From: Geothrix oryzae
Lineage (GTDB): Bacteria > Acidobacteriota > Holophagae > Holophagales > Holophagaceae
Assembly: GCF_030295385.1 (NCBI RefSeq)
Contig: NZ_AP027079.1
Coordinates: 2,108,001-2,172,000 of the forward strand
DNA: 64,000 nucleotides
Direction of reading: 5' to 3'
Each line of letters starts with the position of its first letter. Positions within the stretch are counted from its first letter, which is position 1. The translations under genes and the position numbers were made by a program. Positions 1 to 64,000 of the stretch are shown here, piece after piece. The notes under the pieces were generated by a model. The model saw only the letters and a program-made list of their open reading frames with translations, made no database searches and was not told the DNA's origin.

Positions 1-852
1 CGGGTCGTGCCCATCACCAGCCCCTACAAGCTGGCCAGCGCGGACGCCGTGGCGGGCCGCACGGTGGTGGAGGTGCGCGGCGTGAGGATCGGCGGGCCGG
101 ACCTGGCCCTGGTGGGCGGCCCCTGCGGCGTGGAAAGCCGCGAACAGCTCTTCACCGTGGCCCGCTATGTGGCGGAGACCGGCGTGAAGCTGCTGCGGGC
201 CGGCGCCTTCAAGCCCCGCACGAGCCCTTACGCCTTCCAGGGCCTGGGGCTCGAGGGCCTGCGCCTGCTGGAGGAGGTGCGCAGGGAATTCGACCTGGGC
301 ATCGTCACCGAGGCCACGGAGGTGGAGACCTTCGATGCCGTGGAGCGCAGCGCCGACATGGTGCAGATCGGCGCCCGCAACATGCAGAACTTCGCGCTGC
401 TGCGCCGGGCGGGACGCTGCCACAAACCCGTGCTGCTCAAGCGCGGGCCGTCGGCCACGCTGGAGGAATGGCTCTATGCCGCCGAGTATGTGCTGGGCGA
501 AGGCAACCGGAATGTCGTGCTCTGCGAGCGCGGCATCCGTACCTGGTCCGATCACGCCCGCAACACCCTCGATGTGAGCGTGGTGCCCGCCGCCAAGGCC
601 CTCACCCACCTGCCCGTGATGGTCGATCCCAGCCACGCCACCGGGCGCCGCGACCTGGTGATCCCCTGCGGGCTGGCGGGCGTGGCCGCGGGCGCCGACG
701 GCCTGCTGGTGGAGACCCACTGCAACCCGGAGAAGGCCCTCAGCGATGGCCCCCAGGCCCTGCTGCCCTCGGATTTCATCCGCCTCGTGGAACGGGCCCA
801 GGCCGTGCATCGCGCGCTGCAGACCCCCAATCTCACGGGGCTCTGGATGTAG
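1..852 (+). CDS. aroF: 3-deoxy-7-phosphoheptulonate synthase (DAHP synthase), 5'-truncated by window edge
   Basis: Catalyses the first shikimate-pathway step, condensing phosphoenolpyruvate and erythrose 4-phosphate in the cytoplasm. The visible 283 residues carry the TIM-barrel signatures GPCGVES, KPRTSPYAFQGLG, RGIRTW and DPSHATGRRD, as in the short AroF/KDO8P-like class. The frame is open to base 1, and the first visible residues (VVPITSPYKLASADA) match the linker that in Thermotoga-type enzymes joins an N-terminal ferredoxin-like regulatory domain to the barrel. The true start is therefore probably outside the window, and the GTG at 7 is unlikely to be it. secG follows 38 bases downstream. 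The specific paralogue name is not certain. Confidence 0.93.
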   Translation, partial: RVVPITSPYKLASADAVAGRTVVEVRGVRIGGPDLALVGGPCGVESREQLFTVARYVAETGVKLLRAGAFKPRTSPYAFQGLGLEGLRLLEEVRREFDLGIVTEATEVETFDAVERSADMVQIGARNMQNFALLRRAGRCHKPVLLKRGPSATLEEWLYAAEYVLGEGNRNVVLCERGIRTWSDHARNTLDVSVVPAAKALTHLPVMVDPSHATGRRDLVIPCGLAGVAAGADGLLVETHCNPEKALSDGPQALLPSDFIRLVERAQAVHRALQTPNLTGLWM

Positions 853-890
853 AAGGGCAGGCATGGCAGACTAGGAGGTTCGGAGTTTAC

Positions 891-1238
891 ATGAACGGCC
901 TCGCCCTTGCGCTTCTGATCCTGTTCGGCGTCCTCCTCATCGGGGCGATCCTGCTGCAGCCCGGCACCAAGGGAGGCCTCGGCGCCTCCTTCGGCGGCGG
1001 CGGCGCGAACTCCGCCTTCGGCGCCCAGGGCGCCACGCCCTTCCTGTCCAAGGCCACCTACTGGCTGGCCGCCGGATTCCTCGGCACCACCCTGTTCATC
1101 GAGGTGCTGATCATCCGCGGCAACCGCTCGGTGCTGGACAAGATCGGCGACAAGCCCGCCGCCACCGTGCCCGCCCCGGCCCCGGCCGTCCCCGCCGCGC
1201 CCGTTCCGGCCCCGGCCCACGCGCCCGCCAAGCAGTAG
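891..1238 (+). CDS. secG: Protein-export membrane protein SecG
   Basis: Small accessory subunit of the SecYEG translocon in the inner membrane. The 115-residue product has two hydrophobic helices (about residues 2-22 and 56-76) separated by a Gly-rich loop containing GGLGASFGGGGANSAFG, the family hallmark. The C-terminus is an Ala/Pro-rich tail (PAPAPAVPAAPVPAPA) that is longer than in E. coli SecG. Start choice: AGGAGG lies at 873-878, 12 bases before the ATG at 891. It is the last protein gene before tRNA-Leu, an arrangement often seen for secG in other bacteria. Confidence 0.93.
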   Translation: MNGLALALLILFGVLLIGAILLQPGTKGGLGASFGGGGANSAFGAQGATPFLSKATYWLAAGFLGTTLFIEVLIIRGNRSVLDKIGDKPAATVPAPAPAVPAAPVPAPAHAPAKQ

Positions 1239-1313
1239 CATCGTCACCGGGTCGGGGCTCGAAACGAGTCATTGACCGCGTTCGCGCTTTGAGTGAAGAT
1301 GAATGTTCCGCGT

Positions 1314-1399
1314 GCCCGCGTGGTGAAATTGGTAGACACGCCATCTTGAGGGGGTGGTGGCCACAAGCCGTAGCAGTTCGAGTCTGCTCGCGGGCACCA
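1314..1399 (+). tRNA. tRNA-Leu (anticodon GAG, reads CUC/CUU)
   Basis: An 86-nt class II tRNA. The acceptor stem is GCCCGCG (1314-1320) paired with CGCGGGC (1389-1395), followed by discriminator A and an encoded CCA (1397-1399). The D arm has the TGGTGAAATTGGTAGACAC pattern typical of bacterial tRNA-Leu. The anticodon stem CCATC/GGTGG encloses loop TTGAGGG with GAG at 1348-1350. A long variable arm (GGC/GCC stem) and the T loop TTCGAGT within AGCAG/CTGCT complete the fold. A terminator follows within 10 bases. Confidence 0.97.
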
Positions 1400-1405
1400 A
1401 ATCGA

Positions 1406-1433
1406 AACGAGCGCCCCCGGGCGCTCGTTTTTC
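1406..1433 (+). terminator. Intrinsic terminator after tRNA-Leu
   Basis: A perfect 10-bp stem (AACGAGCGCC at 1406-1415 with GGCGCTCGTT at 1420-1429) and a 4-base loop are followed by a run of five T (1428-1432). It starts 7 bases after the tRNA CCA end. Confidence 0.9.
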
Positions 1434-1457
1434 GTTCCAGAGGCCGTCCCTCGGGCC

Positions 1458-2885
1458 CTAGCGGAACAGCTCCGTCAGCTTGATGCCGCCTCCCCCCTCG
1501 CTGCCCCCCGCCAGGACCACTTCGCCCGAGAGCAGGCGGGTCGCCGTGTGGCGATAGCGGGTGGTCAGCGAGGAAGTCAGCAGCGTGGCCTGGCCCCGGG
1601 CCAGGTCGATCACCTCGAGGGTGGCGGAGGCCAGGGAGCCCTCGCCGACCGTCCGTCCCCCGGCCAGCAGGACGCGCCCGTCCGTGAGGAGGGTCGCCGT
1701 ATGGTGGCTCCGGGGCCGGAGCATGGCTCCCGCAAGGGTGAACGCGCCGGTGACAGGATCGTAGATCTCCAGGGAGGTGGACACATCCGTGTTCGGAAGG
1801 TCCGGCGTGGTGCCTCCGGCGATCAGGATCCGGCCATCGGGAAGCGGGGTGGCCGTGTGCCCGTACCGGGCCTGGGCCATGGCTCCCGTGGGAGAGAAGG
1901 TGCCCGTGGCGGGATCGAAGAGCTCGGCGGAGGCCCAGGTCAGTTCCTGGCAGCCGAAGAGGCAGGTGCTGTTCCTCCCGCCGGCGATGAGGAGCTTCCC
2001 GTTCGCGAGCCGGGTGGCCGTGTGGCCGGTGCGGGGTGATCCCATCGAGCCCGTGGCGGCGAATCCCCCCGTCGCCGGATCGAAGAGCTCGGCCGTGGCC
2101 ACGGCCTGGATGTCGGATCCGGTGGCAGGCAGCCCCCCGGTCAGCAGGACGCGGCCATCCTCCAGCGCCTCGGCGGCATGCAGAAGGCGCGAGGCCGTCA
2201 GGGGCCCCACGGGGCGGACCCCCGTCCCGGCGTCATAGACCTGGGCCGTCGCCAGGGCCACGGAGACGGCTCCCGAGACCCCGACGCCGCCCGACAGCAG
2301 GACCCCGCCCCCGGGAAGAGGCGAGGCCTGATGGGCCCAGCGCCTGGCGCCAAGGTCCGCCGCCTGCACGAAGGTTCCGGAGGCCGGGAGATACCGCTCG
2401 AGCAGGCTGGATTCCATCCCCCCCGCCAGCAGGACGCTGCCATCCGGAAGCAGGGTGGCGCTGTGATCGAAGCGCGAGAACTGGGAGGACGGAGCGGTCG
2501 AAAGGGCCGCCTGGTAGAGGGAGACCCTCACGGGCACCTCGGCGACGGCTCCGGGAACCTGGCTGCTGGTGGCCCGGAGGTGGTAGGTCCCCGCCACCAG
2601 GGGGGCCTGATAGCGGCCGGTGGCGGTCACCAGGCCTCCCTGAGGCTCCACCACCGAAAAGGACGCCGGAACGGGACTCCCCTGTGCATTCTCCGCCCAG
2701 ACCTGCAGGGCGCCGCCCACCTTGATGTCGGCGCTGGCGGGGAGGACCTTCAGCACCGCCGGCGCTGGCGCCCCGACGCCCCCGGAGCTGGAGGCTCCGC
2801 CGCCGCAGGCCCCCAGAAAGACCACGCCCAGGCCCGCGCCAAGAGACGCCAGCGCCGAATGAGGCCTCATGCGCATCGTTTTCAT
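1458..2885 (-). CDS. Kelch-repeat lipoprotein with N-terminal Ig-like domain
   Basis: A 475-residue exported protein of unknown specific role. The N-terminus is a lipoprotein signal (lipobox LGAC near residue 27, then a Gly/Ser linker). Residues about 40-125 look like a bacterial Ig-like (BIG2/BACON) fold. The rest is at least six kelch motifs of the form HTATRLxxGKLLIAGGRN with recurring AELFDPATGxFxxTG, which predicts a beta-propeller as in galactose-oxidase-like proteins. The start ATG at 2885 is preceded by GGAGGAG on the minus strand (2888-2894). A T9 tract lies just upstream of that site. It is monocistronic and convergent with the tRNA gene. Surface adhesion or carbohydrate binding is a guess. 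Confidence 0.85.
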   Translation of the reverse strand: MKTMRMRPHSALASLGAGLGVVFLGACGGGASSSGGVGAPAPAVLKVLPASADIKVGGALQVWAENAQGSPVPASFSVVEPQGGLVTATGRYQAPLVAGTYHLRATSSQVPGAVAEVPVRVSLYQAALSTAPSSQFSRFDHSATLLPDGSVLLAGGMESSLLERYLPASGTFVQAADLGARRWAHQASPLPGGGVLLSGGVGVSGAVSVALATAQVYDAGTGVRPVGPLTASRLLHAAEALEDGRVLLTGGLPATGSDIQAVATAELFDPATGGFAATGSMGSPRTGHTATRLANGKLLIAGGRNSTCLFGCQELTWASAELFDPATGTFSPTGAMAQARYGHTATPLPDGRILIAGGTTPDLPNTDVSTSLEIYDPVTGAFTLAGAMLRPRSHHTATLLTDGRVLLAGGRTVGEGSLASATLEVIDLARGQATLLTSSLTTRYRHTATRLLSGEVVLAGGSEGGGGIKLTELFR

Positions 2886-3014
2886 GGCTCCTCCAAGAAA
2901 AAAAAATTATTCTAAATGGGATCAGAGTTTCCGAATACCCCTCAGACACCCTGAGAAAGCCTCTTCTCCTGCCGGACCCAGGGCGGGCGAACCCGGGAAT
3001 GGTAGGGTCTGGGG

Positions 3015-4115
3015 ATGCCTTGGCCCGCCGCCCCTGACCTCCTCGCCCCCCTGGCCCCCTGGTTCGGCCGTGTGCGGCGGGACCTGCCCTGGCGGGCGAC
3101 AGACCTGGATGCCCCGCATCCTGATCCCTATGCCGTGCTGGTGTCCGAGCTGATGCTGCAGCAGACCCAGGTGGCCACGGTGGTGCCCTATTTCAACCGC
3201 TGGCTGGCGCGGTTCCCCACGCCGCAGGCTCTCGCCGAGGCCGATGAGGACACCGTCCACAAGGCCTGGGAGGGACTCGGGTACTACCGTCGAGCACGCT
3301 TCCTGAAGGCCGCCGCGGTCTCCGTGGCCGCCGAGGGGTGGCCAGGGGACCTGGAGGGCCTGGCCCAGCTGCCGGGCCTCGGCCCCTACACCGCCGCCGC
3401 CGTGGGCGCCATCGCCTTCCAGTGGCCCGCGCCCGCCCTGGATGGCAATGCCTTTCGCGTGCTGGCCCGCCTGCTGCTGATCGAGGGCGATCCGAAGATC
3501 CGGGCCGCGGACCTTCGGACCTGGCTCGCCCCCGCCCTTGAGGCTCACGGCCCTTCCCGCCTGACGCAGGCGATCATGGAGCTGGGCGCCACGGTCTGTG
3601 CGCCGACGCCCGCCTGCGGCGCCTGCCCCCTGGCGGACGCTTGCGCCGCGCGGCAGGCGGAACGCACCGGGGAGATCCCGCCCGCGGGCAAGCGCGCGAA
3701 ACCCAAAGAAAGCGCCATCTGGCTGGTGGCCATGGAGGCGGAGGGATACCTGCTGCTCCATGCGCCCGCGACCAGCGGGCTCCTGGCGGGCCTCTGGCGC
3801 TGGCCGACCATCGAGGCGTCGGAACTGGCCTCCCAAACCCCAGCCCCCGGCCTGGTCCCCATGCTGGCCTGGCCCGGCTGGACCCAGGTCTACACCCATC
3901 GCCGGGAGGCCGTGAGTCCCCTGCACCTGCGCCTCGGCACCCGGTTCCAGGCCGCCGAGGGGCTGCGCTGGATCCCGGCCGCCGACCTCTCCGCCCTGCC
4001 CCTCGGCCAGCGGGATCAGCGTCTTCGGGATCTGCTGGCCACGCCGGGGCAGACGCCCCTGGAGGCCCCGGATCCGGCCGCGCTCATCCGAGCCTGTGCA
4101 ACCCTCTTGGGGTGA
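3015..4115 (+). CDS. mutY: A/G-specific adenine glycosylase MutY
   Basis: Base-excision repair enzyme that removes adenine opposite 8-oxoguanine. The 366-residue product has the catalytic Glu in SELMLQQTQV (E45), the helix-hairpin-helix LPGLGPYTAAA (about 119-129) and the catalytic Asp in ALDGNAFRVLAR (D143). An iron-sulfur loop C195-x5-C201-x2-C204-x5-C210 has a first spacing one residue shorter than the usual C-x6-C. The C-terminal Nudix-like 8-oxoG recognition domain spans about 235-350. There is no Shine-Dalgarno site; TAGGGT sits exactly 6 bases before the ATG, so the mRNA may be leaderless. The 3' end overlaps the convergent kinase gene by 32 bases. Confidence 0.95.
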   Translation: MPWPAAPDLLAPLAPWFGRVRRDLPWRATDLDAPHPDPYAVLVSELMLQQTQVATVVPYFNRWLARFPTPQALAEADEDTVHKAWEGLGYYRRARFLKAAAVSVAAEGWPGDLEGLAQLPGLGPYTAAAVGAIAFQWPAPALDGNAFRVLARLLLIEGDPKIRAADLRTWLAPALEAHGPSRLTQAIMELGATVCAPTPACGACPLADACAARQAERTGEIPPAGKRAKPKESAIWLVAMEAEGYLLLHAPATSGLLAGLWRWPTIEASELASQTPAPGLVPMLAWPGWTQVYTHRREAVSPLHLRLGTRFQAAEGLRWIPAADLSALPLGQRDQRLRDLLATPGQTPLEAPDPAALIRACATLLG

Positions 4116-5067
4116 TTCGCAGATCCAGGGGCGGCAGGCCCATGTCGCGCAGGGCCGCCTCGGCGGCTTCCCGACGGCCATCCTTGGCCACCAGCAGGCA
4201 GCAGCCGCCCCCCCCGGCACCGCAGGGCTTCATGCCCGCGTACCAGCCCTCGCGGCGGCCGCGATCCCGCACCGCGCGCATGGCATCGGTCTCCACCGCC
4301 GGGGACAGGTTCACCCGGGCCTGGCCTTCGCGTTCCAGCAGTGCGGCCACGGCGGCGGGATCTGCAGGCAGGACCGCCGCCATGTCCCAGGCGATGCCCC
4401 GGATGTCGGACAGGGCCTGCCGGGTCTGGACATCGCCCTCGATGAACCGCTTGTAGGCCTCCCAGTTGGTCATGCCCGAGTGGTGCGGCTTGCCGGTGTA
4501 GAACACCACCAGGTCCGCCAGCAGGCCCGGATGGGGTTCCAGCCGCTCCCAGCGCGGTTCGGGTCCATCCCAGTGGAGCGCCAGGGCGCCGCCCAGGGCG
4601 GCGGGATAGTAGTCCTGCCAGCCCGCCGGGGTTTGAAGCTCCCGACTTTCCAGGTCCCGCAAAATCGGTACTTTGCGAGCCAGACTTTCACCGGCCTCCT
4701 CTTCGAGAGCCGCCCCGAGCAGGCCCACGCCGAGGCAGGAGGACACGCCCAGTCCCGAGCCCTGGGGCACGGGGCTGTGGATGGCCACGGAGGCCGGCGG
4801 CGCGCCGGAGCCGTCCAGCACCCGCCAGACCCAGGAGAGGCCGGCGGGCGGTTCCGCTGGCCAGGTCTCGCAGGCCAAGTCGATCCCCAGGTCCCGGCTC
4901 CTGATCCGGTGGCCGGGGCCGCTGCGGTGGATCTCCAGCTCGATCCACAGGTCCACGGCGGCGTTCACCGTGAGGCAGCCGCCCATCATGGCGTAGATGG
5001 GCCACAGGTCGAGGGTGCCGCCCGCGAAGTCGATGCGGACGGGTACGCGCCAGGTTTCAGGGTTCAT
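4084..5067 (-). CDS. GHMP-family sugar kinase
   Basis: A 327-residue ATP-dependent small-molecule kinase. It starts with the substrate-lining motif VRIDFAGGTLDLWP, has the GHMP ATP loop PVPQGSGLGVSSCLG (about residues 96-110), and ends with the third motif MKPCGAGGGGCCLLVA. The FAGGTLDL start most resembles heptose 7-phosphate kinases of the HddA type, but the exact sugar cannot be assigned from the sequence. The ATG at 5067 begins 11 bases after the ybgF stop, so it is the last gene of the tol-pal-ybgF transcription unit. Start choice rests on the family N-terminus; a longer reading to 5202 lies inside ybgF. Confidence 0.8.
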   Translation of the reverse strand: MNPETWRVPVRIDFAGGTLDLWPIYAMMGGCLTVNAAVDLWIELEIHRSGPGHRIRSRDLGIDLACETWPAEPPAGLSWVWRVLDGSGAPPASVAIHSPVPQGSGLGVSSCLGVGLLGAALEEEAGESLARKVPILRDLESRELQTPAGWQDYYPAALGGALALHWDGPEPRWERLEPHPGLLADLVVFYTGKPHHSGMTNWEAYKRFIEGDVQTRQALSDIRGIAWDMAAVLPADPAAVAALLEREGQARVNLSPAVETDAMRAVRDRGRREGWYAGMKPCGAGGGGCCLLVAKDGRREAAEAALRDMGLPPLDLRITPRGLHRLG

Positions 5068-5078
5068 GGCGGACCGGG

Positions 5079-5792
5079 TCAAAGGCCCAGGTCGCTCAGT
5101 TCCTGCTGGGCGGTGCGGGCCTCGGCGCTGCCGGCGAATCCGTCCACCAGTTCGCGGAAGGCCTTCACCGCGGCGGGCTTGAGCCCCTGCTTGAGGAGAC
5201 ACTGGGCACGCTTGAGCTTGGCGGGCAGGAACTGGGGCGAGGCGGCGTGGTCCTTGATGATGCGATCAAAGGCCTGCTGGGCCTTGTCGAAGGTCCGCTG
5301 GTTGTAGTGGCAGAGGCCCAGGAAGAAGAGCGCATCGGGGCGCTTGGCGCTCTGCGGGTAGTTCTTCAGGAAGAGATCCAGGCCCTCGGCGGCCAGCGGG
5401 TAGTTGCCGCGGTTGTAGTCCAGCACCGCCGCGTTGAAGGCGCGTTCATCCTCGGAAGCCTGGGCCGCGGGCGTTGCGTCGGCCGCCGGCCGCGTCCCGC
5501 CCCGGGGCAGGCTGTTCAGGCGGTTGTTCAGCACCCGGGTGGTGTCCTGCACCTGGCGGAGGCTTTCCTGGAGGTCGGCCTGGAAGCGGCGATCCTGGCT
5601 CCGGGACTCCTGGGCGGCCTTCTGCTCCGCCTCGGAGCGCTTGTTGCCGTCCTCGACCTGCTGGCGGAGCTTGAAGACCTCGAGCTTGAGGTCGCCGACC
5701 TCCTGCTCGACGCGGCGGAGCTGGTCTTCGGATCCGCACCCGATGGCGAGAAGTGCGGTCAGGGCCGGAAAGAGCAGGGTGCGGGCACTCAT
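5079..5792 (-). CDS. ybgF: Tol-Pal system-associated lipoprotein YbgF/CpoB-like
   Basis: Periplasmic partner of the Tol-Pal envelope complex, known in E. coli as CpoB, which coordinates cell-wall synthesis with outer-membrane constriction. The 237-residue protein has a lipoprotein signal ending in AIGC (about residue 19). A coiled-coil segment with regular Leu/Gln heptads covers about 25-90, and TPR repeats about 115-235 include NYPLAAEGLDLFLKNYP and FDKAQQAFDRII. I prefer the ATG at 5792, with GGAG 7 bases upstream, over a GTG at 5810. An intrinsic terminator lies between pal and this gene, so its expression may be partly uncoupled from pal. E. coli CpoB is not lipidated, so the lipobox differs from that model. 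Confidence 0.87.
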   Translation of the reverse strand: MSARTLLFPALTALLAIGCGSEDQLRRVEQEVGDLKLEVFKLRQQVEDGNKRSEAEQKAAQESRSQDRRFQADLQESLRQVQDTTRVLNNRLNSLPRGGTRPAADATPAAQASEDERAFNAAVLDYNRGNYPLAAEGLDLFLKNYPQSAKRPDALFFLGLCHYNQRTFDKAQQAFDRIIKDHAASPQFLPAKLKRAQCLLKQGLKPAAVKAFRELVDGFAGSAEARTAQQELSDLGL

Positions 5793-5817
5793 GGGAACTC
5801 CGGGATGCACTTCATCC

Positions 5818-5849
5818 TAAACGAAAAGCGGGGGCCGTAGCCCCCGCTT
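5818..5849 (-). terminator. Intrinsic terminator/attenuator between pal and ybgF
   Basis: On the minus strand a perfect 10-bp GC-rich stem (bases 5849-5840 pairing with 5835-5826, loop of 4) is followed by TTCGTTT. It sits 17 bases after the pal stop and 26 bases before the ybgF start, inside an apparent operon. Confidence 0.75.
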
Positions 5850-5866
5850 CGCGTGATCAGGAACAG

Positions 5867-6580
5867 TTACTTGAGCTTGAACTCGGCGCGGCGGTTCTGG
5901 CTCCAGCAGGCTTCCTTGGCCTCGGTGCAGAGGGGCTTTTCCTTGCCGTAGCTGATGGTGGTGAAGCGGGCCTCGTCCACGCCCAGGGTCTTCAGGTAGG
6001 CCAGGGCGGCGGCAGCGCGGTGGTTGCCGAGCGCGAGGTTGTACTCGTTGGTGCCCCGCTCGTCGCAGTGGCCTTCGATCTCGAGCTTGGCGGCGGGGAA
6101 GGCCTTCATGAAGTCGGCGATGCCCTGGAGGGTGGCGCGGTCGCCTTCCTTGATGTCGGACTTGTCGAAGTCGAAGTGGATCATCTTGAGGGCGGCTTCG
6201 GCGGCCTTCTTGAAGGCAGCGGCCTTCTCGGCCTCGGCGGCCTTGCGGGCGGCTTCTTCCGCGGCGGCCTTCTCGGCGGCGGCCTTGCGGGCGGCTTCGT
6301 CGGCGGCGGCCTTCTCGGCGGCGACCTTGTCAGCGGCATCCTTGTCGGCCTTGGCCTTGTCCCAACCGTCGTACCAACCCTGCATCTTGTGGGGGTTTTC
6401 CTTGTCGTTCAGGTAGGGGTTGGTCGTGCGGGCCTTCCCGTCCTTGAACGCCTGGTAGCCCTCGTTGAAGGCCGCCTGGGTTTCCTGCTTGATCTGCTCG
6501 GCCGTCTTGGGCGGCTTGCAGGCGAGGCTGCCGAGGGTCAGCACGATCGCGGCAGGGACGAGGTAGGTTCCGTATCGCAT
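5867..6580 (-). CDS. pal: Peptidoglycan-associated lipoprotein Pal
   Basis: Outer-membrane lipoprotein that binds peptidoglycan and pairs with TolB. The 237-residue product has a signal peptide and lipobox SLAC. A short conserved segment contains NEGYQAFKDGKA and MQGWYDGWDKAKA. An unusually long Ala/Lys/Glu-rich helix (about residues 80-130, AEKAAADEAARKAAAEK-type repeats) leads to the OmpA domain. That domain has IHFDFDKSDIKEGDRATL, GHCDERGTNEYNLALGNHRA and SQNRRAEF, the peptidoglycan-binding residues. The ATG at 6580 has AGGAGG 9-14 bases upstream, and an upstream in-frame extension to 6664 overlaps tolB and is rejected. An inverted repeat precedes the ribosome site. Confidence 0.95.
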   Translation of the reverse strand: MRYGTYLVPAAIVLTLGSLACKPPKTAEQIKQETQAAFNEGYQAFKDGKARTTNPYLNDKENPHKMQGWYDGWDKAKADKDAADKVAAEKAAADEAARKAAAEKAAAEEAARKAAEAEKAAAFKKAAEAALKMIHFDFDKSDIKEGDRATLQGIADFMKAFPAAKLEIEGHCDERGTNEYNLALGNHRAAAALAYLKTLGVDEARFTTISYGKEKPLCTEAKEACWSQNRRAEFKLK

Positions 6581-6603
6581 GGGGTTGTTCCTCCTGGATA
6601 AGC

Positions 6604-6628
6604 CTGAGTATAGTTCGATGGAACTCAG
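6604..6628 (-). other. Hairpin between tolB and pal
   Basis: CTGAGT and ACTCAG arms (7 bp with flanking C/G) surround an 11-13 base loop and end 9 bases before the pal Shine-Dalgarno site. No T run follows, so it is more likely an RNA processing or translation-control element than a terminator. Confidence 0.45.
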
Positions 6629-6645
6629 GGAATCGTCATTATTTT

Positions 6646-7926
6646 TCATCTTGCGCGAGTCCATTTCGGACTTTGGCAGTTCGGGAGCTCCGTCATCCGC
6701 ACCACTTGGCGGCCTGAGAGGTCGGTGGTGAAGATCTGCATCGAGCCAAAACGGTTACTTGTGAACACCAATCGGCGCTCATCCGGAGACCAGGCTGGCG
6801 ACTCGGAAGTGCTTACGCCAGTGGTGATCTGGTAGGCCTTTCCTTCGCCTAGTTTATAGATGAAAAGATCGAATTTGCCCTCGAAACGCGAGACATAGGC
6901 CACCATGGCGCCGTTGGGACTCCAGGCGGGGCTGGCGTTGTAGGTGCCCTCGGCCGTCAGGCGGCGGAGGTTGGAGCCGTCATCCTGCATGAGGAACACC
7001 TGGGGGCCGCCTTCGCGGTCGGAGGTAAAGGCGATCTGCGTGCCGTTGGGGTTCCAGGTCGGCTCGGTGTTGATGCCGTTCCCGTCCGTCAGGCGCCGGG
7101 CCCGCCCCGTGCCCAGGTCGAGGATCATGATGTCGCTGTTGCCGCGGCGGTCGAGCTGCACGAAGGCCAGGCGCTTCCCGTCCGGCGACCAGACGGGCGT
7201 GGACACCATGCCGCCCGCGCCGCTGAGGGGATAGAGTTTCTCGTGGGCGCCGTCGCGGCGGCGCTGGCCCCAGATCTCGGGCGCGCCGCCCTTGTAGGTG
7301 ACATAGGCCAGGCGGCCGTCCGAAGCCACCGTGGGCGACAGGGTGAGGCTGCCATGCCGCGTGAGCTGGACGAGGTTCGCTCCATCCCGGTCGATCTGGA
7401 ACAGCTCCTTCACCCCCGGCGCCATCTGCCGCACGAACACCACGCGGCTCGAGGCGACGCCCCGCTCCCCGGTGAGCCGCGCCACCAGGTCGTCCGCCAG
7501 GGCGTGGGCCAGCCGCCGGAGGGGCACCAGCCGGTCGGCCTTGTAGGGCTTGGTGAAGACCGCCTTCTCAGCGGCGGTGTCCAGCGCCGAGGCGTCGAGC
7601 TGGAGTTCGCCTCCCGCCGCCCGCGTGAGCCGCACCGTCAGCAGCCACTGCGCGCCGGCCTCCTTCCAGGCCTTCGCGGGAGCGGCGTCGGCGGGCAGCC
7701 GCTCCTGCAGCACCGCGAACACGCCCGTCTCGTCCAGGTCGCGCTTGAGCACGGCCGTGAATTCGGTGGCCACGAGCCCATCCTCGATGCCGGTCAGCTT
7801 CGGCGCGGGCATGGCCAGCACCAGCTTAGCGCTGCTGGACGCGCTCAGCACCACCTCCGTCTGCTGGGCCGACAGGCCCAGGGCGGCGAGGGCGCAAAGG
7901 AAGGTCCGAATGAGGAATCGCGGCAT
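6646..7926 (-). CDS. tolB: Tol-Pal system beta-propeller protein TolB
   Basis: Periplasmic propeller that docks on Pal and supports outer-membrane integrity. It is 426 residues long, the usual size. A signal peptide (MPRFLIRTFLCALAALGLSA) is followed by an N-terminal alpha/beta domain (about 25-165). WD40-like PD40 repeats then recur as PVWSPDGKRLAFV, PTWNPNGTQIAFTSDREG, PAWSPNGAMVAYVS and PAWSPDERRLVFTSNRFG. It stands 32 bases downstream of the nudix gene and 65 upstream of pal, in the order rnhB-nudix-tolB-pal-ybgF-kinase. The tolQRA genes are not in the window. Confidence 0.95.
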   Translation of the reverse strand: MPRFLIRTFLCALAALGLSAQQTEVVLSASSSAKLVLAMPAPKLTGIEDGLVATEFTAVLKRDLDETGVFAVLQERLPADAAPAKAWKEAGAQWLLTVRLTRAAGGELQLDASALDTAAEKAVFTKPYKADRLVPLRRLAHALADDLVARLTGERGVASSRVVFVRQMAPGVKELFQIDRDGANLVQLTRHGSLTLSPTVASDGRLAYVTYKGGAPEIWGQRRRDGAHEKLYPLSGAGGMVSTPVWSPDGKRLAFVQLDRRGNSDIMILDLGTGRARRLTDGNGINTEPTWNPNGTQIAFTSDREGGPQVFLMQDDGSNLRRLTAEGTYNASPAWSPNGAMVAYVSRFEGKFDLFIYKLGEGKAYQITTGVSTSESPAWSPDERRLVFTSNRFGSMQIFTTDLSGRQVVRMTELPNCQSPKWTRAR

Positions 7927-7958
7927 GGCATCTCCGGGCCTGGGGGGCTTCCAGGTTA

Positions 7959-8354
7959 TCAGATGGAGCGGGGCGGGCCGGAATCGGCCGGTGGAGCAGC
8001 TCCAACCAGGCTGCGGAGCAGCGGGACATTGGCTGGAGGAACACGAAGGCGCAGGATTTCAGCCGCGGTGAACCAGCCCCAGGCCAGCGACGTCCGTGGA
8101 CGGCCCTCCGCCAGGACGCGGAAGGGATGCAGGCGCACGGCCCCCTCCAGGGGAGGTAGCGGCTCAGCCGCCAGGACCTTCATGTCCACCTCTTCCCGGA
8201 GTTCGCGCCTCAGGGCCTCGAGAAGCGGCTCGCCCGCTTCCGCTTTGCCGCCCGGGAACTCCCAGAGTCCCGGCAGAACCGCATTGGAGGCGGCTCGGCG
8301 CTGCAGAAGATAGCGGCCCTCCCGCTCCACCAGGGCCAGGGCCACTTCCGTCAC
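7959..8354 (-). CDS. Nudix hydrolase, MutT (8-oxo-dGTP diphosphatase) type
   Basis: A 131-residue Nudix protein that probably hydrolyses 8-oxo-dGTP or a related nucleotide. The Nudix box is readable from G-KAEAG-E through RELREEVDM; the Gly near the box end is replaced by Asp while the metal-binding REL-EE core is intact. WEFPGGK precedes the box, as in MutT. The GTG start at 8354 overlaps the rnhB stop as GTGA, so translation is coupled to RNase HII. Together with mutY 4 kb away it would serve the oxidised-guanine defence, but MutT-like proteins vary in substrate. Confidence 0.85.
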   Translation of the reverse strand: MTEVALALVEREGRYLLQRRAASNAVLPGLWEFPGGKAEAGEPLLEALRRELREEVDMKVLAAEPLPPLEGAVRLHPFRVLAEGRPRTSLAWGWFTAAEILRLRVPPANVPLLRSLVGAAPPADSGPPRSI

Positions 8355-9175
8355 TCGGGATCCTTGGCCAGACCCTCGGCATTCGCCAACTGGGCCAGGC
8401 GGTCCGCATAGTGCCGCCTCAGGGTCTCCACCCACACCAGCTTCAGCCGGCCATAGGCCGGGCGGAGGTCCGAGAGCACCCAGGCCTGCAGTTCGGCCAC
8501 GCTGACGCAGCGATCCAGGCTGCGGCGCAACTCGTCGCGCAGGTCCTCGTCCACCCGCTGGAGCGCCGCTACGGGCGCATAGCTGATGCGGTGCACGCAG
8601 GACACGCCCAGCTCCAGGATGCGCGCCCGGTGCAGGGCCGTGCCGTAGCCCTTGTGCTGGCCGAAACCATAGCCCGGATGCTGCTCTTCCAGGCCGATCA
8701 TCAGCGCATCGCGGTGGGCCTTGGCCAGGATGCTCGCCGCGCCGATGGCGCAGCTGACGGCGTCCCCGTCCACCACGAGCCGCTCGGGCAGGCCCGTCCT
8801 GGGGCCGCGGTTCCCGTCCACGAGCAGGAGGCGGGGCCGGATCGCCAGTTGGGCCACCGCCTGCCGCATGGCCATCAGGGTGGCCTCCAGGATGTTCTCC
8901 CGGTCGATGGCGAGCGGATCCACCTCGGCGATGCCGTAGGCCGGGAGCACGGACTTCAGCTCCGCCGCCAGGACTTCCCGCCGTTCGGGCTTCAGCTGCT
9001 TGCTGTCCCGAACGCTCCGCAGCACATGGCCCCACTTGTGGACCGTCTCCCCGTCCAGCACGGCGCAGGCGGCCACCACCGGCCCTGCCCAGGCGCCGCG
9101 CCCCGCCTCGTCCACGCCGCCCCAGGCCACGCCGGGAGGCACATTGCCGAGGTCCCAATCGAGCGGGTTGATCAT
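8351..9175 (-). CDS. rnhB: Ribonuclease HII
   Basis: Cleaves the RNA strand of RNA-DNA hybrids and single ribonucleotides in DNA. The 274-residue product has GVDEAGRGAWAGPVVAA (first catalytic Asp/Glu), LLVDGNRG, GAASILAKAHRD (second Asp) and the long tract GYGFGQHKGYGTALHRA followed by HRISYAPV. It is somewhat longer than the typical 200-230 residues because of a C-terminal extension after residue 215. The ATG at 9175 is not preceded by a clear ribosome site. It heads the operon that runs through the nudix and tol-pal genes. Confidence 0.93.
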   Translation of the reverse strand: MINPLDWDLGNVPPGVAWGGVDEAGRGAWAGPVVAACAVLDGETVHKWGHVLRSVRDSKQLKPERREVLAAELKSVLPAYGIAEVDPLAIDRENILEATLMAMRQAVAQLAIRPRLLLVDGNRGPRTGLPERLVVDGDAVSCAIGAASILAKAHRDALMIGLEEQHPGYGFGQHKGYGTALHRARILELGVSCVHRISYAPVAALQRVDEDLRDELRRSLDRCVSVAELQAWVLSDLRPAYGRLKLVWVETLRRHYADRLAQLANAEGLAKDPE

Positions 9176-9207
9176 GAACTCAGGCTAGCAGGCCGGAATC
9201 TGGAGGC

Positions 9208-9879
9208 TCAGCATTTCAGTGATTCCCAGGCGATGAGCCAAGTGTCCATCACGCCGCGGAAATGGCTCCGCGGCGGCCCGGGCTGGTAGATGGCCTGGAT
9301 GGGGATGTGGGCCCACCGGAGCTTCCAGTCCGCGGCCTTCATGGCGATCTCCATCTCGATGGCGAAGCCCGACGAGCGCAGGTCCAGGCGATCCAGCACC
9401 TTCTTCCGGATCATGCGGTAGCCGCTCTGGCTGTCCTCCCAGGTGACGCCGGCGATGCGGCCCAGGGTCCAGGTTCCCAGGGCGTTGGTGCGCCAGCGTT
9501 TCGCCGGGATCCGGGCGCGGTCCTGGAGGCGCGATCCGATGAGGAAGTCCGCGTCCGGGTGGGTCGCCAGGTGGTCGAGGAAGCGTCGCAGGTCCGCGGG
9601 GGCATGCTGGCCATCCGCATCCAGGAAGAGGTAGAAATCGAAATCGTCAGACCGGAGGTGCGCGATGCCCGCACGGAGGGCCTGGCCCTTCCCGCCGCCC
9701 CGGCCGGGTTCGAGCCGCAGCACCTCGGCCCCGCCGGCGGCAGCCACGGCGCCGGTGCCGTCGCCGGAGCCGTCGTCCACGACCAGGATCCGGTGCAACC
9801 CGAAGGCCTGGAGCCCGGCCAGCACCGATCCGATGTGATCGGCCTCATCGTGGGCGGCGAGGATCGCGGCGATCCTCAA
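9208..9879 (-). CDS. Family 2 glycosyltransferase (dolichyl-phosphate mannose synthase-like)
   Basis: A 223-residue GT-A fold transferase with no membrane helices. It has the N-terminal nucleotide-sugar strand LRIAAILAAHDEADHIG, LVVDDGSGDGT, and the metal-binding DXD-type YLFLDADGQH. The acceptor end contains EDSQSGYRMIRK, as in polyprenyl-phosphate glycosyltransferases. I set the start at a TTG (9879) because it overlaps the TGA of the upstream peptidase as TTGA and puts the first beta-strand at the N-terminus; the frame is open further upstream but only inside the peptidase gene. The donor and acceptor are unknown, and no polysaccharide cluster surrounds it. Confidence 0.82.
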   Translation of the reverse strand: MRIAAILAAHDEADHIGSVLAGLQAFGLHRILVVDDGSGDGTGAVAAAGGAEVLRLEPGRGGGKGQALRAGIAHLRSDDFDFYLFLDADGQHAPADLRRFLDHLATHPDADFLIGSRLQDRARIPAKRWRTNALGTWTLGRIAGVTWEDSQSGYRMIRKKVLDRLDLRSSGFAIEMEIAMKAADWKLRWAHIPIQAIYQPGPPRSHFRGVMDTWLIAWESLKC

Positions 9880-11675
9880 CGGCGGGTTCCCGGTTTGACC
9901 GGCGCCGAGGGGAACGGCTGTCCGTAGGCCGCGACGAAGGTCGCGCGCTGAACAGCAGTCGCCCGGGGATCCGGCACCAGGCCGTGGCTGCGGTCGGGAC
10001 TTTCCACCACCGGCACCCGCACCTCGAAGACCCGGCCCCGATCCGCGGCCAGCACGGTGGCCTTTCCTCCGGGACCCGGCTCGGCCAGCAGGCGCTGGGC
10101 CTCCCCCGAACTGGCGGTGCGCCAACCATCCACGGCGAGGATCTCCATGCCGAAGCTGAGGCCGGCTTTCGCCGCCGGACTGCCGGGGATGATGTTCTGC
10201 ACGGAGGGTCCGTTGGCGGCCAGGACGAGGCCCGTCCAGGCCCGGGCCCGGCGCTGGGCCGCGGGATCCTTCGCCTCGGCGGCGGACAGGGACTCCCAGG
10301 GGGCCTTCGCCACCATGGTCAGGCCATACGCGCGGCGCAGAGGCGCGGGATCGAGCTCAGCCCGGCCGGAGATGTAGGCCCCCCAGAAGGGGGCGGGATC
10401 CTGGCCGGAGAGTTCCTGGAAGGCCCGCCGCACATCCGCATCGGTTAGGCCCTTCTCGCCGTGCCGGGCCCACAGCCTGGCGAAGAGCTCCGGCAGGCCT
10501 GCCTTGCCGCGGCTGCCGGCCCGGAGGGTCGCATCCATGAGCCAGGCCACCGCCTCGCCCTTGTCGTAGTAGCTGACGGAGCTGTTGGGGCTGAACTCGT
10601 GCTGCTTGTAGAGGCGGATCCAGGCGTCCCAGCTGGATTCCTCGAGGCTCTGCTCCAGCCGGCCCGGACGCTGCACCTGCTCGCTCCAGCAACGGGTCAG
10701 TTCCTTGGCGGCATGGCTCCAGGGCACCACGCCGGCCCGGAGGACGATGAGGTGCTCCATGTACGAGGTGAGCCCCTCGTGGAACCAGAGCATCCTCGTG
10801 GGGTTCTCGCGGCTGTAGTCGAAGGGGCCCAGGACGGGATCGTGCAGACGCTTTACATTCCAGGCATGGAAGAATTCGTGGGCCACCAGCTGGTAGAGGG
10901 CGTGGTAGCCCTCCGACTTGTCGAAGGCATGGCAGTCGGAGATGAGGCTGGTGCAATCCTTGTGCTCCAGGCCGCCCCGGAGCTTGGGCGTGAAGGTGAA
11001 GAGGAACACATAGCGCTTGAAGGGGAAGCCGCCGAAGATCGCGCCGGCCGCCTCGACGATCTTCTTCGTGGCTTCGGCGATGCGCCCCTCGTCGCCGTTG
11101 TGGTCGCCCGTGAAGGCCAGCTCGAATGCGGTGCCTCCGGTCTTGAACTGCCGGGTCCGGAATGTCCCCAGCTCGAAGGGCGAATCCACCAGCATGTCGA
11201 AGTCCCCGGCCGCGTAGACACCCCGCTTCTGCGGCAGTGCCGAAGCCACCTTCCAGGCGGTGGGGAAACCCTCGAAGCTCACCTCCACCGGCCGGTCCAG
11301 CTGGCCCTCCAGGTAGAGGAAGGTTGCGGCCGGGATGATCTGGGCGTGGGTGGCGTCCACATGGTTGGTGCGGACGGTGAGATCGTTGCCGTAGAGGCGG
11401 TAGCGGACCGTGAGCTCCCGCTTCGAGGCGGGCAGCTCCCAGCGCTGCTTGTCGAGCTTCTCCAGCGGCCATTCCCGGCGGCCCTCCACCCGGCGGACGC
11501 GGTCCACGAAGCGGGCGTAGTCCCGCACCAGGTAGGAACCCGGCGTCCAGGCCGGCAGCGCTGCCGTGGCGCCGGAGGCCACAGCCTCGGCGGGAAAGGT
11601 CAGCTCCACTTCAAACAGGTGCTGGGGCAGGTCCAGCGGACGGACGGTGGCCCGGATCGGGGTGAGCTTGGTCAT
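9876..11675 (-). CDS. M61-family glycyl aminopeptidase with C-terminal PDZ domain
   Basis: A 599-residue zinc metallopeptidase. An N-terminal beta-rich domain (1-160) includes AWTPGSYLVRDYARFV. The catalytic site VAHEFFHAWNVKRLHD holds the HExxH plus downstream VKR typical of M61. LWFHEGLTSYMEHL supplies the third ligand (Glu). The PDZ domain (about 500-570) has SVQNIIPGSPAAKAGLSFGMEIL. No signal peptide is evident, so it may be cytoplasmic or a non-classical export product. The ATG at 11675 has AGAAGG upstream and starts 19 bases after the TetR gene, which suggests co-transcription. Confidence 0.9.
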   Translation of the reverse strand: MTKLTPIRATVRPLDLPQHLFEVELTFPAEAVASGATAALPAWTPGSYLVRDYARFVDRVRRVEGRREWPLEKLDKQRWELPASKRELTVRYRLYGNDLTVRTNHVDATHAQIIPAATFLYLEGQLDRPVEVSFEGFPTAWKVASALPQKRGVYAAGDFDMLVDSPFELGTFRTRQFKTGGTAFELAFTGDHNGDEGRIAEATKKIVEAAGAIFGGFPFKRYVFLFTFTPKLRGGLEHKDCTSLISDCHAFDKSEGYHALYQLVAHEFFHAWNVKRLHDPVLGPFDYSRENPTRMLWFHEGLTSYMEHLIVLRAGVVPWSHAAKELTRCWSEQVQRPGRLEQSLEESSWDAWIRLYKQHEFSPNSSVSYYDKGEAVAWLMDATLRAGSRGKAGLPELFARLWARHGEKGLTDADVRRAFQELSGQDPAPFWGAYISGRAELDPAPLRRAYGLTMVAKAPWESLSAAEAKDPAAQRRARAWTGLVLAANGPSVQNIIPGSPAAKAGLSFGMEILAVDGWRTASSGEAQRLLAEPGPGGKATVLAADRGRVFEVRVPVVESPDRSHGLVPDPRATAVQRATFVAAYGQPFPSAPVKPGTRR

Positions 11676-11694
11676 GGTGCCTTCTCTCGGAGGT

Positions 11695-12396
11695 TCAACC
11701 CTGGACGCCGTGAAGCCAGCGGCGGGTCACCCAGCGGACTTCGCCGTCGGTGATCTGGTAATTCGGATCCCGGAGCTTCTCCTCGATGAGCGAGCCCACC
11801 AGGGAGGTGAACAGCAGCACCTCCTTGCGCGCCTGCTCCAGCCCCGTGCCGAACACATGGTTCATGAAGAGGCCCAGGGGGCTCAGGCCCCTCTCCACGA
11901 GGGGCATGAGGTCCCGGAAGCTGGAATCCGGCGAGGGCACCGCGATGGAACGGAGGATGAACCCGGTGAACTCCTGGCTCTCCTGCAGCAGGTCCAGGTA
12001 GGTCCGCGCCAGCCCTGTGCAGGCCGCGTCCACGGCCTCCGCGCCCTGGATCGGCGCCTGGAGGAAGGGCTCCACCATGGCCTGGATGCGCACAGCCATG
12101 GCGGCGAGCGACACCAGGCAGAGCTGGCGGAAGAGGCCCTCCTTGCTGCCGAAGTGGTAGTAGAGGGTCGGCTTCGACACGCCGGCCTCCTCCGCCACCT
12201 CCTTCACCTGCACCCCGTCATACCCCTTCGCCGCGAAGTGCGAAAGGGCCGACAGCAACAGCCGGGCCTTCAGATCGCCCTCGCCGCTCAGGCGCTCCAG
12301 GGCCGTCCGGAAGCTGCCCTGCGCGCCCACGCCCAGGGCTTCAGGACCGAAGACCGGCACCAACTCTTTCAGACCATGGTCGGGAACGGTGGACAT
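11695..12396 (-). CDS. TetR/AcrR-family transcriptional regulator
   Basis: A 233-residue repressor-type protein. The helix-turn-helix is at about residues 50-90, with FAAKGYDGVQVKEVAEEAGV and KPTLYYHFGSKEGLFRQL. The ligand-binding C-terminal half is helical and unassignable. About 40 residues precede the HTH, which is longer than usual. The start ATG at 12396 is supported by GAGG 8 bases upstream; an alternative start at 12429 lacks a site. It leads the TetR-peptidase-glycosyltransferase operon and may autoregulate it, which is inference. Confidence 0.88.
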   Translation of the reverse strand: MSTVPDHGLKELVPVFGPEALGVGAQGSFRTALERLSGEGDLKARLLLSALSHFAAKGYDGVQVKEVAEEAGVSKPTLYYHFGSKEGLFRQLCLVSLAAMAVRIQAMVEPFLQAPIQGAEAVDAACTGLARTYLDLLQESQEFTGFILRSIAVPSPDSSFRDLMPLVERGLSPLGLFMNHVFGTGLEQARKEVLLFTSLVGSLIEEKLRDPNYQITDGEVRWVTRRWLHGVQG

Positions 12397-12485
12397 GAGA
12401 CTACCTCGGAGGTCCGTCCAGCATGCCACGAACCGCCTTACTGGGGGTTAAGGGACCTGTTGAGCCGATGACGCCCGGCTAGTGT

Positions 12486-13079
12486 TCAGTGCACCGCCGA
12501 CCGCCAAGGCAGGGCCCCGATCACTTCGACCTCCCGGTCCAACCACCAGTCCATCCGGGTCGCCGCCGCCGCACCGAACCGCTCCTCTGCCAGGCTGCGG
12601 TAGACCTGTGCGTGGCCCGCCTCGCAGTGTTCCAGCTCCAGCAGGAAGGCCAGCCACGATTTGGGGCCCGGCGCCGGCTGGACGGCCCAGGCCCGCTCCA
12701 GCAGCCCCAACCGCTCACAGCTGCGGGCCTCGATGAGCGCGGCGATGAGCAGCTGATCCAGCAGCCCCTTCGAGGCCAATTTGTGGAGAGCCTGCGCGTA
12801 GGCGTTGCCGTGGTCGGGGCGGAGCTTCCACCCGAAGGTCTGGAGCGCCTCCAGCACGCGCCGGTAGTGGTTGAGCTCTTCTTCCGCCAGCCGAGCCAGC
12901 AGCACCGAGGCGCGGGGCATATCGCTGAGGTGCTGGGCCATGTTCAGGGCCGTCAGCGCAGCCTTCTTCTCGCAGTGGGCGTGATCGGACAGCAGGGCCT
13001 CAGGATCGGCCAGGGCGGCATCGGCCCAGGCGGCGGGCGTATCGGACCGGAGGGGCAAAGGAGGTTTGAATCCGTTCAT
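12486..13079 (-). CDS. miaE: tRNA-(ms2io6A)-hydroxylase MiaE-like
   Basis: Non-heme diiron hydroxylase that acts on the isopentenyl group of ms2i6A at tRNA position 37. The 197-residue product has a ferritin-like four-helix bundle with ligands in HCEKKAALTALN, EEELNHYRRVLE and ELEHCEAGHAQVY. The length matches the shorter Pseudomonas-type MiaE rather than the 270-residue Salmonella form. The ATG at 13079 overlaps the transporter stop (ATGA), so it is translationally coupled. The substrate enzymes MiaA and MiaB are not in the window. Confidence 0.87.
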   Translation of the reverse strand: MNGFKPPLPLRSDTPAAWADAALADPEALLSDHAHCEKKAALTALNMAQHLSDMPRASVLLARLAEEELNHYRRVLEALQTFGWKLRPDHGNAYAQALHKLASKGLLDQLLIAALIEARSCERLGLLERAWAVQPAPGPKSWLAFLLELEHCEAGHAQVYRSLAEERFGAAAATRMDWWLDREVEVIGALPWRSAVH

Positions 13080-13924
13080 GACCGCACTCCAGTGATGCCG
13101 TTCAGCCCGAGGGCGCAGGCGATGACCGCCCCGCCGGCGGCCAGCCTCGGCCAATCCACGGCTTCGCGGAACACGAGGCCGGAGGCCAGGATGGCCAGGG
13201 GGATCTTCATGTTGTTGAAGATGGCCAGCGTGCCGATGTCCGTCCGCCGGGCCCCGGCGTTGAAGAGGAAGAATCCCAGGCCCGAGGCCACCGCCCCGAG
13301 GTAGACGAGCACGCCCAGCTGGCGGGGGCTCATGCCGAGCACCTTCGCCCACGGAACGGAGGGTGCAGCCATCGCCACGGCCACCACGGAGGCCCCCAGG
13401 TAGAGCAGGCCCATGAGGTCGCGATCCCGCTTGCCCGATGTTGGAGCCACGCGGCGGTAGAGCACCTGGCCGAGGGCGAAGCACAGGTTGGCCGCCTGCA
13501 TCAGCAGGAAGCCGCGCAGCATCCCGCCCCGCCCCAGGCCGGACCAGACGCAGATGCCCGTGCCCAGCACCGCCAGCCCGGCCGTGAGCAGGAACAGCCA
13601 GGACATCCGCCCCTCCAGCAGATCGCTGACCAGCGTGACAAAGAGGGGCGTGAAGATGGTGAACAGGGCGACTTCCGAGGGTCGAAGCCAGCGGTAGGAC
13701 GCGATATAGAGCAAGTACATGAGCCCGAACTGCAGGGCGCCGATCCCGGCGAAGGCCAGCCTGCGCCAGGCGGGCATCCCCTTCACATCCAGGAAGGGGA
13801 GGAACACCAGCGCCGCCAGGACGGTCCGGGCCGCAGTCACGAACGGGGCCCCCAGGTCGCTCACCTCCGCCGTGAGGCCGAAGGAGAGCGCCCAGATGAC
13901 CGAGACGATGAGCAGCAGGGACAT
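13076..13924 (-). CDS. EamA/DMT-superfamily transporter
   Basis: A 282-residue inner-membrane transporter with ten hydrophobic segments arranged as two five-helix EamA repeats. Recognisable features are the N-terminal SVIWALSFGLT and the repeat-two segment YLGAVASGLGFFLFNAGARR. The substrate cannot be predicted. GGAG lies 5 bases before the ATG at 13924. It is the middle gene of DUF2520-EamA-miaE, all closely spaced or overlapping. Confidence 0.88.
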   Translation of the reverse strand: MSLLLIVSVIWALSFGLTAEVSDLGAPFVTAARTVLAALVFLPFLDVKGMPAWRRLAFAGIGALQFGLMYLLYIASYRWLRPSEVALFTIFTPLFVTLVSDLLEGRMSWLFLLTAGLAVLGTGICVWSGLGRGGMLRGFLLMQAANLCFALGQVLYRRVAPTSGKRDRDLMGLLYLGASVVAVAMAAPSVPWAKVLGMSPRQLGVLVYLGAVASGLGFFLFNAGARRTDIGTLAIFNNMKIPLAILASGLVFREAVDWPRLAAGGAVIACALGLNGITGVRS

Positions 13925-13947
13925 GGCACTCCGCGGTAAAAGAGGCC

Positions 13948-14583
13948 TCAGTCGAGGCTGCGCCCCAGCTTTAGGAAAATCTCGCGCCAGGGCTCCGGCA
14001 GCGCCTCCACATCCCGGGCGATGGTGGCCTCGTCGCCCCGCGGAAAGGGGCCCGTGCGGCCCGCCGATCCCCGGAGGGCGACATTGCGCAGCGTGGCCTC
14101 CGCCAGCGGCAGCAGGCCCCGTCCCGGCAGGGCCACGCCCTGGGCCCTCAGCAGCGCCGCCGCCCCCAGCCAGAGCGTGGCCGCATGGCCCGAAGTGAGG
14201 ACCGCCGCGGCGTGGTACAGGGGCTTCAGCTCCGCCGGCAGATCGAAGGCCGCGAAGCCCAGGTCGCCGAAGGCCCGGCGCAGGGCGTCCGGCACCGCGC
14301 CCGTGATGGCCAGGGGCGTACCCGTCCAGTCCCGGGCCTCCCCATCAAAGCTGGTGAGGGGATGGGCACAGGGCACCCCCGGCAGATGCAGGCTCCCGGC
14401 CAGATGGACGCAGCGCCCCGGGAAGGCCTTCGCCAGATCCTCCACCGCGCGATCCGGGACGGCCAGCACCACCAGCCCTTCCGGACGGGCCTCATGATCC
14501 AGCAGCGCTGCCCGCGTCCCCCAGGCCGCCGCCAGCGAGCGCCCCGCGTGGCCACGGCCCAGGATGGTGAATTCGAAGGTCAT
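13948..14583 (-). CDS. Rossmann-like and DUF2520 domain protein
   Basis: A 211-residue protein with an N-terminal NAD(P)-type Rossmann fold (FTILGRGHAGRSLAAAWG, then LVVLAVPDRAVEDLA). The helical DUF2520-type C-terminal half contains LKPLYHAAAVLTSGHAATL. The family resembles F420/NADP-dependent and pantoate-type reductases, but its substrate is unknown. I use the ATG at 14583, since the Rossmann strand begins two residues later. A heptamer repeat lies 21 bases upstream in the divergent promoter region shared with the next gene. Confidence 0.85.
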   Translation of the reverse strand: MTFEFTILGRGHAGRSLAAAWGTRAALLDHEARPEGLVVLAVPDRAVEDLAKAFPGRCVHLAGSLHLPGVPCAHPLTSFDGEARDWTGTPLAITGAVPDALRRAFGDLGFAAFDLPAELKPLYHAAAVLTSGHAATLWLGAAALLRAQGVALPGRGLLPLAEATLRNVALRGSAGRTGPFPRGDEATIARDVEALPEPWREIFLKLGRSLD

Positions 14584-14603
14584 GGGGACAGTGTGGCGCA
14601 AAT

Positions 14604-14638
14604 CGGCCTTCGGTCTTCAGTCTTCGGTCTTCGGTCTT
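14604..14638. repeat. Heptanucleotide tandem repeat, unit CGGTCTT, five copies
   Basis: Units read cggcctt, cggtctt, cagtctt, cggtctt, cggtctt with no interruption. The array fills the centre of the 83-bp gap between two divergent genes and overlaps where the -35 of the plus-strand gene would be. Confidence 0.92.
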
Positions 14639-14666
14639 CGACCTGGAGACCTCCTAGACTTTCCCC

Positions 14667-15374
14667 ATGCCTCCTCCCTCCCCCGCCCCCTGGGCTCTGC
14701 CGCCCGATGTGCCGTGGCCGCGGTTCCTGAGGATGCTGCGGCATCCGGATCCTCCTCGGGGTTGGCTCGAGGCCGCGGCGGAACTCCCGGAGCTGAAGAA
14801 GCGCCCGCTGCTGCTGCGCTGGATCGCCCAGCATCCCAAGGCGCCCGCCCACCTGCGGTCGCATCTCCTGGCGCGGCTGCCCTGGCGGGCCCTGGCCGCG
14901 GTGGCGGCCGACGCGGCGGCCCACCCCCAGGCCCGCCAACAGGCCACGGAGAAACTCCAGCAGTTGTGGACGGCCATGACCACGGGGGAGCGCCGCAGCC
15001 TCGCTCTGCACGCTCCCCGAGCGCTCTGGCCTTTGATCTGGCGCACGCCCACCCTCAGCGTCCTCGGGTCGTTCCTCCAGCATCCCCGGCTGGGCCTCGA
15101 GCCCCTAGTGGCCCTCATCCAGGCACCCCTGCGCCCCACCCAGGCCGAGGCCCTGGCGGCCTCGCGCTGGCGGGAGGCCGTTCCCGTCAGCCAGCAGGTG
15201 CTCCTGGCCCTCGACCGCAGCCTCGCCCTGCCGGAATCAGGCTTGGTCCTGGGCCACGCGGCGCCGTGGATCCGGGCTCTGGATGAGGAGACCCGGCTCC
15301 TCGTCGCCAGCCGTCTCGTCACCCCGGCCCTGCGGCGGATGGTGCATCCGAACCGCGATCCCGGGTGGGACTAG
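14667..15374 (+). CDS. Hypothetical HEAT-like helical repeat protein
   Basis: A 235-residue protein that I do not recognise as a named family. It is built of amphipathic helix pairs rich in Leu, Ala and Arg (for example KRPLLLRWIAQHPKAPAHLR and ETRLLVASRLVTPALRRMV), like HEAT or ARM repeats. There is no signal peptide or membrane helix. The ATG at 14667 has TAGACT exactly 6 bases upstream and no ribosome site, which suggests a leaderless message. Its stop interlocks with the stop of the convergent cyclase gene (shared CTAG). Confidence 0.7.
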   Translation: MPPPSPAPWALPPDVPWPRFLRMLRHPDPPRGWLEAAAELPELKKRPLLLRWIAQHPKAPAHLRSHLLARLPWRALAAVAADAAAHPQARQQATEKLQQLWTAMTTGERRSLALHAPRALWPLIWRTPTLSVLGSFLQHPRLGLEPLVALIQAPLRPTQAEALAASRWREAVPVSQQVLLALDRSLALPESGLVLGHAAPWIRALDEETRLLVASRLVTPALRRMVHPNRDPGWD

Positions 15375-16435
15375 CGGATCTTGGCGGCCCGCATCGTGGC
15401 GCGGGCCCGCTTCATTTCATACATGGCCAGGTCGGCCTGGTGGAGGAGCGCCTCTACCTCCCCGCCGTCTTCCGGGAAGACCACGGCACCCACGCTGGCG
15501 CTCAGATCGAAGGGCATGCCGTCGAAGGAGAAGGTTCCCTGGACCAGGTCGGCCAGTTTGAAGGCGAAGTCCCGGGCCGCGGCCGGATCCTTCACTGCCG
15601 CCAGGAGGATGCCGAACTCGTCGCCACCGAGGCGGGCGAGGGTGTCTGATTCCCGGGTGAGGGCCCGGAGCCGCTCGGCCAGAATCCTCAGGGCGGCATC
15701 GCCCGCCTGGTGGCCGTGCTCGTCGTTGATGCGCTTCAGACCATCCATGTCCACGAGGACGATGCCGAGCGAATGTCCGTGCCGCCGCGCCAGCTTCAGG
15801 CCCTGGTGCAGCCGGTCATAGAACAGCGCGCGGTTGCCCAGTCCCGTGAGGGAATCCCGCGTGGCACGCAGGAAGAGGTCCCTGGCCGTCTCCACCTGGG
15901 CGGAATAGCGGGTGGCGTGGACCAGGGCCGACGCCACCACCTCGGAGATCAGCTCGAGCGTCAGGAGATCCGCATCCTGGAAGGCGGCAGGCTGGGCCGA
16001 CAGGACCTTGAGCACCCCCACCGTGAGGTCTCCATGGCGCAGGGGCACCACGATCATCGATCGCAGGCCCACCGAACGGCAGGCCTCCCGGTCCACCCGG
16101 GCGTCGGTTTCCGAATCCTCGCAGCGGAGCGGCACCCCCTGCTCCACGCAGAGCCCCGAAAGGCTGCCTTGGCGGGCCAGCCGCAAGCCCAGCTGGCGCT
16201 CGGCGATCCCCGAGGCGGCCCGGTAGACCATCTCCTCGCCTTCCGCCAACTCCACCGCGGCCCCGGAACCTCCCGTGAGGATCTGGGCCAGGAGCGCGAC
16301 CCGTTCGATCACCACGGAGAGATCCAGACCGACCTTGGCGATCTCCGTCTGGAAACGGATGATGCCCAGCAGCCGCTCCGGGGGCAGGCCGGCGGCGGGA
16401 TCGGCAATCAGGTGGCTGGGAAGCAGGGAGGACAT
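15371..16435 (-). CDS. GAF-GGDEF diguanylate cyclase
   Basis: A 354-residue soluble cyclic-di-GMP synthase. A GAF sensor spans about residues 40-175. The GGDEF domain (about 190-350) has the intact active site RLGGDEFGILLA, the DSLTGLGNRALFYDRL entry motif and the metal-binding VDMDGLKRINDEHGH. No RxxD inhibitory site is obvious immediately before the GGDEF. The ligand of the GAF domain is unknown. The opposing enzyme type, an HD-GYP phosphodiesterase, is encoded at 29.4-30.4 kb. Confidence 0.93.
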   Translation of the reverse strand: MSSLLPSHLIADPAAGLPPERLLGIIRFQTEIAKVGLDLSVVIERVALLAQILTGGSGAAVELAEGEEMVYRAASGIAERQLGLRLARQGSLSGLCVEQGVPLRCEDSETDARVDREACRSVGLRSMIVVPLRHGDLTVGVLKVLSAQPAAFQDADLLTLELISEVVASALVHATRYSAQVETARDLFLRATRDSLTGLGNRALFYDRLHQGLKLARRHGHSLGIVLVDMDGLKRINDEHGHQAGDAALRILAERLRALTRESDTLARLGGDEFGILLAAVKDPAAARDFAFKLADLVQGTFSFDGMPFDLSASVGAVVFPEDGGEVEALLHQADLAMYEMKRARATMRAAKIR

Positions 16436-16451
16436 GGGGATTCTCCTGGGC

Positions 16452-17129
16452 CTAGCAGCGTTTCAGCACTTCCGTCACGCAGCGCTCGATGCCGATCCAG
16501 ACATCGCTCAGCTTCGCGTCGTCGAACATGTAGGCGGGGGTGGTGACGAGCTTGTGGGTCTCGTCAATGACGATCTCCCGGGCATTCGGAGTGTCCTTGG
16601 GGTGGTGGCCGAGGATCCGCATGGCCTCGTCGCAGCCGGCATCGTTGCCCAGGGTGAGTTCGGCGGATCCCCGCCCGGACAGCGCCAGGGCCACCAGGGC
16701 CGGCGCGATGCAGATGGCCCCCACCGGCTTGCCGGCATCGAAGAATCCTCGGATGAAGGCCGCCACATCGGGCCGCACCTCGGCTTCCGCACCCTTGATG
16801 GCAAAGGTGCAGTGGTTCTTGGCCACGCCGTAGCCGCCCGGCATCACCAGCGCATCGTAGTCGCCGGCCCTGGCCGAAGCCAGGTCCAAGCACTGGCCCG
16901 CGCGCGCAATGCGGCTGGCCTCCTCCAGGATGTTGCGCCGGGCGCCGGCCACGGGCCGGCCGGTGGCATGGTCGACGACATGGTACTGGTCCGCGTTGGG
17001 TGCGATGCACTGGAAGGAAGCGCCGTGCTGATCCAGTGCCAGCAGGGCCAGCACCGCCTCGCGCACTTCCGCGCCGTCGAGGTGGCCACAGCCCGCCAGC
17101 AGCACCGCGACCTTCGGCGTCTTTGCCAT
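16452..17129 (-). CDS. elbB: DJ-1/PfpI-family glyoxalase-like protein ElbB
   Basis: A 225-residue member of the ElbB (isoprenoid biosynthesis associated) group. It has a class I glutamine-amidotransferase-like fold with KVAVLLAGCGHLDGAE at the N-terminus and LVMPGGYGVAKNHCTFA. The nucleophile elbow is PVGAICIAPAL (Cys). E. coli ElbB has weak glyoxalase activity; its true role is unsettled. AGGAGG lies at 17135-17140, 5 bases before the ATG at 17129. It is divergent from the aminotransferase gene. Confidence 0.9.
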   Translation of the reverse strand: MAKTPKVAVLLAGCGHLDGAEVREAVLALLALDQHGASFQCIAPNADQYHVVDHATGRPVAGARRNILEEASRIARAGQCLDLASARAGDYDALVMPGGYGVAKNHCTFAIKGAEAEVRPDVAAFIRGFFDAGKPVGAICIAPALVALALSGRGSAELTLGNDAGCDEAMRILGHHPKDTPNAREIVIDETHKLVTTPAYMFDDAKLSDVWIGIERCVTEVLKRC

Positions 17130-17230
17130 GGGAACCTCCTGGGTTTCCCCGATTATCCATGGAAAGCAAGGGCCGGCCGCAGAGACCGGCCCTCCCATCG
17201 AGCCGGGGGCGGTTCGTCTACCCTGATTCC

Positions 17231-18388
17231 ATGCGCCTCTCCTCCCGCCTGCCGCCCGGATTCGATCCGAACGCCCTGTCGGCCGCCCTGGCCCGCCTCC
17301 GAGCGGCGGGGCGCCCGGTCCTCGATCTCACGGGATCGAATCCCACGCGCTGCGGGTTCGCCTATCCGGAAGCCGAGATCCGCGCGGCCCTGTCTGCGCC
17401 CGAGGTGCTGACCTACGATCCCGATTCCCGGGGAGCCCAGACCGCCCGGGAGGCCATCGCGGCCCACCATGGCCACGGCCTCCGGGCGGAGGAGCTGCTG
17501 CTCACGGCCTCCACCAGCGAGGGCTATGGACTGCTGTTCAAGCTGCTGGGCGACCCCGGTGACGAGGTGCTGGTGCCCAGTCCCAGCTACCCGCTTTTCG
17601 ACTGGCTGGCCCGGCTGGAGGGCCTGCGCGCGCGGCCCGTGCCTTCCTACTTCCATGACCGCTGGCATCTGGACCTGGGCGCCCTGGAAGCCGCGGTGGG
17701 CCCCCGCACTCGTGCCGTCGTTGTGGTGAATCCGAACAATCCCACGGGACATTTCCTGTCCAAACCGGAATGGCACGGACTCACGGACCTCTGCGCCCGG
17801 CACGGCCTGGCCCTCCTGGTGGACGAGGTCTTCGTGGACTACGGGCTCGAGGCCGCGGAGGATCACCTCCCCACGGCCCTGGCCGACGCCCAGCCGGCCT
17901 GCCCGGTCTTCCTGCTGTCGGGTCTCAGCAAGGTGGCGGCCCTGCCCCAGCTGAAGCTCGGCTGGATCGCCGTGCGGGGTCCGCAGGCCGCCACGAACCT
18001 GGAGGCCCTCGCCTTCCTGGCGGATCAGTACCTCTCCGTGTCCTCCCCCGTGCAGGCCGCGGTGCCGGCGCTCCTGGCGCTGGCTCCCGGGATCCGGGCC
18101 CAGGTGCTCGAGCGTCTCCGCGCCAACCTCGCCACCCTGGATGCTGGGCTGGCGGCCCATCCCCGCCTGTCCCGGCTGCCCGTCGAGGGCGGCTGGTCCG
18201 TCCTGCTGCGCCGCCCCGCGGTGGACGGGGACGAGGCCTGCGCCCTGCGCCTGCTGGAAGCCGCCTCGGTCCTCGTCCATCCGGGCTCGTTCTTCGACCT
18301 GCCTGGCGACGGGCACCTGGTCCTGAGCCTCCTGACGCCGGACCCCCTTTTCCGTGACGGGCTGGGCCGCATCTTCCCCTTGCTTTAG
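17231..18388 (+). CDS. Pyridoxal-phosphate aminotransferase, class I/II
   Basis: A 385-residue fold-type I aminotransferase. It has TGSNPTRCGF near the N-terminus, the cofactor region STSEGYGLLFKLLGDPGDEVLVP, NPNNPTGHFLS, the Asp that contacts the pyridine nitrogen in LLVDEVFVDY, and the Schiff-base Lys in LSGLSKVAALPQLKLGW. The amino donor is not predictable. TACCCT lies exactly 6 bases before the ATG and there is no ribosome site, so it may be leaderless. It ends 25 bases before the DUF4178 gene and could share a transcript with it. Confidence 0.9.
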   Translation: MRLSSRLPPGFDPNALSAALARLRAAGRPVLDLTGSNPTRCGFAYPEAEIRAALSAPEVLTYDPDSRGAQTAREAIAAHHGHGLRAEELLLTASTSEGYGLLFKLLGDPGDEVLVPSPSYPLFDWLARLEGLRARPVPSYFHDRWHLDLGALEAAVGPRTRAVVVVNPNNPTGHFLSKPEWHGLTDLCARHGLALLVDEVFVDYGLEAAEDHLPTALADAQPACPVFLLSGLSKVAALPQLKLGWIAVRGPQAATNLEALAFLADQYLSVSSPVQAAVPALLALAPGIRAQVLERLRANLATLDAGLAAHPRLSRLPVEGGWSVLLRRPAVDGDEACALRLLEAASVLVHPGSFFDLPGDGHLVLSLLTPDPLFRDGLGRIFPLL

Positions 18389-18413
18389 AAGCCTGCATAA
18401 TCACCGGATACCG

Positions 18414-20447
18414 ATGAGCACACTCGCCTCCTGCCCCAGCTGCGGTGCCGCCCTGAGCTTCCGGCCCGGGACCATGGTCGCTGTCTGCTCCTACTGCAAG
18501 GCCCTGGCCGCGCGGCGGGACCGCGATCCCGAGTTGATCGGAAAGGTGGCTGACCTCATGGACACAGGCTCCCCCCTGGGCCTGGGCGCCTCGGGGACCT
18601 TCACGGGCAGGGCCTTCACGCTGGCCGGGCGGGTGCAGCTGAAACATCCCCTGGGCGGCGTGTGGGACGAGTGGTACCTCGCCCTCGACGACGGCCGGTG
18701 GGGTTGGCTGGCGGAGGCCCAGGGCCGCTTCTACCTCACCTTCACGCAGGCCCCGCACGGCCCCCTGCCCCCCTTCGAGGGCCTGCAGGCCGGGGGCCTC
18801 GCCGACCTCGGACCCGACGGCCTCTGGACCGTGGGCGAACTCAGCGAGGCCACCTTCCACAGCGCCGAGGGCGAGATCCCCTGGACCGTGGAGCCCGGGG
18901 CCACCTACCGCTTCGCGGATCTCTCCGGCCGCCACGGCGCCTTCGCCACCCTGGACTACAGCGAGGAACCCCCGCTGTTCTTCCTGGGTCGGGAGGTGCC
19001 GCTGTCCGATCTCGGCATCCAGGGGGGCACGCGCAAGGCCCCCAGGGTGGGCACCCAGAACCTCAACTGCCCCAAGTGCGGAGGCGCCCTGGCCCTGCGG
19101 GCGCCGGACCAGACGCAGCGCGTGGGTTGCCCCAGCTGCGGCAGCCTGCTGTCCGCGGAGAACGGCAAGCTGGCCTTCCTGAAGAGCCTGAAGCAGCCCC
19201 ATCAGGAGGTGGTGATCCCTCTGGGCGCCGAGGGCCTGCTGGGCGGTGAAAAAGTCACCTGCATCGGTCAGCTGCGGCGCAGCTGCACCCTTGAGGACAC
19301 GGCCTATCCCTGGACCGAATACCTGCTGCTCGACGGCCAGCAGGGCTTCCGCTGGCTGGTGCAGAGCGACGGGCACTGGAGCGTGGCCGTGGCCGTGGCG
19401 CCCGGCGATCTCCCCCAGGCCCGCGACGGACAGAAGAATCTGTCGGCCCTGGGCGCGGACTGGCGGCGGTTCCAGGATGTGGAAGCCGTCGTCGAGGGCG
19501 TGTGGGGCGAGTTCTACTGGCAGGTCGAGCAGGGTGAGCGGGTGCAGGTCACCGAGTTCGTCGCCCCGCCCCGCAGCCTCACGCGAGAGCGGCAGGCGCA
19601 CCGAGGCGGTGGCGAGGAAGTGAACTGGAGCCTCTCCACCTACCTTGAGCCCGAGGCGGTCTGGAAGGCCTTCAAGCTCCAGGGAACCCCTCCTCCGCCC
19701 ACCGGCATCGCCTCCTTCCAGCCCAATCCCCACAAGGTCGCCTTGGCGAAGTCGGCCCTCTGGGTGGTGGGCGCCCTGGGCCTCCTGATGGTGGGGGTGA
19801 TGGTTGAATCCATGACCCACCGCAACCAGGAGCTGTTCCGCCGGCGGCTCGATCTGTTCGAGCTGGCCCACCTCCAGCCCACGGCCACGGAGGCCCTCCG
19901 GAAGACCATCCTCGCCCGCCGACCGGCATCCGCCCCGACACCCACACCGGCCCAGGCGGCGAACGGCCCTTCCGGCGAGGCCCAGGAGCCCGTCTTCTTT
20001 TCCGATCCCATCGAGATCAGGAACGGCTACCGGAACCTGGCCGTCACCCTCAGCGCCCCCGTCAACAACAGCTGGATCGGGCTGGAGGGCGCCCTGGTGA
20101 GCGAGACCAGCGGCGTGGCGGAGCTCTTCCTCGTGGAATCCAGCTGGTACCACGGCGTGGATGGCGGCGAGTCCTGGTCCGAGGGGGGGCAGGCCCAGAC
20201 CGTCTTCCTGAGCGCGGTGCCTCCGGGCACCTATGTGTTGCGCCTGGCTCCCCAGTGGGACGGCCCCGTGCCTCCGGTCCGCGCCATCGATGTGCAGCTG
20301 CGCCAGGGCGTGATGCGGTGGCTCTATCCCGGCCTCGCCCTGGTGGCCATCCTCGTGGGCCCCCTGCTGATGGTGTTCCGCCTGGCGGCCTTCGAGAGCC
20401 GGCGCTGGCAGGAAAGCATGTACGCACCCAACAGCGGAGGCAGCTGA
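18414..20447 (+). CDS. Zinc-ribbon, double DUF4178 membrane protein
   Basis: A 677-residue protein of unknown function. It starts with a zinc ribbon (C7-x2-C10...C25-x2-C28) and a first DUF4178 domain containing GVWDEWYLALDDGRWGWLAEA. A second ribbon (from C219) and a second DUF4178 copy with PWTEYLLLDGQQGFRWLV follow. Two membrane helices (about 447-467 and 636-661) flank a beta-rich, probably periplasmic segment. DUF4178 proteins are, to my knowledge, often encoded beside DUF350 and aminopropyltransferase genes, as here. The stop overlaps the next start (TGATG). The ATG at 18414 places the first ribbon at the N-terminus. Confidence 0.85.
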   Translation: MSTLASCPSCGAALSFRPGTMVAVCSYCKALAARRDRDPELIGKVADLMDTGSPLGLGASGTFTGRAFTLAGRVQLKHPLGGVWDEWYLALDDGRWGWLAEAQGRFYLTFTQAPHGPLPPFEGLQAGGLADLGPDGLWTVGELSEATFHSAEGEIPWTVEPGATYRFADLSGRHGAFATLDYSEEPPLFFLGREVPLSDLGIQGGTRKAPRVGTQNLNCPKCGGALALRAPDQTQRVGCPSCGSLLSAENGKLAFLKSLKQPHQEVVIPLGAEGLLGGEKVTCIGQLRRSCTLEDTAYPWTEYLLLDGQQGFRWLVQSDGHWSVAVAVAPGDLPQARDGQKNLSALGADWRRFQDVEAVVEGVWGEFYWQVEQGERVQVTEFVAPPRSLTRERQAHRGGGEEVNWSLSTYLEPEAVWKAFKLQGTPPPPTGIASFQPNPHKVALAKSALWVVGALGLLMVGVMVESMTHRNQELFRRRLDLFELAHLQPTATEALRKTILARRPASAPTPTPAQAANGPSGEAQEPVFFSDPIEIRNGYRNLAVTLSAPVNNSWIGLEGALVSETSGVAELFLVESSWYHGVDGGESWSEGGQAQTVFLSAVPPGTYVLRLAPQWDGPVPPVRAIDVQLRQGVMRWLYPGLALVAILVGPLLMVFRLAAFESRRWQESMYAPNSGGS

Positions 20448-20626
20448 TGCGGATCCTCTACCTGCTCTTCCTCGGCGGCGGGTTCAGCCTGATGATCGCC
20501 AACGGCTTCTTCGGCCGGGAGTTCTTCGGCCAGCGCCGCCGCGCCGACCTGCCGCCCAGCGTCCGCCAGACCCCCGGCGCCTACCGCACCTTCCTGCACA
20601 ACAACGGCTTCCACGGAGGTAAGTGA
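20447..20626 (+). CDS. Small membrane protein (59 aa) of the DUF4178-DUF350 cluster
   Basis: A 59-residue protein with one N-terminal hydrophobic helix (ILYLLFLGGGFSLMIANGFF) and a short polar tail with the motif VRQTPGAYRTF. It overlaps the upstream stop (TGATG) and the downstream start (TGATG), which argues strongly that it is translated. I recognise the arrangement, a single helix followed by VRxxPxxYR, as a recurring small partner in such clusters, but cannot name a family. The TPGAYR motif may contact a neighbouring subunit. Confidence 0.75.
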   Translation: MRILYLLFLGGGFSLMIANGFFGREFFGQRRRADLPPSVRQTPGAYRTFLHNNGFHGGK

Positions 20627-20844
20627 TGATCACGGACCAGCTGCTGCACCAGCTTCTCGTCGCCACCGTCTTCTCCGTCCTGGGCCTCGTCATCCTCGGC
20701 CTGGTGTGGCTCGTGCTCGTGAAGGTGCTCCCCTTCTCCCTCCGCAAGGAGATGGAGGATGACCAGAACACCGCCCTGGGTATCGTCCTCGGCTGCCTCA
20801 TCCTCGGCATCAGCCTCATCATCGCCGCCGCGATCCATGGGTGA
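20626..20844 (+). CDS. DUF350 (YjfL-type) membrane protein, half-size
   Basis: A 72-residue protein with two hydrophobic helices, VFSVLGLVILGLVWLVLVKV and TALGIVLGCLILGISLIIAA. The second carries the NTALGIVLG...G signature of DUF350. Full DUF350 proteins have a duplicated four-helix unit, so this is the half-size form and may dimerise. GGAGGT at 20615-20620 serves the ATG at 20626 (GTG at 20623 is the alternative). It overlaps its neighbours on both sides. Confidence 0.85.
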   Translation: MITDQLLHQLLVATVFSVLGLVILGLVWLVLVKVLPFSLRKEMEDDQNTALGIVLGCLILGISLIIAAAIHG

Positions 20845-22381
20845 TGCGCCACAGCCCACGGGCGAGGTGCCGCAGCCGACGCTGAAGGCGCCGCTGCTGT
20901 TCATCAGCGTACTGCTCATCGCCAGTTGCGGGCTGATCTACGAGCTGGTGGCGGGGACGCTGTCGAGCTACCTCCTGGGGGATTCCGTCACGCAGTTCTC
21001 CACAGTGATCGGGGTCTACCTCAGCGCCATGGGGCTGGGGTCCTGGCTGTCGAAGTTCCTCCAGCGCGGCCTGGCCCGGCGCTTCGTGGACCTGGAGCTG
21101 GCGGTGGCGCTGGTGGGAGGCTTCTCGGCGCCCATCCTCTTCCAGGCCTTCGCCCACACCCACGCCTTCCGGGTGGTGCTCTACGGCGTGGTGATGGCCG
21201 TGGGCACCCTGGTGGGCCTCGAGATCCCCATCCTGATGCGCATCCTCAAGGACCAGGTGCGGTTCAAGGATCTGGTGGCGGGCGTCCTCACCCTCGACTA
21301 CATCGGCGCCCTCTTCGCCTCCCTGCTCTTCCCGCTGCTGCTCATGCCCAAGCTGGGCCTGGTGCGCACCAGCCTGCTCTTCGGCCTCCTGAACGCGGCC
21401 GTGGGCCTCTGGTCCACGCACCTGCTGCAGTCCCAGTTGGGCCCCACCCGGATGATCCGCCTGCGCTGCGCCGTGGTGATGGCTCTGTTGGCCGTGGGGC
21501 TGGTCTTCGCCGGGAAGTTCACCCTGGCGATGGAGGAGGAGATCTTCGCCGACGAGATCGTCTACGCGAAGGACAGCGCCTACCAGCGCATCGTGCTCAC
21601 CCGCGGCCGGGGCAGCTTCCAGCTTTTCCTGAACGGCAACCTGCAGTTCTCATCGGCCGATGAGTACCGCTACCACGAGGCCCTCGTGCATCCGGCCTTC
21701 GGGGCCCGGCCCGAGGCGAAGCGCATCCTGATCTGCGGCGGCGGCGACGGCCTTGCCGTGCGGGAAGTGCTGAAGCACCCCTCCGTGCAGGAGGTGGTGC
21801 TGGTGGACCTGGATCCGGCCATGACCGACATGGCCAGGAACCAGGTCATGGTGCGCCAGCTCAATGGCGCGGCTCTGGACGATCCCCGCGTCAAAGTCGT
21901 CAATGCCGATGCCATGGTCTGGCTCCAGGAGACCCCGGGGGCCCCCTTCGACCTGGCCTTCGTGGACTTCCCGGATCCCAACACCTACGCCCTGGGAAAG
22001 CTCTACACCTCCCGGTTCTACCGCATCCTCCAACGCCGCCTGACCGAGGACGCGCTCGTGGCCGTGCAGAGCACTTCGCCCCTCATGGCCCGGCAATCCT
22101 TCTGGTGCATCGCCGCCACCATGGAGGCTTCGGGGCTGAAGGTGCGTCCCTACCACCTGGCCGTGCCCTCCTTCGGCGTGTGGGGCTTCGCCCTGGCCTC
22201 GAAACGCGACTTCGAGGTGCCCACCCGCGTGCTGCCGGGCCTGCGGCACCTGTCCGACGAGGCCACGGCCGCCATGTTCACCTTCCCCAGGGACATGGAC
22301 CGCGTGCCCGTAGAGGTGAACCGCCTCGACAACCAGGTGCTCGTCCACCTCTACACCCGGGAGTGGCGGCGGTGGTCGTGA
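20837..22381 (+). CDS. Membrane-fused polyamine aminopropyltransferase (spermidine synthase-like)
   Basis: A 514-residue two-part protein. Residues 1-240 hold about seven membrane helices (first FISVLLIASCGLIYELVAG). The C-terminal half is a spermidine synthase fold with ILICGGGDGLAVREV (about 297-311), VVLVDLDPAM and NADAMVWL. The catalytic-loop segment is VDFPDPNTYALGKLY (about 376-390). The family transfers aminopropyl groups from decarboxylated S-adenosylmethionine, but no SAM decarboxylase gene is in the window. The start at 20837 overlaps DUF350 by 8 bases. The acceptor may be a polyamine or something at the membrane; that is open. Confidence 0.88.
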   Translation: MGDAPQPTGEVPQPTLKAPLLFISVLLIASCGLIYELVAGTLSSYLLGDSVTQFSTVIGVYLSAMGLGSWLSKFLQRGLARRFVDLELAVALVGGFSAPILFQAFAHTHAFRVVLYGVVMAVGTLVGLEIPILMRILKDQVRFKDLVAGVLTLDYIGALFASLLFPLLLMPKLGLVRTSLLFGLLNAAVGLWSTHLLQSQLGPTRMIRLRCAVVMALLAVGLVFAGKFTLAMEEEIFADEIVYAKDSAYQRIVLTRGRGSFQLFLNGNLQFSSADEYRYHEALVHPAFGARPEAKRILICGGGDGLAVREVLKHPSVQEVVLVDLDPAMTDMARNQVMVRQLNGAALDDPRVKVVNADAMVWLQETPGAPFDLAFVDFPDPNTYALGKLYTSRFYRILQRRLTEDALVAVQSTSPLMARQSFWCIAATMEASGLKVRPYHLAVPSFGVWGFALASKRDFEVPTRVLPGLRHLSDEATAAMFTFPRDMDRVPVEVNRLDNQVLVHLYTREWRRWS

Positions 22382-22391
22382 GCCCCCGATC

Positions 22392-23999
22392 ATGAAACGC
22401 CGCGACTTCCTCGCCGCCGGGACCCTGTCGGCGGTGTCGCTGGCCTGCCGCAGGAAGCCCGAGTTCCCATTCCAAGGCGAGCTCGTGGGGCCAGACCTTC
22501 CCCTCGGCCACTGGCTGCGGGGCGGCGCCTTCCCGGATCCCGAACGCTTCGAACCCGTCTCCGTGCTGATCGTGGGCGGCGGGGTGGCGGGGCTCAGCGC
22601 CGCCTGGCGGCTGGCCGGCGGCGGCCTGGATGATTTCCGCGTGCTGGAGCTGGAGCCGGAGCCCGGTGGCACCTCGAGGTCCGGTCGCAACCATGTGAGC
22701 CCCTTTCCCTGGGCCGCCCACTACCTGCCCGTGCCCGACCGCGGCAACCATGCCGTGCTGCGATTGCTGGACGAATGCGGCGTGCTGGAGGGCTACGACG
22801 CGAAGGGCGATCCGCGCTTCGCCGAAGAAGCCACTGTTCGCGCCCCCGAGGAACGCATCTTCGCCTACGGGCAGTGGTGGGAGGGCCTCTACCTGCGGGC
22901 GGGCGCCAGCGTGGAGGACGAGCGCCAGTACCACGCATTCTTCCGCGAGGTGGACCGCTGGGCCGCCTTCCGGGATGCCCGGGGCCGCCCCGCCTTCAGC
23001 ATTCCCCGTTCCAGGTGCTCGGATGCGCCGGAGGCCCGGGCCCTGGACGGCCTCCCCTTCTCCGCCTGGCTCGATCGGCAGGGGCTCTCCTCGCCGCGCC
23101 TGCGCTGGCTGCTGGACTACGCCTGCCGGGACGACTACGGTTCCCGCCTGGAGACCACCAGCGCCTGGGCGGGCCTCTTCTACTTCGCCGCCCGCAAGCA
23201 GGGCCCCGGCGAGGATTCGCGGCCCCTCCTCACCTGGCCCCAGGGCAACGGCTTCCTCGTCGACCACCTGCGCAGGGCCTGCGGAGACCGCCTGCGCTGC
23301 GGCACGATGGCCACCGCCATCCGCGAGGAGAAGGACGGCCTTCTCGTCACGGTCTGGGATGCGGCGAACCAGCGGCGCCTCGGCTGGAAGGCGCAGCGGG
23401 TGATCTTCGCCGGACCGCAGCATGTGGCCCGCCATGTGATCGAAGGCTTCGCCCCGGCGCGCCCGGCTTCGACCCGCATCCGCAACGCCCCCTGGCTGGT
23501 GGCCAACCTCACCCTCCGGGCCCGGCCCAAGGAGGCCGGCTTTCCCCTGGCCTGGGACAATGTCCTGCGGGACAGCGAGGCCCTGGGCTATGTGGTGGCC
23601 ACCCACCAGAGCCTGAAGGACCACGGGCCCACGGTTTGGACCTGGTACCGGCCCTTCGCCGGGGCCGACTGCGAGGCCGAGCGGGCGCGCCTTCGCGCCA
23701 TGGATTGGCCCGCCTGCGCCCGCATGGTGATGGACGACCTGCGTCCGGCCCATCCCGATCTGGCGGGCCTGGTCGCACGCCTTGACGGGATGCGCTGGGG
23801 CCATGCCATGGTGCGCCCCGAGCCCGGACTGCTGTGGGACCCGGCCTTCCTCGGCCTGTCCCGCCCCTTCGGCGCCATCCACTTCGCGCACACGGAGCTC
23901 AGCGGACTGGCCCTCTTCGAGGAGGCCCAGGACCACGGCCTCCGGGCCGCGGAAGAGGTGCTAGCGGCCCTGGGCCGCCCCGGCGGCAGCTGGCGCTGA
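22392..23999 (+). CDS. Tat-exported FAD-dependent amine oxidase/phytoene desaturase-like protein
   Basis: A 535-residue flavoprotein. The N-terminus MKRRDFLAAGTLSAVSLACR looks like a Tat signal (RRDFL) ending in a lipobox (SLAC), so a periplasmic lipoprotein is predicted. The FAD dinucleotide fold is VLIVGGGVAGLSAAWRL (about 58-74), followed by LEPEPGGTSRSG. The C-terminal FAD motif is less clear. It starts 10 bases after the aminopropyltransferase stop and ends the five-gene set. A polyamine or aminopropylated product is a plausible substrate by context only. Its 3' end overlaps the convergent phosphatase gene by 39 bases. Confidence 0.85.
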   Translation: MKRRDFLAAGTLSAVSLACRRKPEFPFQGELVGPDLPLGHWLRGGAFPDPERFEPVSVLIVGGGVAGLSAAWRLAGGGLDDFRVLELEPEPGGTSRSGRNHVSPFPWAAHYLPVPDRGNHAVLRLLDECGVLEGYDAKGDPRFAEEATVRAPEERIFAYGQWWEGLYLRAGASVEDERQYHAFFREVDRWAAFRDARGRPAFSIPRSRCSDAPEARALDGLPFSAWLDRQGLSSPRLRWLLDYACRDDYGSRLETTSAWAGLFYFAARKQGPGEDSRPLLTWPQGNGFLVDHLRRACGDRLRCGTMATAIREEKDGLLVTVWDAANQRRLGWKAQRVIFAGPQHVARHVIEGFAPARPASTRIRNAPWLVANLTLRARPKEAGFPLAWDNVLRDSEALGYVVATHQSLKDHGPTVWTWYRPFAGADCEAERARLRAMDWPACARMVMDDLRPAHPDLAGLVARLDGMRWGHAMVRPEPGLLWDPAFLGLSRPFGAIHFAHTELSGLALFEEAQDHGLRAAEEVLAALGRPGGSWR

Positions 24000-24509
24000 C
24001 GGCTCCTGGATCCGCTCCTCCAACGAGACCGCTCCCTGGGCAGGCACCCGCACGATCCAGAGGCGGTCGTAGGTATCGAGGGTCCAGTAGGGCAGGGGCC
24101 CTTTCACCCCCAGCCCCCGGGCCACCTTCTTCACCAGGTCGTGGTGCCAGCACACGATCACCGTGCGACCCCGATGGTCGCGGAGAAGCTCGGCGGCCAG
24201 GGCCTCGCTCCCGTCCTTGGACCGCACCAGCGGAACCATGCCGAGCTTCGCCGCCAGCGGAGCCAGGGTCTGCTGGGTGCGCCGCAGGTCGGAAGTGAAG
24301 AGCACCGCGGGCCGGAAGCCTTCCAGCAGCGGCACCAGGGCCTGGGCCCGGCGCAGGCCGGCCTCGGCCAGGGGTGAATCCGCATCGAAGAGCGATTGGC
24401 GCTCTGCGTGACGGAGCAGCACCACCGTCAGATCCTGGGCGCCCAGGTTCACCGCCAGGGCGAGCAGGCAGGCCAGGAGGATTCCGCGGCGATAGCGCAA
24501 CACAGGCAT
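23961..24509 (-). CDS. Secreted histidine phosphatase (SixA/phosphoglycerate-mutase-like)
   Basis: A 182-residue branch 1 histidine phosphatase with an N-terminal signal peptide or anchor (RGILLACLLALAVNLGAQ). The phospho-accepting His is in VVLLRHAERQ, an RHA variant of the RHG motif. Further site residues lie in TSDLRRTQQT and in CWHHDLVKKV (second His). The substrate is unknown. GGAG lies 6 bases before the ATG at 24509, and a longer in-frame reading to 24620 lacks a site. It converges on the flavoprotein gene with a 39-base overlap. Confidence 0.85.
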   Translation of the reverse strand: MPVLRYRRGILLACLLALAVNLGAQDLTVVLLRHAERQSLFDADSPLAEAGLRRAQALVPLLEGFRPAVLFTSDLRRTQQTLAPLAAKLGMVPLVRSKDGSEALAAELLRDHRGRTVIVCWHHDLVKKVARGLGVKGPLPYWTLDTYDRLWIVRVPAQGAVSLEERIQEPSAPAAAGAAQGR

Positions 24510-24798
24510 AGAGGCTCCGATCTTCCAGCCTAGCGGGTTGGGCACGGGACTGTGACGGCCGGCACATGCCCACGCCTGCGGGCGGACCATCGGGCCACCT
24601 GTATCCATCGTTTTTCTCACAGGGCCCCAGCGCCCGGTGGAAGACCGCCGACTCTACGGTGTGCTAACACCATTCATTGTTTTCTTTATGCATTATTTGG
24701 AATGTCTTTATTTTTCTTGACGCTCCTTTCCCCGGGGCGTGGCATGGAGGCCCAACACCCTACCCAAAGTCGATTCCACCTCCTCAGAGGAACAATCG
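24510..24798. promoter_or_regulatory. AT-rich divergent control region (289 bp)
   Basis: The gap separates the phosphatase (minus) and the DUF2339 gene (plus). Bases 24658-24671 form the dyad GGTGT-gcta-ACACC. Bases 24672-24720 are strikingly AT-rich against the surrounding GC background and probably hold the promoter of the cytochrome operon. On the minus strand, TAGGCT lies about 17 bases before the phosphatase ATG. I could not fix -35/-10 boxes for the plus strand. Confidence 0.5.
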
Positions 24799-26544
24799 AT
24801 GTCCAGGACCGAGGCATCCCCTCTCGAACCCACCGCAGCCGAAGGCCTGTCGAGCCCCCTCGAGGCGCGCTTGGCCGCCCTGGCGGAGCAGGTCCAGTAT
24901 CTGGAGGTCCGGGTCTCGGCCCTGGAATCCTCGGCGCCCGAACGCCCCGGGGTTCCGGCGGCCCTGACCCTGGAACCTGCCCCAGTCCCGCCCGCCCTGC
25001 CCAGCCCCGTCCACTTTGTGGGACTCATCGGTCGCGTCTGCCTCATCCTGGGCGGCGCCACCTTCATCCGGGCCCTGGTGGATGCGGGCACCCTCCATCG
25101 CGGCTGGGGTGTGGCCTTGGGCTTGGGCTACGCCCTGACTTGGGCGCTGCTCGCCGACCGCGGCCAGCGCTCCCTGGACTCCGCCTTCCACGCCCTCGCC
25201 TCCATCCTCATCGCCTATCCGCTGATCGTGGAATCGACCACGCGGTTTGGCATCCTGGCCCCCGGTCCCGCGGCCCTCCTCCTCCTGGCCATCACCGGCC
25301 TGCATGGCGCCGTGGCCTGGCGGCGGGACCTCCAGCCCATCATCTGGATCGCCACCTTCGCCTCCCTGGGGGCGGGCTTCGCCATGATGGCGATCCGCCA
25401 GGCCGTCGAACCCTTCGCCGCGGCGTTCCTTCTGCTGGGGGTGGCGGCCCTGTGGCTCACCTACGGGCGGCGATGGCACGGCCTGCGCTGGCCCACCGCC
25501 CTCGCCGCGGATCTCGGCGTGCTGATCCTCGCCCTGCTAGCCGCCTGGCCCGGGGGGCCACCCGAAGCGTACCGCGGGATCTCCCCGACCCGCGCCATGT
25601 TCCTGGCCCTGGCCCTGGCGGCCCTCTACATCGGCAGCTTCGCGGGACGGATGCTCCAGCGGCGCCGTGTGGTCAATGTCTTCGAATCCGTGCAGACGGC
25701 CGTCGTCCTGCTGGTGGGCTTCGGGGGCGCCGTCCGCATCGCGCTGGCCTCGGGATCGGGCGCGGCCCTGCTCGGGGGCGGCGTCTCCCTGGCGGGCGTG
25801 GGCTGCTACGCCGCCGCGGCCCCCTTTGCGGAGGATCAGGAGGAGACGCGCGCCAATTTCAACTTCTTCACCTTCCTCGCCCTCATCTTCCTCCTGCTGG
25901 GGGGCCCCATCGTCCTGCCGCTGCCTCTGTTCGCCGCCTTCAGCGGGGCCCTGGGACTGGCCGCCATGCTGGCGGGGCTGCGCCTCCGCCGGGCCGTCCT
26001 CATCCTTCAGAGCGCGATCTACCTCGTCGCCTCGTCTGCCGCCTCGGGGCTCGCCCTCTGGTCCTTCCGCGCCTTCCTGGATCCCGCCGGGGCCTCCGCC
26101 CGCCTGCCCCTCGCCGGCTTCGCCAGCCTGGCGGCCCTGGCGGCCACCCTGGCGCTGTTCCTACTGCGCCGCCCTCCCGATCCCATCGCGGCCCGCATGC
26201 GGGCCCCCGTGCTGGTGCTCGGGGCGCTGACCGCCGCGGGTTCCGGGGCGCTGGCGATCTGGGGCTGTTGTGGGGCCCTCGCCCGGGGCGCGCCCGACCC
26301 CGGCACCTTGGCCGTGGCCCGCACGGGGGTGCTGTCGGCCCTGGCCATCGCCCTGGCCTGGCTCGGGCGTCGGCTCCCCATCCTCGAGCTGCGGTGGCTG
26401 GTCTACCCGATGCTCGTCCTCACCGCCCTGAAATTCCTCTTTGAAGACTTGGCCGTGGGCCGTCCGCTGACCCTCTTCCTGGCCTTCATGTTCTTCGGGA
26501 CGACGCTCATCCTCGCGCCCCGCCTGCTGAAGGTGAACCGATGA
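24799..26544 (+). CDS. Polytopic membrane protein, DUF2339-like
   Basis: A 581-residue protein with a short N-terminal coiled coil (LEARLAALAEQVQYLEVRVS, about 18-37), a Pro-rich linker, and then roughly 14 or more hydrophobic helices through the C-terminus. The organisation, coiled coil plus many helices beginning with a GLIGRVCLILGG segment, is like DUF2339 predicted membrane proteins. The function of that family is unknown. The stop overlaps the start of the cytochrome gene (ATGA), so it is part of the respiratory operon. GAGG lies about 9 bases before the ATG at 24799. Confidence 0.72.
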   Translation: MSRTEASPLEPTAAEGLSSPLEARLAALAEQVQYLEVRVSALESSAPERPGVPAALTLEPAPVPPALPSPVHFVGLIGRVCLILGGATFIRALVDAGTLHRGWGVALGLGYALTWALLADRGQRSLDSAFHALASILIAYPLIVESTTRFGILAPGPAALLLLAITGLHGAVAWRRDLQPIIWIATFASLGAGFAMMAIRQAVEPFAAAFLLLGVAALWLTYGRRWHGLRWPTALAADLGVLILALLAAWPGGPPEAYRGISPTRAMFLALALAALYIGSFAGRMLQRRRVVNVFESVQTAVVLLVGFGGAVRIALASGSGAALLGGGVSLAGVGCYAAAAPFAEDQEETRANFNFFTFLALIFLLLGGPIVLPLPLFAAFSGALGLAAMLAGLRLRRAVLILQSAIYLVASSAASGLALWSFRAFLDPAGASARLPLAGFASLAALAATLALFLLRRPPDPIAARMRAPVLVLGALTAAGSGALAIWGCCGALARGAPDPGTLAVARTGVLSALAIALAWLGRRLPILELRWLVYPMLVLTALKFLFEDLAVGRPLTLFLAFMFFGTTLILAPRLLKVNR

Positions 26545-27128
26545 AAGAACTCGTGGTCCGTCGCCTCTCGCCCCCCGCCCGGACGGCGGGGCTCCTGGTC
26601 ATCCTGGGGCTGGCCGCCCTGGCGAACCCTCCTGCTCCGCCATCAACGCCCCCCCCGACGCCGCCCAGCGCCACGGCCCAGGAAGGCATCCAGGTGCCCA
26701 AGCCCCCCTTCAGCGAGGGCATCTTCCCGTGCTCCTCCTGCCACGACGGCAAGTCCATGAAGGTGAACCTCCAGCGCCGGGAGCTCACGGGCATGCACGG
26801 GGACATCATTCTCAACCACGGCCCGGAAAGCCGCTGGTGCCTGGACTGCCACGACCCGGCGAACCGGGACCGCCTCCGCCTGGCCAGCGGGGAGCGGATC
26901 GGGTTCGACACCTCGTACCAGCTCTGCGGTCAGTGCCACGGCGACAAGTTCCGCGACTGGCGCGTGGGCGTCCACGGCAAGCGCACCGGCAGCTGGAACG
27001 GCGCCAAGCAGTACCTGCTCTGCGTCCATTGCCACAACCCCCACTCGCCGCGGTTCCAGGCGCTGAAGCCCATGCCTCCGCCCACCCGGCCCGAACAGAT
27101 CCAATCCCGGAAGGGGGGTGCCCTATGA
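26541..27128 (+). CDS. Tetraheme c-type cytochrome
   Basis: A 195-residue exported cytochrome with a hydrophobic N-terminal signal or anchor (TAGLLVILGLAALA) and a Pro-rich linker. Four heme-binding motifs are present: CSSCH, CLDCH, CGQCH and CVHCH. Additional His residues (for example in GMHGDIILNHG and GVHGK) can serve as distal ligands. It overlaps its neighbours on both sides by ATGA. By context it is the electron-accepting or donating periplasmic subunit of the following FeS/NrfD complex, comparable in composition to Geobacter Cbc-type (CbcSTU) modules. Confidence 0.9.
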   Translation: MKELVVRRLSPPARTAGLLVILGLAALANPPAPPSTPPPTPPSATAQEGIQVPKPPFSEGIFPCSSCHDGKSMKVNLQRRELTGMHGDIILNHGPESRWCLDCHDPANRDRLRLASGERIGFDTSYQLCGQCHGDKFRDWRVGVHGKRTGSWNGAKQYLLCVHCHNPHSPRFQALKPMPPPTRPEQIQSRKGGAL

Positions 27129-28057
27129 CGGCCCGAGAACCCATCCAGCCCGCCGAGGGCTGCGCCTCATCCACCCCGGGCGGCGGCAGCCGCCGCGAGT
27201 TCCTCGGCACGGCCGTGGCGGCGGTGGCGACGACCCTCACCGGCTGCGGGAAGCTCAGCCACGAGGAGTTCCTCCAGCACAACTTCCGTGAGCTGTCCAA
27301 GGACGAAGTGCGCGATGTCATCGCGCGCCTCGAGAGGGAATACAAGGAGAAGTACGGCCGCGAGGTCAAGGTCGCCAATACGGCGCCCCTGCCCGGGGTG
27401 ATCTTCGGCTACGCCCTGGATCTCAGCCGGTGCATCGGCTGCCGCCGCTGCGTCCACGCCTGCGTGAAGGAGAACAACCAGTCGCGGAGCCCCGAAGTGC
27501 AGTGGATCCGCGTCCTCGAACTGGAGAAGGAGGAGGGCGTGAACCTCCAGCACGCGGATCAGTACTACGATCCCGCGGAGGTTCCCCGCGAAGGCCACTT
27601 CTACATGCCGGTCCAATGCCAGCAGTGCAAGAAACCGCCCTGCGTGAAGGTCTGCCCCGTGGGCGCCACCTGGCGCGAGAAGGACGGCATCACGGTCGTG
27701 GACTACAACTGGTGCATCGGCTGCCGCTATTGCATGGCAGCCTGCCCCTACGGCGCCCGCCACTTCAACTGGGGTGAGCCGAACCTGCCCCCGGACCAGG
27801 TCAATCCCGACACCCACTACCTCGGCAACCGCCCGCGGCCCAAGGGCGTCGTCGAGAAGTGCACCTTCTGCATCCAGCGCACCCGGAAGGGCCTCTACCC
27901 GGCCTGCGTGGAGATCTGCCCCACGGGCTCGCGCAAGTTCGGCAACCTGCTCGACAAGACCAGCGAGATCCGCTACATCCTCGAAAACAAGCGCGTCTTC
28001 AAGCTCAAGGAAGAGCTGAACACCCAACCCAACTTCTTCTACTTCTACGGAGTCTGA
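27125..28057 (+). CDS. Tat-type four-cluster ferredoxin subunit (DmsB/PhsB/HmcB-like)
   Basis: A 310-residue iron-sulfur protein. The N-terminus has a Tat motif (SRREFLG) and an apparent lipobox (LTGC). Cysteine groups CIGCRRCVHAC, CQQCKKPPCVKVCP, CIGCRYCMAACP and CTFC...CVEICP predict four [4Fe-4S] clusters forming an electron wire. The start ATG at 27125 overlaps the cytochrome stop (ATGA). It sits between the cytochrome and the NrfD subunit, so it should relay electrons between quinone and heme on the periplasmic face. No molybdopterin catalytic subunit is present nearby. Confidence 0.92.
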   Translation: MTAREPIQPAEGCASSTPGGGSRREFLGTAVAAVATTLTGCGKLSHEEFLQHNFRELSKDEVRDVIARLEREYKEKYGREVKVANTAPLPGVIFGYALDLSRCIGCRRCVHACVKENNQSRSPEVQWIRVLELEKEEGVNLQHADQYYDPAEVPREGHFYMPVQCQQCKKPPCVKVCPVGATWREKDGITVVDYNWCIGCRYCMAACPYGARHFNWGEPNLPPDQVNPDTHYLGNRPRPKGVVEKCTFCIQRTRKGLYPACVEICPTGSRKFGNLLDKTSEIRYILENKRVFKLKEELNTQPNFFYFYGV

Positions 28058-28061
28058 GGCC

Positions 28062-29312
28062 ATGCTGCGGAACTTCTGGCAGTTCATCACCGACACACTC
28101 CGGCTCATCACCCGGGGCAACCGCTACTACTACGCCTGGATCGGCTTCCTGCTGCTGCTCATCGCCATCGGCACGGGCGCCTACATCGGCCAGGTGAACG
28201 ACGGCCTCATCGTCACGCGAATGCGGGACCAGGTGTCCTGGGGCTTCTACATCGGCAACTTCACCTTCCTCGTGGGCGTGGCCGCGGCGGCCATCATGCT
28301 GGTCATCCCGGCCTATGTCTACGACTGGGAGCCCATCAAGGAGATCACCATCCTGGGCGAGATGCTGGCCATCAGCGCCCTCATCATGTGCCTCGGGTTC
28401 GTCATGGTGGACATCGGCCGGCCCGACCGCTTCTGGCACATCATCCCGCTGGTGGGGCGCCTGAACTGGCCCCAGTCCATGCTGGCCTGGGATGTGATCG
28501 TGCTGAACCTCTACCTGCTCCTCAACTGGTTCGTGGTCACCTACCTGCTCTTCTGCGCCTACACCGACCGCCACTATGTGAAGAAGCTCGTGCTGCCCCT
28601 GGTGCTGCTCTCCATCCCCATGGCCGTGAGCATCCACACCGTGACGGCCTATCTCTACAACGGCCTGGCGGCGAGGCCCTTCTGGAACTCCGCCATCCTC
28701 GCGCCGCGGTTCCTGGCATCGGCCTTCTGTTCGGGCCCCGCCATCCTCCTCATCCTGCTCCAGGTGCTGCGGAAGACCACCAAGCTCAGCATCAAGGACG
28801 AGGCCATCTTCAAGATCGCGGAACTGATGGCCTACACCATGGGCTTCAATCTGTTCCTGACGGCCGCCGAGGCCTTCAAGGAGCTCTACTCCGGTACCGA
28901 GCACATGGTGTATTTCCAGTACCTGCTGTTCGGCCTCAAGGGACACACCACCCTGGTGCCCTTCGCCTGGGCCTCGATCCTCTGCGGGCTCGCCGCCTTC
29001 ATCCTCTTCCTCGTGCCCCGGTTCCGCACCAACTGGACCTTGCTCAACTTGGGTTGTGTCCTGATCTACGCCAGCGTCTACATCGAGAAGGGCATGGGGC
29101 TCATCATCCCCGGCCTCACCCCGGACGCCTTGGGGGAGATCTATGTCTACCGCCCCTCCTACACGGAGGTCGCCGTGGCTGCCGGCATCTTCGCCATCGG
29201 CTTCCTAGTCTTCACCCTCATGCTCAAGGCCGCCGTACCCATGATGCTGGGCGAGTTCACCCTCACCCGGGGACGGAAGCGCCTTGATGCGCCAGAGGCC
29301 GGTCCGGTCTGA
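28062..29312 (+). CDS. nrfD: NrfD/PsrC-family quinone-interacting membrane subunit
   Basis: A 416-residue integral membrane protein with about ten helices, the HmcC/DmsC-like size class. Conserved features include NFTFLVGVAAAAIMLVIPAY, DIGRPDRFWHIIPL and SVHTVTAYLY-type segments near the quinone site (here SIHTVTAYLY). It starts 5 bases after the ferredoxin stop. The set tetraheme cytochrome, ferredoxin and NrfD is a membrane quinol:cytochrome oxidoreductase module; direction of electron flow cannot be read from the sequence. Confidence 0.92.
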   Translation: MLRNFWQFITDTLRLITRGNRYYYAWIGFLLLLIAIGTGAYIGQVNDGLIVTRMRDQVSWGFYIGNFTFLVGVAAAAIMLVIPAYVYDWEPIKEITILGEMLAISALIMCLGFVMVDIGRPDRFWHIIPLVGRLNWPQSMLAWDVIVLNLYLLLNWFVVTYLLFCAYTDRHYVKKLVLPLVLLSIPMAVSIHTVTAYLYNGLAARPFWNSAILAPRFLASAFCSGPAILLILLQVLRKTTKLSIKDEAIFKIAELMAYTMGFNLFLTAAEAFKELYSGTEHMVYFQYLLFGLKGHTTLVPFAWASILCGLAAFILFLVPRFRTNWTLLNLGCVLIYASVYIEKGMGLIIPGLTPDALGEIYVYRPSYTEVAVAAGIFAIGFLVFTLMLKAAVPMMLGEFTLTRGRKRLDAPEAGPV

Positions 29313-29319
29313 ATCCGCC

Positions 29320-29344
29320 GGCCGGCCTCCATCGCAGGCCGGCC
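29320..29344. terminator. GC-rich hairpin between convergent nrfD and HD-GYP genes
   Basis: A perfect 9-bp stem (GGCCGGCCT at 29320-29328 with AGGCCGGCC at 29336-29344) and a 7-base loop lie 8 bases after the nrfD stop. No T run is present on either side, so termination is plausible but unproven. Confidence 0.5.
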
Positions 29345-29362
29345 CCCCGGTCAGATCGCAGG

Positions 29363-30445
29363 TCAGATCCCCGGATCCTCGTCCGGGGCCTCGTCGGGGT
29401 TCGCCTCGAGGATGGCCCGGAATTTCTCCAGGTTCGCCAGAAACAGGTCCACCAGCCGCGGATCGAAATGGACGCCGCGCCCCTTCCGGATCAGCTCGAC
29501 GACCTGGTCTTCGGGCCAGGAGTCCTTGTAGTGGCGGCGGCTGCTGGCCGCGTCGTAGACATCCACCAGCGTCGTGATGCGCGCCTCCATGGGGATGGCC
29601 TCGCCCTTCAGGCCCCTCGGGTAGCCGGTGCCGTCCCACTTCTCGTGGTGGCCGATGGCGATGCGCGCGCCCATCTGGATGAAGGGCACCGTCGAGCCTT
29701 TAAGGATGGCGGCGCCCATGCTGGTGTGCCGCTTCATGGCAACCCATTCCCCTTCATCCAGGGAACCGGGCTTCTGGAGGATGGCGTCAGGCACGCCGAT
29801 CTTGCCGATGTCATGCATGGGGGCGGCCGATTGGATGGTGTCGATGCCTTGGTGGTCCCAGCCCAGCAGCCGCGCCATCTCTGCCGCATAGAGCCCGATG
29901 CGGCGGACATGCATGCCCGTCTCGTTGTCGCGGTGCTCCGTCGCCGCAATGAGGCGGAGGGCGATCTCCTCGCGGGAAGCGCGGATCTCCAAGGTCTGCT
30001 CCCGGACCTTCTGGGCGAGCTGGGCCTCGCGGTCGCGGAAGGCGATCTCCAGCATCCGGCGGCGCAGGGCCGCATTGACCTGCACCAGGATCTCCCGGGG
30101 CTGGAAGGGTTTCAGCACATACCCGAAGGCCCCCTGCTGCAGGCACTCGATGGCCGTTTCCGCATCCTCCATGGAACTCACCATCAGCACGGAGATCTCC
30201 GGGATCTGCGGCTGGAGGGCCTTGACCAGGTCCAGTCCCGAGGCTCCCGGCATCTGGATGTCGCAGAGCACCAGATCGGCAGGTTCCTCTTCGAGGGCCC
30301 GCAGCGCATGGGGGACATCCTCCGCATCCCGGCAGTGATAGCCGGCCTTGGTGAGGATGCGCTGGAGGGAGAGGCGGATGATGGGCAGGTCATCCACGAT
30401 CAGGATGCGGACCCGCCCCGGCACCACCTGGATCTCTTCGCCCAT
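29363..30445 (-). CDS. Response regulator with HD-GYP cyclic-di-GMP phosphodiesterase output
   Basis: A 360-residue protein with an N-terminal receiver domain (about 12-130; phospho-Asp in VLCDIQMPG; Lys in VLKPFQ). A coiled linker with residues such as REQTLEIRASREEIA follows. The HD-GYP domain (about 165-340) has MHDIGKIGVPD, GHHEKWDGTGYPRGL (intact GYP) and DVYDAASSRRHYK. It should hydrolyse cyclic-di-GMP when its cognate kinase signals, opposing GGDEF enzymes such as the one at 15.4 kb. No sensor kinase is adjacent. Confidence 0.94.
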   Translation of the reverse strand: MGEEIQVVPGRVRILIVDDLPIIRLSLQRILTKAGYHCRDAEDVPHALRALEEEPADLVLCDIQMPGASGLDLVKALQPQIPEISVLMVSSMEDAETAIECLQQGAFGYVLKPFQPREILVQVNAALRRRMLEIAFRDREAQLAQKVREQTLEIRASREEIALRLIAATEHRDNETGMHVRRIGLYAAEMARLLGWDHQGIDTIQSAAPMHDIGKIGVPDAILQKPGSLDEGEWVAMKRHTSMGAAILKGSTVPFIQMGARIAIGHHEKWDGTGYPRGLKGEAIPMEARITTLVDVYDAASSRRHYKDSWPEDQVVELIRKGRGVHFDPRLVDLFLANLEKFRAILEANPDEAPDEDPGI

Positions 30446-30518
30446 GCGCCTCCCCTGACTCCTTGCTCCAGCGGCTCCTTGGATGGATGACTGTCGTCGG
30501 AGATCATCGCACAGGCAG

Positions 30519-30544
30519 AAAAAACCCGGATAACCTCATCCGGG
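30519..30544 (-). terminator. Intrinsic terminator of the 30.6-31.0 kb gene
   Basis: On the minus strand CCCGGAT (30544-30538), a 6-base loop and ATCCGGG (30531-30525) are followed by TTTTTT. It lies 33 bases after the stop of the TPR-like gene. Flanking GACAGG/GCCTGT bases may extend the stem around the T run. Confidence 0.85.
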
Positions 30545-30576
30545 CCTGTCTTTGATTTTGTTGCCGGGCCCAAGAC

Positions 30577-31023
30577 TCAGCGGGCCCATTCCAGCGAATC
30601 GCGCTTGGCCCCGTAGTGGGCGCCCAGGTCGAGGGTGATGGCCCGCTCGCACAGCTCCAGGGCGGCGTGGAAATCCCCCAGCTCGCTCTGGGCCTGGATG
30701 CCCCGCTCAAAGCAGGTCATCCCCTCCAGCAGCCGCCGGTATTCGTGGGGGAAGGCGGCCTCCAAGTCGACCAGGTAGCCCAGCGCCTGGCCCACGGACT
30801 CCACGCAGGCCTCCCATTGTCCGCACTGGGCCTGGGCCTCAGCCATCAGGTCGTAGGCGACGCCCTTCACGGCGTTGGGCAGGCTGGCCTGGCTTTCGAA
30901 GGTCCGGCGCAGGTACTTCAGGGCTGACTCAGGGCCACTGAAGGCCGCCTCCCGATGACCTGCCAGCAGGTCCTCCAGGGTGTCCTTCACCGACTTGCGG
31001 ACGGGTTCGTTGCGCTTGGCCAT
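30577..31023 (-). CDS. Hypothetical TPR-like helical protein
   Basis: A 148-residue cytoplasmic protein that I do not recognise. It is almost wholly helical with TPR-like pairs (VAYDLMAEAQAQCGQWEACV; GIQAQSELGDFHAALELCER). The basic N-terminus is KRNEPVRKSVKDTLEDLLAG. It is isolated between a terminator downstream and a dispersed repeat upstream. The start could be the ATG at 31023 or at 31029; neither has a clear ribosome site. Confidence 0.65.
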   Translation of the reverse strand: MAKRNEPVRKSVKDTLEDLLAGHREAAFSGPESALKYLRRTFESQASLPNAVKGVAYDLMAEAQAQCGQWEACVESVGQALGYLVDLEAAFPHEYRRLLEGMTCFERGIQAQSELGDFHAALELCERAITLDLGAHYGAKRDSLEWAR

Positions 31024-31047
31024 GGTCATCCGGACAAAAAGCATTCA

Positions 31048-31115
31048 CCACAGAGGGCGCGGAGATCACAGAGAAGAGAAAATGGCTTTCTCTGCGCTCT
31101 CCGCGTCCTCTGCGG
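31048..31115. repeat. Dispersed intergenic repeat, copy A (inverted-repeat form)
   Basis: Arms at 31051-31065 and 31098-31112 are reverse complements over 14 of 15 bases (core CAGAGG-GCGCGGAGA). The element lies 25 bases upstream of the TPR-like gene and 8 bases past the guaA stop. Related copies are at 32675-32753 and 34868-34897. Confidence 0.8.
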
Positions 31116-31122
31116 CTGACGA

Positions 31123-32652
31123 TCACTCGTATTCGATGGTCGCCGGAGGCTTGGAGGTGATGTCGTAGACCACGCGGTTGATGCCCTTCACTTCGCGGAC
31201 GATGCGCTGGGCAATGCGATCCAGCAGTTCGTGGGGCAGGCGCGCCCAGTCGGCGGTCATGAAGTCCTCGCTGGTCACGGCACGGAGGGCGCACATCCAC
31301 TCGAAGGTGCGCTCGTCGCCCATGATGCCCACGGTCTGTACCGGCAGCAGCACCGCGAAGGCCTGGCTGGTCTTGCGGTACCAGCCGCTCTCCTTCAGTT
31401 CCTGCATGAAGATGGCGTCGGCGTTCTGGAGGATGGTCGCCCGCTCGCGGGTGATGGCGCCCGGGAGGCGCACGGCCAGGCCCGGCCCCGGGAAGGGATG
31501 CCGCTGGTTCATTTCTTCCGGCAGGCCCAGCGCCAGGCCCGTGGCCCGCACCTCGTCCTTGAACAGCTCGCGCAGGGGCTCCACCAGCTTCAGCTTCATG
31601 CGCTCCGGCAGGCCGCCCACATTGTGGTGGGACTTCACCAGGATGGCCCCGCCGATGCCGCTGGATTCGATGACATCCGGGTAGGTGGTTCCCTGACCCA
31701 GGAAGTCGGCCTTCACCTTGCCGGCCTCGCGCTCGAAGACTTCGATGAACTTCCCGCCGATGATCTTCCGCTTCTGCTCGGGGTCGGTCACGCCCGCCAG
31801 GGCGCCCAGGAACTCCTCGGAGGCATCGACCCAGATCACATTCAGCTCGAAGGGCGCGAAGTAGGCCTGCACCTGCTTCATCTCATCCTTGCGCATGAGG
31901 CCGTGGTCCACGAACACGCAGGTCAGCTGCTTCCCGATGGCCTTGTGCAGCAGCAGGGCCGCCACGCTGGAATCCACGCCGCCGCTGAGGCCGAGCACCA
32001 CCGTGCCCTGCCCCACCTGCTCGCGGATGGCCTTCACCTTCTCCTCGATGAAGTTGCCGGCATTCCAGTCCAGGCTCATGCCGCAGTGCCGGAGGAAGTT
32101 CAGCAGCAGGGGCGTGCCCTGGGTGCTGTGGGTGACCTCCGGGTGGAACTGGAGGCAGTAGATCCCGCGCTTCGGATCTTCCATGGCCGCCACGGGCACG
32201 CTGGGCGTCTTCGCCGTGACCGTGAAGCCGGCCGGAGCCGCTTCCACATGGTCGCCGTGGCTCATCCACACCTGCTGGGCGTGGGGCAGGCCTTCGAAGA
32301 GCATGGAGTGCTCGGGCATGGCCTGGATCTCGGCCTTGCCGTACTCGCGGCTGGCGGACCGGTGCAGCTGGCCGCCCAGGTTGCGGGCCAGGAGCTGCTG
32401 GCCGTAGCAGATGCCGAGGATGGGCACGCCCAGCTCGAGGATGGCCGGGTCCAGGTCCGGCGCGCCGGGCTCCAGCACCGAATTCGGTCCGCCCGACAGG
32501 ATCACGCCCTTGAGGTCCGCCCCGGCGATCTCAGCGGCCGTGGCGCCGCTGCCGTAAACCAGACCGAAGGCCCCCAGCTCCCGCAGCCGCCGGGTGATGA
32601 GCCTCGTGTACTGGCTGCCGTAGTCGATGATCGCAATGCGTTCGTGGTGCAT
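31123..32652 (-). CDS. guaA: GMP synthase (glutamine-hydrolysing)
   Basis: Converts XMP to GMP using glutamine and ATP, the last step of guanine nucleotide synthesis. The 509-residue enzyme has a class I amidotransferase domain (1-190; nucleophile Cys in ILGICYGQQLL; His/Glu in FHPEVTHS). The ATP-pyrophosphatase loop is LGLSGGVDSSVAAL (about 218-231), and the dimerisation domain ends in PPATIEYE. Length is usual. It is flanked on both sides by copies of the same intergenic repeat. Confidence 0.97.
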   Translation of the reverse strand: MHHERIAIIDYGSQYTRLITRRLRELGAFGLVYGSGATAAEIAGADLKGVILSGGPNSVLEPGAPDLDPAILELGVPILGICYGQQLLARNLGGQLHRSASREYGKAEIQAMPEHSMLFEGLPHAQQVWMSHGDHVEAAPAGFTVTAKTPSVPVAAMEDPKRGIYCLQFHPEVTHSTQGTPLLLNFLRHCGMSLDWNAGNFIEEKVKAIREQVGQGTVVLGLSGGVDSSVAALLLHKAIGKQLTCVFVDHGLMRKDEMKQVQAYFAPFELNVIWVDASEEFLGALAGVTDPEQKRKIIGGKFIEVFEREAGKVKADFLGQGTTYPDVIESSGIGGAILVKSHHNVGGLPERMKLKLVEPLRELFKDEVRATGLALGLPEEMNQRHPFPGPGLAVRLPGAITRERATILQNADAIFMQELKESGWYRKTSQAFAVLLPVQTVGIMGDERTFEWMCALRAVTSEDFMTADWARLPHELLDRIAQRIVREVKGINRVVYDITSKPPATIEYE

Positions 32653-32674
32653 GGAGGCCTCTTGAAAGCGTTTT

Positions 32675-32753
32675 AACCGCAGAGAGCGCGGAGAAAAGAA
32701 TGAAAACCTCTGTGGTCCCTGCGGCCTCTGTGGTCCCTGCGGCCTCTGTGGTT
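32675..32753. repeat. Dispersed intergenic repeat, copy B, with internal 18-bp tandem
   Basis: It opens with AACCGCAGAGAGCGCGGAGA and ends with an imperfect inverted copy of the first ten bases (CTCTGTGGTT). Inside, an 18-base unit beginning CCTCTGTGGT occurs at 32707-32724 and 32725-32742, with a partial third copy from 32743. It fills the gap between glyS and guaA. Confidence 0.85.
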
Positions 32754-32761
32754 GAACCGTC

Positions 32762-34834
32762 CTATTGCCAAAGGCTGAAGTCCGCCACGCGCAGGAAGGC
32801 CTGGCGCAGGCGGTGGAGCAGGCTGAGGCGGGCGGCGCGGAGGCCCGGGTCCTCGCACTTCACCATGACGGCGTTGAAGAAGGCCTCCAGGGGCTGGGCA
32901 AGGTCGGCCAAGGCGGTCAGAAGACCCTTCTGGTCGGCGGTGCCCTCGAGTTTCGCCAGGTGCTCTGCCAGTTCCTTTTCTTCGACCTGCGTCAGCAGGC
33001 CGCCATCGAAGCGCTCAGCCGGCATTTCATCCTTCAGGATGTTCCCGATGCGCTTGGCGCTCTGGGCCAGTGACGCGAACCGCGGGTCCTCCGCGAAAGC
33101 CGACAGCGCCTCGCAGCGGGCCTTGAGGTCCACCAGGTCCTCCCAGCCCGCGGCCAGGGCCGAGCGCCGGACGGAACCCGCATAACCGGCCAGCTCCAGC
33201 TGGTAGGCCACGCGATCCTTGAAGAATGCCCGCAGGGCCTCGGCGGTTTCGGCCTCGGGCTTGGTGGCCCTGGTGCCCACGGCCCGGAGGGCGGCGGCGA
33301 TGAGTTCGGCAGGCGGAAGCGCCCAGCCCTGTTCCCACAGGATCCGCACGATGCCCTGCCCCGCCCGGCGCAGGGCGAGGGGATCCTTTGAGCCGCTGGG
33401 AACCAAGCCCACGGCGAAGCAGCCGGCGACGGTGTCGAGCTTGTCGCAGAGCGACAGCAGGCAGCCCATGGGTGTGCCCGGAATGGCATCATCGGCACCC
33501 ACCGGCCGATAGTGCTCCTTCACGGCCTTCCAGACCTCCTCGTGGGCGCCTTCATGCTTGAGGTATTCGCCGCCCATGACGCCCTGGAGCTCCGGGAACT
33601 CGCCGACCATGAGGGTGCGCAGGTCGCACTTGGCCATGCGCGCCGCTTCCAGGGCCCGGTCAATGTGGTCGTCGTCGTTCGAGAGGCGTGAAGCGAGGGT
33701 CTTCACCAGCGCCACCACACGCCCGGTCTTGTCGTGATAGCTCCCCAGCTCCCGCTGGAAAGTCAGCGCCTTGAGCTTTTCGAGCCGGGCCGAAAGCGCC
33801 AGCTTGCGGTCCTCCGCGAAGAAGAACCGCGCGTCGTAGAGCCGCGCCTTGAGCACCCACTCGTTGCCGGCCTTCACGAAGCCCGCGGGGTCATCCGTGC
33901 GGTTGGCGGCGGTGAGGAAGAAGGGCAGCAGGGCCCCATCCGGCCCCTCGATGCAGAAGCTCTTCTGATGCTCGCGGAGGCTGGTGACCAGCACCTCCTT
34001 GGGCAGTTCCAGGAAGGTCGCCGGGAATTCGCCGCGCACGATCTTGGGGAACTCCACGATCTCGGCCAAGGTGTCCAGCAGCTCGGCATCGGTCACCACA
34101 CGGCCGCCCGCCTCGGCGGCCAGGGCTTCCAGCTGCGTGGCGATGCGGGCCCGGCGGGCGTCCACACTGACCACCACACCCGCGGCCTCCAGCGCCGCTT
34201 CGTAGGCTTCGGGCATGGCGATGGTCACGGGTCCGGGATGCTGGCGGTGGAAGAGGCGATGACCCCAGGTGGTGTTGGAGGCGGTGACGCCATCCACCGT
34301 GACGGGCACCACCTGATCGCCGAAGAGGCAGAGGATGTTGCGGATGGGCCGCACGAACTCGAACTCCGACTTGCCCCAGCGCATGGCCTTGGGAACATGG
34401 AGCCCGGCGATGAGCCCAGGCAGGGCCTCCATCAGCAGTTCGGCCGTGGGGCGCCCCTTCCGGGTGATCGTAACGACTGCGCAAGGTTCCTTCTTCCCCG
34501 CGGGCTGCTCGAAGCGCACGACGCCGAAATCCACACCCCATTTCTCTGCGAACTTCAGGCCCTGGATGGTGGGCTGACCGGCCTCATCCACGCACATCCG
34601 CTGGGGCGGGCCGACCTGGGAATCGGTCTGGTCGGGCTGGAAGGCGGGGAGGCCCTGGGCTCGCCACGCAAGCTTACGCGGCGAATAGAACGGATCGAGC
34701 GAGGCGAGTGACAGGCCCTGTCCATTCAGCCAAGCCTGGAAAGCCGAACCGAACTCCTCCGTCAGCGGCGCCAGGAACCGCGCCGGGATCTCCTCGCAGT
34801 GCAGCTCCAGCAGGAAGGTCTGGGTGGCGCTCAC
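32762..34834 (-). CDS. glyS: Glycyl-tRNA synthetase beta subunit
   Basis: The tRNA-recognition subunit of the bacterial alpha2-beta2 glycyl-tRNA synthetase. The 690-residue length is typical. It begins with [17 protein letters not shown], has [17 protein letters not shown] and [11 protein letters not shown] in the body, and a C-terminal DALR-like anticodon-binding region (about 580-690). The start GTG at 34834 overlaps the glyQ stop (GTGA). It ends 8 bases from repeat copy B. Confidence 0.96.
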
Positions 34835-35775
34835 TTCGCACCCCCCTTCCCGGAGGCCACGGCATCCTTCTCTGGGCCCTCCGCGTTCTCTGCGGTTGGC
34901 GTTTTTGCATTTTCAAAGTCCAGGTACGCCCTGGCGCACCCGCAGGCCAGGTCGCGCACGCGCTTGATGATGCCGGGGCGCTCGGTGGTGCTCACGGCGC
35001 CGCGGGCGTCCAGCACATTGAAGGTGTGGCTCATCTTGAGGGCCTGTTCGTAGGCGCTGAGGAAGTGGCCGTGGTCCTTGAGCAGCCGCCAGCCCTCCTT
35101 CTCGAAGGCGTCGAAGAGGGTGCGGTGCAGGTCCAGGTCCGCGTGCTCGAAACTGTAGGCCGAGAGCTCGAATTCCTCGCGCTGGCGCATCTGGCCGTAA
35201 GTCACCGGGAACACGCCGTCGTCGGTCTTCACCTCACCGTGCACCAGGTCGAAGATGTTGTCGTAGCCACCCAGGAACATGCAGATGCGCTCGATGCCGT
35301 AGGTCAGTTCGGCGCTCACGGGGCGGCAGTCGAGGCCGCCCACCTGCTGGAAGTAGGTGAACTGGCTGATCTCCATGCCGTCCAGCACCACCTGCCAGCC
35401 CACGCCCCAGGCGCCCAGGGTCGGGGATTCCCAGTTGTCCTCCTCGAAACGCAGGTCGTGCTTCGACAGGTCGATGCCCAGGGCCTCGAGGCTTTCGATG
35501 TAGAGATCCTGCACCTTGGCGGGACTGGGCTTGAGGATCACCTGGAACTGCAGGTGCTTGTAGACGCGGAACGGGTTCTCGCCGTAGCGGCCGTCGGCCG
35601 GGCGCCGCGAAGGCTCCACATAGGCCACATTCCAGGGCTTGGCGCCCAGGGCGCCGAAGAAGGTGAGCGGGTTCATGGTGCCGGCGCCCTTTTCCAGATC
35701 GTAGGGCTGGCCGATGAGGCAGCCCCGGTCGGCCCAGAACCGCTGGAGGCGGAGGATCAGTTCCTGGATGTGCAT
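34831..35775 (-). CDS. glyQ: Glycyl-tRNA synthetase alpha subunit, C-terminus extended by an intergenic repeat
   Basis: Catalytic class II subunit that activates glycine. The 314-residue product has [53 protein letters not shown] (motif region) and [21 protein letters not shown]. The conserved part ends near YLDFENA (about 290). The last 20-odd residues are encoded partly by repeat copy C (about residues 293-303) and are not expected in homologues. The ATG at 35775 follows a strong promoter at 35796-35824; an upstream in-frame start at 35841 lies above that promoter. Confidence 0.95.
34868..34897. repeat. Dispersed repeat, copy C, inside the 3' end of glyQ
   Basis: On the minus strand it reads AACCGCAGAGAACGCGGAGG and continues with CCCAGAGAA. 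This matches the start of copy B and one arm of copy A. It is in frame with glyQ and supplies coding sequence for its C-terminal tail. Confidence 0.75.
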
Positions 35776-35795
35776 GGGGGCTCGCCAAAACGAGC

Positions 35796-35824
35796 ATTGT
35801 AGCGGGTTTTCACCACTTTGGTAA
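35796..35824 (-). promoter_or_regulatory. Sigma-70-type promoter of glyQ-glyS
   Basis: On the minus strand TTACCA (-35, bases 35824-35819) and TACAAT (-10, bases 35801-35796) are separated by exactly 17 bases. Transcription would start near 35789, about 14 bases before the glyQ ATG. The -35 overlaps the start region of the divergent GNAT gene. Confidence 0.7.
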
Positions 35825-35833
35825 GCTCGGGGG

Positions 35834-36367
35834 ATGCGCATCCGACCCGCCCTTCCCGCCGACGCCCGGGCCCTGGCGGTCCTCGGCGAGCGCCTGTGGC
35901 GCGAGACCTACGCCGGCCTCATTCCCGCGTCGAACCTGGAGCTGCACCTGGCTAAGACCTTCGGGCCGGACCGGCAGGCCGCCGAGCTGGCCGATCCCGC
36001 CTACCGGGCGCTGGTGATCGAGGAGGGGGACGCCCTTCTGGGCTATACCCTCCTCCGGGCCGGCGGGCCGACGGAGGAGAGAGCCTCTTTCCACTTCGTC
36101 AACCCGCTTGAGGTGGTGCGGTTCTATGTGGATGCCTCCCTGCATGGCCGCGGCGCAGCCCAGGCCCTGATGACCGCCGTGCTGAACCATGCGACTTCAG
36201 AGGGCCACGATGGCGTCTGGCTGCAGGTCTGGGAGCAGAATCCCCGCGCCATCCGCTTCTACGCCAAGGCCGGCTTCGCGGATGCCGGAGAGGCGACCTT
36301 CCGCGTGGGCGGGCAGGTGGATCGGGACCGGCTGCTGGTGCACGACTTGATGATCCGTCCACTGTGA
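35834..36367 (+). CDS. GNAT-family N-acetyltransferase
   Basis: A 177-residue acetyl-CoA-dependent acetyltransferase. The N-terminus [15 protein letters not shown] is the usual strand-helix opening. The acetyl-CoA loop [15 protein letters not shown] matches the RGxGxA-type motif in variant form, and [13 protein letters not shown] is the C-terminal motif. The acceptor is unknown. TAAGCT lies exactly 6 bases before the ATG and there is no good ribosome site, so it may be leaderless. It is divergent from glyQ with only 58 bases between. Confidence 0.9.
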
Positions 36368-36417
36368 TGGCCGTCCGGCCGACACCTTGCTAGAATCCCG
36401 GTTTCCCGGGGATCCGC

Positions 36418-37365
36418 ATGACCCGAAAAATCGCACTCCTGGCCATCGGCGGCAACGCGCTTCTCAAGGAGAAGGAGCGCGGGCTGCAGGAGGAGCAGCT
36501 GGAGAACGCCCGGGAGACGGCGGAGATGCTGGCGCGGGTCGTGGCCGAGGGCTACGCCCTCTGCGTGGTGCATGGCAACGGCCCCCAGGTGGGCAACCTG
36601 CTCATCCAGCAGGAGGCCGGTTCCGGGCAGATCCCCCCCTACAGCCTGGACATCTGCGGCGCCATGACCCAGGGGTCCATGGGCTACATGCTGGAGCGCA
36701 TGCTCATCAACCGCCTGCGCTTCATGAAGCTCGACGCCCCGGTGACCTCCGTGCTCACCGAGGTGGTGGTCGACAAGGAGGACAAGGGCTTCCAGGACCC
36801 GACGAAGCCCGTGGGACCGTTCTATCCCGAATTCCGCGCCCTCGAGCTGATGCGGTCCAAGCGCTGGAAGATGAAGGAGGATTCGGGCCGCGGCTGGCGC
36901 AAGGTGGTGCCTTCGCCCAAGCCAATCGAGATCGTCCAGCTCGACGCCATCAAGACCCTGCTGCAGTCCGGGAGCTCCGTGATCGCCGGCGGCGGCGGCG
37001 GCATCCCCGTGATCCGCGATGCCAGCGGCCTGCTGGTGGGCGTGGAGGCCGTCATCGACAAGGACCGCCTCAGCGCCCTGCTGGCGGCCCAGCTCGGCGC
37101 CGACCTCTTCATCATCCTCACGGGCGTGGCCAAGGTGGCCCTGGACTTCGGCAAGCCCACCCAGCGGTGGATGGATCGCATCACCGCCAGCGAAGCCCGG
37201 AAGCATCTGGCCGAAGGCCAGTTCCCGCCGGGCAGCATGGGCCCCAAGATCGAAAGCGCCCTTTCCTACCTGGATGGTGGCGGCCACGAGGTGCTCATCA
37301 CCACCGCCGAGGCCCTGGCCACCGAGGATCCGGCGACCGTGGGCACGCGGATCGTGCGGGACTGA
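36418..37365 (+). CDS. arcC: Carbamate kinase
   Basis: Interconverts carbamoyl phosphate plus ADP with carbamate plus ATP. The 315-residue protein belongs to the amino-acid kinase fold with IALLAIGGNALLKE, VVHGNGPQVGNLL, GGGGGIPVIRD, AVIDKDRLSALLA and GSMGPKIESALSYL. Length is normal. A TAGAAT box lies at 36391-36396. Arginine deiminase and ornithine carbamoyltransferase genes, its usual operon partners, are absent, so the pathway it serves here is unclear (purine or agmatine degradation are alternatives). Confidence 0.94.
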   Translation: MTRKIALLAIGGNALLKEKERGLQEEQLENARETAEMLARVVAEGYALCVVHGNGPQVGNLLIQQEAGSGQIPPYSLDICGAMTQGSMGYMLERMLINRLRFMKLDAPVTSVLTEVVVDKEDKGFQDPTKPVGPFYPEFRALELMRSKRWKMKEDSGRGWRKVVPSPKPIEIVQLDAIKTLLQSGSSVIAGGGGGIPVIRDASGLLVGVEAVIDKDRLSALLAAQLGADLFIILTGVAKVALDFGKPTQRWMDRITASEARKHLAEGQFPPGSMGPKIESALSYLDGGGHEVLITTAEALATEDPATVGTRIVRD

Positions 37366-37381
37366 CCTTCTGGAGCCACTC

Positions 37382-37675
37382 ATGTACGCCATGATCATCG
37401 TCCGCTACCGCCGCCCCCTGCCCGAGATCGAGGCCGTCACGGAAGCGCACCGCGCCTACCTCCGGACGCTGCAGGACCAGGGGATCCTGGTGGCTTCCGG
37501 CCCCCTGGATCCCCGGTTCGGCGGCATGTGGCTGGTGCGGGTCCAGGATGAGAACCCCCTTGCGGACCTGGACGCCCTCCGCGACGGTGATCCCTTCCAC
37601 CAGCACGGACTGGCCAACTATGAGCTGCTCCCCTGGAAGGTGATGCAGGGCAAGGAAGGGTTCGACCGGATCTAG
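37382..37675 (+). CDS. YCII-related domain protein
   Basis: A 97-residue dimeric alpha-beta barrel protein of the YCII group. It has MYAMIIVRYRRPLPEIEAVTEAHRAYL with the conserved His, ILVASGPLDPRFGG with the Asp, and the end GLANYELLPWKVMQG. Enzymatic roles in the family vary and none can be assigned. It starts 16 bases after arcC and is probably co-transcribed. Its stop interlocks (CTAG) with the stop of the giant kinase gene. Confidence 0.85.
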   Translation: MYAMIIVRYRRPLPEIEAVTEAHRAYLRTLQDQGILVASGPLDPRFGGMWLVRVQDENPLADLDALRDGDPFHQHGLANYELLPWKVMQGKEGFDRI

Positions 37676-40600
37676 GCCTCCACTGGGCGGATGCCGAGGT
37701 CGGCGATCTTCTTCTGGATCTCCTTCATGCTGAAGGGCTTCCGCAAGCTGGCCACGCCGGGGTTCTCCTCCAGCAGCGGCGCGATCTCCTGATCGCTGTA
37801 GCCCGTGGCCATGAGCACCGGCAGGCCGGGCCGGAGATCCCGGATCCGGGGCAGGGTTTCCGGGCCGCTCAGGCCCGGCATGTTCATGTCGAGGATCACC
37901 AGGTCCACCGGGAGGCCGCCCTGCAGGAGCCGGAGCGCCTCCTGGCCCTCGGGCGCGGTGGTCACGGCATGGCCCAGCATCTCCAGCATGGGCGCCACCG
38001 ATTCCCGGATCAGCTCGTCGTCGTCCACCAGCAGCACCTTCAGCGGGGCCTGCTCGGGCTTCGGCAGGTCCTTGGCGGCCGACGGGGGCGGAGCCGGCCG
38101 CTCCACCCGGTGGGCGGGGAAGCGGAGGGTGGCTTCGGTGCCCGCCCCCGGCTCGCTGGCCAGGTCCAGAGCGCCGTCATGGGCCTTCATGGTGCCGTAG
38201 ACCATCGCCAGCCCCAGGCCAGTGCCCTTCCCTTGCGGCTTGGTAGTGAAGAAGGGCTCCATGGCCCGGGCCAGCACCTCCGGGCTCATGCCCTGGCCCG
38301 TGTCCTTCACGCGCAGCTCCAGGCCGCCATCGGCGGTCTCCCGCGTCGAGATGTGGAGGACGCCGCCGCCGGGCATGGCGTCCATGGCATTCACGCAGAG
38401 GTTCATGAGCGCATGACTCAGCGCCCCGTTATCGCCCCGCACCAGCCCGAGCCCATCCCGGAGGTCCATCCGGAGCTGGACGCGCTTGAGCATGGTGTAG
38501 CTCAGGAGGTGGCTCATCTCGGTGACCAGGGCATTGAGGTCGATGAGCTGCTCCTCCTGGAGGTCCTTGTGGGCGAAGTAGAGGAGGCTCTTGACCACGC
38601 CGCGCCCGCGGAGGCAGGCGCTCATGATCGTGTCGAGGTTCTTCGCCGAGGAGGAGAAGGGATCCGCCGCTTCCCGCAGCGTGGAGGCCAAGCCCAGGAT
38701 GGCCCCCAGCACATTGTTCATGTCGTGGGCCACGCCGCCGGCCAGGCTCCCGAGGCTCTCGAGCTTCTGCGACTGATGGAGCTGGGCTTCCAGGGCGCGG
38801 CGCTCCTCCTCGTCGCGCTTCCGCTGGGTGATGTCTTCCTTGATGGCGATGTAGCTGGTGAGGATGCCCGCCTCGTCCCGGACCGGGGCGATGGTGGCCC
38901 GTTCGTAGTACGGCTCGCCCCCCTTCTTGAGGTTCTCGAACTCGCCCACCCACACCTCGCCGCGCGCCAGGGTCTCCCACATCTGCTGGTAGTGCTCGGG
39001 CGGCGTGACGAGGGATTTCAGGATGCGGGGATTCTGCCCGAGGGCCTCCGCGGCCGAGTAGCCGGTGATCGCCGTGAAGGCGGGATTGATGTACTCGATG
39101 GTCCCCTGGGGGTCGGTGATCACGATGGACAGCGGATTCTGCTCCACCGCCACGGAGATCTTGCGCAGCTTGGCTTCCGATTCGCGCCGCCGATCCTCGC
39201 CCGCCAGGTGATCCAGGGCGAAGGAGACATCGCCGGCCGCCTCCTCCAGGAGCGCCACTTCATGGGCGCCGAAGAAGTCCTTCTCCGAGGAATAGACCAT
39301 CAGCGCCGCACAGACCTCCCCCCCCAGCCGGATGGGGAAGGCCGCCGAGGCCGCGTAGCCGCACCGGACGGCCGCCGCATGCCAGGGGGCCGAGGTAGAG
39401 GTGCCCAGGAAGTCGTTCACGACGCAGGGGCGCCCTTCGCGGATGGCCGTGCCGGTGGCCCCGCGGCCCAGGGGCGTGTCGTCGCTGCGGATCTGCAGGC
39501 CGTCGAGGTAGCCGTGGGCGTCTCCGTACTGGTTGAGCACCCGCACCTCGTGGGTCGAGGGGTCGTCCCAGCCGATCCAGGCCATGCTGAACTGCCCGAA
39601 CGCCACCATCACTTCGCAGATCTTGGCGAGCAGCGTCTCGCGGGTGGGGGACCAGACAATCGCCTGGTTCACCTGGCTCAGGGCGGCGTAGAGCTGGGTC
39701 AGCCGCTCCAGCTGGCGGGCCTGGGCCCGGGCTTCGGTGATGTCCTGGATGACGCCCCGCAGGGCCACCGGCTGCCCCGCCTCGTTCCAGAGGAGCTCCC
39801 CCGCCCCGTGAACCCAGCGCGGCTCACCGTCCGAGATGCGGACGATGGGGTAGTCGAGATCGAAGGGCGCATGCCGTTCGATGATCCCGGCCACATAGGC
39901 GTGCATCTGCTCCTGGAAGGCGGGAGCCACGATGCGCGTCCAGCCCGTGAGGTCCCGCGGATAGCTGGCGTCGATGCCGAAGATCCGATCGAGGTGGGGG
40001 CTGCTCTTCCAGTGATCCGTCTGGATGTCCCAGGTGTAGGTTCCGACGCCCCCGGCCTCCTGCGCTTCCCGCAGGAACCGCTCGCTCTCCAGGAGGGCGG
40101 CCTCCGCCTCGCGGCGGCGCGCCTCGCCCGCCAGGTGATCCATGGCGAAGGAGATGTCCATCGCCGCTTCCACCAGCAGCGCCTCCTCCTGAGGACCGAA
40201 GAAATCCTTCTCCCGGGCGTAGACGGCCAGGGCGCCCACCACCTCCCCATCCTGCCGGATGGGGAAGGCAGCCACAGCGGCGAACCCCGATTCGGTCGCG
40301 GCCTCGCGCCAGGGTTCAGTCCCGGGCGCGCCCAGAAAGTCGTTCAGGACGCAGGGGCGGGCTTCCCGGATCGCCGTCCCCACCGGGCCTCCGGCCAGGA
40401 CCGAGTCCCCGCTCTCCACACGGATGCGGCCCAGATAGCCCTTCGCATCGCCGGACTGCGCGGCGACCGTCACGCCGTGGGTGACGGATTCATTCCAGCC
40501 GATCCAGGCCATGCTGAATTGGCCGAATTCGATGAGCACTTCGCATATCTTGTCGAGCAGGGCCGCCTTGGTGGGCGACCAGACGATGGCCTGATTGACC

Positions 40601-42666
40601 TGACTCAGTGCGGCGTAGAGGCGGGTCATCCGCTGGAGCTCGCGCTCCCGGGCGACGCGCTCCGTGATGTCGCGCAGGAAGCTGATCACGCCGGGGGCGC
40701 CATCGAAGGGGACCGCCCGGGCGCTCACCTCCACCGGGAAGGTCGAGCCGTCCCGACGGCAGTGGACGGTTTCGAACCGGATGGATCCGTGGGTCTGCAG
40801 CCGTTCCAGCTGGCCGGCCGTCTCAGATCGCGATGTCACCGGCCGGAGATCTGAGACCTTCATCGTCCTCAGTTCGGCGACCGGACGGCCGTAGCTCTCG
40901 GCGGCCTGGAGGTTCGCCTCGAGAATGCGGCCCTCGCCATCCAGCAGCAGGATGATGTCGTTGGCTTCCTGCATGAGCCACTCGAACCGCTGGGAGAGCG
41001 CGAGCTGTGCGTGGATCATGTCCGCATCGTGGTGCCTCACCATCAGGCCCAGGGTCGCGGCGGCCAGGGCCAGCAGCCCGATCAGCGCGGCTCCGGTGAT
41101 CCACACGCGCTGCCGCAGCGGGCCGTAGACCTCAGCCTCGTCCACCTTGGCCACCATGTGCCAGGCCGTTCCCGGAATCCTGTGCAGGGCCGCGAGGACC
41201 GGCACGCCCCGGTAGTCGCGGCCGGCCACCACCCCCTCCTCGCCCAAGGCAGCCCGGACCGCGGGCATGTCGGGCGCCGTCGCCAGGGGCAGCCGCAGGG
41301 TCATGGGAGCGTACCCCCCGTGCCGGAGTTCGTTCAGGAACAGGACCTCCTCCCCTTCTCTCCGGACCAGAAGCGTCTCCGCGCTGGCGCTGGGCGTGGG
41401 CCAGGACTGCACCAGCGGATACAGGAACTGCTTCGGGTCTAGCAGGAGGAGGAGGACGCCCTCGGGCTTCGCGCCGGGCCGGACTCCGATGGGGACCCAC
41501 AGGCTCAGGTGGAGATCCGGATGATCGGCATCCCGATGCAGATCCGTCACCGTGATCCCGGGCACCCGCAGCACGGCCTCCAGCTCCGCCGCATCCAGGG
41601 CGTCCAGGCTGGAGGAGGGGTCCTCCGGCACCGAGATCTTGATCCGGCCCTGGCCGTCCGCCAGGATCAGGCGCTGGTAGGTGTTCCGCTGCAGCCCCTC
41701 CATCCAGGCCCGGATGTCGCGCTCGGAGGCCTGGGGAGAACCCGCCAGGAACCGCCGCAGCTGACCCTGGACGAGGGGACCCTCGAACAGCTGCTCGGCA
41801 TCGAGGCGGCGCTCCCCGGACCAGGCTTCGATCTGACGGACCTTGAGTTCCGCGATGGCCGCCAGCTCCCCGAGCACCCGCGCCCGGGTCGTCTTGAGCT
41901 GGCCGCGCAGGTAGAACGAACCGGCCGTGAGGATCAGCACGCCCAGCAGCAGGAAGAGCACCAGGGGTCCCATCAGGTACCACCGGTCCACGGGGCCACG
42001 CCCCTTCTTCGGCATGAGGCCGAAAGCCGCCAGGGGCCAGACATCGCCCCCGGCCGTCAGCGTCAGGGCCGTGCCGAGGCCCACGGCGCAAAGCGCCGAC
42101 GGCAGGGACATCGGAATGGTGCCGGTCCCGTACAGCACCGGCGCCCCCGCCACATAGCTGACCAGGACCACCGTGCCCATCATGACGGGGATCAGGGCCA
42201 GGACGGCGGCACCCTGCCGGTGGCGCCACGCAGGGTCGGGAAACGGCCACCGGAACAAGGCCGACAGGGCAGCGCAGAGGGTTGCCAGGGCGGTCAGGAG
42301 CGAAGTGCGCTGAACCTGCGGTTGCCCCAGGAACAGCCAGTTCTCCAAGAGCGAGGGGCGGTTCAGGAGGTGGCCGATCACCACCCCCAGGCTCAGGAGG
42401 GCCACGCCCAGCGCCACGCCGATCGAGAGGCGCCGAAGGCTCCGGGCGCGGCTCCAGCCCTCGGTGGTGAAGACGGCCAGGCTCAGCAGGACCACCAGTC
42501 CCATGCCCAACGGCGACATGGGCACCTGACCCGATCCCAGGGCCGCAAGCCACGGCCGCCCCAGCAGGGTGCCCAGCGCCGCCAGAAACGCCACGCCCCC
42601 CGCCGCGGCCGATAGGAGCAGCGTCAGCCTCCGGACAGCTTTTTGAAGGAACCTCTCCTGAGGCAT
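37672..42666 (-). CDS. Giant hybrid sensor histidine kinase (TM sensor, PAS-GAF-PAS-GAF-PAS, HisKA, HATPase, REC)
   Basis: A 1664-residue membrane kinase. About seven N-terminal helices (residues 10-260) precede a periplasmic sensor loop (about 275-515) and a further helix (518-539). The cytoplasmic part is PAS (545-670), GAF (686-850), PAS (870-985), a second GAF (993-1155) and PAS (1180-1290). The H box is GGVAHDMNNVLG (H1314), then an ATPase domain with DTGQGMSPEV and GKGTGLGLAMVYG. A C-terminal receiver has phospho-Asp in VILDMNMPG (D1593). The two GAF units are near copies. GGTGAG lies 8 bases before the ATG at 42666. No separate output gene is adjacent; it is divergent from the chemotaxis operon. 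Confidence 0.92.
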   Translation of the reverse strand: MPQERFLQKAVRRLTLLLSAAAGGVAFLAALGTLLGRPWLAALGSGQVPMSPLGMGLVVLLSLAVFTTEGWSRARSLRRLSIGVALGVALLSLGVVIGHLLNRPSLLENWLFLGQPQVQRTSLLTALATLCAALSALFRWPFPDPAWRHRQGAAVLALIPVMMGTVVLVSYVAGAPVLYGTGTIPMSLPSALCAVGLGTALTLTAGGDVWPLAAFGLMPKKGRGPVDRWYLMGPLVLFLLLGVLILTAGSFYLRGQLKTTRARVLGELAAIAELKVRQIEAWSGERRLDAEQLFEGPLVQGQLRRFLAGSPQASERDIRAWMEGLQRNTYQRLILADGQGRIKISVPEDPSSSLDALDAAELEAVLRVPGITVTDLHRDADHPDLHLSLWVPIGVRPGAKPEGVLLLLLDPKQFLYPLVQSWPTPSASAETLLVRREGEEVLFLNELRHGGYAPMTLRLPLATAPDMPAVRAALGEEGVVAGRDYRGVPVLAALHRIPGTAWHMVAKVDEAEVYGPLRQRVWITGAALIGLLALAAATLGLMVRHHDADMIHAQLALSQRFEWLMQEANDIILLLDGEGRILEANLQAAESYGRPVAELRTMKVSDLRPVTSRSETAGQLERLQTHGSIRFETVHCRRDGSTFPVEVSARAVPFDGAPGVISFLRDITERVARERELQRMTRLYAALSQVNQAIVWSPTKAALLDKICEVLIEFGQFSMAWIGWNESVTHGVTVAAQSGDAKGYLGRIRVESGDSVLAGGPVGTAIREARPCVLNDFLGAPGTEPWREAATESGFAAVAAFPIRQDGEVVGALAVYAREKDFFGPQEEALLVEAAMDISFAMDHLAGEARRREAEAALLESERFLREAQEAGGVGTYTWDIQTDHWKSSPHLDRIFGIDASYPRDLTGWTRIVAPAFQEQMHAYVAGIIERHAPFDLDYPIVRISDGEPRWVHGAGELLWNEAGQPVALRGVIQDITEARAQARQLERLTQLYAALSQVNQAIVWSPTRETLLAKICEVMVAFGQFSMAWIGWDDPSTHEVRVLNQYGDAHGYLDGLQIRSDDTPLGRGATGTAIREGRPCVVNDFLGTSTSAPWHAAAVRCGYAASAAFPIRLGGEVCAALMVYSSEKDFFGAHEVALLEEAAGDVSFALDHLAGEDRRRESEAKLRKISVAVEQNPLSIVITDPQGTIEYINPAFTAITGYSAAEALGQNPRILKSLVTPPEHYQQMWETLARGEVWVGEFENLKKGGEPYYERATIAPVRDEAGILTSYIAIKEDITQRKRDEEERRALEAQLHQSQKLESLGSLAGGVAHDMNNVLGAILGLASTLREAADPFSSSAKNLDTIMSACLRGRGVVKSLLYFAHKDLQEEQLIDLNALVTEMSHLLSYTMLKRVQLRMDLRDGLGLVRGDNGALSHALMNLCVNAMDAMPGGGVLHISTRETADGGLELRVKDTGQGMSPEVLARAMEPFFTTKPQGKGTGLGLAMVYGTMKAHDGALDLASEPGAGTEATLRFPAHRVERPAPPPSAAKDLPKPEQAPLKVLLVDDDELIRESVAPMLEMLGHAVTTAPEGQEALRLLQGGLPVDLVILDMNMPGLSGPETLPRIRDLRPGLPVLMATGYSDQEIAPLLEENPGVASLRKPFSMKEIQKKIADLGIRPVEA

Positions 42667-43022
42667 GGGGGACTCACCAAATCCAAAACAAGGGGCTGTC
42701 GCATCGGCAGCGGAAGCGCCAGACGGGGAGGTCCTGGTGTTCCGCGGTACATCCCTGATTTGACCGTGTCTTTCCGGCGGCATCGATCGGGTTGCCGGGG
42801 ACTGTGATAAAGATCACTCGAAGATCAGCAATTGTTATCCGTCAAGCAGTGATGCCGATGAAAGAAGTTCATCCATCACTCCGGATCCTCTGTGGACAGC
42901 CGAGGATGTCATGAAAAAGTAAGCATAAACATTATGCCTGGTCGATTTTGCCTCGATCTTTTTACCAATTAATGCACTCGGCTATCGCCCTTTTCCCTAC
43001 CGCACCACTCGGAGGAATCACC
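42667..43022. promoter_or_regulatory. 356-bp divergent control region of hybrid kinase and chemotaxis operon
   Basis: It holds no gene that I can support. It is less GC-rich than its surroundings, notably 42820-42970. It contains a CRP/FNR-like palindrome (42803-42818) and a perfect 6-3-6 palindrome GCATAA-aca-TTATGC (42923-42937). A reading frame from 42948 into the MCP exists, but its upstream codons lack a ribosome site and are not counted as coding. I found no convincing sigma-28 or sigma-54 promoter. Confidence 0.6.
42803..42818. promoter_or_regulatory. CRP/FNR-family binding site candidate
   Basis: TGTGA-taaaga-TCACT, matching the CRP half-sites TGTGA and TCACA with the standard 6-base spacer in 9 of 10 positions. 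It is 137 bases from the kinase start and 205 from the MCP start. Confidence 0.6.
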
Positions 43023-44753
43023 GTGCTCACCAACCTGAAGATCGGAACTCGCCTGAGCGTTGGCTTCGGAATTGTCCTGGCGCTCCTTCTGCTCATCGCA
43101 GGCGTCGGATTGAACCGGATGAGCCACATCGCGGACGACACCAACGAGATCGTCACTCGCTACAACAAGCAGGTGGCCTGGGCCAATGGCATGTCCGATC
43201 AGCTCTTCACGATCAGCCGCATCACCCGGACGATCCTCCTCATGGACAACATCCCGGACCGAAAAGCAGCCGTCGAGCGGATCGGCAAGGCCCGCGACAT
43301 TTTTAACGATCTCTCCAAGAAGCTCGAAGACTCCCTCGTCAGCCAGGAAGCGAAAGCGAATTTCGAGAACCTGCAGGTGCAACTTCAGAAAGTAAGAACG
43401 GCCAACAACCATGTCATAGAGGCCAGTCTCGCGGGCCGAGACAAAGAAGCCACCCGGCTGATGTTCGATGAGGCCCGCCCGGCGGATCAGTCCCTGCAGG
43501 ATGCGGTTCTCAAGACTGTCAAATTTTTCGATGGTGCCGTCATCTCACGCCACGAGCAGGCCAAGGACAGCTACAAACAGGCCATGATCATCGTAGTCAC
43601 CTGCTCGGTGTTGGCCTTGATCGCCGGCTCCTTGATGTCCTTCTTCATCACCCGCAGCATCACCCATCCGCTGCGGGAAGTGGGCGCGGTCATGGAGACC
43701 GTGGCCCAGGGTGACCTGACCCAGCGGCTTGAGCTCCACTCGAAGGACGAACTGGGCGAGCTGGGACGCATCATCAACAACACCAATGAGGGATTGCGGG
43801 AGATGGTGCTGCAGATCCAGGAGAGCGCGCTGGCCATCTCCACGGCTTCGGGTGAGATCTCCATGGGCAACACGGACCTGAGCCGCCGCACCGAGGAACA
43901 GGCCGCCAGCCTCGAAGAGACCGCCAGCAGCATGGAGCAGATCACCAGCAATGTGAACCAGACCGCCGACAACGCGCGGTCCGCCAACCAGGAATCCGGC
44001 AAGGCCCGCCAGGTGGCCCAGGACGGCGGCACCGCCGTCGGCCAGGTCATCGAGGCCATGGAGGCCATCAACCAGAGCTCCGCGAAGATCAACGAGATCA
44101 TCGGCGTGGTGGACGAGATCGCCTTCCAGACCAACCTGCTGGCGCTCAACGCCGCGGTGGAGGCCGCCCGGGCCGGCGAGCAGGGCCGAGGCTTCGCGGT
44201 GGTGGCGGCGGAAGTCCGCAACCTCGCCAAGCGCAGCGCCGACGCCGCCAAGGAGATCAAGGTCCTCATCCGCGAAAGCGTCGCCAAGTCCCAGGACGGC
44301 ACCAAGGTCGCCGCCCACGCCGGAGACACCATCCAGGAGGTGGTGGCCAATGTGCAGCGCGTGACCTCGCTCGTGGGCGAGATCGCCGGCGCCACCCAGG
44401 AGCAGAGCACGGGCCTGAACGAGATCAACAAGGCCGTGGTCCAGATGGACGAAGTCACGCAGCAGAACGCCGCCCTGGTGGAGGAATCCGCGGCCGCCGC
44501 CGAGTCCCTGGATGCCCAGGCCCACGCCCTGACGGAGATCGTGGCCCGGTTCAAGACCGGCGTGGAAGTCCGCCGCACGGAGGCCGCCCGCGTCCGCCCC
44601 AATGGCGCCCCGCACCCCCAGGCGCTCCGCCCGGCCGCCAAGCCCACCCGTGCCGCCGTGAAGCGCGGGAGCGCCCGCCCCGAACTCGCCGCCGCCAAAC
44701 AGCCCGTGCCCACGCCCCGGAGCGATGACGACGGGCAGTGGGAAGCCTTTTGA
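43023..44753 (+). CDS. Transmembrane methyl-accepting chemotaxis protein
   Basis: A 576-residue chemoreceptor of the Tar/Tsr class. It has a first helix [19 protein letters not shown], a four-helix-bundle periplasmic domain (about 35-180), a second helix [20 protein letters not shown] and a HAMP domain (about 210-265). The signalling hairpin tip contains [15 protein letters not shown]. The last residues GQWEAF form an xWxxF pentapeptide like the NWETF tether for CheR and CheB. The GTG at 43023 has GGAGGA at 43011-43016. It opens the chemotaxis operon. Confidence 0.95.
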
Positions 44754-44764
44754 GGAGCCCCGCC

Positions 44765-45265
44765 ATGGCCGCCGCTGACAGCAGTTTCCAGGCGCTCCAG
44801 CAGGTGCTCTGTTTCGCCCTCGCCGGCGAGGCCTACGCCCTGCCCATCCTGAAGGTCCGGGAAATCCAGGCCCAGGCCACCATCACCCGGATCCCCAAGG
44901 CGCCGTCGTACATGCCCGGCGTGATCAACCTGCGGGGAGCCATCGTGCCGATCCTCGAGCTGCGGCAGCGGTTCGCCCTGGGAGAGGCGCCCGAGGACAC
45001 CCGCCCCGTCATCATCATCGTCGAGGTCCAGGGCCGCACCCTGGGCATCCGCGTGGACTCCGTCTCCGATGTGCTCGACCTCGACGCCTCGGCCATCCGG
45101 CCGGCACCCGAGCTCGGCACCCAGACCGCGCTGGGCCGCGAGTTCATCGCCGGCCTGGCCTCCCTGCCCGGCGCCACAGGCTCGGATTCCATGCTGATCC
45201 TCCTCGACCTGGACCGCCTGCTCTCGGACGGCGAACTGCTCGCCCTCGAAGCGGCCACGGCCTGA
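44765..45265 (+). CDS. cheW: Chemotaxis adaptor CheW
   Basis: A 166-residue scaffold protein linking receptors to CheA. It has the CheW fold with VLCFALAGEAYALPILKVREI, PSYMPGVINLRGAIVPILEL and GIRVDSVSDVL. GAGG lies upstream of the ATG at 44765, which is 11 bases after the MCP stop. Second gene of the chemotaxis operon. Confidence 0.95.
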   Translation: MAAADSSFQALQQVLCFALAGEAYALPILKVREIQAQATITRIPKAPSYMPGVINLRGAIVPILELRQRFALGEAPEDTRPVIIIVEVQGRTLGIRVDSVSDVLDLDASAIRPAPELGTQTALGREFIAGLASLPGATGSDSMLILLDLDRLLSDGELLALEAATA

Positions 45266-45270
45266 TCGCC

Positions 45271-45588
45271 ATGACCCGGAAGCCTTCGCCGCCCGGTCCG
45301 CCGACGCCCCAGATCGCCCTGGCCCTCCAGGGCGATCTGGACATTTTCGCCATCCACTCGCAGTGGGAGCAGATCGCGGCGCAGGCGGCCGCCAGCGGGC
45401 TGCCGGCGGTCCTGGACCTCTCGGGTGTCGGGGACCTGGATCTGTCGGGCCTGCAGCTGCTGGCCGCCCTGGATCGCGACCTGCGGGCCAAGGGCGGGCG
45501 CCTGGCGTTGACCGGCCTCAAAGATGAGTGGAAAGGCCGATTCAGTCACCTCGGCCTGGCCGACCTGCTCCTGGAAGTCCCCTCATGA
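45271..45588 (+). CDS. STAS-domain protein
   Basis: A 105-residue single-domain STAS (anti-sigma-factor antagonist-like) protein with QIALALQGDLDIFAIHSQWEQ and VLDLSGVGDLDLSGLQLL. The usual DSSG phosphorylation site reads DLSG, so the first Ser is lost but the second remains. Within a chemotaxis operon it may bind a receptor or act in localisation; the partner is unknown. It starts 5 bases after cheW and overlaps the next gene by ATGA. Confidence 0.85.
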   Translation: MTRKPSPPGPPTPQIALALQGDLDIFAIHSQWEQIAAQAAASGLPAVLDLSGVGDLDLSGLQLLAALDRDLRAKGGRLALTGLKDEWKGRFSHLGLADLLLEVPS

Positions 45589-46673
45589 AGAAGTGGTTCC
45601 TTCCTTCCGCGCCCGCAGCCGGGGCCACGACGATGGAGCTTCCGGCTCCGGCAGGCGTCCCGATGGGCGTCCCGGAAACAGTCCTTGGGCCGCTGCTGGG
45701 GCAGCTGGCGTCGCGGGAAGCCGCCATGCTCGAGGGTCAGGTGAATTTCCTGACGCCCGAACTCCACCAGGTGGACAGCCTGGTCCGGGAGGCGGCGGCC
45801 ACCCTGGAGGCCGCGCTCAAGACCCTGGACCAGAGCGTCCAGCATCAGCATCGTCTGGCGGAGGATGTCCAGGTGGCCATGCGGATCACGCTGGGAGGAG
45901 GCCAGGCCACCGAGGGCCTGGATGCCGTGGGGGCCTCGATCATGGGGACCCTGGATGGGTTCGTGTCGAACATGCTCGAGATCTCCAAGTCCTCCATGCA
46001 GCTGGTGGGGGAGATCGAGGACATCCGAACCCGCTCCGACCGCATGGAAGGCATGCTGGGAGAACTGTCCGAGATCGCGGGCCGCACCCACCTGCTGTCC
46101 CTGAACGCCAGCATCGAGGCGGCCCACGCCCGCCAGTTCGGCGCGGGCTTCGCCGTGGTGGCCGGCGAGGTCTCCAAGCTGGCGGACCGGAGCACGGCCC
46201 TGAGCGCCACCATCCAGGACCAGATCAGCGGCACCCGCCAGGCCCTGGAGCGCACGGACGCCTATGTCCAGGCCATCGCCAGCAAGGACATGAATATGGC
46301 GATCCAGTCCAAGGGTGAATCCGAGGTGCTGGTGCATGCCCTCGAGGCCAGCAACGCCCGCGTGAAGGACCTGGTGACCCAGCTCGAGGCCAACGCCCTC
46401 ACCATCGCCCAGCAGGTGGGCCATGTGGTGCGCAGCCTCCAGTTCGAGGATCTGGTCCACCAGACCCTCACGGCCTGCCTGCAGGAACTGGGCAACCTGA
46501 TGGAACAGGCCCACGCCTGGCGGGTGGCCGAATCCAAGCTGGCGGCCGGGGAGGCTGCCACCGAGGTGCTCTCCGAGCTGCATGCCACCCTGGGCGAAGT
46601 CGAGGACGCCCGCGTTCAATTCAAGGCCGTGAAGCGGGGCGACCTGGCTGCGGGCGAAGTAGACCTGTTCTAG
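45585..46673 (+). CDS. Soluble MCP-like protein with CheZ-like D-x3-Q motif
   Basis: A 362-residue protein without membrane helices. A short receptor signalling hairpin (about 125-215) has HLLSLNASIEAAHARQFGAG and FAVVAGEVSKLADRS. Further helices contain VVRSLQFEDLVHQTL, where D289 and Q293 have the same spacing as the catalytic Asp/Gln of CheZ (DLTGQ). The C-terminus is AAGEVDLF, an acidic-hydrophobic tail resembling a CheY-binding peptide. It is usually annotated simply as a methyl-accepting protein. The ATG at 45585 overlaps the STAS stop. A phosphatase role is inference; see findings. Confidence 0.8.
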   Translation: MKKWFLPSAPAAGATTMELPAPAGVPMGVPETVLGPLLGQLASREAAMLEGQVNFLTPELHQVDSLVREAAATLEAALKTLDQSVQHQHRLAEDVQVAMRITLGGGQATEGLDAVGASIMGTLDGFVSNMLEISKSSMQLVGEIEDIRTRSDRMEGMLGELSEIAGRTHLLSLNASIEAAHARQFGAGFAVVAGEVSKLADRSTALSATIQDQISGTRQALERTDAYVQAIASKDMNMAIQSKGESEVLVHALEASNARVKDLVTQLEANALTIAQQVGHVVRSLQFEDLVHQTLTACLQELGNLMEQAHAWRVAESKLAAGEAATEVLSELHATLGEVEDARVQFKAVKRGDLAAGEVDLF

Positions 46674-46688
46674 AAAAGGAACCGAGCC

Positions 46689-47051
46689 ATGCCCGGATGC
46701 ATTCTGACCGTCGATGACTCCAGCACCATGCGCCAGATGATCAGCTTCACCCTGAGGGGGGCCCAGTTCGAGGTCCTCGAGGCGGGGGACGGCGTGGAGG
46801 CCCTGGAAGTGGCCCAGGGGAAGAAGCTGTCCCTGGTCATCACCGATGTGAACATGCCGCGCATGGACGGCATCACGCTGGTGCAGCGGATGCGCGCCCT
46901 GCCGGAGTTCAGGTTCACGCCCATCCTGGTGCTCACCACCGAATCTGGCCCGGACATGAAGCAGAAGGGTAAAGAGGCGGGAGCCACGGGCTGGATCGTG
47001 AAGCCCTTCAGCCCCGAGAAACTCCTCGATGTCGTCAACAAGGTCATCTGA
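46689..47051 (+). CDS. cheY: Chemotaxis response regulator CheY
   Basis: A 120-residue single receiver domain. It has the acidic pair in LTVDDSSTMRQM, phospho-Asp in LVITDVNMPRMDG, Thr in VLTTES and Lys in IVKPFSPEKL. It is 15 bases after the soluble MCP-like gene and 8 bases before cheA. Phosphorylated by CheA, it should bind the flagellar switch; no flagellar gene is in the window. Confidence 0.95.
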   Translation: MPGCILTVDDSSTMRQMISFTLRGAQFEVLEAGDGVEALEVAQGKKLSLVITDVNMPRMDGITLVQRMRALPEFRFTPILVLTTESGPDMKQKGKEAGATGWIVKPFSPEKLLDVVNKVI

Positions 47052-47059
47052 GGTCCCCC

Positions 47060-49150
47060 ATGTCCGATCCGATGGCTCAATTCCGCACGGCCTTCTTTGA
47101 GGAGGCGACCGAACTGGCGGACGGCATGGAAGCCACCCTGCTGTCCCTGGACCTGGAGACCGTGGAGACGGAGGACCTGCACACGCTGTTCCGGGCGGCG
47201 CATTCCATCAAGGGCAACGCGGGCACCTTCGGGTTTCCCGCCGTGGCCGCCTTCACGCACCAGCTGGAGAACACCCTGGAGCCCGTGCGTCAGGGCTCCC
47301 GGGCCATGACCGCCGAGCTGCGCGAGCTGCTACTGCAGGGCGTGGACCTCATCCGCAGCCACCTGCACCACGCCCGACTGGAGGAGGCCCTTCCGGCCAA
47401 GGACCAGTTGGCCCAGGAGGCCCTGGTCGCCAAGCTCCAGGCCGGCCCTGCCCTGCCCGCCGCGCCGGCGCCCGCGACACCCCTGGCATCCAGGAGCGGC
47501 ACCGGCTACGCCATCCGCTTCGAGGCCCCGGTGGATTCGTTCCGCCGCGGTGTGAACCTGGAGCGGCTGTTCCGGGATCTGGGCAAGCTCGGCACCCTGC
47601 GCGCCTGGCTGGACACGGCGCGGCTTCCGGCCTTCGACCAGCTGGAACCCGAGGACTGCCACCTGGCCTGGGACCTGCGTCTCGAGTCGGCCTGCCCGCA
47701 GGCGAGCGTGGAGGAGGTCTTCGAATTCGTGGCGGAAGGCGAGAACCTGCACATCCAGCCCCTGCCACCCGAGCATGTCGTGCCGCCCCTGGGCGAGATC
47801 CTCCAGGTGGAAGCCGGCGTCAGCCCCAAGGACATCCGCGACGCCCTCTCCCAGCAGAAGCACCTGGGCGAGCTGCTGGTGGAGGCGGGCAAGGTGAAGC
47901 CCGAGGCCGTCAGCAAGGCCCTGGACCAGCAGCAGAAGAAGCGGAGCCAGGCCGAGGCCTCCACGGTGCGGGTGGCCACGGACAAGATCGACCGCCTGGT
48001 GAACCTGGTGGGCGAGCTGGTCATCACCCAGGCCATGCTGGCCCAGGCCTCGCAGCTGGCCCACACGCCCGCGGGCGAGGAGCGGATGAGCGCGGCCCTG
48101 CTGCAGCTGGACCGCCAGACCCGCGAGCTGCAGGAGCGGGTCATGGGCATCCGCATGGTCCCCGTGGACATGGTGTTCTCGCGCTTCCCGCGCATGGTCC
48201 ACGAGCTGGGCAAGCAGCTTGGGAAGGAGGTCGAGCTCGTCATGGAGGGCCAGGCCACGGAACTGGACAAGACCTTCATTGAGATGCTGGTGGATCCCCT
48301 CACGCACCTGGTGCGCAACGCCGTGGATCACGGCATGGAGGAGAAGGAGGCCCGCCACGCCTCCGGCAAGCCCGCCGTGGGCACCATCGCCCTGCGCGCC
48401 GCCAGCCGAGGCGGACACATCCACATCGAGGTCAAGGACGATGGCCGAGGGCTGGATCGGGACCGCATCTTCGCGAAAGCCGTGGAGCGCGGCCTCCTGC
48501 CTGCGGGCAACCGGCCCCCGGACGAGGAGCTGAACCTCCTGATCTTCGAGCCGGGCTTCTCCACCGTGGAGCAGGTCTCGGATCTCTCCGGCCGCGGGGT
48601 GGGCATGGATGTGGTGCGCCAGAATGTGCGCGCCCTGGGGGGCCGCATCGAGGTCGAAAGCCAGGTCGGCCGGGGCACCACCATCCGCCTGGTCCTGCCC
48701 CTCACCCTGGCCATCCTGGACGGGCTCACGGTGCGGGTGGGCGAGGAGACCTTCGTCTTCCCCCTGGCCTCGGTGCTGGAGAGCTTCCAGCGGCAGGCCT
48801 CGGACATCCAGACCGTAAAGGGCGATCGCGAGGTGATCAGCCTGCGGGGCGAGTTCATCCCCGTGGTGCGCCTCCAGCGCCTGATGGAGGGCGGCGCTGC
48901 GGACGGCGCCATCGGCCGCACGCTGCTGGTGCTGGTGGAATCCGAGGGCCGGCGGGCCGCCATGGCGGTGGATGAGCTGCTGGGTCAGCAGCAGGTGGTC
49001 ATCAAGAGCCTGGAGACCCACTACCGCCGCGTGGAGGGCATCTCGGGCGCCACCATCCTCGGGGACGGCCGCGTGGCCCTGATCCTCGATGTGCCGGGGC
49101 TCCTGCGCATGGAGGCCAGCGCGGCGGTCCCAACCACGGTCGAGGCATGA
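47060..49150 (+). CDS. cheA: Chemotaxis histidine kinase CheA
   Basis: A 696-residue kinase. The HPt domain has phospho-His in LFRAAHSIKGNAGTFGF (H48). A second domain (about 150-245) starts with GYAIRFEAPVDSFRRG. The dimerisation helices begin near VRVATDKIDRLVNLVGELV. The ATPase domain has LTHLVRNAVDHGME (N box), VKDDGRGLDRD and GRGVGMDVVRQN, followed by the CheW-like C-terminal domain (about 555-690). The linker has a run with DIRDALSQQKHLGELLVEAG. The stop overlaps cheR (ATGA). Confidence 0.97.
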   Translation: MSDPMAQFRTAFFEEATELADGMEATLLSLDLETVETEDLHTLFRAAHSIKGNAGTFGFPAVAAFTHQLENTLEPVRQGSRAMTAELRELLLQGVDLIRSHLHHARLEEALPAKDQLAQEALVAKLQAGPALPAAPAPATPLASRSGTGYAIRFEAPVDSFRRGVNLERLFRDLGKLGTLRAWLDTARLPAFDQLEPEDCHLAWDLRLESACPQASVEEVFEFVAEGENLHIQPLPPEHVVPPLGEILQVEAGVSPKDIRDALSQQKHLGELLVEAGKVKPEAVSKALDQQQKKRSQAEASTVRVATDKIDRLVNLVGELVITQAMLAQASQLAHTPAGEERMSAALLQLDRQTRELQERVMGIRMVPVDMVFSRFPRMVHELGKQLGKEVELVMEGQATELDKTFIEMLVDPLTHLVRNAVDHGMEEKEARHASGKPAVGTIALRAASRGGHIHIEVKDDGRGLDRDRIFAKAVERGLLPAGNRPPDEELNLLIFEPGFSTVEQVSDLSGRGVGMDVVRQNVRALGGRIEVESQVGRGTTIRLVLPLTLAILDGLTVRVGEETFVFPLASVLESFQRQASDIQTVKGDREVISLRGEFIPVVRLQRLMEGGAADGAIGRTLLVLVESEGRRAAMAVDELLGQQQVVIKSLETHYRRVEGISGATILGDGRVALILDVPGLLRMEASAAVPTTVEA

Positions 49151-50061
49151 AGCGGTCCACCGCGGACCTCGCGCCCCGGGGCCCAGTGTCTCGGGGCCCG
49201 GTATCCCGGGGTCCGGCGCTCCGGGAGGTCGCCGGTCCCGACCGCGTGCCGCTGTCCCAGGAGACCTTCCAGGCCCTGCGGAACCTCCTGCACGACCATT
49301 CGGGCATCGCCCTGGCCCCCCACAAGCTCACGATGGTCCAATCCCGCCTGGCCAAGCGGCTGCGCGTCCTGGGCCTGCCCGACTACGAGGCCTACCTGGA
49401 GAAGGTCGGCGAGACCGACTCCAGCGAGTGGGCCGAGTTCATCAACGCCCTCACGACGAACCTCACGAGCTTCTTCCGGGAAGGGCACCATTTCACGCGG
49501 CTGGTGGAGCTGCTGACGGCCTCGGGCGCCGCCACGGGCAAGCTCCGCGTCTGGAGCGCCGGCTGCTCCACCGGCGAGGAGCCCTACACCCTGGCCATGA
49601 CCCTGCTGAAGGCCTTCGGCCCCTCGGCCCGCATCCAGATCGTAGCCACGGATCTGGACACCGCCGTGCTGGAGACCGCCGCCCGCGGCATCTACCCCAT
49701 GGCCCGCATCGAGGGGCTGTCCGACGAGTGGAAGCGCTTCGCCTTCCTGCGCGGCACGGGCGAGCGCCGCGGCCAGGCGCGCGTGCGGCCCGAAGTCCGG
49801 GACCTGGTCTCGTTCCAGCAGATGAACCTGCGCGATGCCGCCTGGCCCCTGGAAGGAGGGCCCTTCCAGGCCATCTTCTGCCGCAATGTGATGATCTACT
49901 TCGACAAGCCCACCCAGCGGGAGCTGCTGGGCCGGTTCCGGCAGACCCTGGCCCCGGGAGGTCTCCTGTTCGTCGGCCATTCCGAGGCCCTGCTGGATGC
50001 GGCCCTGGGCTTCCAGTCCCTGGGCCAGACCATCTACCGGCGGAAGGAGGGCACGCCGTGA
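49147..50061 (+). CDS. cheR: Chemotaxis protein methyltransferase CheR
   Basis: A 304-residue SAM-dependent enzyme that methylates receptor glutamates. It has an N-terminal helical domain (about 35-100), NLTSFFREGHHF, the SAM-binding WSAGCSTGEEPYTLAM, and FCRNVMIYFD. The first 30 residues contain a short Gly/Pro/Arg repeat (RGPVSRGPVSRGPALR). Coupled to cheA and cheD by ATGA and GTGA overlaps. The MCP pentapeptide QWEAF would tether it. Confidence 0.95.
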   Translation: MKRSTADLAPRGPVSRGPVSRGPALREVAGPDRVPLSQETFQALRNLLHDHSGIALAPHKLTMVQSRLAKRLRVLGLPDYEAYLEKVGETDSSEWAEFINALTTNLTSFFREGHHFTRLVELLTASGAATGKLRVWSAGCSTGEEPYTLAMTLLKAFGPSARIQIVATDLDTAVLETAARGIYPMARIEGLSDEWKRFAFLRGTGERRGQARVRPEVRDLVSFQQMNLRDAAWPLEGGPFQAIFCRNVMIYFDKPTQRELLGRFRQTLAPGGLLFVGHSEALLDAALGFQSLGQTIYRRKEGTP

Positions 50062-50669
50062 GCCCGCCCCCCGTCCCCCTGGTGCTCGGCCGGGCCTCGA
50101 AGTATCTGGACCGGCACTTCAACCGCCAGGCCATGAAGATCCTCCCCGGCGAGTTCTACGCCACGACCGAGGACGAGGTGATCGTCACCGTTCTGGGCAG
50201 CTGCGTGGCCGCGTGCCTCCTGGATCCCATCGCCATGGTGGGGGGCATGAACCACTTCATGCTCCCCGTGAAGCAGGGGGAACGCGATCCCGATGTGTTC
50301 TACGCGGCCCGCTACGGCGCCGCCGCCATGGAGTACCTCATCAACAACCTGCTGCACCTCGGTGCCCAGCGGGACCGCCTGGTGGCCAAGGCCTTCGGCG
50401 GCGGCAAGGTCATGCGGGGGCTCACCGATGTCGGCGCGCAGAACATCGACTTCGTCCGGGGCTTCCTCCGAGCGGAGAACATCCCCCTCTGGAACGAGGA
50501 CATGGGGGGCTCCTGCCCCCGCAAGGTCTACTTCTTCCCCCATACGGGGCAGGTCCTCGTCAAGCGCATCGAACACACCCACAACGACACCGTCCTCGAC
50601 CGCGAACGCTCCTACTTCCAGGAAGTCAGCCAAGTGCCCCTCGAGGGCGATGTGGAACTCTTCTCGTGA
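50058..50669 (+). CDS. cheD: Chemoreceptor glutamine deamidase CheD
   Basis: A 203-residue deamidase of receptor glutamines. The catalytic Cys is in VLGSCVAACLLDP and the His in GGMNHFMLP; AKAFGGGKVM and NIDFVRGFLRAENIP complete the fold. The C-terminus is GDVELFS, nearly the same tail as the soluble MCP-like protein (GEVDLF). In other bacteria CheD works with the CheC phosphatase, which is not encoded here. The GTG start overlaps cheR and its stop overlaps cheB (GTGA). Confidence 0.93.
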   Translation: MSPPPVPLVLGRASKYLDRHFNRQAMKILPGEFYATTEDEVIVTVLGSCVAACLLDPIAMVGGMNHFMLPVKQGERDPDVFYAARYGAAAMEYLINNLLHLGAQRDRLVAKAFGGGKVMRGLTDVGAQNIDFVRGFLRAENIPLWNEDMGGSCPRKVYFFPHTGQVLVKRIEHTHNDTVLDRERSYFQEVSQVPLEGDVELFS

Positions 50670-51739
50670 CCGCGGACGCGAAGCGGCGCGTGCTCGTCGT
50701 GGATGACAGCGCCCTGGTCCGCCAGGTGCTCAGCGCCATCCTCGCCCGCCATCCCCTGCTCGAAGTCGTGGGCACGGCCCGGGATCCCTACGATGCCCGG
50801 GAGAAGATCAAGCAGCTCTCGCCGGATGTCCTGACGCTGGATGTCGAGATGCCCCGCATGGACGGCCTCACCTTCCTGGGCAAGCTCATGCGGGCCCACC
50901 CGCTGCCGGTGGTGATGCTCTCCAGCCTCACGGACAAGGGCACCGCCACGGCCCTCGACGCGCTGGACCTCGGCGCCGTGGATGTGATCGGCAAGCCCGC
51001 CCTGGATCAGGCCGTGGGCCTGGAAGCCATGGGGGCCGAAATCGCCGAGACCGTGCACGCGGCCTCCTTCGCCCGGATCCATCGCGCCGCTCCCGCCCTA
51101 CCCTCCCCGGCCTTCTCGGCCCCCACGGCCGCCATGGCCCCCCTCGCCACCCGGGCCCGGGCGGGCCGCAGCCTCATCGCCGTCGGCTCCAGCACGGGCG
51201 GCACCGAGGCCCTCCGCCGGATTTTCGAAACCATCCCAGGGAACCTTCCGCCCATCGCCGTGGTTCAGCACATGCTCCCCGGCTTCACCCCGGCCTTCGC
51301 GGACCGCCTCGACCGGGCCAGCGCCGCCACGGTGAAGGTGGCCGAGGATGGGGAATCGCTCCAGAGTGGAACGGTCTACCTCGCCCCCAGCGACCAGCAC
51401 TTCACCGCGGTGCGCCGCGGCGCGGGCCTGGCCGTCCAGCTCCGGGAAGGCGAACGGGTCTCCCGCCACCTGCCCTCGGTGGATGTGCTCTTTGAGTCCG
51501 TGGCCGAAGCCTGCGGCCCCCACGCCTTGGGCATCATCCTCACGGGCATGGGCGAGGACGGCGCCAGGGGCCTCCTCCGCATGCGCCAGCGGGGCGCCCG
51601 CACCCTCGGCCAGGACGAGGCCACCTGCGTGGTCTACGGCATGCCCCGGGTCGCCTGGGCCCGCGGCGCGGTGATGGAACAATGCCCTCTACCCCTGGTG
51701 CCCCACCTCATCGCAGAGTGGTGCGAACGCCAACCCTGA
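50666..51739 (+). CDS. cheB: Chemotaxis protein-glutamate methylesterase CheB
   Basis: A 357-residue two-domain esterase. The receiver (about 5-125) has VLVVDDSALVRQVL and the phospho-Asp in TLDVEMPRMDG. The catalytic domain (about 170-355) has AVGSSTGGTEAL (Ser), VVQHMLPGFT (His) and TGMGEDGARGL (Asp). It starts with a GTG that overlaps the cheD stop. It removes methyl groups from receptors, opposing CheR, giving the operon a full adaptation set. Confidence 0.96.
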   Translation: MTADAKRRVLVVDDSALVRQVLSAILARHPLLEVVGTARDPYDAREKIKQLSPDVLTLDVEMPRMDGLTFLGKLMRAHPLPVVMLSSLTDKGTATALDALDLGAVDVIGKPALDQAVGLEAMGAEIAETVHAASFARIHRAAPALPSPAFSAPTAAMAPLATRARAGRSLIAVGSSTGGTEALRRIFETIPGNLPPIAVVQHMLPGFTPAFADRLDRASAATVKVAEDGESLQSGTVYLAPSDQHFTAVRRGAGLAVQLREGERVSRHLPSVDVLFESVAEACGPHALGIILTGMGEDGARGLLRMRQRGARTLGQDEATCVVYGMPRVAWARGAVMEQCPLPLVPHLIAEWCERQP

Positions 51740-51795
51740 CCGCCCTCCCCCGACCTTCAGCGGCCGCCCGGCCCTGACTTCCCCCGATCCCCGCC

Positions 51796-54429
51796 ATGTT
51801 CAAAGTGCCCACCTCCCTGATCCGGCCGAGCATGCCCAGGACCTTCCTGTTCCTGCTCGGCATCTGGTCGGTGATCGTGGGCTGCATCCTGGGGGTGGTC
51901 CTGTATTTCTCCACTCGGGAGGAGCGGGAGATCGCCCTCAACCGGGCCATGGACAGCTACCACAAGGATCTGGCCTACCGCCGCTGGGCTTCGGAGCGGG
52001 GCGGGGTCTATGTACCGCTCAACGGGAAGACGCCCCCCAATCCGCATCTGTCCCACCGGCCGGACCGGGACATCACCACCTCCCAGGGGAAGGCCCTCAC
52101 CCTGGTGAACCCCGCCTACATGACGCGGATGGTGCACGAACTCGGAGCCGATGCCTACGGGTTGCAGGGCCACATCACCAGCCTGCATCCCATCCGGCCC
52201 GAAAACGCGCCGGATGCCTGGGAGCGGCGGGCCCTCGAGTCCTTCGAGCGCGGTGCCCGGAACTACTCCGAGGTGCTGAGGGAGAACGGGCGTCCGGTGC
52301 TGCGCTACATGGGCGCCTTCCTCGTCGATTCGAGCTGCCTGGCCTGCCACGCCCAGCAGGGCTACAAGGTGGGCGATGTCCGGGGCGGCATCAGCGTCAC
52401 CGTGCCGGTCGGATCGGGCCCTTCGGCCCTCGGTCTGTCCCACAAGGCCATCTCCCTGCTGGCCGTGGCCTCGTTCTGGCTCATGGGCGCAGGCGCCATC
52501 TTCGTTTGGGTGCGGCGGATCGTGCGGTCGGCGCAGGTGCAGCAGCGGATGGTCGAGGAGCTGAAGGAGCGGTCCCAGCGCTTCGAGGCGATCCGGGCCA
52601 CCACGCCGGACAGCCTGTGGTTCCTGGATCGGGAGGGGCTCATCCAATGGGTGAACGAGACCTACTGCCGCCTGTCCGGGTACGACCGGGAGGAGCTCCT
52701 GGGGCAGCCCATCTCCCTGGTCGAGGCCCAGGAAACCCCCGATGAGGTCGCCCACCACTTCGCCGACATCCAGCAGGGCCGGGATGTGGAGCACCGCTTC
52801 CGGACCCAGCACCGCGCCAAGGACGGCCGCATCCTCGACCTGGAAGTCACCACCTCCCTCTTGAGTTCCAAGGGTGAGGTCGTCTCCTTCCTCCGCGACA
52901 TCACCCAGGAGGTCCAAGCCAGCCGGCAGATCCGCGAGAGCGAGGCCCGCTTCCGGCAGCTCTTCGAGTCCTCGCCCGCCCCCATGTTCATCCACCGGGA
53001 AGGCCGCATCCTCCACGCGAACCTGGCGATGGCAAGGCTCCTGGAGGCCGAGGATCCCGGCGGCATCCTGAACCGCGAAGTCATGCCCTTCATCCATCCG
53101 GACTTCCAGGCCGTGGTGGGGGAACGGGCCCGCGCCCTGCACGAATCGAACCTGCCCGCCCAGCCCATGGCCATGACCCTCCTCACCCTCAAGGGCCGCG
53201 AGGTCTGGGTGGAGGCCCAGTCGGTGTCGCTGGACCTTCCCGGCGGCTTGGCCGGGCTGGTTTTCGCCCAGGATCTCACCGAGCGGCGGCGCGCGGAGGA
53301 CGAGCGGCTGAAGCTGGAAACCGAGATCCAGCACGCCCAGAAGCTGGACAGCCTGGGCAGCCTGGCGGGTGGCATCGCCCACGACATGAACAATGTGCTG
53401 GCCGCCATCCTGGGGATGTCCTCCCTGCTGCAGGCCAAGGCCCAGGGCGACGACGCCCTGGCGCGCTCGCTCCAGACCATCGAGAAGGCCGCCGGCCGGG
53501 GCCGGGACCTGGTGAAGGGCCTCACGGACTTCGCGCGGAAGGGGCTGCAGGAGGCCCGGATCATGGATCTGAACGCCATGGTCCGCGAGGAACTCGACCT
53601 GCTCGTCCGCACGAGCCGGCAGCGGTTCATCTTCGATGTCCAGCTCGAAGACGACCTCCCGCCCATCATGGGCGAGCCGAGCACCCTGGGCAGCGCCTTC
53701 ATGAACCTCTGCGTGAACGCCTTCGACGCCATGCCCCGCGGCGGGACGCTCCAGGTCCGCACCCGGCGGCAGGGCGCCCAGGTCATCCTGGTGGTGGCCG
53801 ATACGGGCCAGGGCATTCCCGCGGAGGTCCTCCCCCGCGTCACCGAACCCTTCTTCACCACCAAGCCCACGGGCCGGGGGACCGGGCTGGGCCTCGCCAT
53901 GGTCTACGGCACCATGAAGGCCCACGGGGGCGCCCTGGACATCCAGAGCGAGGTGGGCAAGGGCACCCGCATCAGCCTCAGCTTCCCCGCCGCCGAAAAA
54001 GGCGCGGAGACTGCTGGGGCCAAGCCGGTCGCCTCCGCACCCCAGGCGGCCAGCCTCCGCATCCTCGTGGTGGATGACGATGCCCTGATCCGGAGCATCC
54101 TGCCGGCCATGCTCGAGCAGCTCGGCCACCAGGTGGAGACGGCCTCCAGCGGGCTGGAGGCCCTCCGCCGCCTGGACGCGGGCCTGCCGGCGGACCTCGT
54201 GATCCTCGACCACAACATGCCGGGCCTCAGCGGGGCCGAGACCCTCCCCCGCATCCTCCAGCTGCGTCCGGGCCTCCGGGTCCTCGTGACCACGGGGTTC
54301 CTGGACAACGAGCTGAAGCTGCTGCTCGCGGGCTTCCCCGCCGTCCTGGCCCTCCAGAAGCCCTTCACCCTCGCCGAACTCCGGCAGCTGCTGGAGGGCC
54401 TGACGGGCCAGGATGAAACGGGAAATTAG
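51796..54429 (+). CDS. Heme-sensing (DUF3365) hybrid histidine kinase
   Basis: An 877-residue membrane kinase. One helix (about 16-36) is followed by a periplasmic DUF3365 c-heme sensor with CLACH (C181, C184, H185) and GDVRGGISVTVPV, then a second helix (about 212-238). Two PAS domains (about 255-375 and 385-500), an H box GGIAHDMNNVL (H529), an ATPase with DTGQGIPAEV and GRGTGLGLAMVYG, and a receiver with D805 in VILDHNMPG follow. The kinase-receiver half resembles the giant kinase at 37.7 kb. It starts 56 bases after cheB in the same direction, so redox or ligand input to behaviour is plausible but unproven. Confidence 0.93.
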   Translation: MFKVPTSLIRPSMPRTFLFLLGIWSVIVGCILGVVLYFSTREEREIALNRAMDSYHKDLAYRRWASERGGVYVPLNGKTPPNPHLSHRPDRDITTSQGKALTLVNPAYMTRMVHELGADAYGLQGHITSLHPIRPENAPDAWERRALESFERGARNYSEVLRENGRPVLRYMGAFLVDSSCLACHAQQGYKVGDVRGGISVTVPVGSGPSALGLSHKAISLLAVASFWLMGAGAIFVWVRRIVRSAQVQQRMVEELKERSQRFEAIRATTPDSLWFLDREGLIQWVNETYCRLSGYDREELLGQPISLVEAQETPDEVAHHFADIQQGRDVEHRFRTQHRAKDGRILDLEVTTSLLSSKGEVVSFLRDITQEVQASRQIRESEARFRQLFESSPAPMFIHREGRILHANLAMARLLEAEDPGGILNREVMPFIHPDFQAVVGERARALHESNLPAQPMAMTLLTLKGREVWVEAQSVSLDLPGGLAGLVFAQDLTERRRAEDERLKLETEIQHAQKLDSLGSLAGGIAHDMNNVLAAILGMSSLLQAKAQGDDALARSLQTIEKAAGRGRDLVKGLTDFARKGLQEARIMDLNAMVREELDLLVRTSRQRFIFDVQLEDDLPPIMGEPSTLGSAFMNLCVNAFDAMPRGGTLQVRTRRQGAQVILVVADTGQGIPAEVLPRVTEPFFTTKPTGRGTGLGLAMVYGTMKAHGGALDIQSEVGKGTRISLSFPAAEKGAETAGAKPVASAPQAASLRILVVDDDALIRSILPAMLEQLGHQVETASSGLEALRRLDAGLPADLVILDHNMPGLSGAETLPRILQLRPGLRVLVTTGFLDNELKLLLAGFPAVLALQKPFTLAELRQLLEGLTGQDETGN

Positions 54430-54432
54430 AAC

Positions 54433-54987
54433 TCAGTGGCTCATCCGGATGTCCACGGGGTTCTTGAAGGTGTCGTACAGCGGTGAAGTCCGCATCACCT
54501 GCTCGTGCAGCTCCTTGATCTGCTGCGGCGTGCCGCTGCAGGCGAGGTTCACCTTCACCCGGATCTGGGAGAGTCCGGACCGGATGGCCTTGTCCAGTTC
54601 GAGGAAGCCCCGGAGATCGGTATCCGTCTCCATGTCGAAGCTGAGGCTGGTGATGTCCAGCCCCATGGCCGCGGCGGTGTAGGCGTAGGTCACACTGAGG
54701 CAGGAGCTCAGGGCGTGCAGTGCTGCCTCGCCGGCGTTGGGCGCGAGGTCCGTGCCCAGCAGGGCGGCGGGCTCGTCACCCTCGAGGAACATGGGCGTGG
54801 CCCGCTTGTGCTCCTGCCCCGCTCCATAGAGGGAGTCGAAAGTGCTCTGCGAATGGGCCCGGTTGATCCACTTGGCCTTGGAGCGGAAGGTGAACTTGGC
54901 GAGGGCGGGATTGGCCTTCACCTGGGCGACCGTGGCGTTGAGGTCCTCCACATTCACCCCGTTGTGGATGGTTGCGATGCTGCCCAT
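54433..54987 (-). CDS. OsmC/Ohr-family peroxiredoxin-like protein
   Basis: A 184-residue OsmC-fold protein that may reduce organic hydroperoxides. Typical elements are GTDLAPNAGEAALHALSSCLSV (shared out as TDLAPNAGEAALHALSSCL with the first Cys) and a second Cys in VNLACSG. The first Cys lies in the expected helix position. A near-ideal ribosome site AAGGAGG precedes the ATG at 54987, so upstream in-frame codons to 55161 are not used. It is convergent with the hybrid kinase, with 3 bases between stops. Confidence 0.85.
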   Translation of the reverse strand: MGSIATIHNGVNVEDLNATVAQVKANPALAKFTFRSKAKWINRAHSQSTFDSLYGAGQEHKRATPMFLEGDEPAALLGTDLAPNAGEAALHALSSCLSVTYAYTAAAMGLDITSLSFDMETDTDLRGFLELDKAIRSGLSQIRVKVNLACSGTPQQIKELHEQVMRTSPLYDTFKNPVDIRMSH

Positions 54988-55186
54988 GAATCCTCCTTCT
55001 GGGATCGGGCCGCCGGCCGCCGGCAGGCCAAGCCTCCCGGCGGAGCAGCGCGTAGGGAACACCCAAGGCCGCCGCATGGCACGGCGCCCCCTGGAAACAG
55101 GTCCCCAGCATGGGCCGCGTTGAGTCTGAAACAAGGTCGCAAAATTCGAACCACCCCCCACCAGGGAACCGCCGTGGAAGGCTCCG

Positions 55187-56152
55187 TCACTTCGGGATGG
55201 GGATGGCCCGGGCGGCTTCCAGGGCCTTCCTCGCCCGCTCCCGTTCCGCCTCCGACGGCGTGCCCCAGACGGCGCGGCTGGGCTTCTGCTTGAGCAGCTG
55301 GAGAAGCTCCTCCACGGAGGCCAGCGACCGCCTCAGGCTCTTGAGGCTGGCCTCGACCTCGGGCTGGTCTTCGGTGCGGAAGCGCGCCAGCAGGCCATCG
55401 GACTGCTGCAGCACCGAGGCCAGATTCACCAGGATCCGGTCCAGCTCGGGGCCCCGCGCCTCCAGCAGGGACCGCGTCACGGCCAGGCTCTTCTCCAGGT
55501 CCGCGAGGGCCCGGTCGGCGCCGGCCATGCTGCGGTCCGCATGGGCCGTCAGGCCGCGGCCCTCACGGGCCAGAGCCTGGAATTCGCGCAGGGTGGCATC
55601 CAGGGATCGCAGGGCCTGGGCCACGGAGGGGTGCTCCAGCAGGTCCCCCAGCCCCTTCTTCTGGACGCGGTCCCTCATGGCATCCAGGGACCCATTCAGG
55701 TTGGCCAGCAGACGGTCGGCGCGCTCGAGCACGCCGCCGAGGGAGACTCCGGCCACGCCCGGGATCTGGTCACCCGCAGTCAACGCCACGGTCCGCTCCA
55801 CCACCTCAGGCAGCTGCAGGTCGAGCATCACGCTGCCCACGCCCTTGGGCGCCACCACGGCCCGGGTGCCGCGCCAGAGGCGGATGTCCTCGCGCACGGA
55901 GATGGTGGCGAGGAAGTGATAATCCACGCCCTCCTGCACCATGTCCACCCGATCGACGGCCCCCACGCGGTAGCCCTTCAACTGGACATCGGTGCCGGGC
56001 ACGAGCCCTTCCATCTCATCGAGGCGCACCACCAGCCGGTGCGTCTTCTCCGTCACGGCCCCGGCATTCTTGTAGGCCAGCAGCCCCACGAAGAGGGCCA
56101 GGGCCAGGAGGACGAAGAGCCCGAGGCGGGCGTCCTGCTTTTCGAAGTTCAT
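55187..56152 (-). CDS. mlaD: MlaD-like MCE-domain lipid-transport protein
   Basis: A 321-residue periplasmic protein anchored by one helix (LGLFVLLALALFVGLLAYKN). A single MCE domain (about 38-115) contains MEGLVPGTDVQLKGYRVGAVD. A long helical tail (about 135-305) with heptad Leu patterns could form a tube or bind partners. It begins at an ATGA overlap with the ATPase gene. The family moves phospholipids between membranes. MlaC and MlaB equivalents are not present here. Confidence 0.9.
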   Translation of the reverse strand: MNFEKQDARLGLFVLLALALFVGLLAYKNAGAVTEKTHRLVVRLDEMEGLVPGTDVQLKGYRVGAVDRVDMVQEGVDYHFLATISVREDIRLWRGTRAVVAPKGVGSVMLDLQLPEVVERTVALTAGDQIPGVAGVSLGGVLERADRLLANLNGSLDAMRDRVQKKGLGDLLEHPSVAQALRSLDATLREFQALAREGRGLTAHADRSMAGADRALADLEKSLAVTRSLLEARGPELDRILVNLASVLQQSDGLLARFRTEDQPEVEASLKSLRRSLASVEELLQLLKQKPSRAVWGTPSEAERERARKALEAARAIPIPK

Positions 56153-56814
56153 GGCGCCTCCGGCGGCGATGAGGGGGAACGCAGAGCCAGCCGGTGGGCC
56201 TCAAGGCCCGGGAAGGTGGCGGCGTCCTCGGCGGCGATCACCAGCGTGCGCTCCGGGTCGCCCGCCCAGGTCCCCACCAGATCCAGGACCAGCGCGCGGT
56301 CTGCTGCGTCCAGGCCCTCCAGGGGCTCGTCCAGCAGCGCCAGCTCGGGATCCAGGGCGAGGAGACGGGCGAGGTTCGCATGCTTGCGGGCGGCGCCGCT
56401 CACCGCATGGGGCCTGAGCCCGGCCACCGGGCTCAGGCCCAGGCGCTCCAGCGCGCTCCCGACCCGGATCTGGACTTCGTGGTGCGGCAGGCCGCGGAAC
56501 CGCAGCGGCAGGGCTACATTGTCCGCCAGGCTCAGGTTCGAAAGCAGCCCACCGGCGGCGAAGGCGAAGCCCATCCGGACGCGCCCGGCCAGGGCCAGGG
56601 CGCCGTCGCCGGGCCAGACGGGAACGCCCGCAATCTGCACCTGGCCCGCCCGGGGGCGTTCCACGCCCGCGATCACCTTCAGCAGCCGGCTCTTGCCCGA
56701 TCCGCTGCCCCCCGTCACCAGGAGGTTCGCGCCGCGCGACAGCGAGAGGTCCAGCCCCTCAACCAGGGGCCGCCCCTCGGGCGAATCGCAGGCGAGGCCG
56801 CGGAGCTCGAGCAT
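56149..56814 (-). CDS. mlaF: MlaF-like ABC ATPase with degenerate signature and switch motifs
   Basis: A 221-residue ATPase that pairs with the MlaE permease. Walker A is VTGGSGSGKSRLLKV (about 34-48) and Walker B LALLDEPLEGLDAA. The signature, normally LSGGQ-like, reads AVSGAARKHANLARLL, and the switch region reads TLVIAAEDAA, where a His is expected after the Walker B strand. The Q-loop area is also unusual (MGFAFAAGGLLSNLSL). The ATG at 56814 shares its A with the mlaE stop. Activity may be altered; lipid-transport assignment rests on neighbours. Confidence 0.82.
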   Translation of the reverse strand: MLELRGLACDSPEGRPLVEGLDLSLSRGANLLVTGGSGSGKSRLLKVIAGVERPRAGQVQIAGVPVWPGDGALALAGRVRMGFAFAAGGLLSNLSLADNVALPLRFRGLPHHEVQIRVGSALERLGLSPVAGLRPHAVSGAARKHANLARLLALDPELALLDEPLEGLDAADRALVLDLVGTWAGDPERTLVIAAEDAATFPGLEAHRLALRSPSSPPEAP

Positions 56815-57599
56815 CAGAAGTAGAAGAGCGCGGCCACGAGGCCGTCGATCAGGAACACCGCCACCAGGGCCGACACCACGGTCTTGGTGACGGCCTGGGG
56901 GATCTCGGTCTGGCTGCGCCGGATCCGCAGCCCGAAGTGGCAGGCATGGAAGGTGATGGCCCCCGAGAAGAACACGATCTTCAGCAGAGTCGCGGCGAAG
57001 TCGCGGTTGGACAGCGTCTGTCGAACCGAATCCATGAAGAACCCGAAGGTGACGCCGTACTTCAGCCTGGCCACGAGAAAGCCACCGGAAAGGGCCGCCG
57101 CGTCGAAGAACACCACCAGGGCGAAGACCGAGACGAGCACGCCCAGCCAGCGGGGCAGCAGGAGGTACTGGTAGGGATTCACGCCGTGGGCGGCCAGGGC
57201 ATCCACCTCCCCGTTCAGCTGCATGGTGCCCAGCTCGGCGGCGATGGCCGTGGAGCTGCGGCCGATGACCAGGACCGCCGTCAGCAGCGGACCCAGCTCC
57301 CGGAGGATGATCAGTACCATCAGCGCGCCGATGTAGTTTTCCGCCCCCAGCCCGGACAGCTGGCTGAAGGCCTGGATCAAGGTCACGGCGCCCAGCAGCA
57401 GGGCCGTCCCGGCCACGAGCGCCCCCGCGTCGAGCCCCGTGAACCGGATCTGAAGCTTCGTCTGCGCCCCCACCACCGCCAGCTGGCCGAACCGCAGGAA
57501 CAGGGCGTCCCGCAGCGTCCGCAGCACCAGGTGAGCCTGATCGCCCAGGAACTCCAGGAAACCGCGCACGGGCGCGCCGAGCCGCGCAAGGAAAGCCAT
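56814..57599 (-). CDS. mlaE: MlaE-family ABC transporter permease
   Basis: A 261-residue inner-membrane subunit of the MCE lipid transporter. Four to six hydrophobic segments follow an amphipathic N-terminal stretch. The conserved core LRELGPLLTAVLVIGRSSTAIAAELGTM (spread over about 100-127) and GVNPYQYLLLPRW are hallmarks. GGGTGAG lies close before the ATG at 57599. It leads the order mlaE-mlaF-mlaD with overlapping ends. Confidence 0.93.
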   Translation of the reverse strand: MAFLARLGAPVRGFLEFLGDQAHLVLRTLRDALFLRFGQLAVVGAQTKLQIRFTGLDAGALVAGTALLLGAVTLIQAFSQLSGLGAENYIGALMVLIILRELGPLLTAVLVIGRSSTAIAAELGTMQLNGEVDALAAHGVNPYQYLLLPRWLGVLVSVFALVVFFDAAALSGGFLVARLKYGVTFGFFMDSVRQTLSNRDFAATLLKIVFFSGAITFHACHFGLRIRRSQTEIPQAVTKTVVSALVAVFLIDGLVAALFYF

Positions 57600-57638
57600 G
57601 TCTCACCCAAGGGATGATTCAGGCTAGCAGAAAATCGA

Positions 57639-58259
57639 TCACTTCAAGACGAAGCCGTCCGCATAGTCGATGACCGTCACCACCCGGTAGTCGCGGTGGG
57701 GGGCGGAACCCGCGCCGGCCTGGTGCAGGTCCGGATTGAAGAGGCCCTTCCGGTGGCCGCGGCCCGGCACGCCATCGTCGATCAGCAGCTGGATCACCAC
57801 CTGCCGCGCCTCGTCCTCGCCGGTGCTGATGTTCTCCGCGATGAGCCCATGCCAGGTGCCGATCCGGTTGAGCCGGTCCGACGGACGGCTGCCGTCGGAA
57901 CCGGTGTGGTCCAGGCTGCCGCGGGGCCCGAGATCCCGGGCGTGGGCCCGCGCCGCCCGGGCCAGCCCCTCGTTGAAGCGCAGCGGCCCGAGGGGCCGGG
58001 CCGACTCGAGAAAGGCGATGGCCTCGTCCAGGGCCGCCACGCCCTCCTCGGTGCGCAAGGGTACGCGGCCGGGCCGCTTCCAGAGCGTGCCCTCGAACCC
58101 GGAGCGCAGCTCCCGCAGATGCTTCGCGTAGGCCCTCGGCCGCATCCGGGCCTCGCTCATCTCCTGCACCACCGCCCGCTCGAAGGGGGTGGCAACCTCG
58201 GGGGCCGGCGCCTGGGCCGGAAGCAGCAGCGTGACGAGGGACAGTACGGCGGTCCTCAT
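57639..58259 (-). CDS. Secreted CAP (SCP/PR-1) domain protein
   Basis: A 206-residue exported protein with a short signal peptide (about 1-17). The CAP fold has LRFNEGLARAARAHARDL, the His in SLDHTGSDG, IAENISTGED and the second His in GRGHRKGLFNPDLHQAGAG. Bacterial CAP proteins often bind sterols, lipids or metals, and no activity can be assigned. GAGG lies 5 bases before the ATG at 58259, with TATTCT as a possible -10 further upstream. It lies 21 bases... downstream of no gene on its strand, 126 bases after the DUF4395 stop. Confidence 0.85.
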   Translation of the reverse strand: MRTAVLSLVTLLLPAQAPAPEVATPFERAVVQEMSEARMRPRAYAKHLRELRSGFEGTLWKRPGRVPLRTEEGVAALDEAIAFLESARPLGPLRFNEGLARAARAHARDLGPRGSLDHTGSDGSRPSDRLNRIGTWHGLIAENISTGEDEARQVVIQLLIDDGVPGRGHRKGLFNPDLHQAGAGSAPHRDYRVVTVIDYADGFVLK

Positions 58260-58385
58260 GGATACCTCGGGGATCCTCCAGAATAGACGCGAGGGAATCC
58301 GCCTCCTTCAGACGGCCGGTTCGTCGAGGCGGCGGGAGGGCGTACGGACCTCGGCGCCTCCGCTCTCCTGGCCCTGGCTCTCGCC

Positions 58386-58865
58386 CTAGCCCTCGCCCCA
58401 CTGGCGCCAAGGCAGCCATGGATGGATCTGGCAGGCCAGGCAGACGCCGAGGAACGCCTCGAGGCCCGCGCAGAGGCCGAGCGTGGCCGCCAGGGCATGG
58501 CCCAGGGACCGCAGTCCCACCAGCCAAGCCAACCCGGTTCCCAGCGAAAACAGAAAGCCCAGAGAGGCCGCGAAGCGCTTGGGACCGGCGTTGACCGTCC
58601 GTGCGGGGAGATCCGCCCACCGGCGGAGGAATCCCGCCAAGCGCGCCACGGGGCTCCAGGCTGAACGCCCCGCGGCGCGGAACGCGAAATCCGCTGCCAG
58701 GGTTAGGACCATCCAGGCCCAGCCGCCTCCGACCGCCAGCGCCAAGAGGCCCAGCGACAGGCCTGCGGCGATCCGGCCCGCCGTTTCATCCACAAGATTC
58801 GGGACGATGGGGCAGCTCGGTCCAGGCCGGGTCACCGCTGAAGGCACGCGCGCGTCCGACCTCAT
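58386..58865 (-). CDS. DUF4395 membrane protein
   Basis: A 159-residue membrane protein. It has an N-terminal CPIVPNLVDETAGR segment, two to four hydrophobic helices, the conserved SPVARLAGFL and PKRFAASLGFLFS, and a C-terminal helix ending FLGVCLACQIHPWL with a CxxC pair. This matches DUF4395. The family's role is unknown; its CxxC suggests thiol or metal chemistry, often near sulfur genes, and here it follows cysK by 2 bases on the same strand. Confidence 0.83.
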   Translation of the reverse strand: MRSDARVPSAVTRPGPSCPIVPNLVDETAGRIAAGLSLGLLALAVGGGWAWMVLTLAADFAFRAAGRSAWSPVARLAGFLRRWADLPARTVNAGPKRFAASLGFLFSLGTGLAWLVGLRSLGHALAATLGLCAGLEAFLGVCLACQIHPWLPWRQWGEG

Positions 58866-58867
58866 GC

Positions 58868-59824
58868 CTAGAGCGCGGGGCCGTCGATCTCGGCGAACAG
58901 GGGATGCGTGAGGTAGCGCTCGCCGGTGTCGCAGAGCACGGCCACCACGGTCTTGCCCTCGCCCAGCTCCTTCGCCACTTCCAGGGCCGCGAAGACGATG
59001 GCGCCGGTGCTGATGCCCGTGAGCAGGCCCTCTTCGCGGGCCAGGCGGCGGGCGATGGCGATGGCGTCGTCGTAGCCCACGGGACGGACGCGCTGGAAGG
59101 CCTGGCGGTTCAGAATGCCCGGCACGAAGTTCGGCCCCAGGCCCTGGAGCTTGTGCGGGCCCGCCTTGCCCGTGCTCAGCAGGGGCGAGGTCTCCGGTTC
59201 CACGGCCACCACCAGGGTGCCCGGCTTCTTCTCGGCGAGCACCTCGCCCACGCCGGTCACGGTGCCGCCCGTGCCCACGCCGGCCACGAAGGCATCCAGC
59301 TCCGGCACCTGCTCCAGGATCTCCAGGGCCGTGGTCCGCCGGTGGACCGCCGGGTTGGCGGGGTTCTCGAACTGGCGCACGAGGAAGTAGGAGGGATCTC
59401 CATCCGCCAGTTCCTGGGCCTTGTCCACCGCGGCCTTCATGCCGCCGGAGCCCGGCGTCAGCACCAGCTCGGCCCCGTAGGCCTTCAGCAGGGCCCGGCG
59501 CTCCTGCGTCATGGTGTCGGGCATCACCAGCGTGATCTTGTAGCCCTTGGCCGCAGCCACGAACGCCAGGCCGATGCCCGTGTTGCCGCTCGTGGCCTCC
59601 AGGAGGGTCATGCCGGGCTTCAGCGCGCCTCGGGCCTCCGCGTCCTGGATCATGCTCAAGGCGATGCGGTCCTTCACGCTGCCGCCCGGGTTGGCGCTCT
59701 CGAGCTTCACATAGACCTTGGCCGAGCCCTTCGGCACGAGGCGGTTCAGGCGGACGACGGGGGTGTAGCCCACCAGATCGTAGGCATGTTCAACGCGGTT
59801 GGGGCGGTCGGTGGGGCGGCTCAT
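58868..59824 (-). CDS. cysK: Cysteine synthase A (O-acetylserine sulfhydrylase)
   Basis: PLP enzyme making cysteine from O-acetylserine and sulfide. The 318-residue product has the Schiff-base Lys in [12 protein letters not shown], the substrate loop [13 protein letters not shown], the cofactor phosphate loop [12 protein letters not shown] and [13 protein letters not shown]. Length and motifs are those of CysK rather than cystathionine beta-synthase. GGAGGG precedes the ATG at 59824, and a clear promoter lies at 59862-59889. It is divergent from an Rrf2 regulator gene. Confidence 0.95.
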
Positions 59825-59861
59825 GGTTCCCTCCAGGGTTCGGGCAGGGCCCGGACTCTGG

Positions 59862-59889
59862 AGTATGGGAATGGAAAAGAAATTGTCAA
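59862..59889 (-). promoter_or_regulatory. Sigma-70-type promoter of cysK
   Basis: On the minus strand TTGACA (bases 59889-59884) and CATACT (59867-59862) are separated by 16 bases. The surrounding AT-rich stretch to 59918 also contains TATATT (59911-59916), a candidate -10 for the divergent Rrf2 gene, so the two promoters overlap or abut. Confidence 0.65.
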
Positions 59890-59934
59890 GTTTGTTAATT
59901 GTTTTAGTTGTATATTAACTCCCGGAGGATGGCG

Positions 59935-60363
59935 ATGAAGGGTTCGGCCAAAGGACGCTACGGGCTGCTGTTCATGGTGGATCTGGCGCTGCAGGCCGGA
60001 CGGGGTCCAGCACTCGTGGCGGCCATCGCCGAGCGCCAGGCCCTGCCCCCCAAGTTCCTCCGGGTGCTCCTCGGCAACCTCAAGGCGGCGGGGCTCGTGA
60101 AGGTCCAGCGGGGCCCTAGCGGGGGCTGTGAACTGGCCCGGCACCCCAGCCACATCACGGCCCTCGAGGTGCTGGAGGCCCTGGAAGGACGCTGGACCGC
60201 CGCCAGCCTGCCCACCGATGCCACCCCCGGGGCCCGGGCCGTCCGCGAACTCTGGACGCGCAGCACCGAGGCCGCCCGCGCCGTCCTCCGCGCCACCACC
60301 CTCGCCGACCTGGCCGCCCGGCAGCAGGCCCTGGAAGTGGACAGCCACGGCTACTCGATCTGA
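59935..60363 (+). CDS. Rrf2-family transcriptional regulator
   Basis: A 142-residue winged-helix regulator with the family opening GRYGLLFMVDLALQAG, AIAERQALPPKFLRVLLGNLKAAGLV and the wing VQRGPSGGCELAR. It has a single Cys, not the three Cys of iron-sulfur Rrf2 proteins such as IscR, so it is more like CymR-type cysteine-metabolism regulators. GGAGG at 59924-59928 best serves the ATG at 59935 (alternative ATG at 59929 is too close). Its divergence from cysK suggests control of that gene. Confidence 0.85.
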   Translation: MKGSAKGRYGLLFMVDLALQAGRGPALVAAIAERQALPPKFLRVLLGNLKAAGLVKVQRGPSGGCELARHPSHITALEVLEALEGRWTAASLPTDATPGARAVRELWTRSTEAARAVLRATTLADLAARQQALEVDSHGYSI

Positions 60364-60397
60364 GAACTCCAAGCCGCGGAGGGGAACATCAGGGGCC

Positions 60398-61621
60398 CTA
60401 TTCGTACCGGAGCGCGTCGATCACATCCAGCCGCGCCGCTTTGAGTGCGGGCAGGAATCCGGCGACCACCCCGACCATCCCGCTGAAGAAGAGGCCCAGC
60501 ATCACGGCCCAGGTCTCCGCCACGGCCGGAAGCTGGAAGTGCTGCAGGACGGTGATGGCCACCAGGCCCAACGCGACTCCCGCGATGCCGCCCATGAGGG
60601 ACAGGGCGACCGCCTCCGTGAGGAACTGCCAGAGGACCTGGTGCTGGGTGGCCCCGACCGCCCGGCGCATGCCGATCTCCCGGGTGCGCTCCGTGACGCT
60701 CACCAGCATGATGTTGGCGATCCCGATCCCGCCGACCACCAGGGAGATGCTCGCGGCCACGGCCAGGAGCGCCGTCAGGAGGCTGGCCTGCTGGTTTTGC
60801 ATCTGCACGATGTCGTCCTGCTTTCGGATCTGGAAGGGGTTCACATCCTTGGGCGGGACTTTCAGGTGCTGGCGGAGCAGGGCGGTGATCTCCGCTTCGG
60901 CGAGTTCGGCCTCCCCTTCATGGGCGCTGACCATGATGCGCTGGATGGTCGTCCGGCCCATGACCATGCGCATGACCGTGGTGTAGGGGCCCACGATCAG
61001 GTCGTCTTGGTCCCCCCACATGCCCGCGCCCTTCTTTTCGAGAACGCCCACGACCTGGAATGGGAGGTGGTTCACCCGGATGATCTGCCCCAGGGGATCC
61101 TCGCCACTGGCGAACAGGTTGTCTTTCACGGTCTGGCCGATCACGCAGACCTTGGCCATCCCCCTCACCTCCGCCTCGGTGAAGAAGCGCCCGGCCTGGA
61201 GATCCCAGCCCCGGATTCCCAGGAATTCCGTCCCCGTGCCCTGGAGCTGTGTCAGGTAGTTGGTGTTCTGGTAGACCACCGGCCGCGTGGTCTGCACCTG
61301 GGGCGTGGCCGCATGCACCGTGGAGAGGGCCAGTTCCTGCTGGATGAGCTCCGCGTCGTCCGGCCGCAGGATCTCCGCGGAACCCATGGCTTGCGGCCCG
61401 TGGTGCGTGTGGGTTCCCGGAGCGCCCGGGAAGATCGTGAGCATGTTCGAGCCCATGTTCCGGATGATCGCGAGGGAGGCGCGCTTGGAACCCTCGCCGA
61501 TCCCGATCATGGCGATGACCGCCCCCACCCCCACGATGATTCCGAGCATCGTCAGCAGGGCCCGGATCTTGTTCCGAAGAATGGCGTGGACGGCGATCTT
61601 GAGCAGCTCCATGGATCCCAT
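60398..61621 (-). CDS. MacB-type ABC transporter permease (FtsX fold)
   Basis: A 407-residue permease with a first helix (about 18-40, including ALLTMLGIIVGVGAVIAMI), a large periplasmic MacB_PCD domain (about 45-280) and three C-terminal helices. The FtsX core contains GGIGIANIMLVSVTERTREIG and RRAVGATQHQVLWQFL. Such proteins drive efflux of peptides, macrolides or lipoproteins with an ATPase and an adaptor; neither gene is in the window, though they could lie elsewhere. GGAGG lies 4 bases before the ATG at 61621. Confidence 0.9.
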   Translation of the reverse strand: MGSMELLKIAVHAILRNKIRALLTMLGIIVGVGAVIAMIGIGEGSKRASLAIIRNMGSNMLTIFPGAPGTHTHHGPQAMGSAEILRPDDAELIQQELALSTVHAATPQVQTTRPVVYQNTNYLTQLQGTGTEFLGIRGWDLQAGRFFTEAEVRGMAKVCVIGQTVKDNLFASGEDPLGQIIRVNHLPFQVVGVLEKKGAGMWGDQDDLIVGPYTTVMRMVMGRTTIQRIMVSAHEGEAELAEAEITALLRQHLKVPPKDVNPFQIRKQDDIVQMQNQQASLLTALLAVAASISLVVGGIGIANIMLVSVTERTREIGMRRAVGATQHQVLWQFLTEAVALSLMGGIAGVALGLVAITVLQHFQLPAVAETWAVMLGLFFSGMVGVVAGFLPALKAARLDVIDALRYE

Positions 61622-61715
61622 GGGCCCTCCGAAAGGTTCACTACCTGGAAGTGTACGCCCGGAGAAAACCCACGGGGCCGCCATGGGCCTCTGCAGGCTT
61701 TTCCTCCGTGGACCT

Positions 61716-64000
61716 TCAGGGCTGGAAAGAGATCGCCGTCCCCTCCGCCGCGGCGTGCCCCTTGGCCTGCACCTCGCCGCTCCGGTAGACGGCCCAGCCG
61801 GGGAGCCCGCGGGGAATGGCCTTGGTCATGGCCCACTGCTGCACGCGGCTGTTGGCGAGGATGAGCACCATCATGCGCTTCGGGTTCCAGGGGTTGGGGA
61901 AGGCGGCGAAGAGGCCGTCATCGGGTCGACCGTAGGTTCGGCCCTGCCACTTGAACCAGCCGGCCCCGGCCTCGAAGGGCAACTTGCCCTCGGCCTGGAG
62001 GCGGGCCGTGAGCCCGTTGTCGGCGGGACCGCCGAAGATGATCAGGTCGCTGGTGGCCAAATCGGACTCGCGGGTCTCCGCATCGGCCTGGGTGGGCAGC
62101 AGCACCTCGGTCATGTTGTCGGCCAGGGCGTCCCGGTAGGTCAAGGCGAGGGTGCGCTGGGCCTCCACCTCGCGGCCGGTTCCGTAGACCAGGCGCGTGG
62201 CGCTCCAGTCGTCCAGCACATTGCCCGGCACCCAGAAGTTGGCGCGGGCCAGGGGAATGTCGTTCCCGGCATTGAAGACCAGGCGCGTGGGCCTGGCCTC
62301 GCTGCGGAAGGTGAAGCTGGTCTTGCCGGCCTTGCCTTCGACGCGCTCCAACCGGGAGCCCTTCTCCGTCTCCAGGTTCACGAAGGCCACGAAGGGATAG
62401 ACGGAACCTGTCTGCTCGAGATCCACCTTCACGTCATAGGCTTCGCCGGCCTTTTCGACCCGGGCCTGGATTTTGGGAGCCGGCAGGTCCGCGCGCTCGA
62501 TCCAAGGTTTCAGGATCGGCGCCAGATCCTTTCCGGCGGCCTCAGACATCACCTTCAGAAGGTCCGCCGTCCGGGCAGGCTTCCCGTTGAATCGGGTGTG
62601 AACCGCCTGCATGGCCTTGGCGAAGGCGGCGTTGCCCAGGTGCAGCCGCAGCTGGTGCAGCGCGAACACGCCGCGGATGCGCGGAATCTGGTAGGCGCCG
62701 TAGCGGTCGTAGTCCGTGGTGGTGGCCAGGGGCGCCTTGGCGCCCTCCTTGGCCTCCAGCCAGAGGTGGCGGGTGTTCAGATCCGCCAGGGCGGCGCTCT
62801 GGGTCTCGAAGGCCTTGGCCGGTGCGGCGGGAAGGTTCTTCATCTGCTGCCAGTAGGCCGCCGAGGCGCTGATGAACCAGTTCTCCGCATCGGAGGCCGG
62901 TTTGACCGTTCCGGTCCAGAGTCCCTTCGCGTCGAAGCTGAACGCCTCCTTCGCACCACCGACTTCCGGCGCGGGCGCCGCCTTCATTCCCTTTTCCTGA
63001 CTCCAGGTCGCCCGGGCGGCCTGGAGCTTCGCGGTCACCCAGATGGGGCTGAACGCGGTGTACCCATGGGTCAGGTGCGGCGTGGCGCCCGGCAGGTCGG
63101 CGATCCAGCGCCCGCCCACCATCTTTTCCCGCTGGGTGGTCTTGCCCTGGTGGGCGATGAAGACGAGCTTCTCGGCCATCTCGGCGGTGGTGAGCTTGGC
63201 GTCGCAGGCGTGGGGGCGGTTGATGGGGCTGGTGGCCATGACGCGCGTGGCGATGTCGATGTCGAAGCCGGTGGGGCCGTAAGTCTTGAACACCTCCTGG
63301 AAGGCGATGTCGCGGTTCCAGGTGTTGAAGGCCAGGTCCGCCGGGGCGTTCTCGGGGTTCGCGCCGTACTCGCTGCGGACCTCCAGATCGCGGTTGTTGT
63401 TGTTGGCCCAGATGAAGTCCTTGTGGTTGCCCGGCGTGTCGGCGGGCTTGCCCTTGGTGCCCGTGCGCCACATCTTCGTCTTCTCGGTGCCCAGCAGGAA
63501 GCAGGCGCCCTCGTCGGTCTTGGCGTCGGCCATGGTCCAGTCGTTGGTGTAGAGACCGTTGTTCTGCTTGAAGAGGATGGCGGCCGCCTCGTCGATGCTG
63601 GAGGCGTACTGCACGGCCTTGCGGATGCGGTTGCTCTGCGGGGTGCCGTCGGCATGGAAGGGCGTCTGACCCACGGTGGTCTCGCCCATCACCAAGCCCG
63701 AGGCGTTGAGATACCAGTCGGTGCCGCTGTGGATACCGCCCGCGAAGGTCTGCATCACGACGCGGTGCCCCTTCTCGGGCACCACATCCAGCATCACATT
63801 CCACTCGGTGCCCGTGTAGCCGTTCCACATGAACATCTGCGTAAAGAGGAAGCGGCCGCTCTTGGTGGCGCCCTTGGTGGCCACGAAGGAGGAGCAGTGG
63901 TCGCCCTTCCCGCCTTTGTCCACTTCGTCATCGCCAGTCATGAAGGTGCGGCCCGTGAGGGGGTTCGGGGCGTGGGCGAGGCCGTCCTGCAGCGAGCTCA
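61716..64000 (-). CDS. C45-like Ntn hydrolase joined to an M1-aminopeptidase-like C-terminal part, 5'-truncated by window edge
   Basis: The visible part is about 760 residues; the frame stays open to base 64000. Near its visible start, GKGDHCSSFVATKGAT has the Cys expected as the autoprocessed nucleophile of C45/phospholipase-B-like Ntn hydrolases. Supporting motifs include GGIHSGTDWYLNASGLVMGET and FIWANNNNRDLEVR. After about visible residue 400 the sequence changes to IPRIRGVFALHQLRLHLG and DLLKVMSEAAGKDLAPIL. These resemble the helical C-terminal domain of M1 aminopeptidases without any HExxH zinc site. A beta-rich end follows. The substrate is unknown. Confidence 0.75.
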   Translation of the reverse strand, partial: SSLQDGLAHAPNPLTGRTFMTGDDEVDKGGKGDHCSSFVATKGATKSGRFLFTQMFMWNGYTGTEWNVMLDVVPEKGHRVVMQTFAGGIHSGTDWYLNASGLVMGETTVGQTPFHADGTPQSNRIRKAVQYASSIDEAAAILFKQNNGLYTNDWTMADAKTDEGACFLLGTEKTKMWRTGTKGKPADTPGNHKDFIWANNNNRDLEVRSEYGANPENAPADLAFNTWNRDIAFQEVFKTYGPTGFDIDIATRVMATSPINRPHACDAKLTTAEMAEKLVFIAHQGKTTQREKMVGGRWIADLPGATPHLTHGYTAFSPIWVTAKLQAARATWSQEKGMKAAPAPEVGGAKEAFSFDAKGLWTGTVKPASDAENWFISASAAYWQQMKNLPAAPAKAFETQSAALADLNTRHLWLEAKEGAKAPLATTTDYDRYGAYQIPRIRGVFALHQLRLHLGNAAFAKAMQAVHTRFNGKPARTADLLKVMSEAAGKDLAPILKPWIERADLPAPKIQARVEKAGEAYDVKVDLEQTGSVYPFVAFVNLETEKGSRLERVEGKAGKTSFTFRSEARPTRLVFNAGNDIPLARANFWVPGNVLDDWSATRLVYGTGREVEAQRTLALTYRDALADNMTEVLLPTQADAETRESDLATSDLIIFGGPADNGLTARLQAEGKLPFEAGAGWFKWQGRTYGRPDDGLFAAFPNPWNPKRMMVLILANSRVQQWAMTKAIPRGLPGWAVYRSGEVQAKGHAAAEGTAISFQP

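Follow-up and report, generated by a model that had tools for sequence, protein, structure and literature searches.

A predicted heme-c Cache hybrid histidine kinase at the end of a chemotaxis operon in Geothrix oryzae and its relatives

The gene at 51796-54429 of the window, the whole stretch of 64,000 nucleotides of Geothrix oryzae DNA that was analysed, encodes a hybrid histidine kinase that is an ordinary member of a recently described kind of sensor, sCache_heme, with a linkage to the che genes that is conserved in its lineage. Our main reading, to which we assign a probability of roughly 0.6, is that of an inner-membrane sCache_heme hybrid kinase that carries a covalent heme, senses NO or redox state and is probably expressed from the che transcript.

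The kinase gene and its sensor domain

The reading frame has 877 open codons, with a GC content by codon position (0.70/0.44/0.92) like that of its neighbours. Its features are the following.

51796..54429, plus strand: hybrid sensor histidine kinase (P0001), 877 aa; intact ORF, Pfam
51847..51903, plus strand: first transmembrane helix, residues 18-36; hydropathy peak 2.72, helix 13-68 in the model
51922..52422, plus strand: periplasmic heme-Cache (DUF3365/Tll0287-like) sensor, residues 43-209; Pfam PF11845 and VIA-align to 5b82
52336..52350, plus strand: CLACH heme-c attachment motif, residues 181-185; C181, C184 and H185 invariant in 75 aligned sensors
52450..52506, plus strand: second transmembrane helix, residues 219-237; hydropathy peak 2.12
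52579..52902, plus strand: first PAS domain, residues 262-369; unmatched in more distant orthologs
52945..53112, plus strand: second PAS domain core (PAS_8), residues 384-439; Pfam
53356..53994, plus strand: kinase core, HisKA (521-582, HDMNN at 529) and HATPase_c (628-733); Pfam, motifs
54061..54393, plus strand: C-terminal receiver (Response_reg), residues 756-866, with DDD, LDHNMPG and QKP motifs; Pfam, motifs

The protein thus runs from a transmembrane helix through a periplasmic sensor with one CLACH motif to a second transmembrane helix, two PAS domains, HisKA, HATPase and the receiver. A DUF3365-like sensor with a periplasmic CLACH site, followed by two PAS domains, a kinase and a receiver, had been proposed from the sequence, and this architecture was recovered with Pfam: PF11845 matches residues 94-204 with 73.5 bits against a cut-off of 24.1, the output domains also exceed their cut-offs, and CLACH is predicted to be periplasmic because residues 181-185 lie between two hydrophobic stretches. 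The catalytic boxes are present in the kinase (HDMNN at 529, NAFDAM at 641, DTGQGI at 669 and GTGLGL at 695) and so is LDHNMPG at 804 in the receiver, which gives the protein the phospho-His in HisKA, the ATPase boxes and the acceptor Asp of a hybrid histidine kinase. No HAMP domain was matched between the sensor and the PAS-PAS-HK-REC output. In the search of the genus loci, G002 and L033 were the only ones besides the window to match the first PAS domain. Among the best 25 of the 136 NCBIfam families that match the kinase, only a general sensory_box domain exceeds its cut-off and none is an equivalog. The closest named match to the sensor is from Geothrix sp. BP11 (96%), and the next ones are from other Holophagaceae.

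An AlphaFold2 model of residues 1-260, built from 75 sequences, has a mean pLDDT of 92.3. Compared by VIA-align over residues 43-209, it matches Tll0287 (5b82) with Z 15.7 and rmsd 3.3 over 135 aligned residues, the next row scoring 10.2, and 5b82 is also the top match in Foldseek (E 1.6e-6). Matching by sequence to 5b82 within the PDB is weak (E 0.058 with the single sequence and 4e-4 with a profile). Foldseek also lists 3b42 and 3b47 with probability 1.00 and E 0.004-0.006; both are absent among the best 50 VIA-align rows.

In the 75-row sensor alignment, which was drawn from 80 loci with L040, L042, L043, L044, L061 and L102 omitted and into which loci without CxxCH in the examined piece were not entered, C181, C184, H185, Y72, L85, T102 and G197 are invariant; the protein of L042 is truncated and has no CxxCH motif. 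Family, fold and motif together make heme-c binding by this sensor a well-supported prediction, in line with the heme-binding sensor that the sequence-only reading had proposed. The only cysteines of the kinase are at positions 30, 181, 184, 291 and 639, so that, CxxCH apart, the periplasm-facing portion offers no Cys to act as the second axial ligand, and no Cys falls in columns 41-178 in 65 of the 75 rows, this protein among them. If the helix is ungapped, the Cys ligand of Tll0287, which we take to be residue 46, would fall at about residue 63 here. Potential axial ligands include Met109 and Met172, conserved in 64 and 67 of the 75 rows, and Lys57, found in 62; His68 could serve in most relatives (55/75), the position being Arg in this protein. 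At Met52, Met is found in just 5 rows and Arg in 45. When the 68 sensors from outside the genus were aligned (L042, L043 and L061 omitted), no Met or Cys was found in the first periplasmic helix among columns at least 60% conserved.

Place of the gene in the operon, the genus and beyond

The kinase gene lies downstream of a run of che genes, with an OsmC-like gene and mla genes on the opposite strand beyond it.

37672..42783, minus strand: divergent hybrid kinase, 1703 aa (GAF, PAS, HK, REC; dCache below cut-off), on the far side of the che operon
42948..44753, plus strand: methyl-accepting chemotaxis protein, first gene of the che operon
44738..45265, plus strand: cheW
45271..45588, plus strand: STAS-domain protein
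45528..46673, plus strand: soluble MCP-like protein, start uncertain
46689..47051, plus strand: cheY
47060..49150, plus strand: cheA
49147..50061, plus strand: cheR
50100..50669, plus strand: cheD, start approximate
50666..51739, plus strand: cheB, GTG start about 50666, inferred from homologs and the position of the receiver
51740..51795, plus strand: gap of 56 bases between cheB and the kinase gene

The start of cheB is placed at about 50666, not at the ORF start of 49997, because cheD occupies that stretch in another frame. The spacing of 56 bases from cheB on the same strand, as first noted, is exact. That the gene closes the che operon is indicated by this close same-strand spacing, which is conserved in all 15 genus loci where both genes are visible (gaps of 24-56 bases); this count covers named and unnamed records, takes as kinase start the start codon nearest the aligned start, and excludes G024 and G034, whose contigs begin inside the kinase gene. 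Neither a terminator-like nor a promoter-like site was found in the 56-base gap, and since 0.5 sites are expected by chance in shuffles of the region, the promoter scan says little. No Hpt or response regulator was found by Pfam next to the kinase in the window apart from the che proteins. Inside the operon, the ORF of the STAS gene overlaps that of the soluble MCP, and the genus loci long enough to include this position have a STAS match there. Of the kinase-receiver cores in this genome, that of the divergent 1703-aa kinase comes closest to the core of the heme-Cache kinase (54%, the next being 50%). A local duplication of the two kinases that flank the che genes was considered and rejected: a tree of 36 cores places a different group of genus kinases as sister of the heme-Cache kinase clade (98/97 support), which leaves a simple local duplication unsupported. 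A plasmid origin was likewise set aside, with no megablast match among plasmids.

The kinase is present in at least 14 of the 37 genus genomes and a cheA ortholog (78% or more) in 22, this genome included in both counts and the cheA match of G033 being partial (residues 1-381). The kinase is not universal with the che operon: nine genomes have cheA with no kinase ortholog among the matches listed, an absence that in incomplete genomes may be an assembly gap. In seven of these nine the site after cheB is visible, although it can be followed for just about 340 bases in G027 and about 710 in G031, and it does not hold the kinase, which is therefore an optional addition to the operon. In G020, mlaD directly follows cheB. 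In G001, cheB is followed first by a STAS gene and next by a SpoIIE phosphatase that carries HATPase_c_2 (L166:11596-14385; dCache below cut-off), and in G019 the next long ORF after cheB is a SpoIIE-type membrane phosphatase with HATPase_c_2 (L168:4421-6754); such a phosphatase, together with the STAS gene of the operon, looks like a partner-switching module tied to chemotaxis. The site after cheB therefore looks variable in otherwise conserved che operons, being taken by the heme-Cache kinase, by a STAS/SpoIIE sensor phosphatase, or by neither. The kinase ortholog of G010 (L017) reads in two frames within the kinase core, through an assembly error or as a decaying gene, and was counted for position only.

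FlhA, which this genome also has, is present in all 13 kinase genomes of G001-G036 among the matches listed. Across G001-G036 it is found in 20 of the 21 genomes with a cheA ortholog versus 7 of the 15 without one (Fisher p 0.0015, uncorrected for descent), the single cheA genome without it being G027, which is 71% complete, and the 15 including G032, which carries the kinase and cheR-D-B at a contig end.

Outside the genus, 69 loci encode sensors with 36-55% identity to this one, and 25 of these proteins also match the HisKA, HATPase and receiver parts of this kinase. Three of the 69 loci lie near CheA or several che genes and three more near a che-gene pair; many loci end at contig ends and there is no background rate, so these counts imply no enrichment. 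The first three are L044 (Opitutaceae) and L066 (Desulfuromonadaceae), both beside several che genes, and L101 (Desulfobacca), where a CheA-like match follows at 6.4 kb. The three with a pair, none of which was counted as a che cluster, are L065 and L098, whose CheR and CheB matches (31-39%) lie some 5-8 kb downstream, and L090, with CheW and an MCP. In the Desulfobacca MAG, an Hpt-domain ORF (L101:3612-3956) comes directly after the related heme-Cache hybrid kinase gene, whose 3' end it overlaps, and is a possible next step of a phosphorelay.

Signal, output and alternative explanations

Several genes elsewhere in the genome, a single contig of 3.27 Mb, bear on heme, NO and motility. For heme-c attachment there are two candidate cytochrome c assembly (PF01578) proteins, one of them a fusion with ResB. 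NorB cytochrome c-like and COX1 domains occur together in two proteins (759 and 783 aa) that look like NO reductases; they are named from Pfam, no NCBIfam cut-off being reached, and a label "quinol-type" would have to be drawn from protein length and the lack of CxxCH. No qNor-like gene was found in the 80 related loci, many of them cut short, with these two proteins as tblastn queries (1e-10), and the neighbourhood thus gives no link to NO. The NrfA-family match in the genome carries one TAG; nrfHA is reported in G. fermentans in the available text of PMC5900883. The genome has two CheA-type dimerisation domains. A search for the Tll0287-like family returned two proteins here and none in 14 control genomes; besides the kinase there is a 510-aa MCP with one CxxCH (G000:C1:1919504-1919827; L172:4358-5890), a candidate for NO or redox taxis that would be better placed than the kinase for direct taxis. 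The tetraheme/NrfD module to which the sequence-only reading had tied the kinase is real (26544-29312, a tetraheme cytochrome with four CxxCH, a Fer4 protein and an NrfD membrane subunit in a row), but it is about 22 kb off and the tie found no support beyond the shared genome. The ORF before this module (24739-26544, 601 aa) matches nothing in Pfam at 0.01 or in NCBIfam at 0.001.

In the proposed mechanism, the kinase would be an inner-membrane protein, presumably a dimer, whose periplasmic Cache domain holds one covalent c-type heme via CLACH, one of its axial ligands being His185. With no Cys at hand for the second axial position, the heme is expected to be open to a small ligand, NO being the likeliest, or else to respond to whether its iron is Fe(II) or Fe(III). 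The change would shift a helix through the second transmembrane segment into the PAS linkers, which would set autophosphorylation at His529 and then phosphotransfer to the kinase's own receiver (Asp805), from which the phosphate would leave for some Hpt or regulator. As the last gene of the che operon, the kinase is probably expressed from the che transcript, so that the sensor would be present whenever that chemosensory system is.

The routing of a redox or gas signal to motility, as first suggested, divides into two parts. The signal part is upheld by published signalling-type members that respond to NO or redox, as described in the available text of PMC12889525 and PMC8396549; by analogy, redox or gas is a reasonable signal for the kinase, and sensing of one of the two, NO or redox, is likely. 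The motility part is conjectural, given the seven cheA relatives whose visible site after cheB lacks the kinase, the lack of an adjoining Hpt or response regulator apart from the che proteins, and the separate MCP. A role in swimming is plausible from gene position, and the fixed place in related species suggests such a link; the function may have nothing to do with motility.

Where the two signals are weighed against each other, a redox sensor working like the heme-c MCPs of Geobacter, in which a Met on the reduced heme would leave upon oxidation and set kinase activity while NO would be incidental, seems unlikely, though it deserves serious thought. In its favour, Geothrix reduces Fe(III). 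The conservation of Met109 and Met172 among the sensors would suit such a switch, as would the Met60-linked spin change of GSU0582 and GSU0935, whose potentials are -156 and -251 mV in the accessible part of PMC8396549. Against it, the first periplasmic helix has no conserved Met or Cys, and few rows share the Met at position 52; for this reason the kinase fits the NO reading somewhat better than a Met switch, and it also shares features with the signalling-type (cluster 2) sCache_heme proteins that bind NO, namely fusion to transmembrane helices and a signalling output and no axial Cys. That the motif is vestigial and the sensor binds some other ligand, like ordinary Cache domains, is very improbable: the general Cache fold and the matches of CitA, DcuS and WalK to the model in VIA-align would allow it, but CxxCH is invariant in the 75 aligned sensors, it is kept in 99% of the data sets of the preprint in its available text (PMC12889525), and Tll0287 is by far the best fold match.

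As to output, it is nearly an even bet that the kinase is merely carried by the che transcript and regulates non-motility genes through a distant Hpt and response regulator. The nine genus genomes with a cheA ortholog and no kinase ortholog among the matches listed, the seven vacant sites among them, the mlaD gene of G020 and the absence of an adjoining partner gene except the che genes all speak for this, whereas the kinase keeps its place in 15 of 15 loci, 12 of the 13 kinase genomes (G001-G036, among the matches listed) have a cheA ortholog, and the thirteenth, G032, has cheR-cheD-cheB beside the kinase at the contig end. A more direct connection, in which one Geothrix group would have added the kinase behind its che genes as an accessory input of a flagellar chemosensory system, with a receiver that swaps phosphate with CheY, CheB or the Hpt of CheA and so biases swimming by gas or redox without an MCP, appears improbable.

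Comparison with known systems

Among the matches listed, a literature search on DUF3365, Tll0287 and sCache_heme, Geothrix chemotaxis or NO reductase, and heme/NO chemotaxis kinases returned no title on this gene. A 2026 preprint renames DUF3365 sCache_heme and, in the text available, reports CxxCH in 99% of members, characterises as a redox protein one member that stands alone and has Cys/His ligation, and names no physiological role for the kinase-type members (PMC12889525). The HAMP-linked member without an axial Cys that it describes binds NO tightly and releases it slowly, forms no stable O2 complex and has a six-coordinate low-spin heme, perhaps with water; this evidence for NO comes from a single protein, which is not a kinase and belongs to another phylum (PMC12889525). 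With the signalling sCache_heme proteins of the available text the present kinase shares the domain, CxxCH, transmembrane helices, a cytoplasmic output and the lack of an axial Cys, but the tested member is HAMP-linked, whereas this kinase has a PAS-PAS-HK-REC output with no HAMP match and its gene closes a che operon.

Tll0287 of Thermosynechococcus has the same fold over residues 43-209 and the same CLACH letters, yet it is stand-alone with Cys/His ligation in the available part of PMC12889525, while the Geothrix protein is a membrane kinase without that Cys. GSU0582 and GSU0935 (3b47 and 3b42) have their periplasmic heme-c domain from one family with that of the Geothrix kinase; theirs is set in a motility sensor, an MCP, and not in a hybrid kinase, and their Met60, which makes them a redox/ligand type of switch in the accessible text of PMC8396549, finds no obvious conserved equivalent in the first helix here. 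The sCache_heme kinases of other phyla, such as those of L044 (Opitutaceae), L046 (Geomonas) and L079 (Geobacteraceae), have the same kind of sensor, but most of them show no che cluster nearby. The member fixed at the che end in a group of Geothrix relatives makes a testable case of whether a periplasmic heme-c kinase tunes motility to NO or redox.
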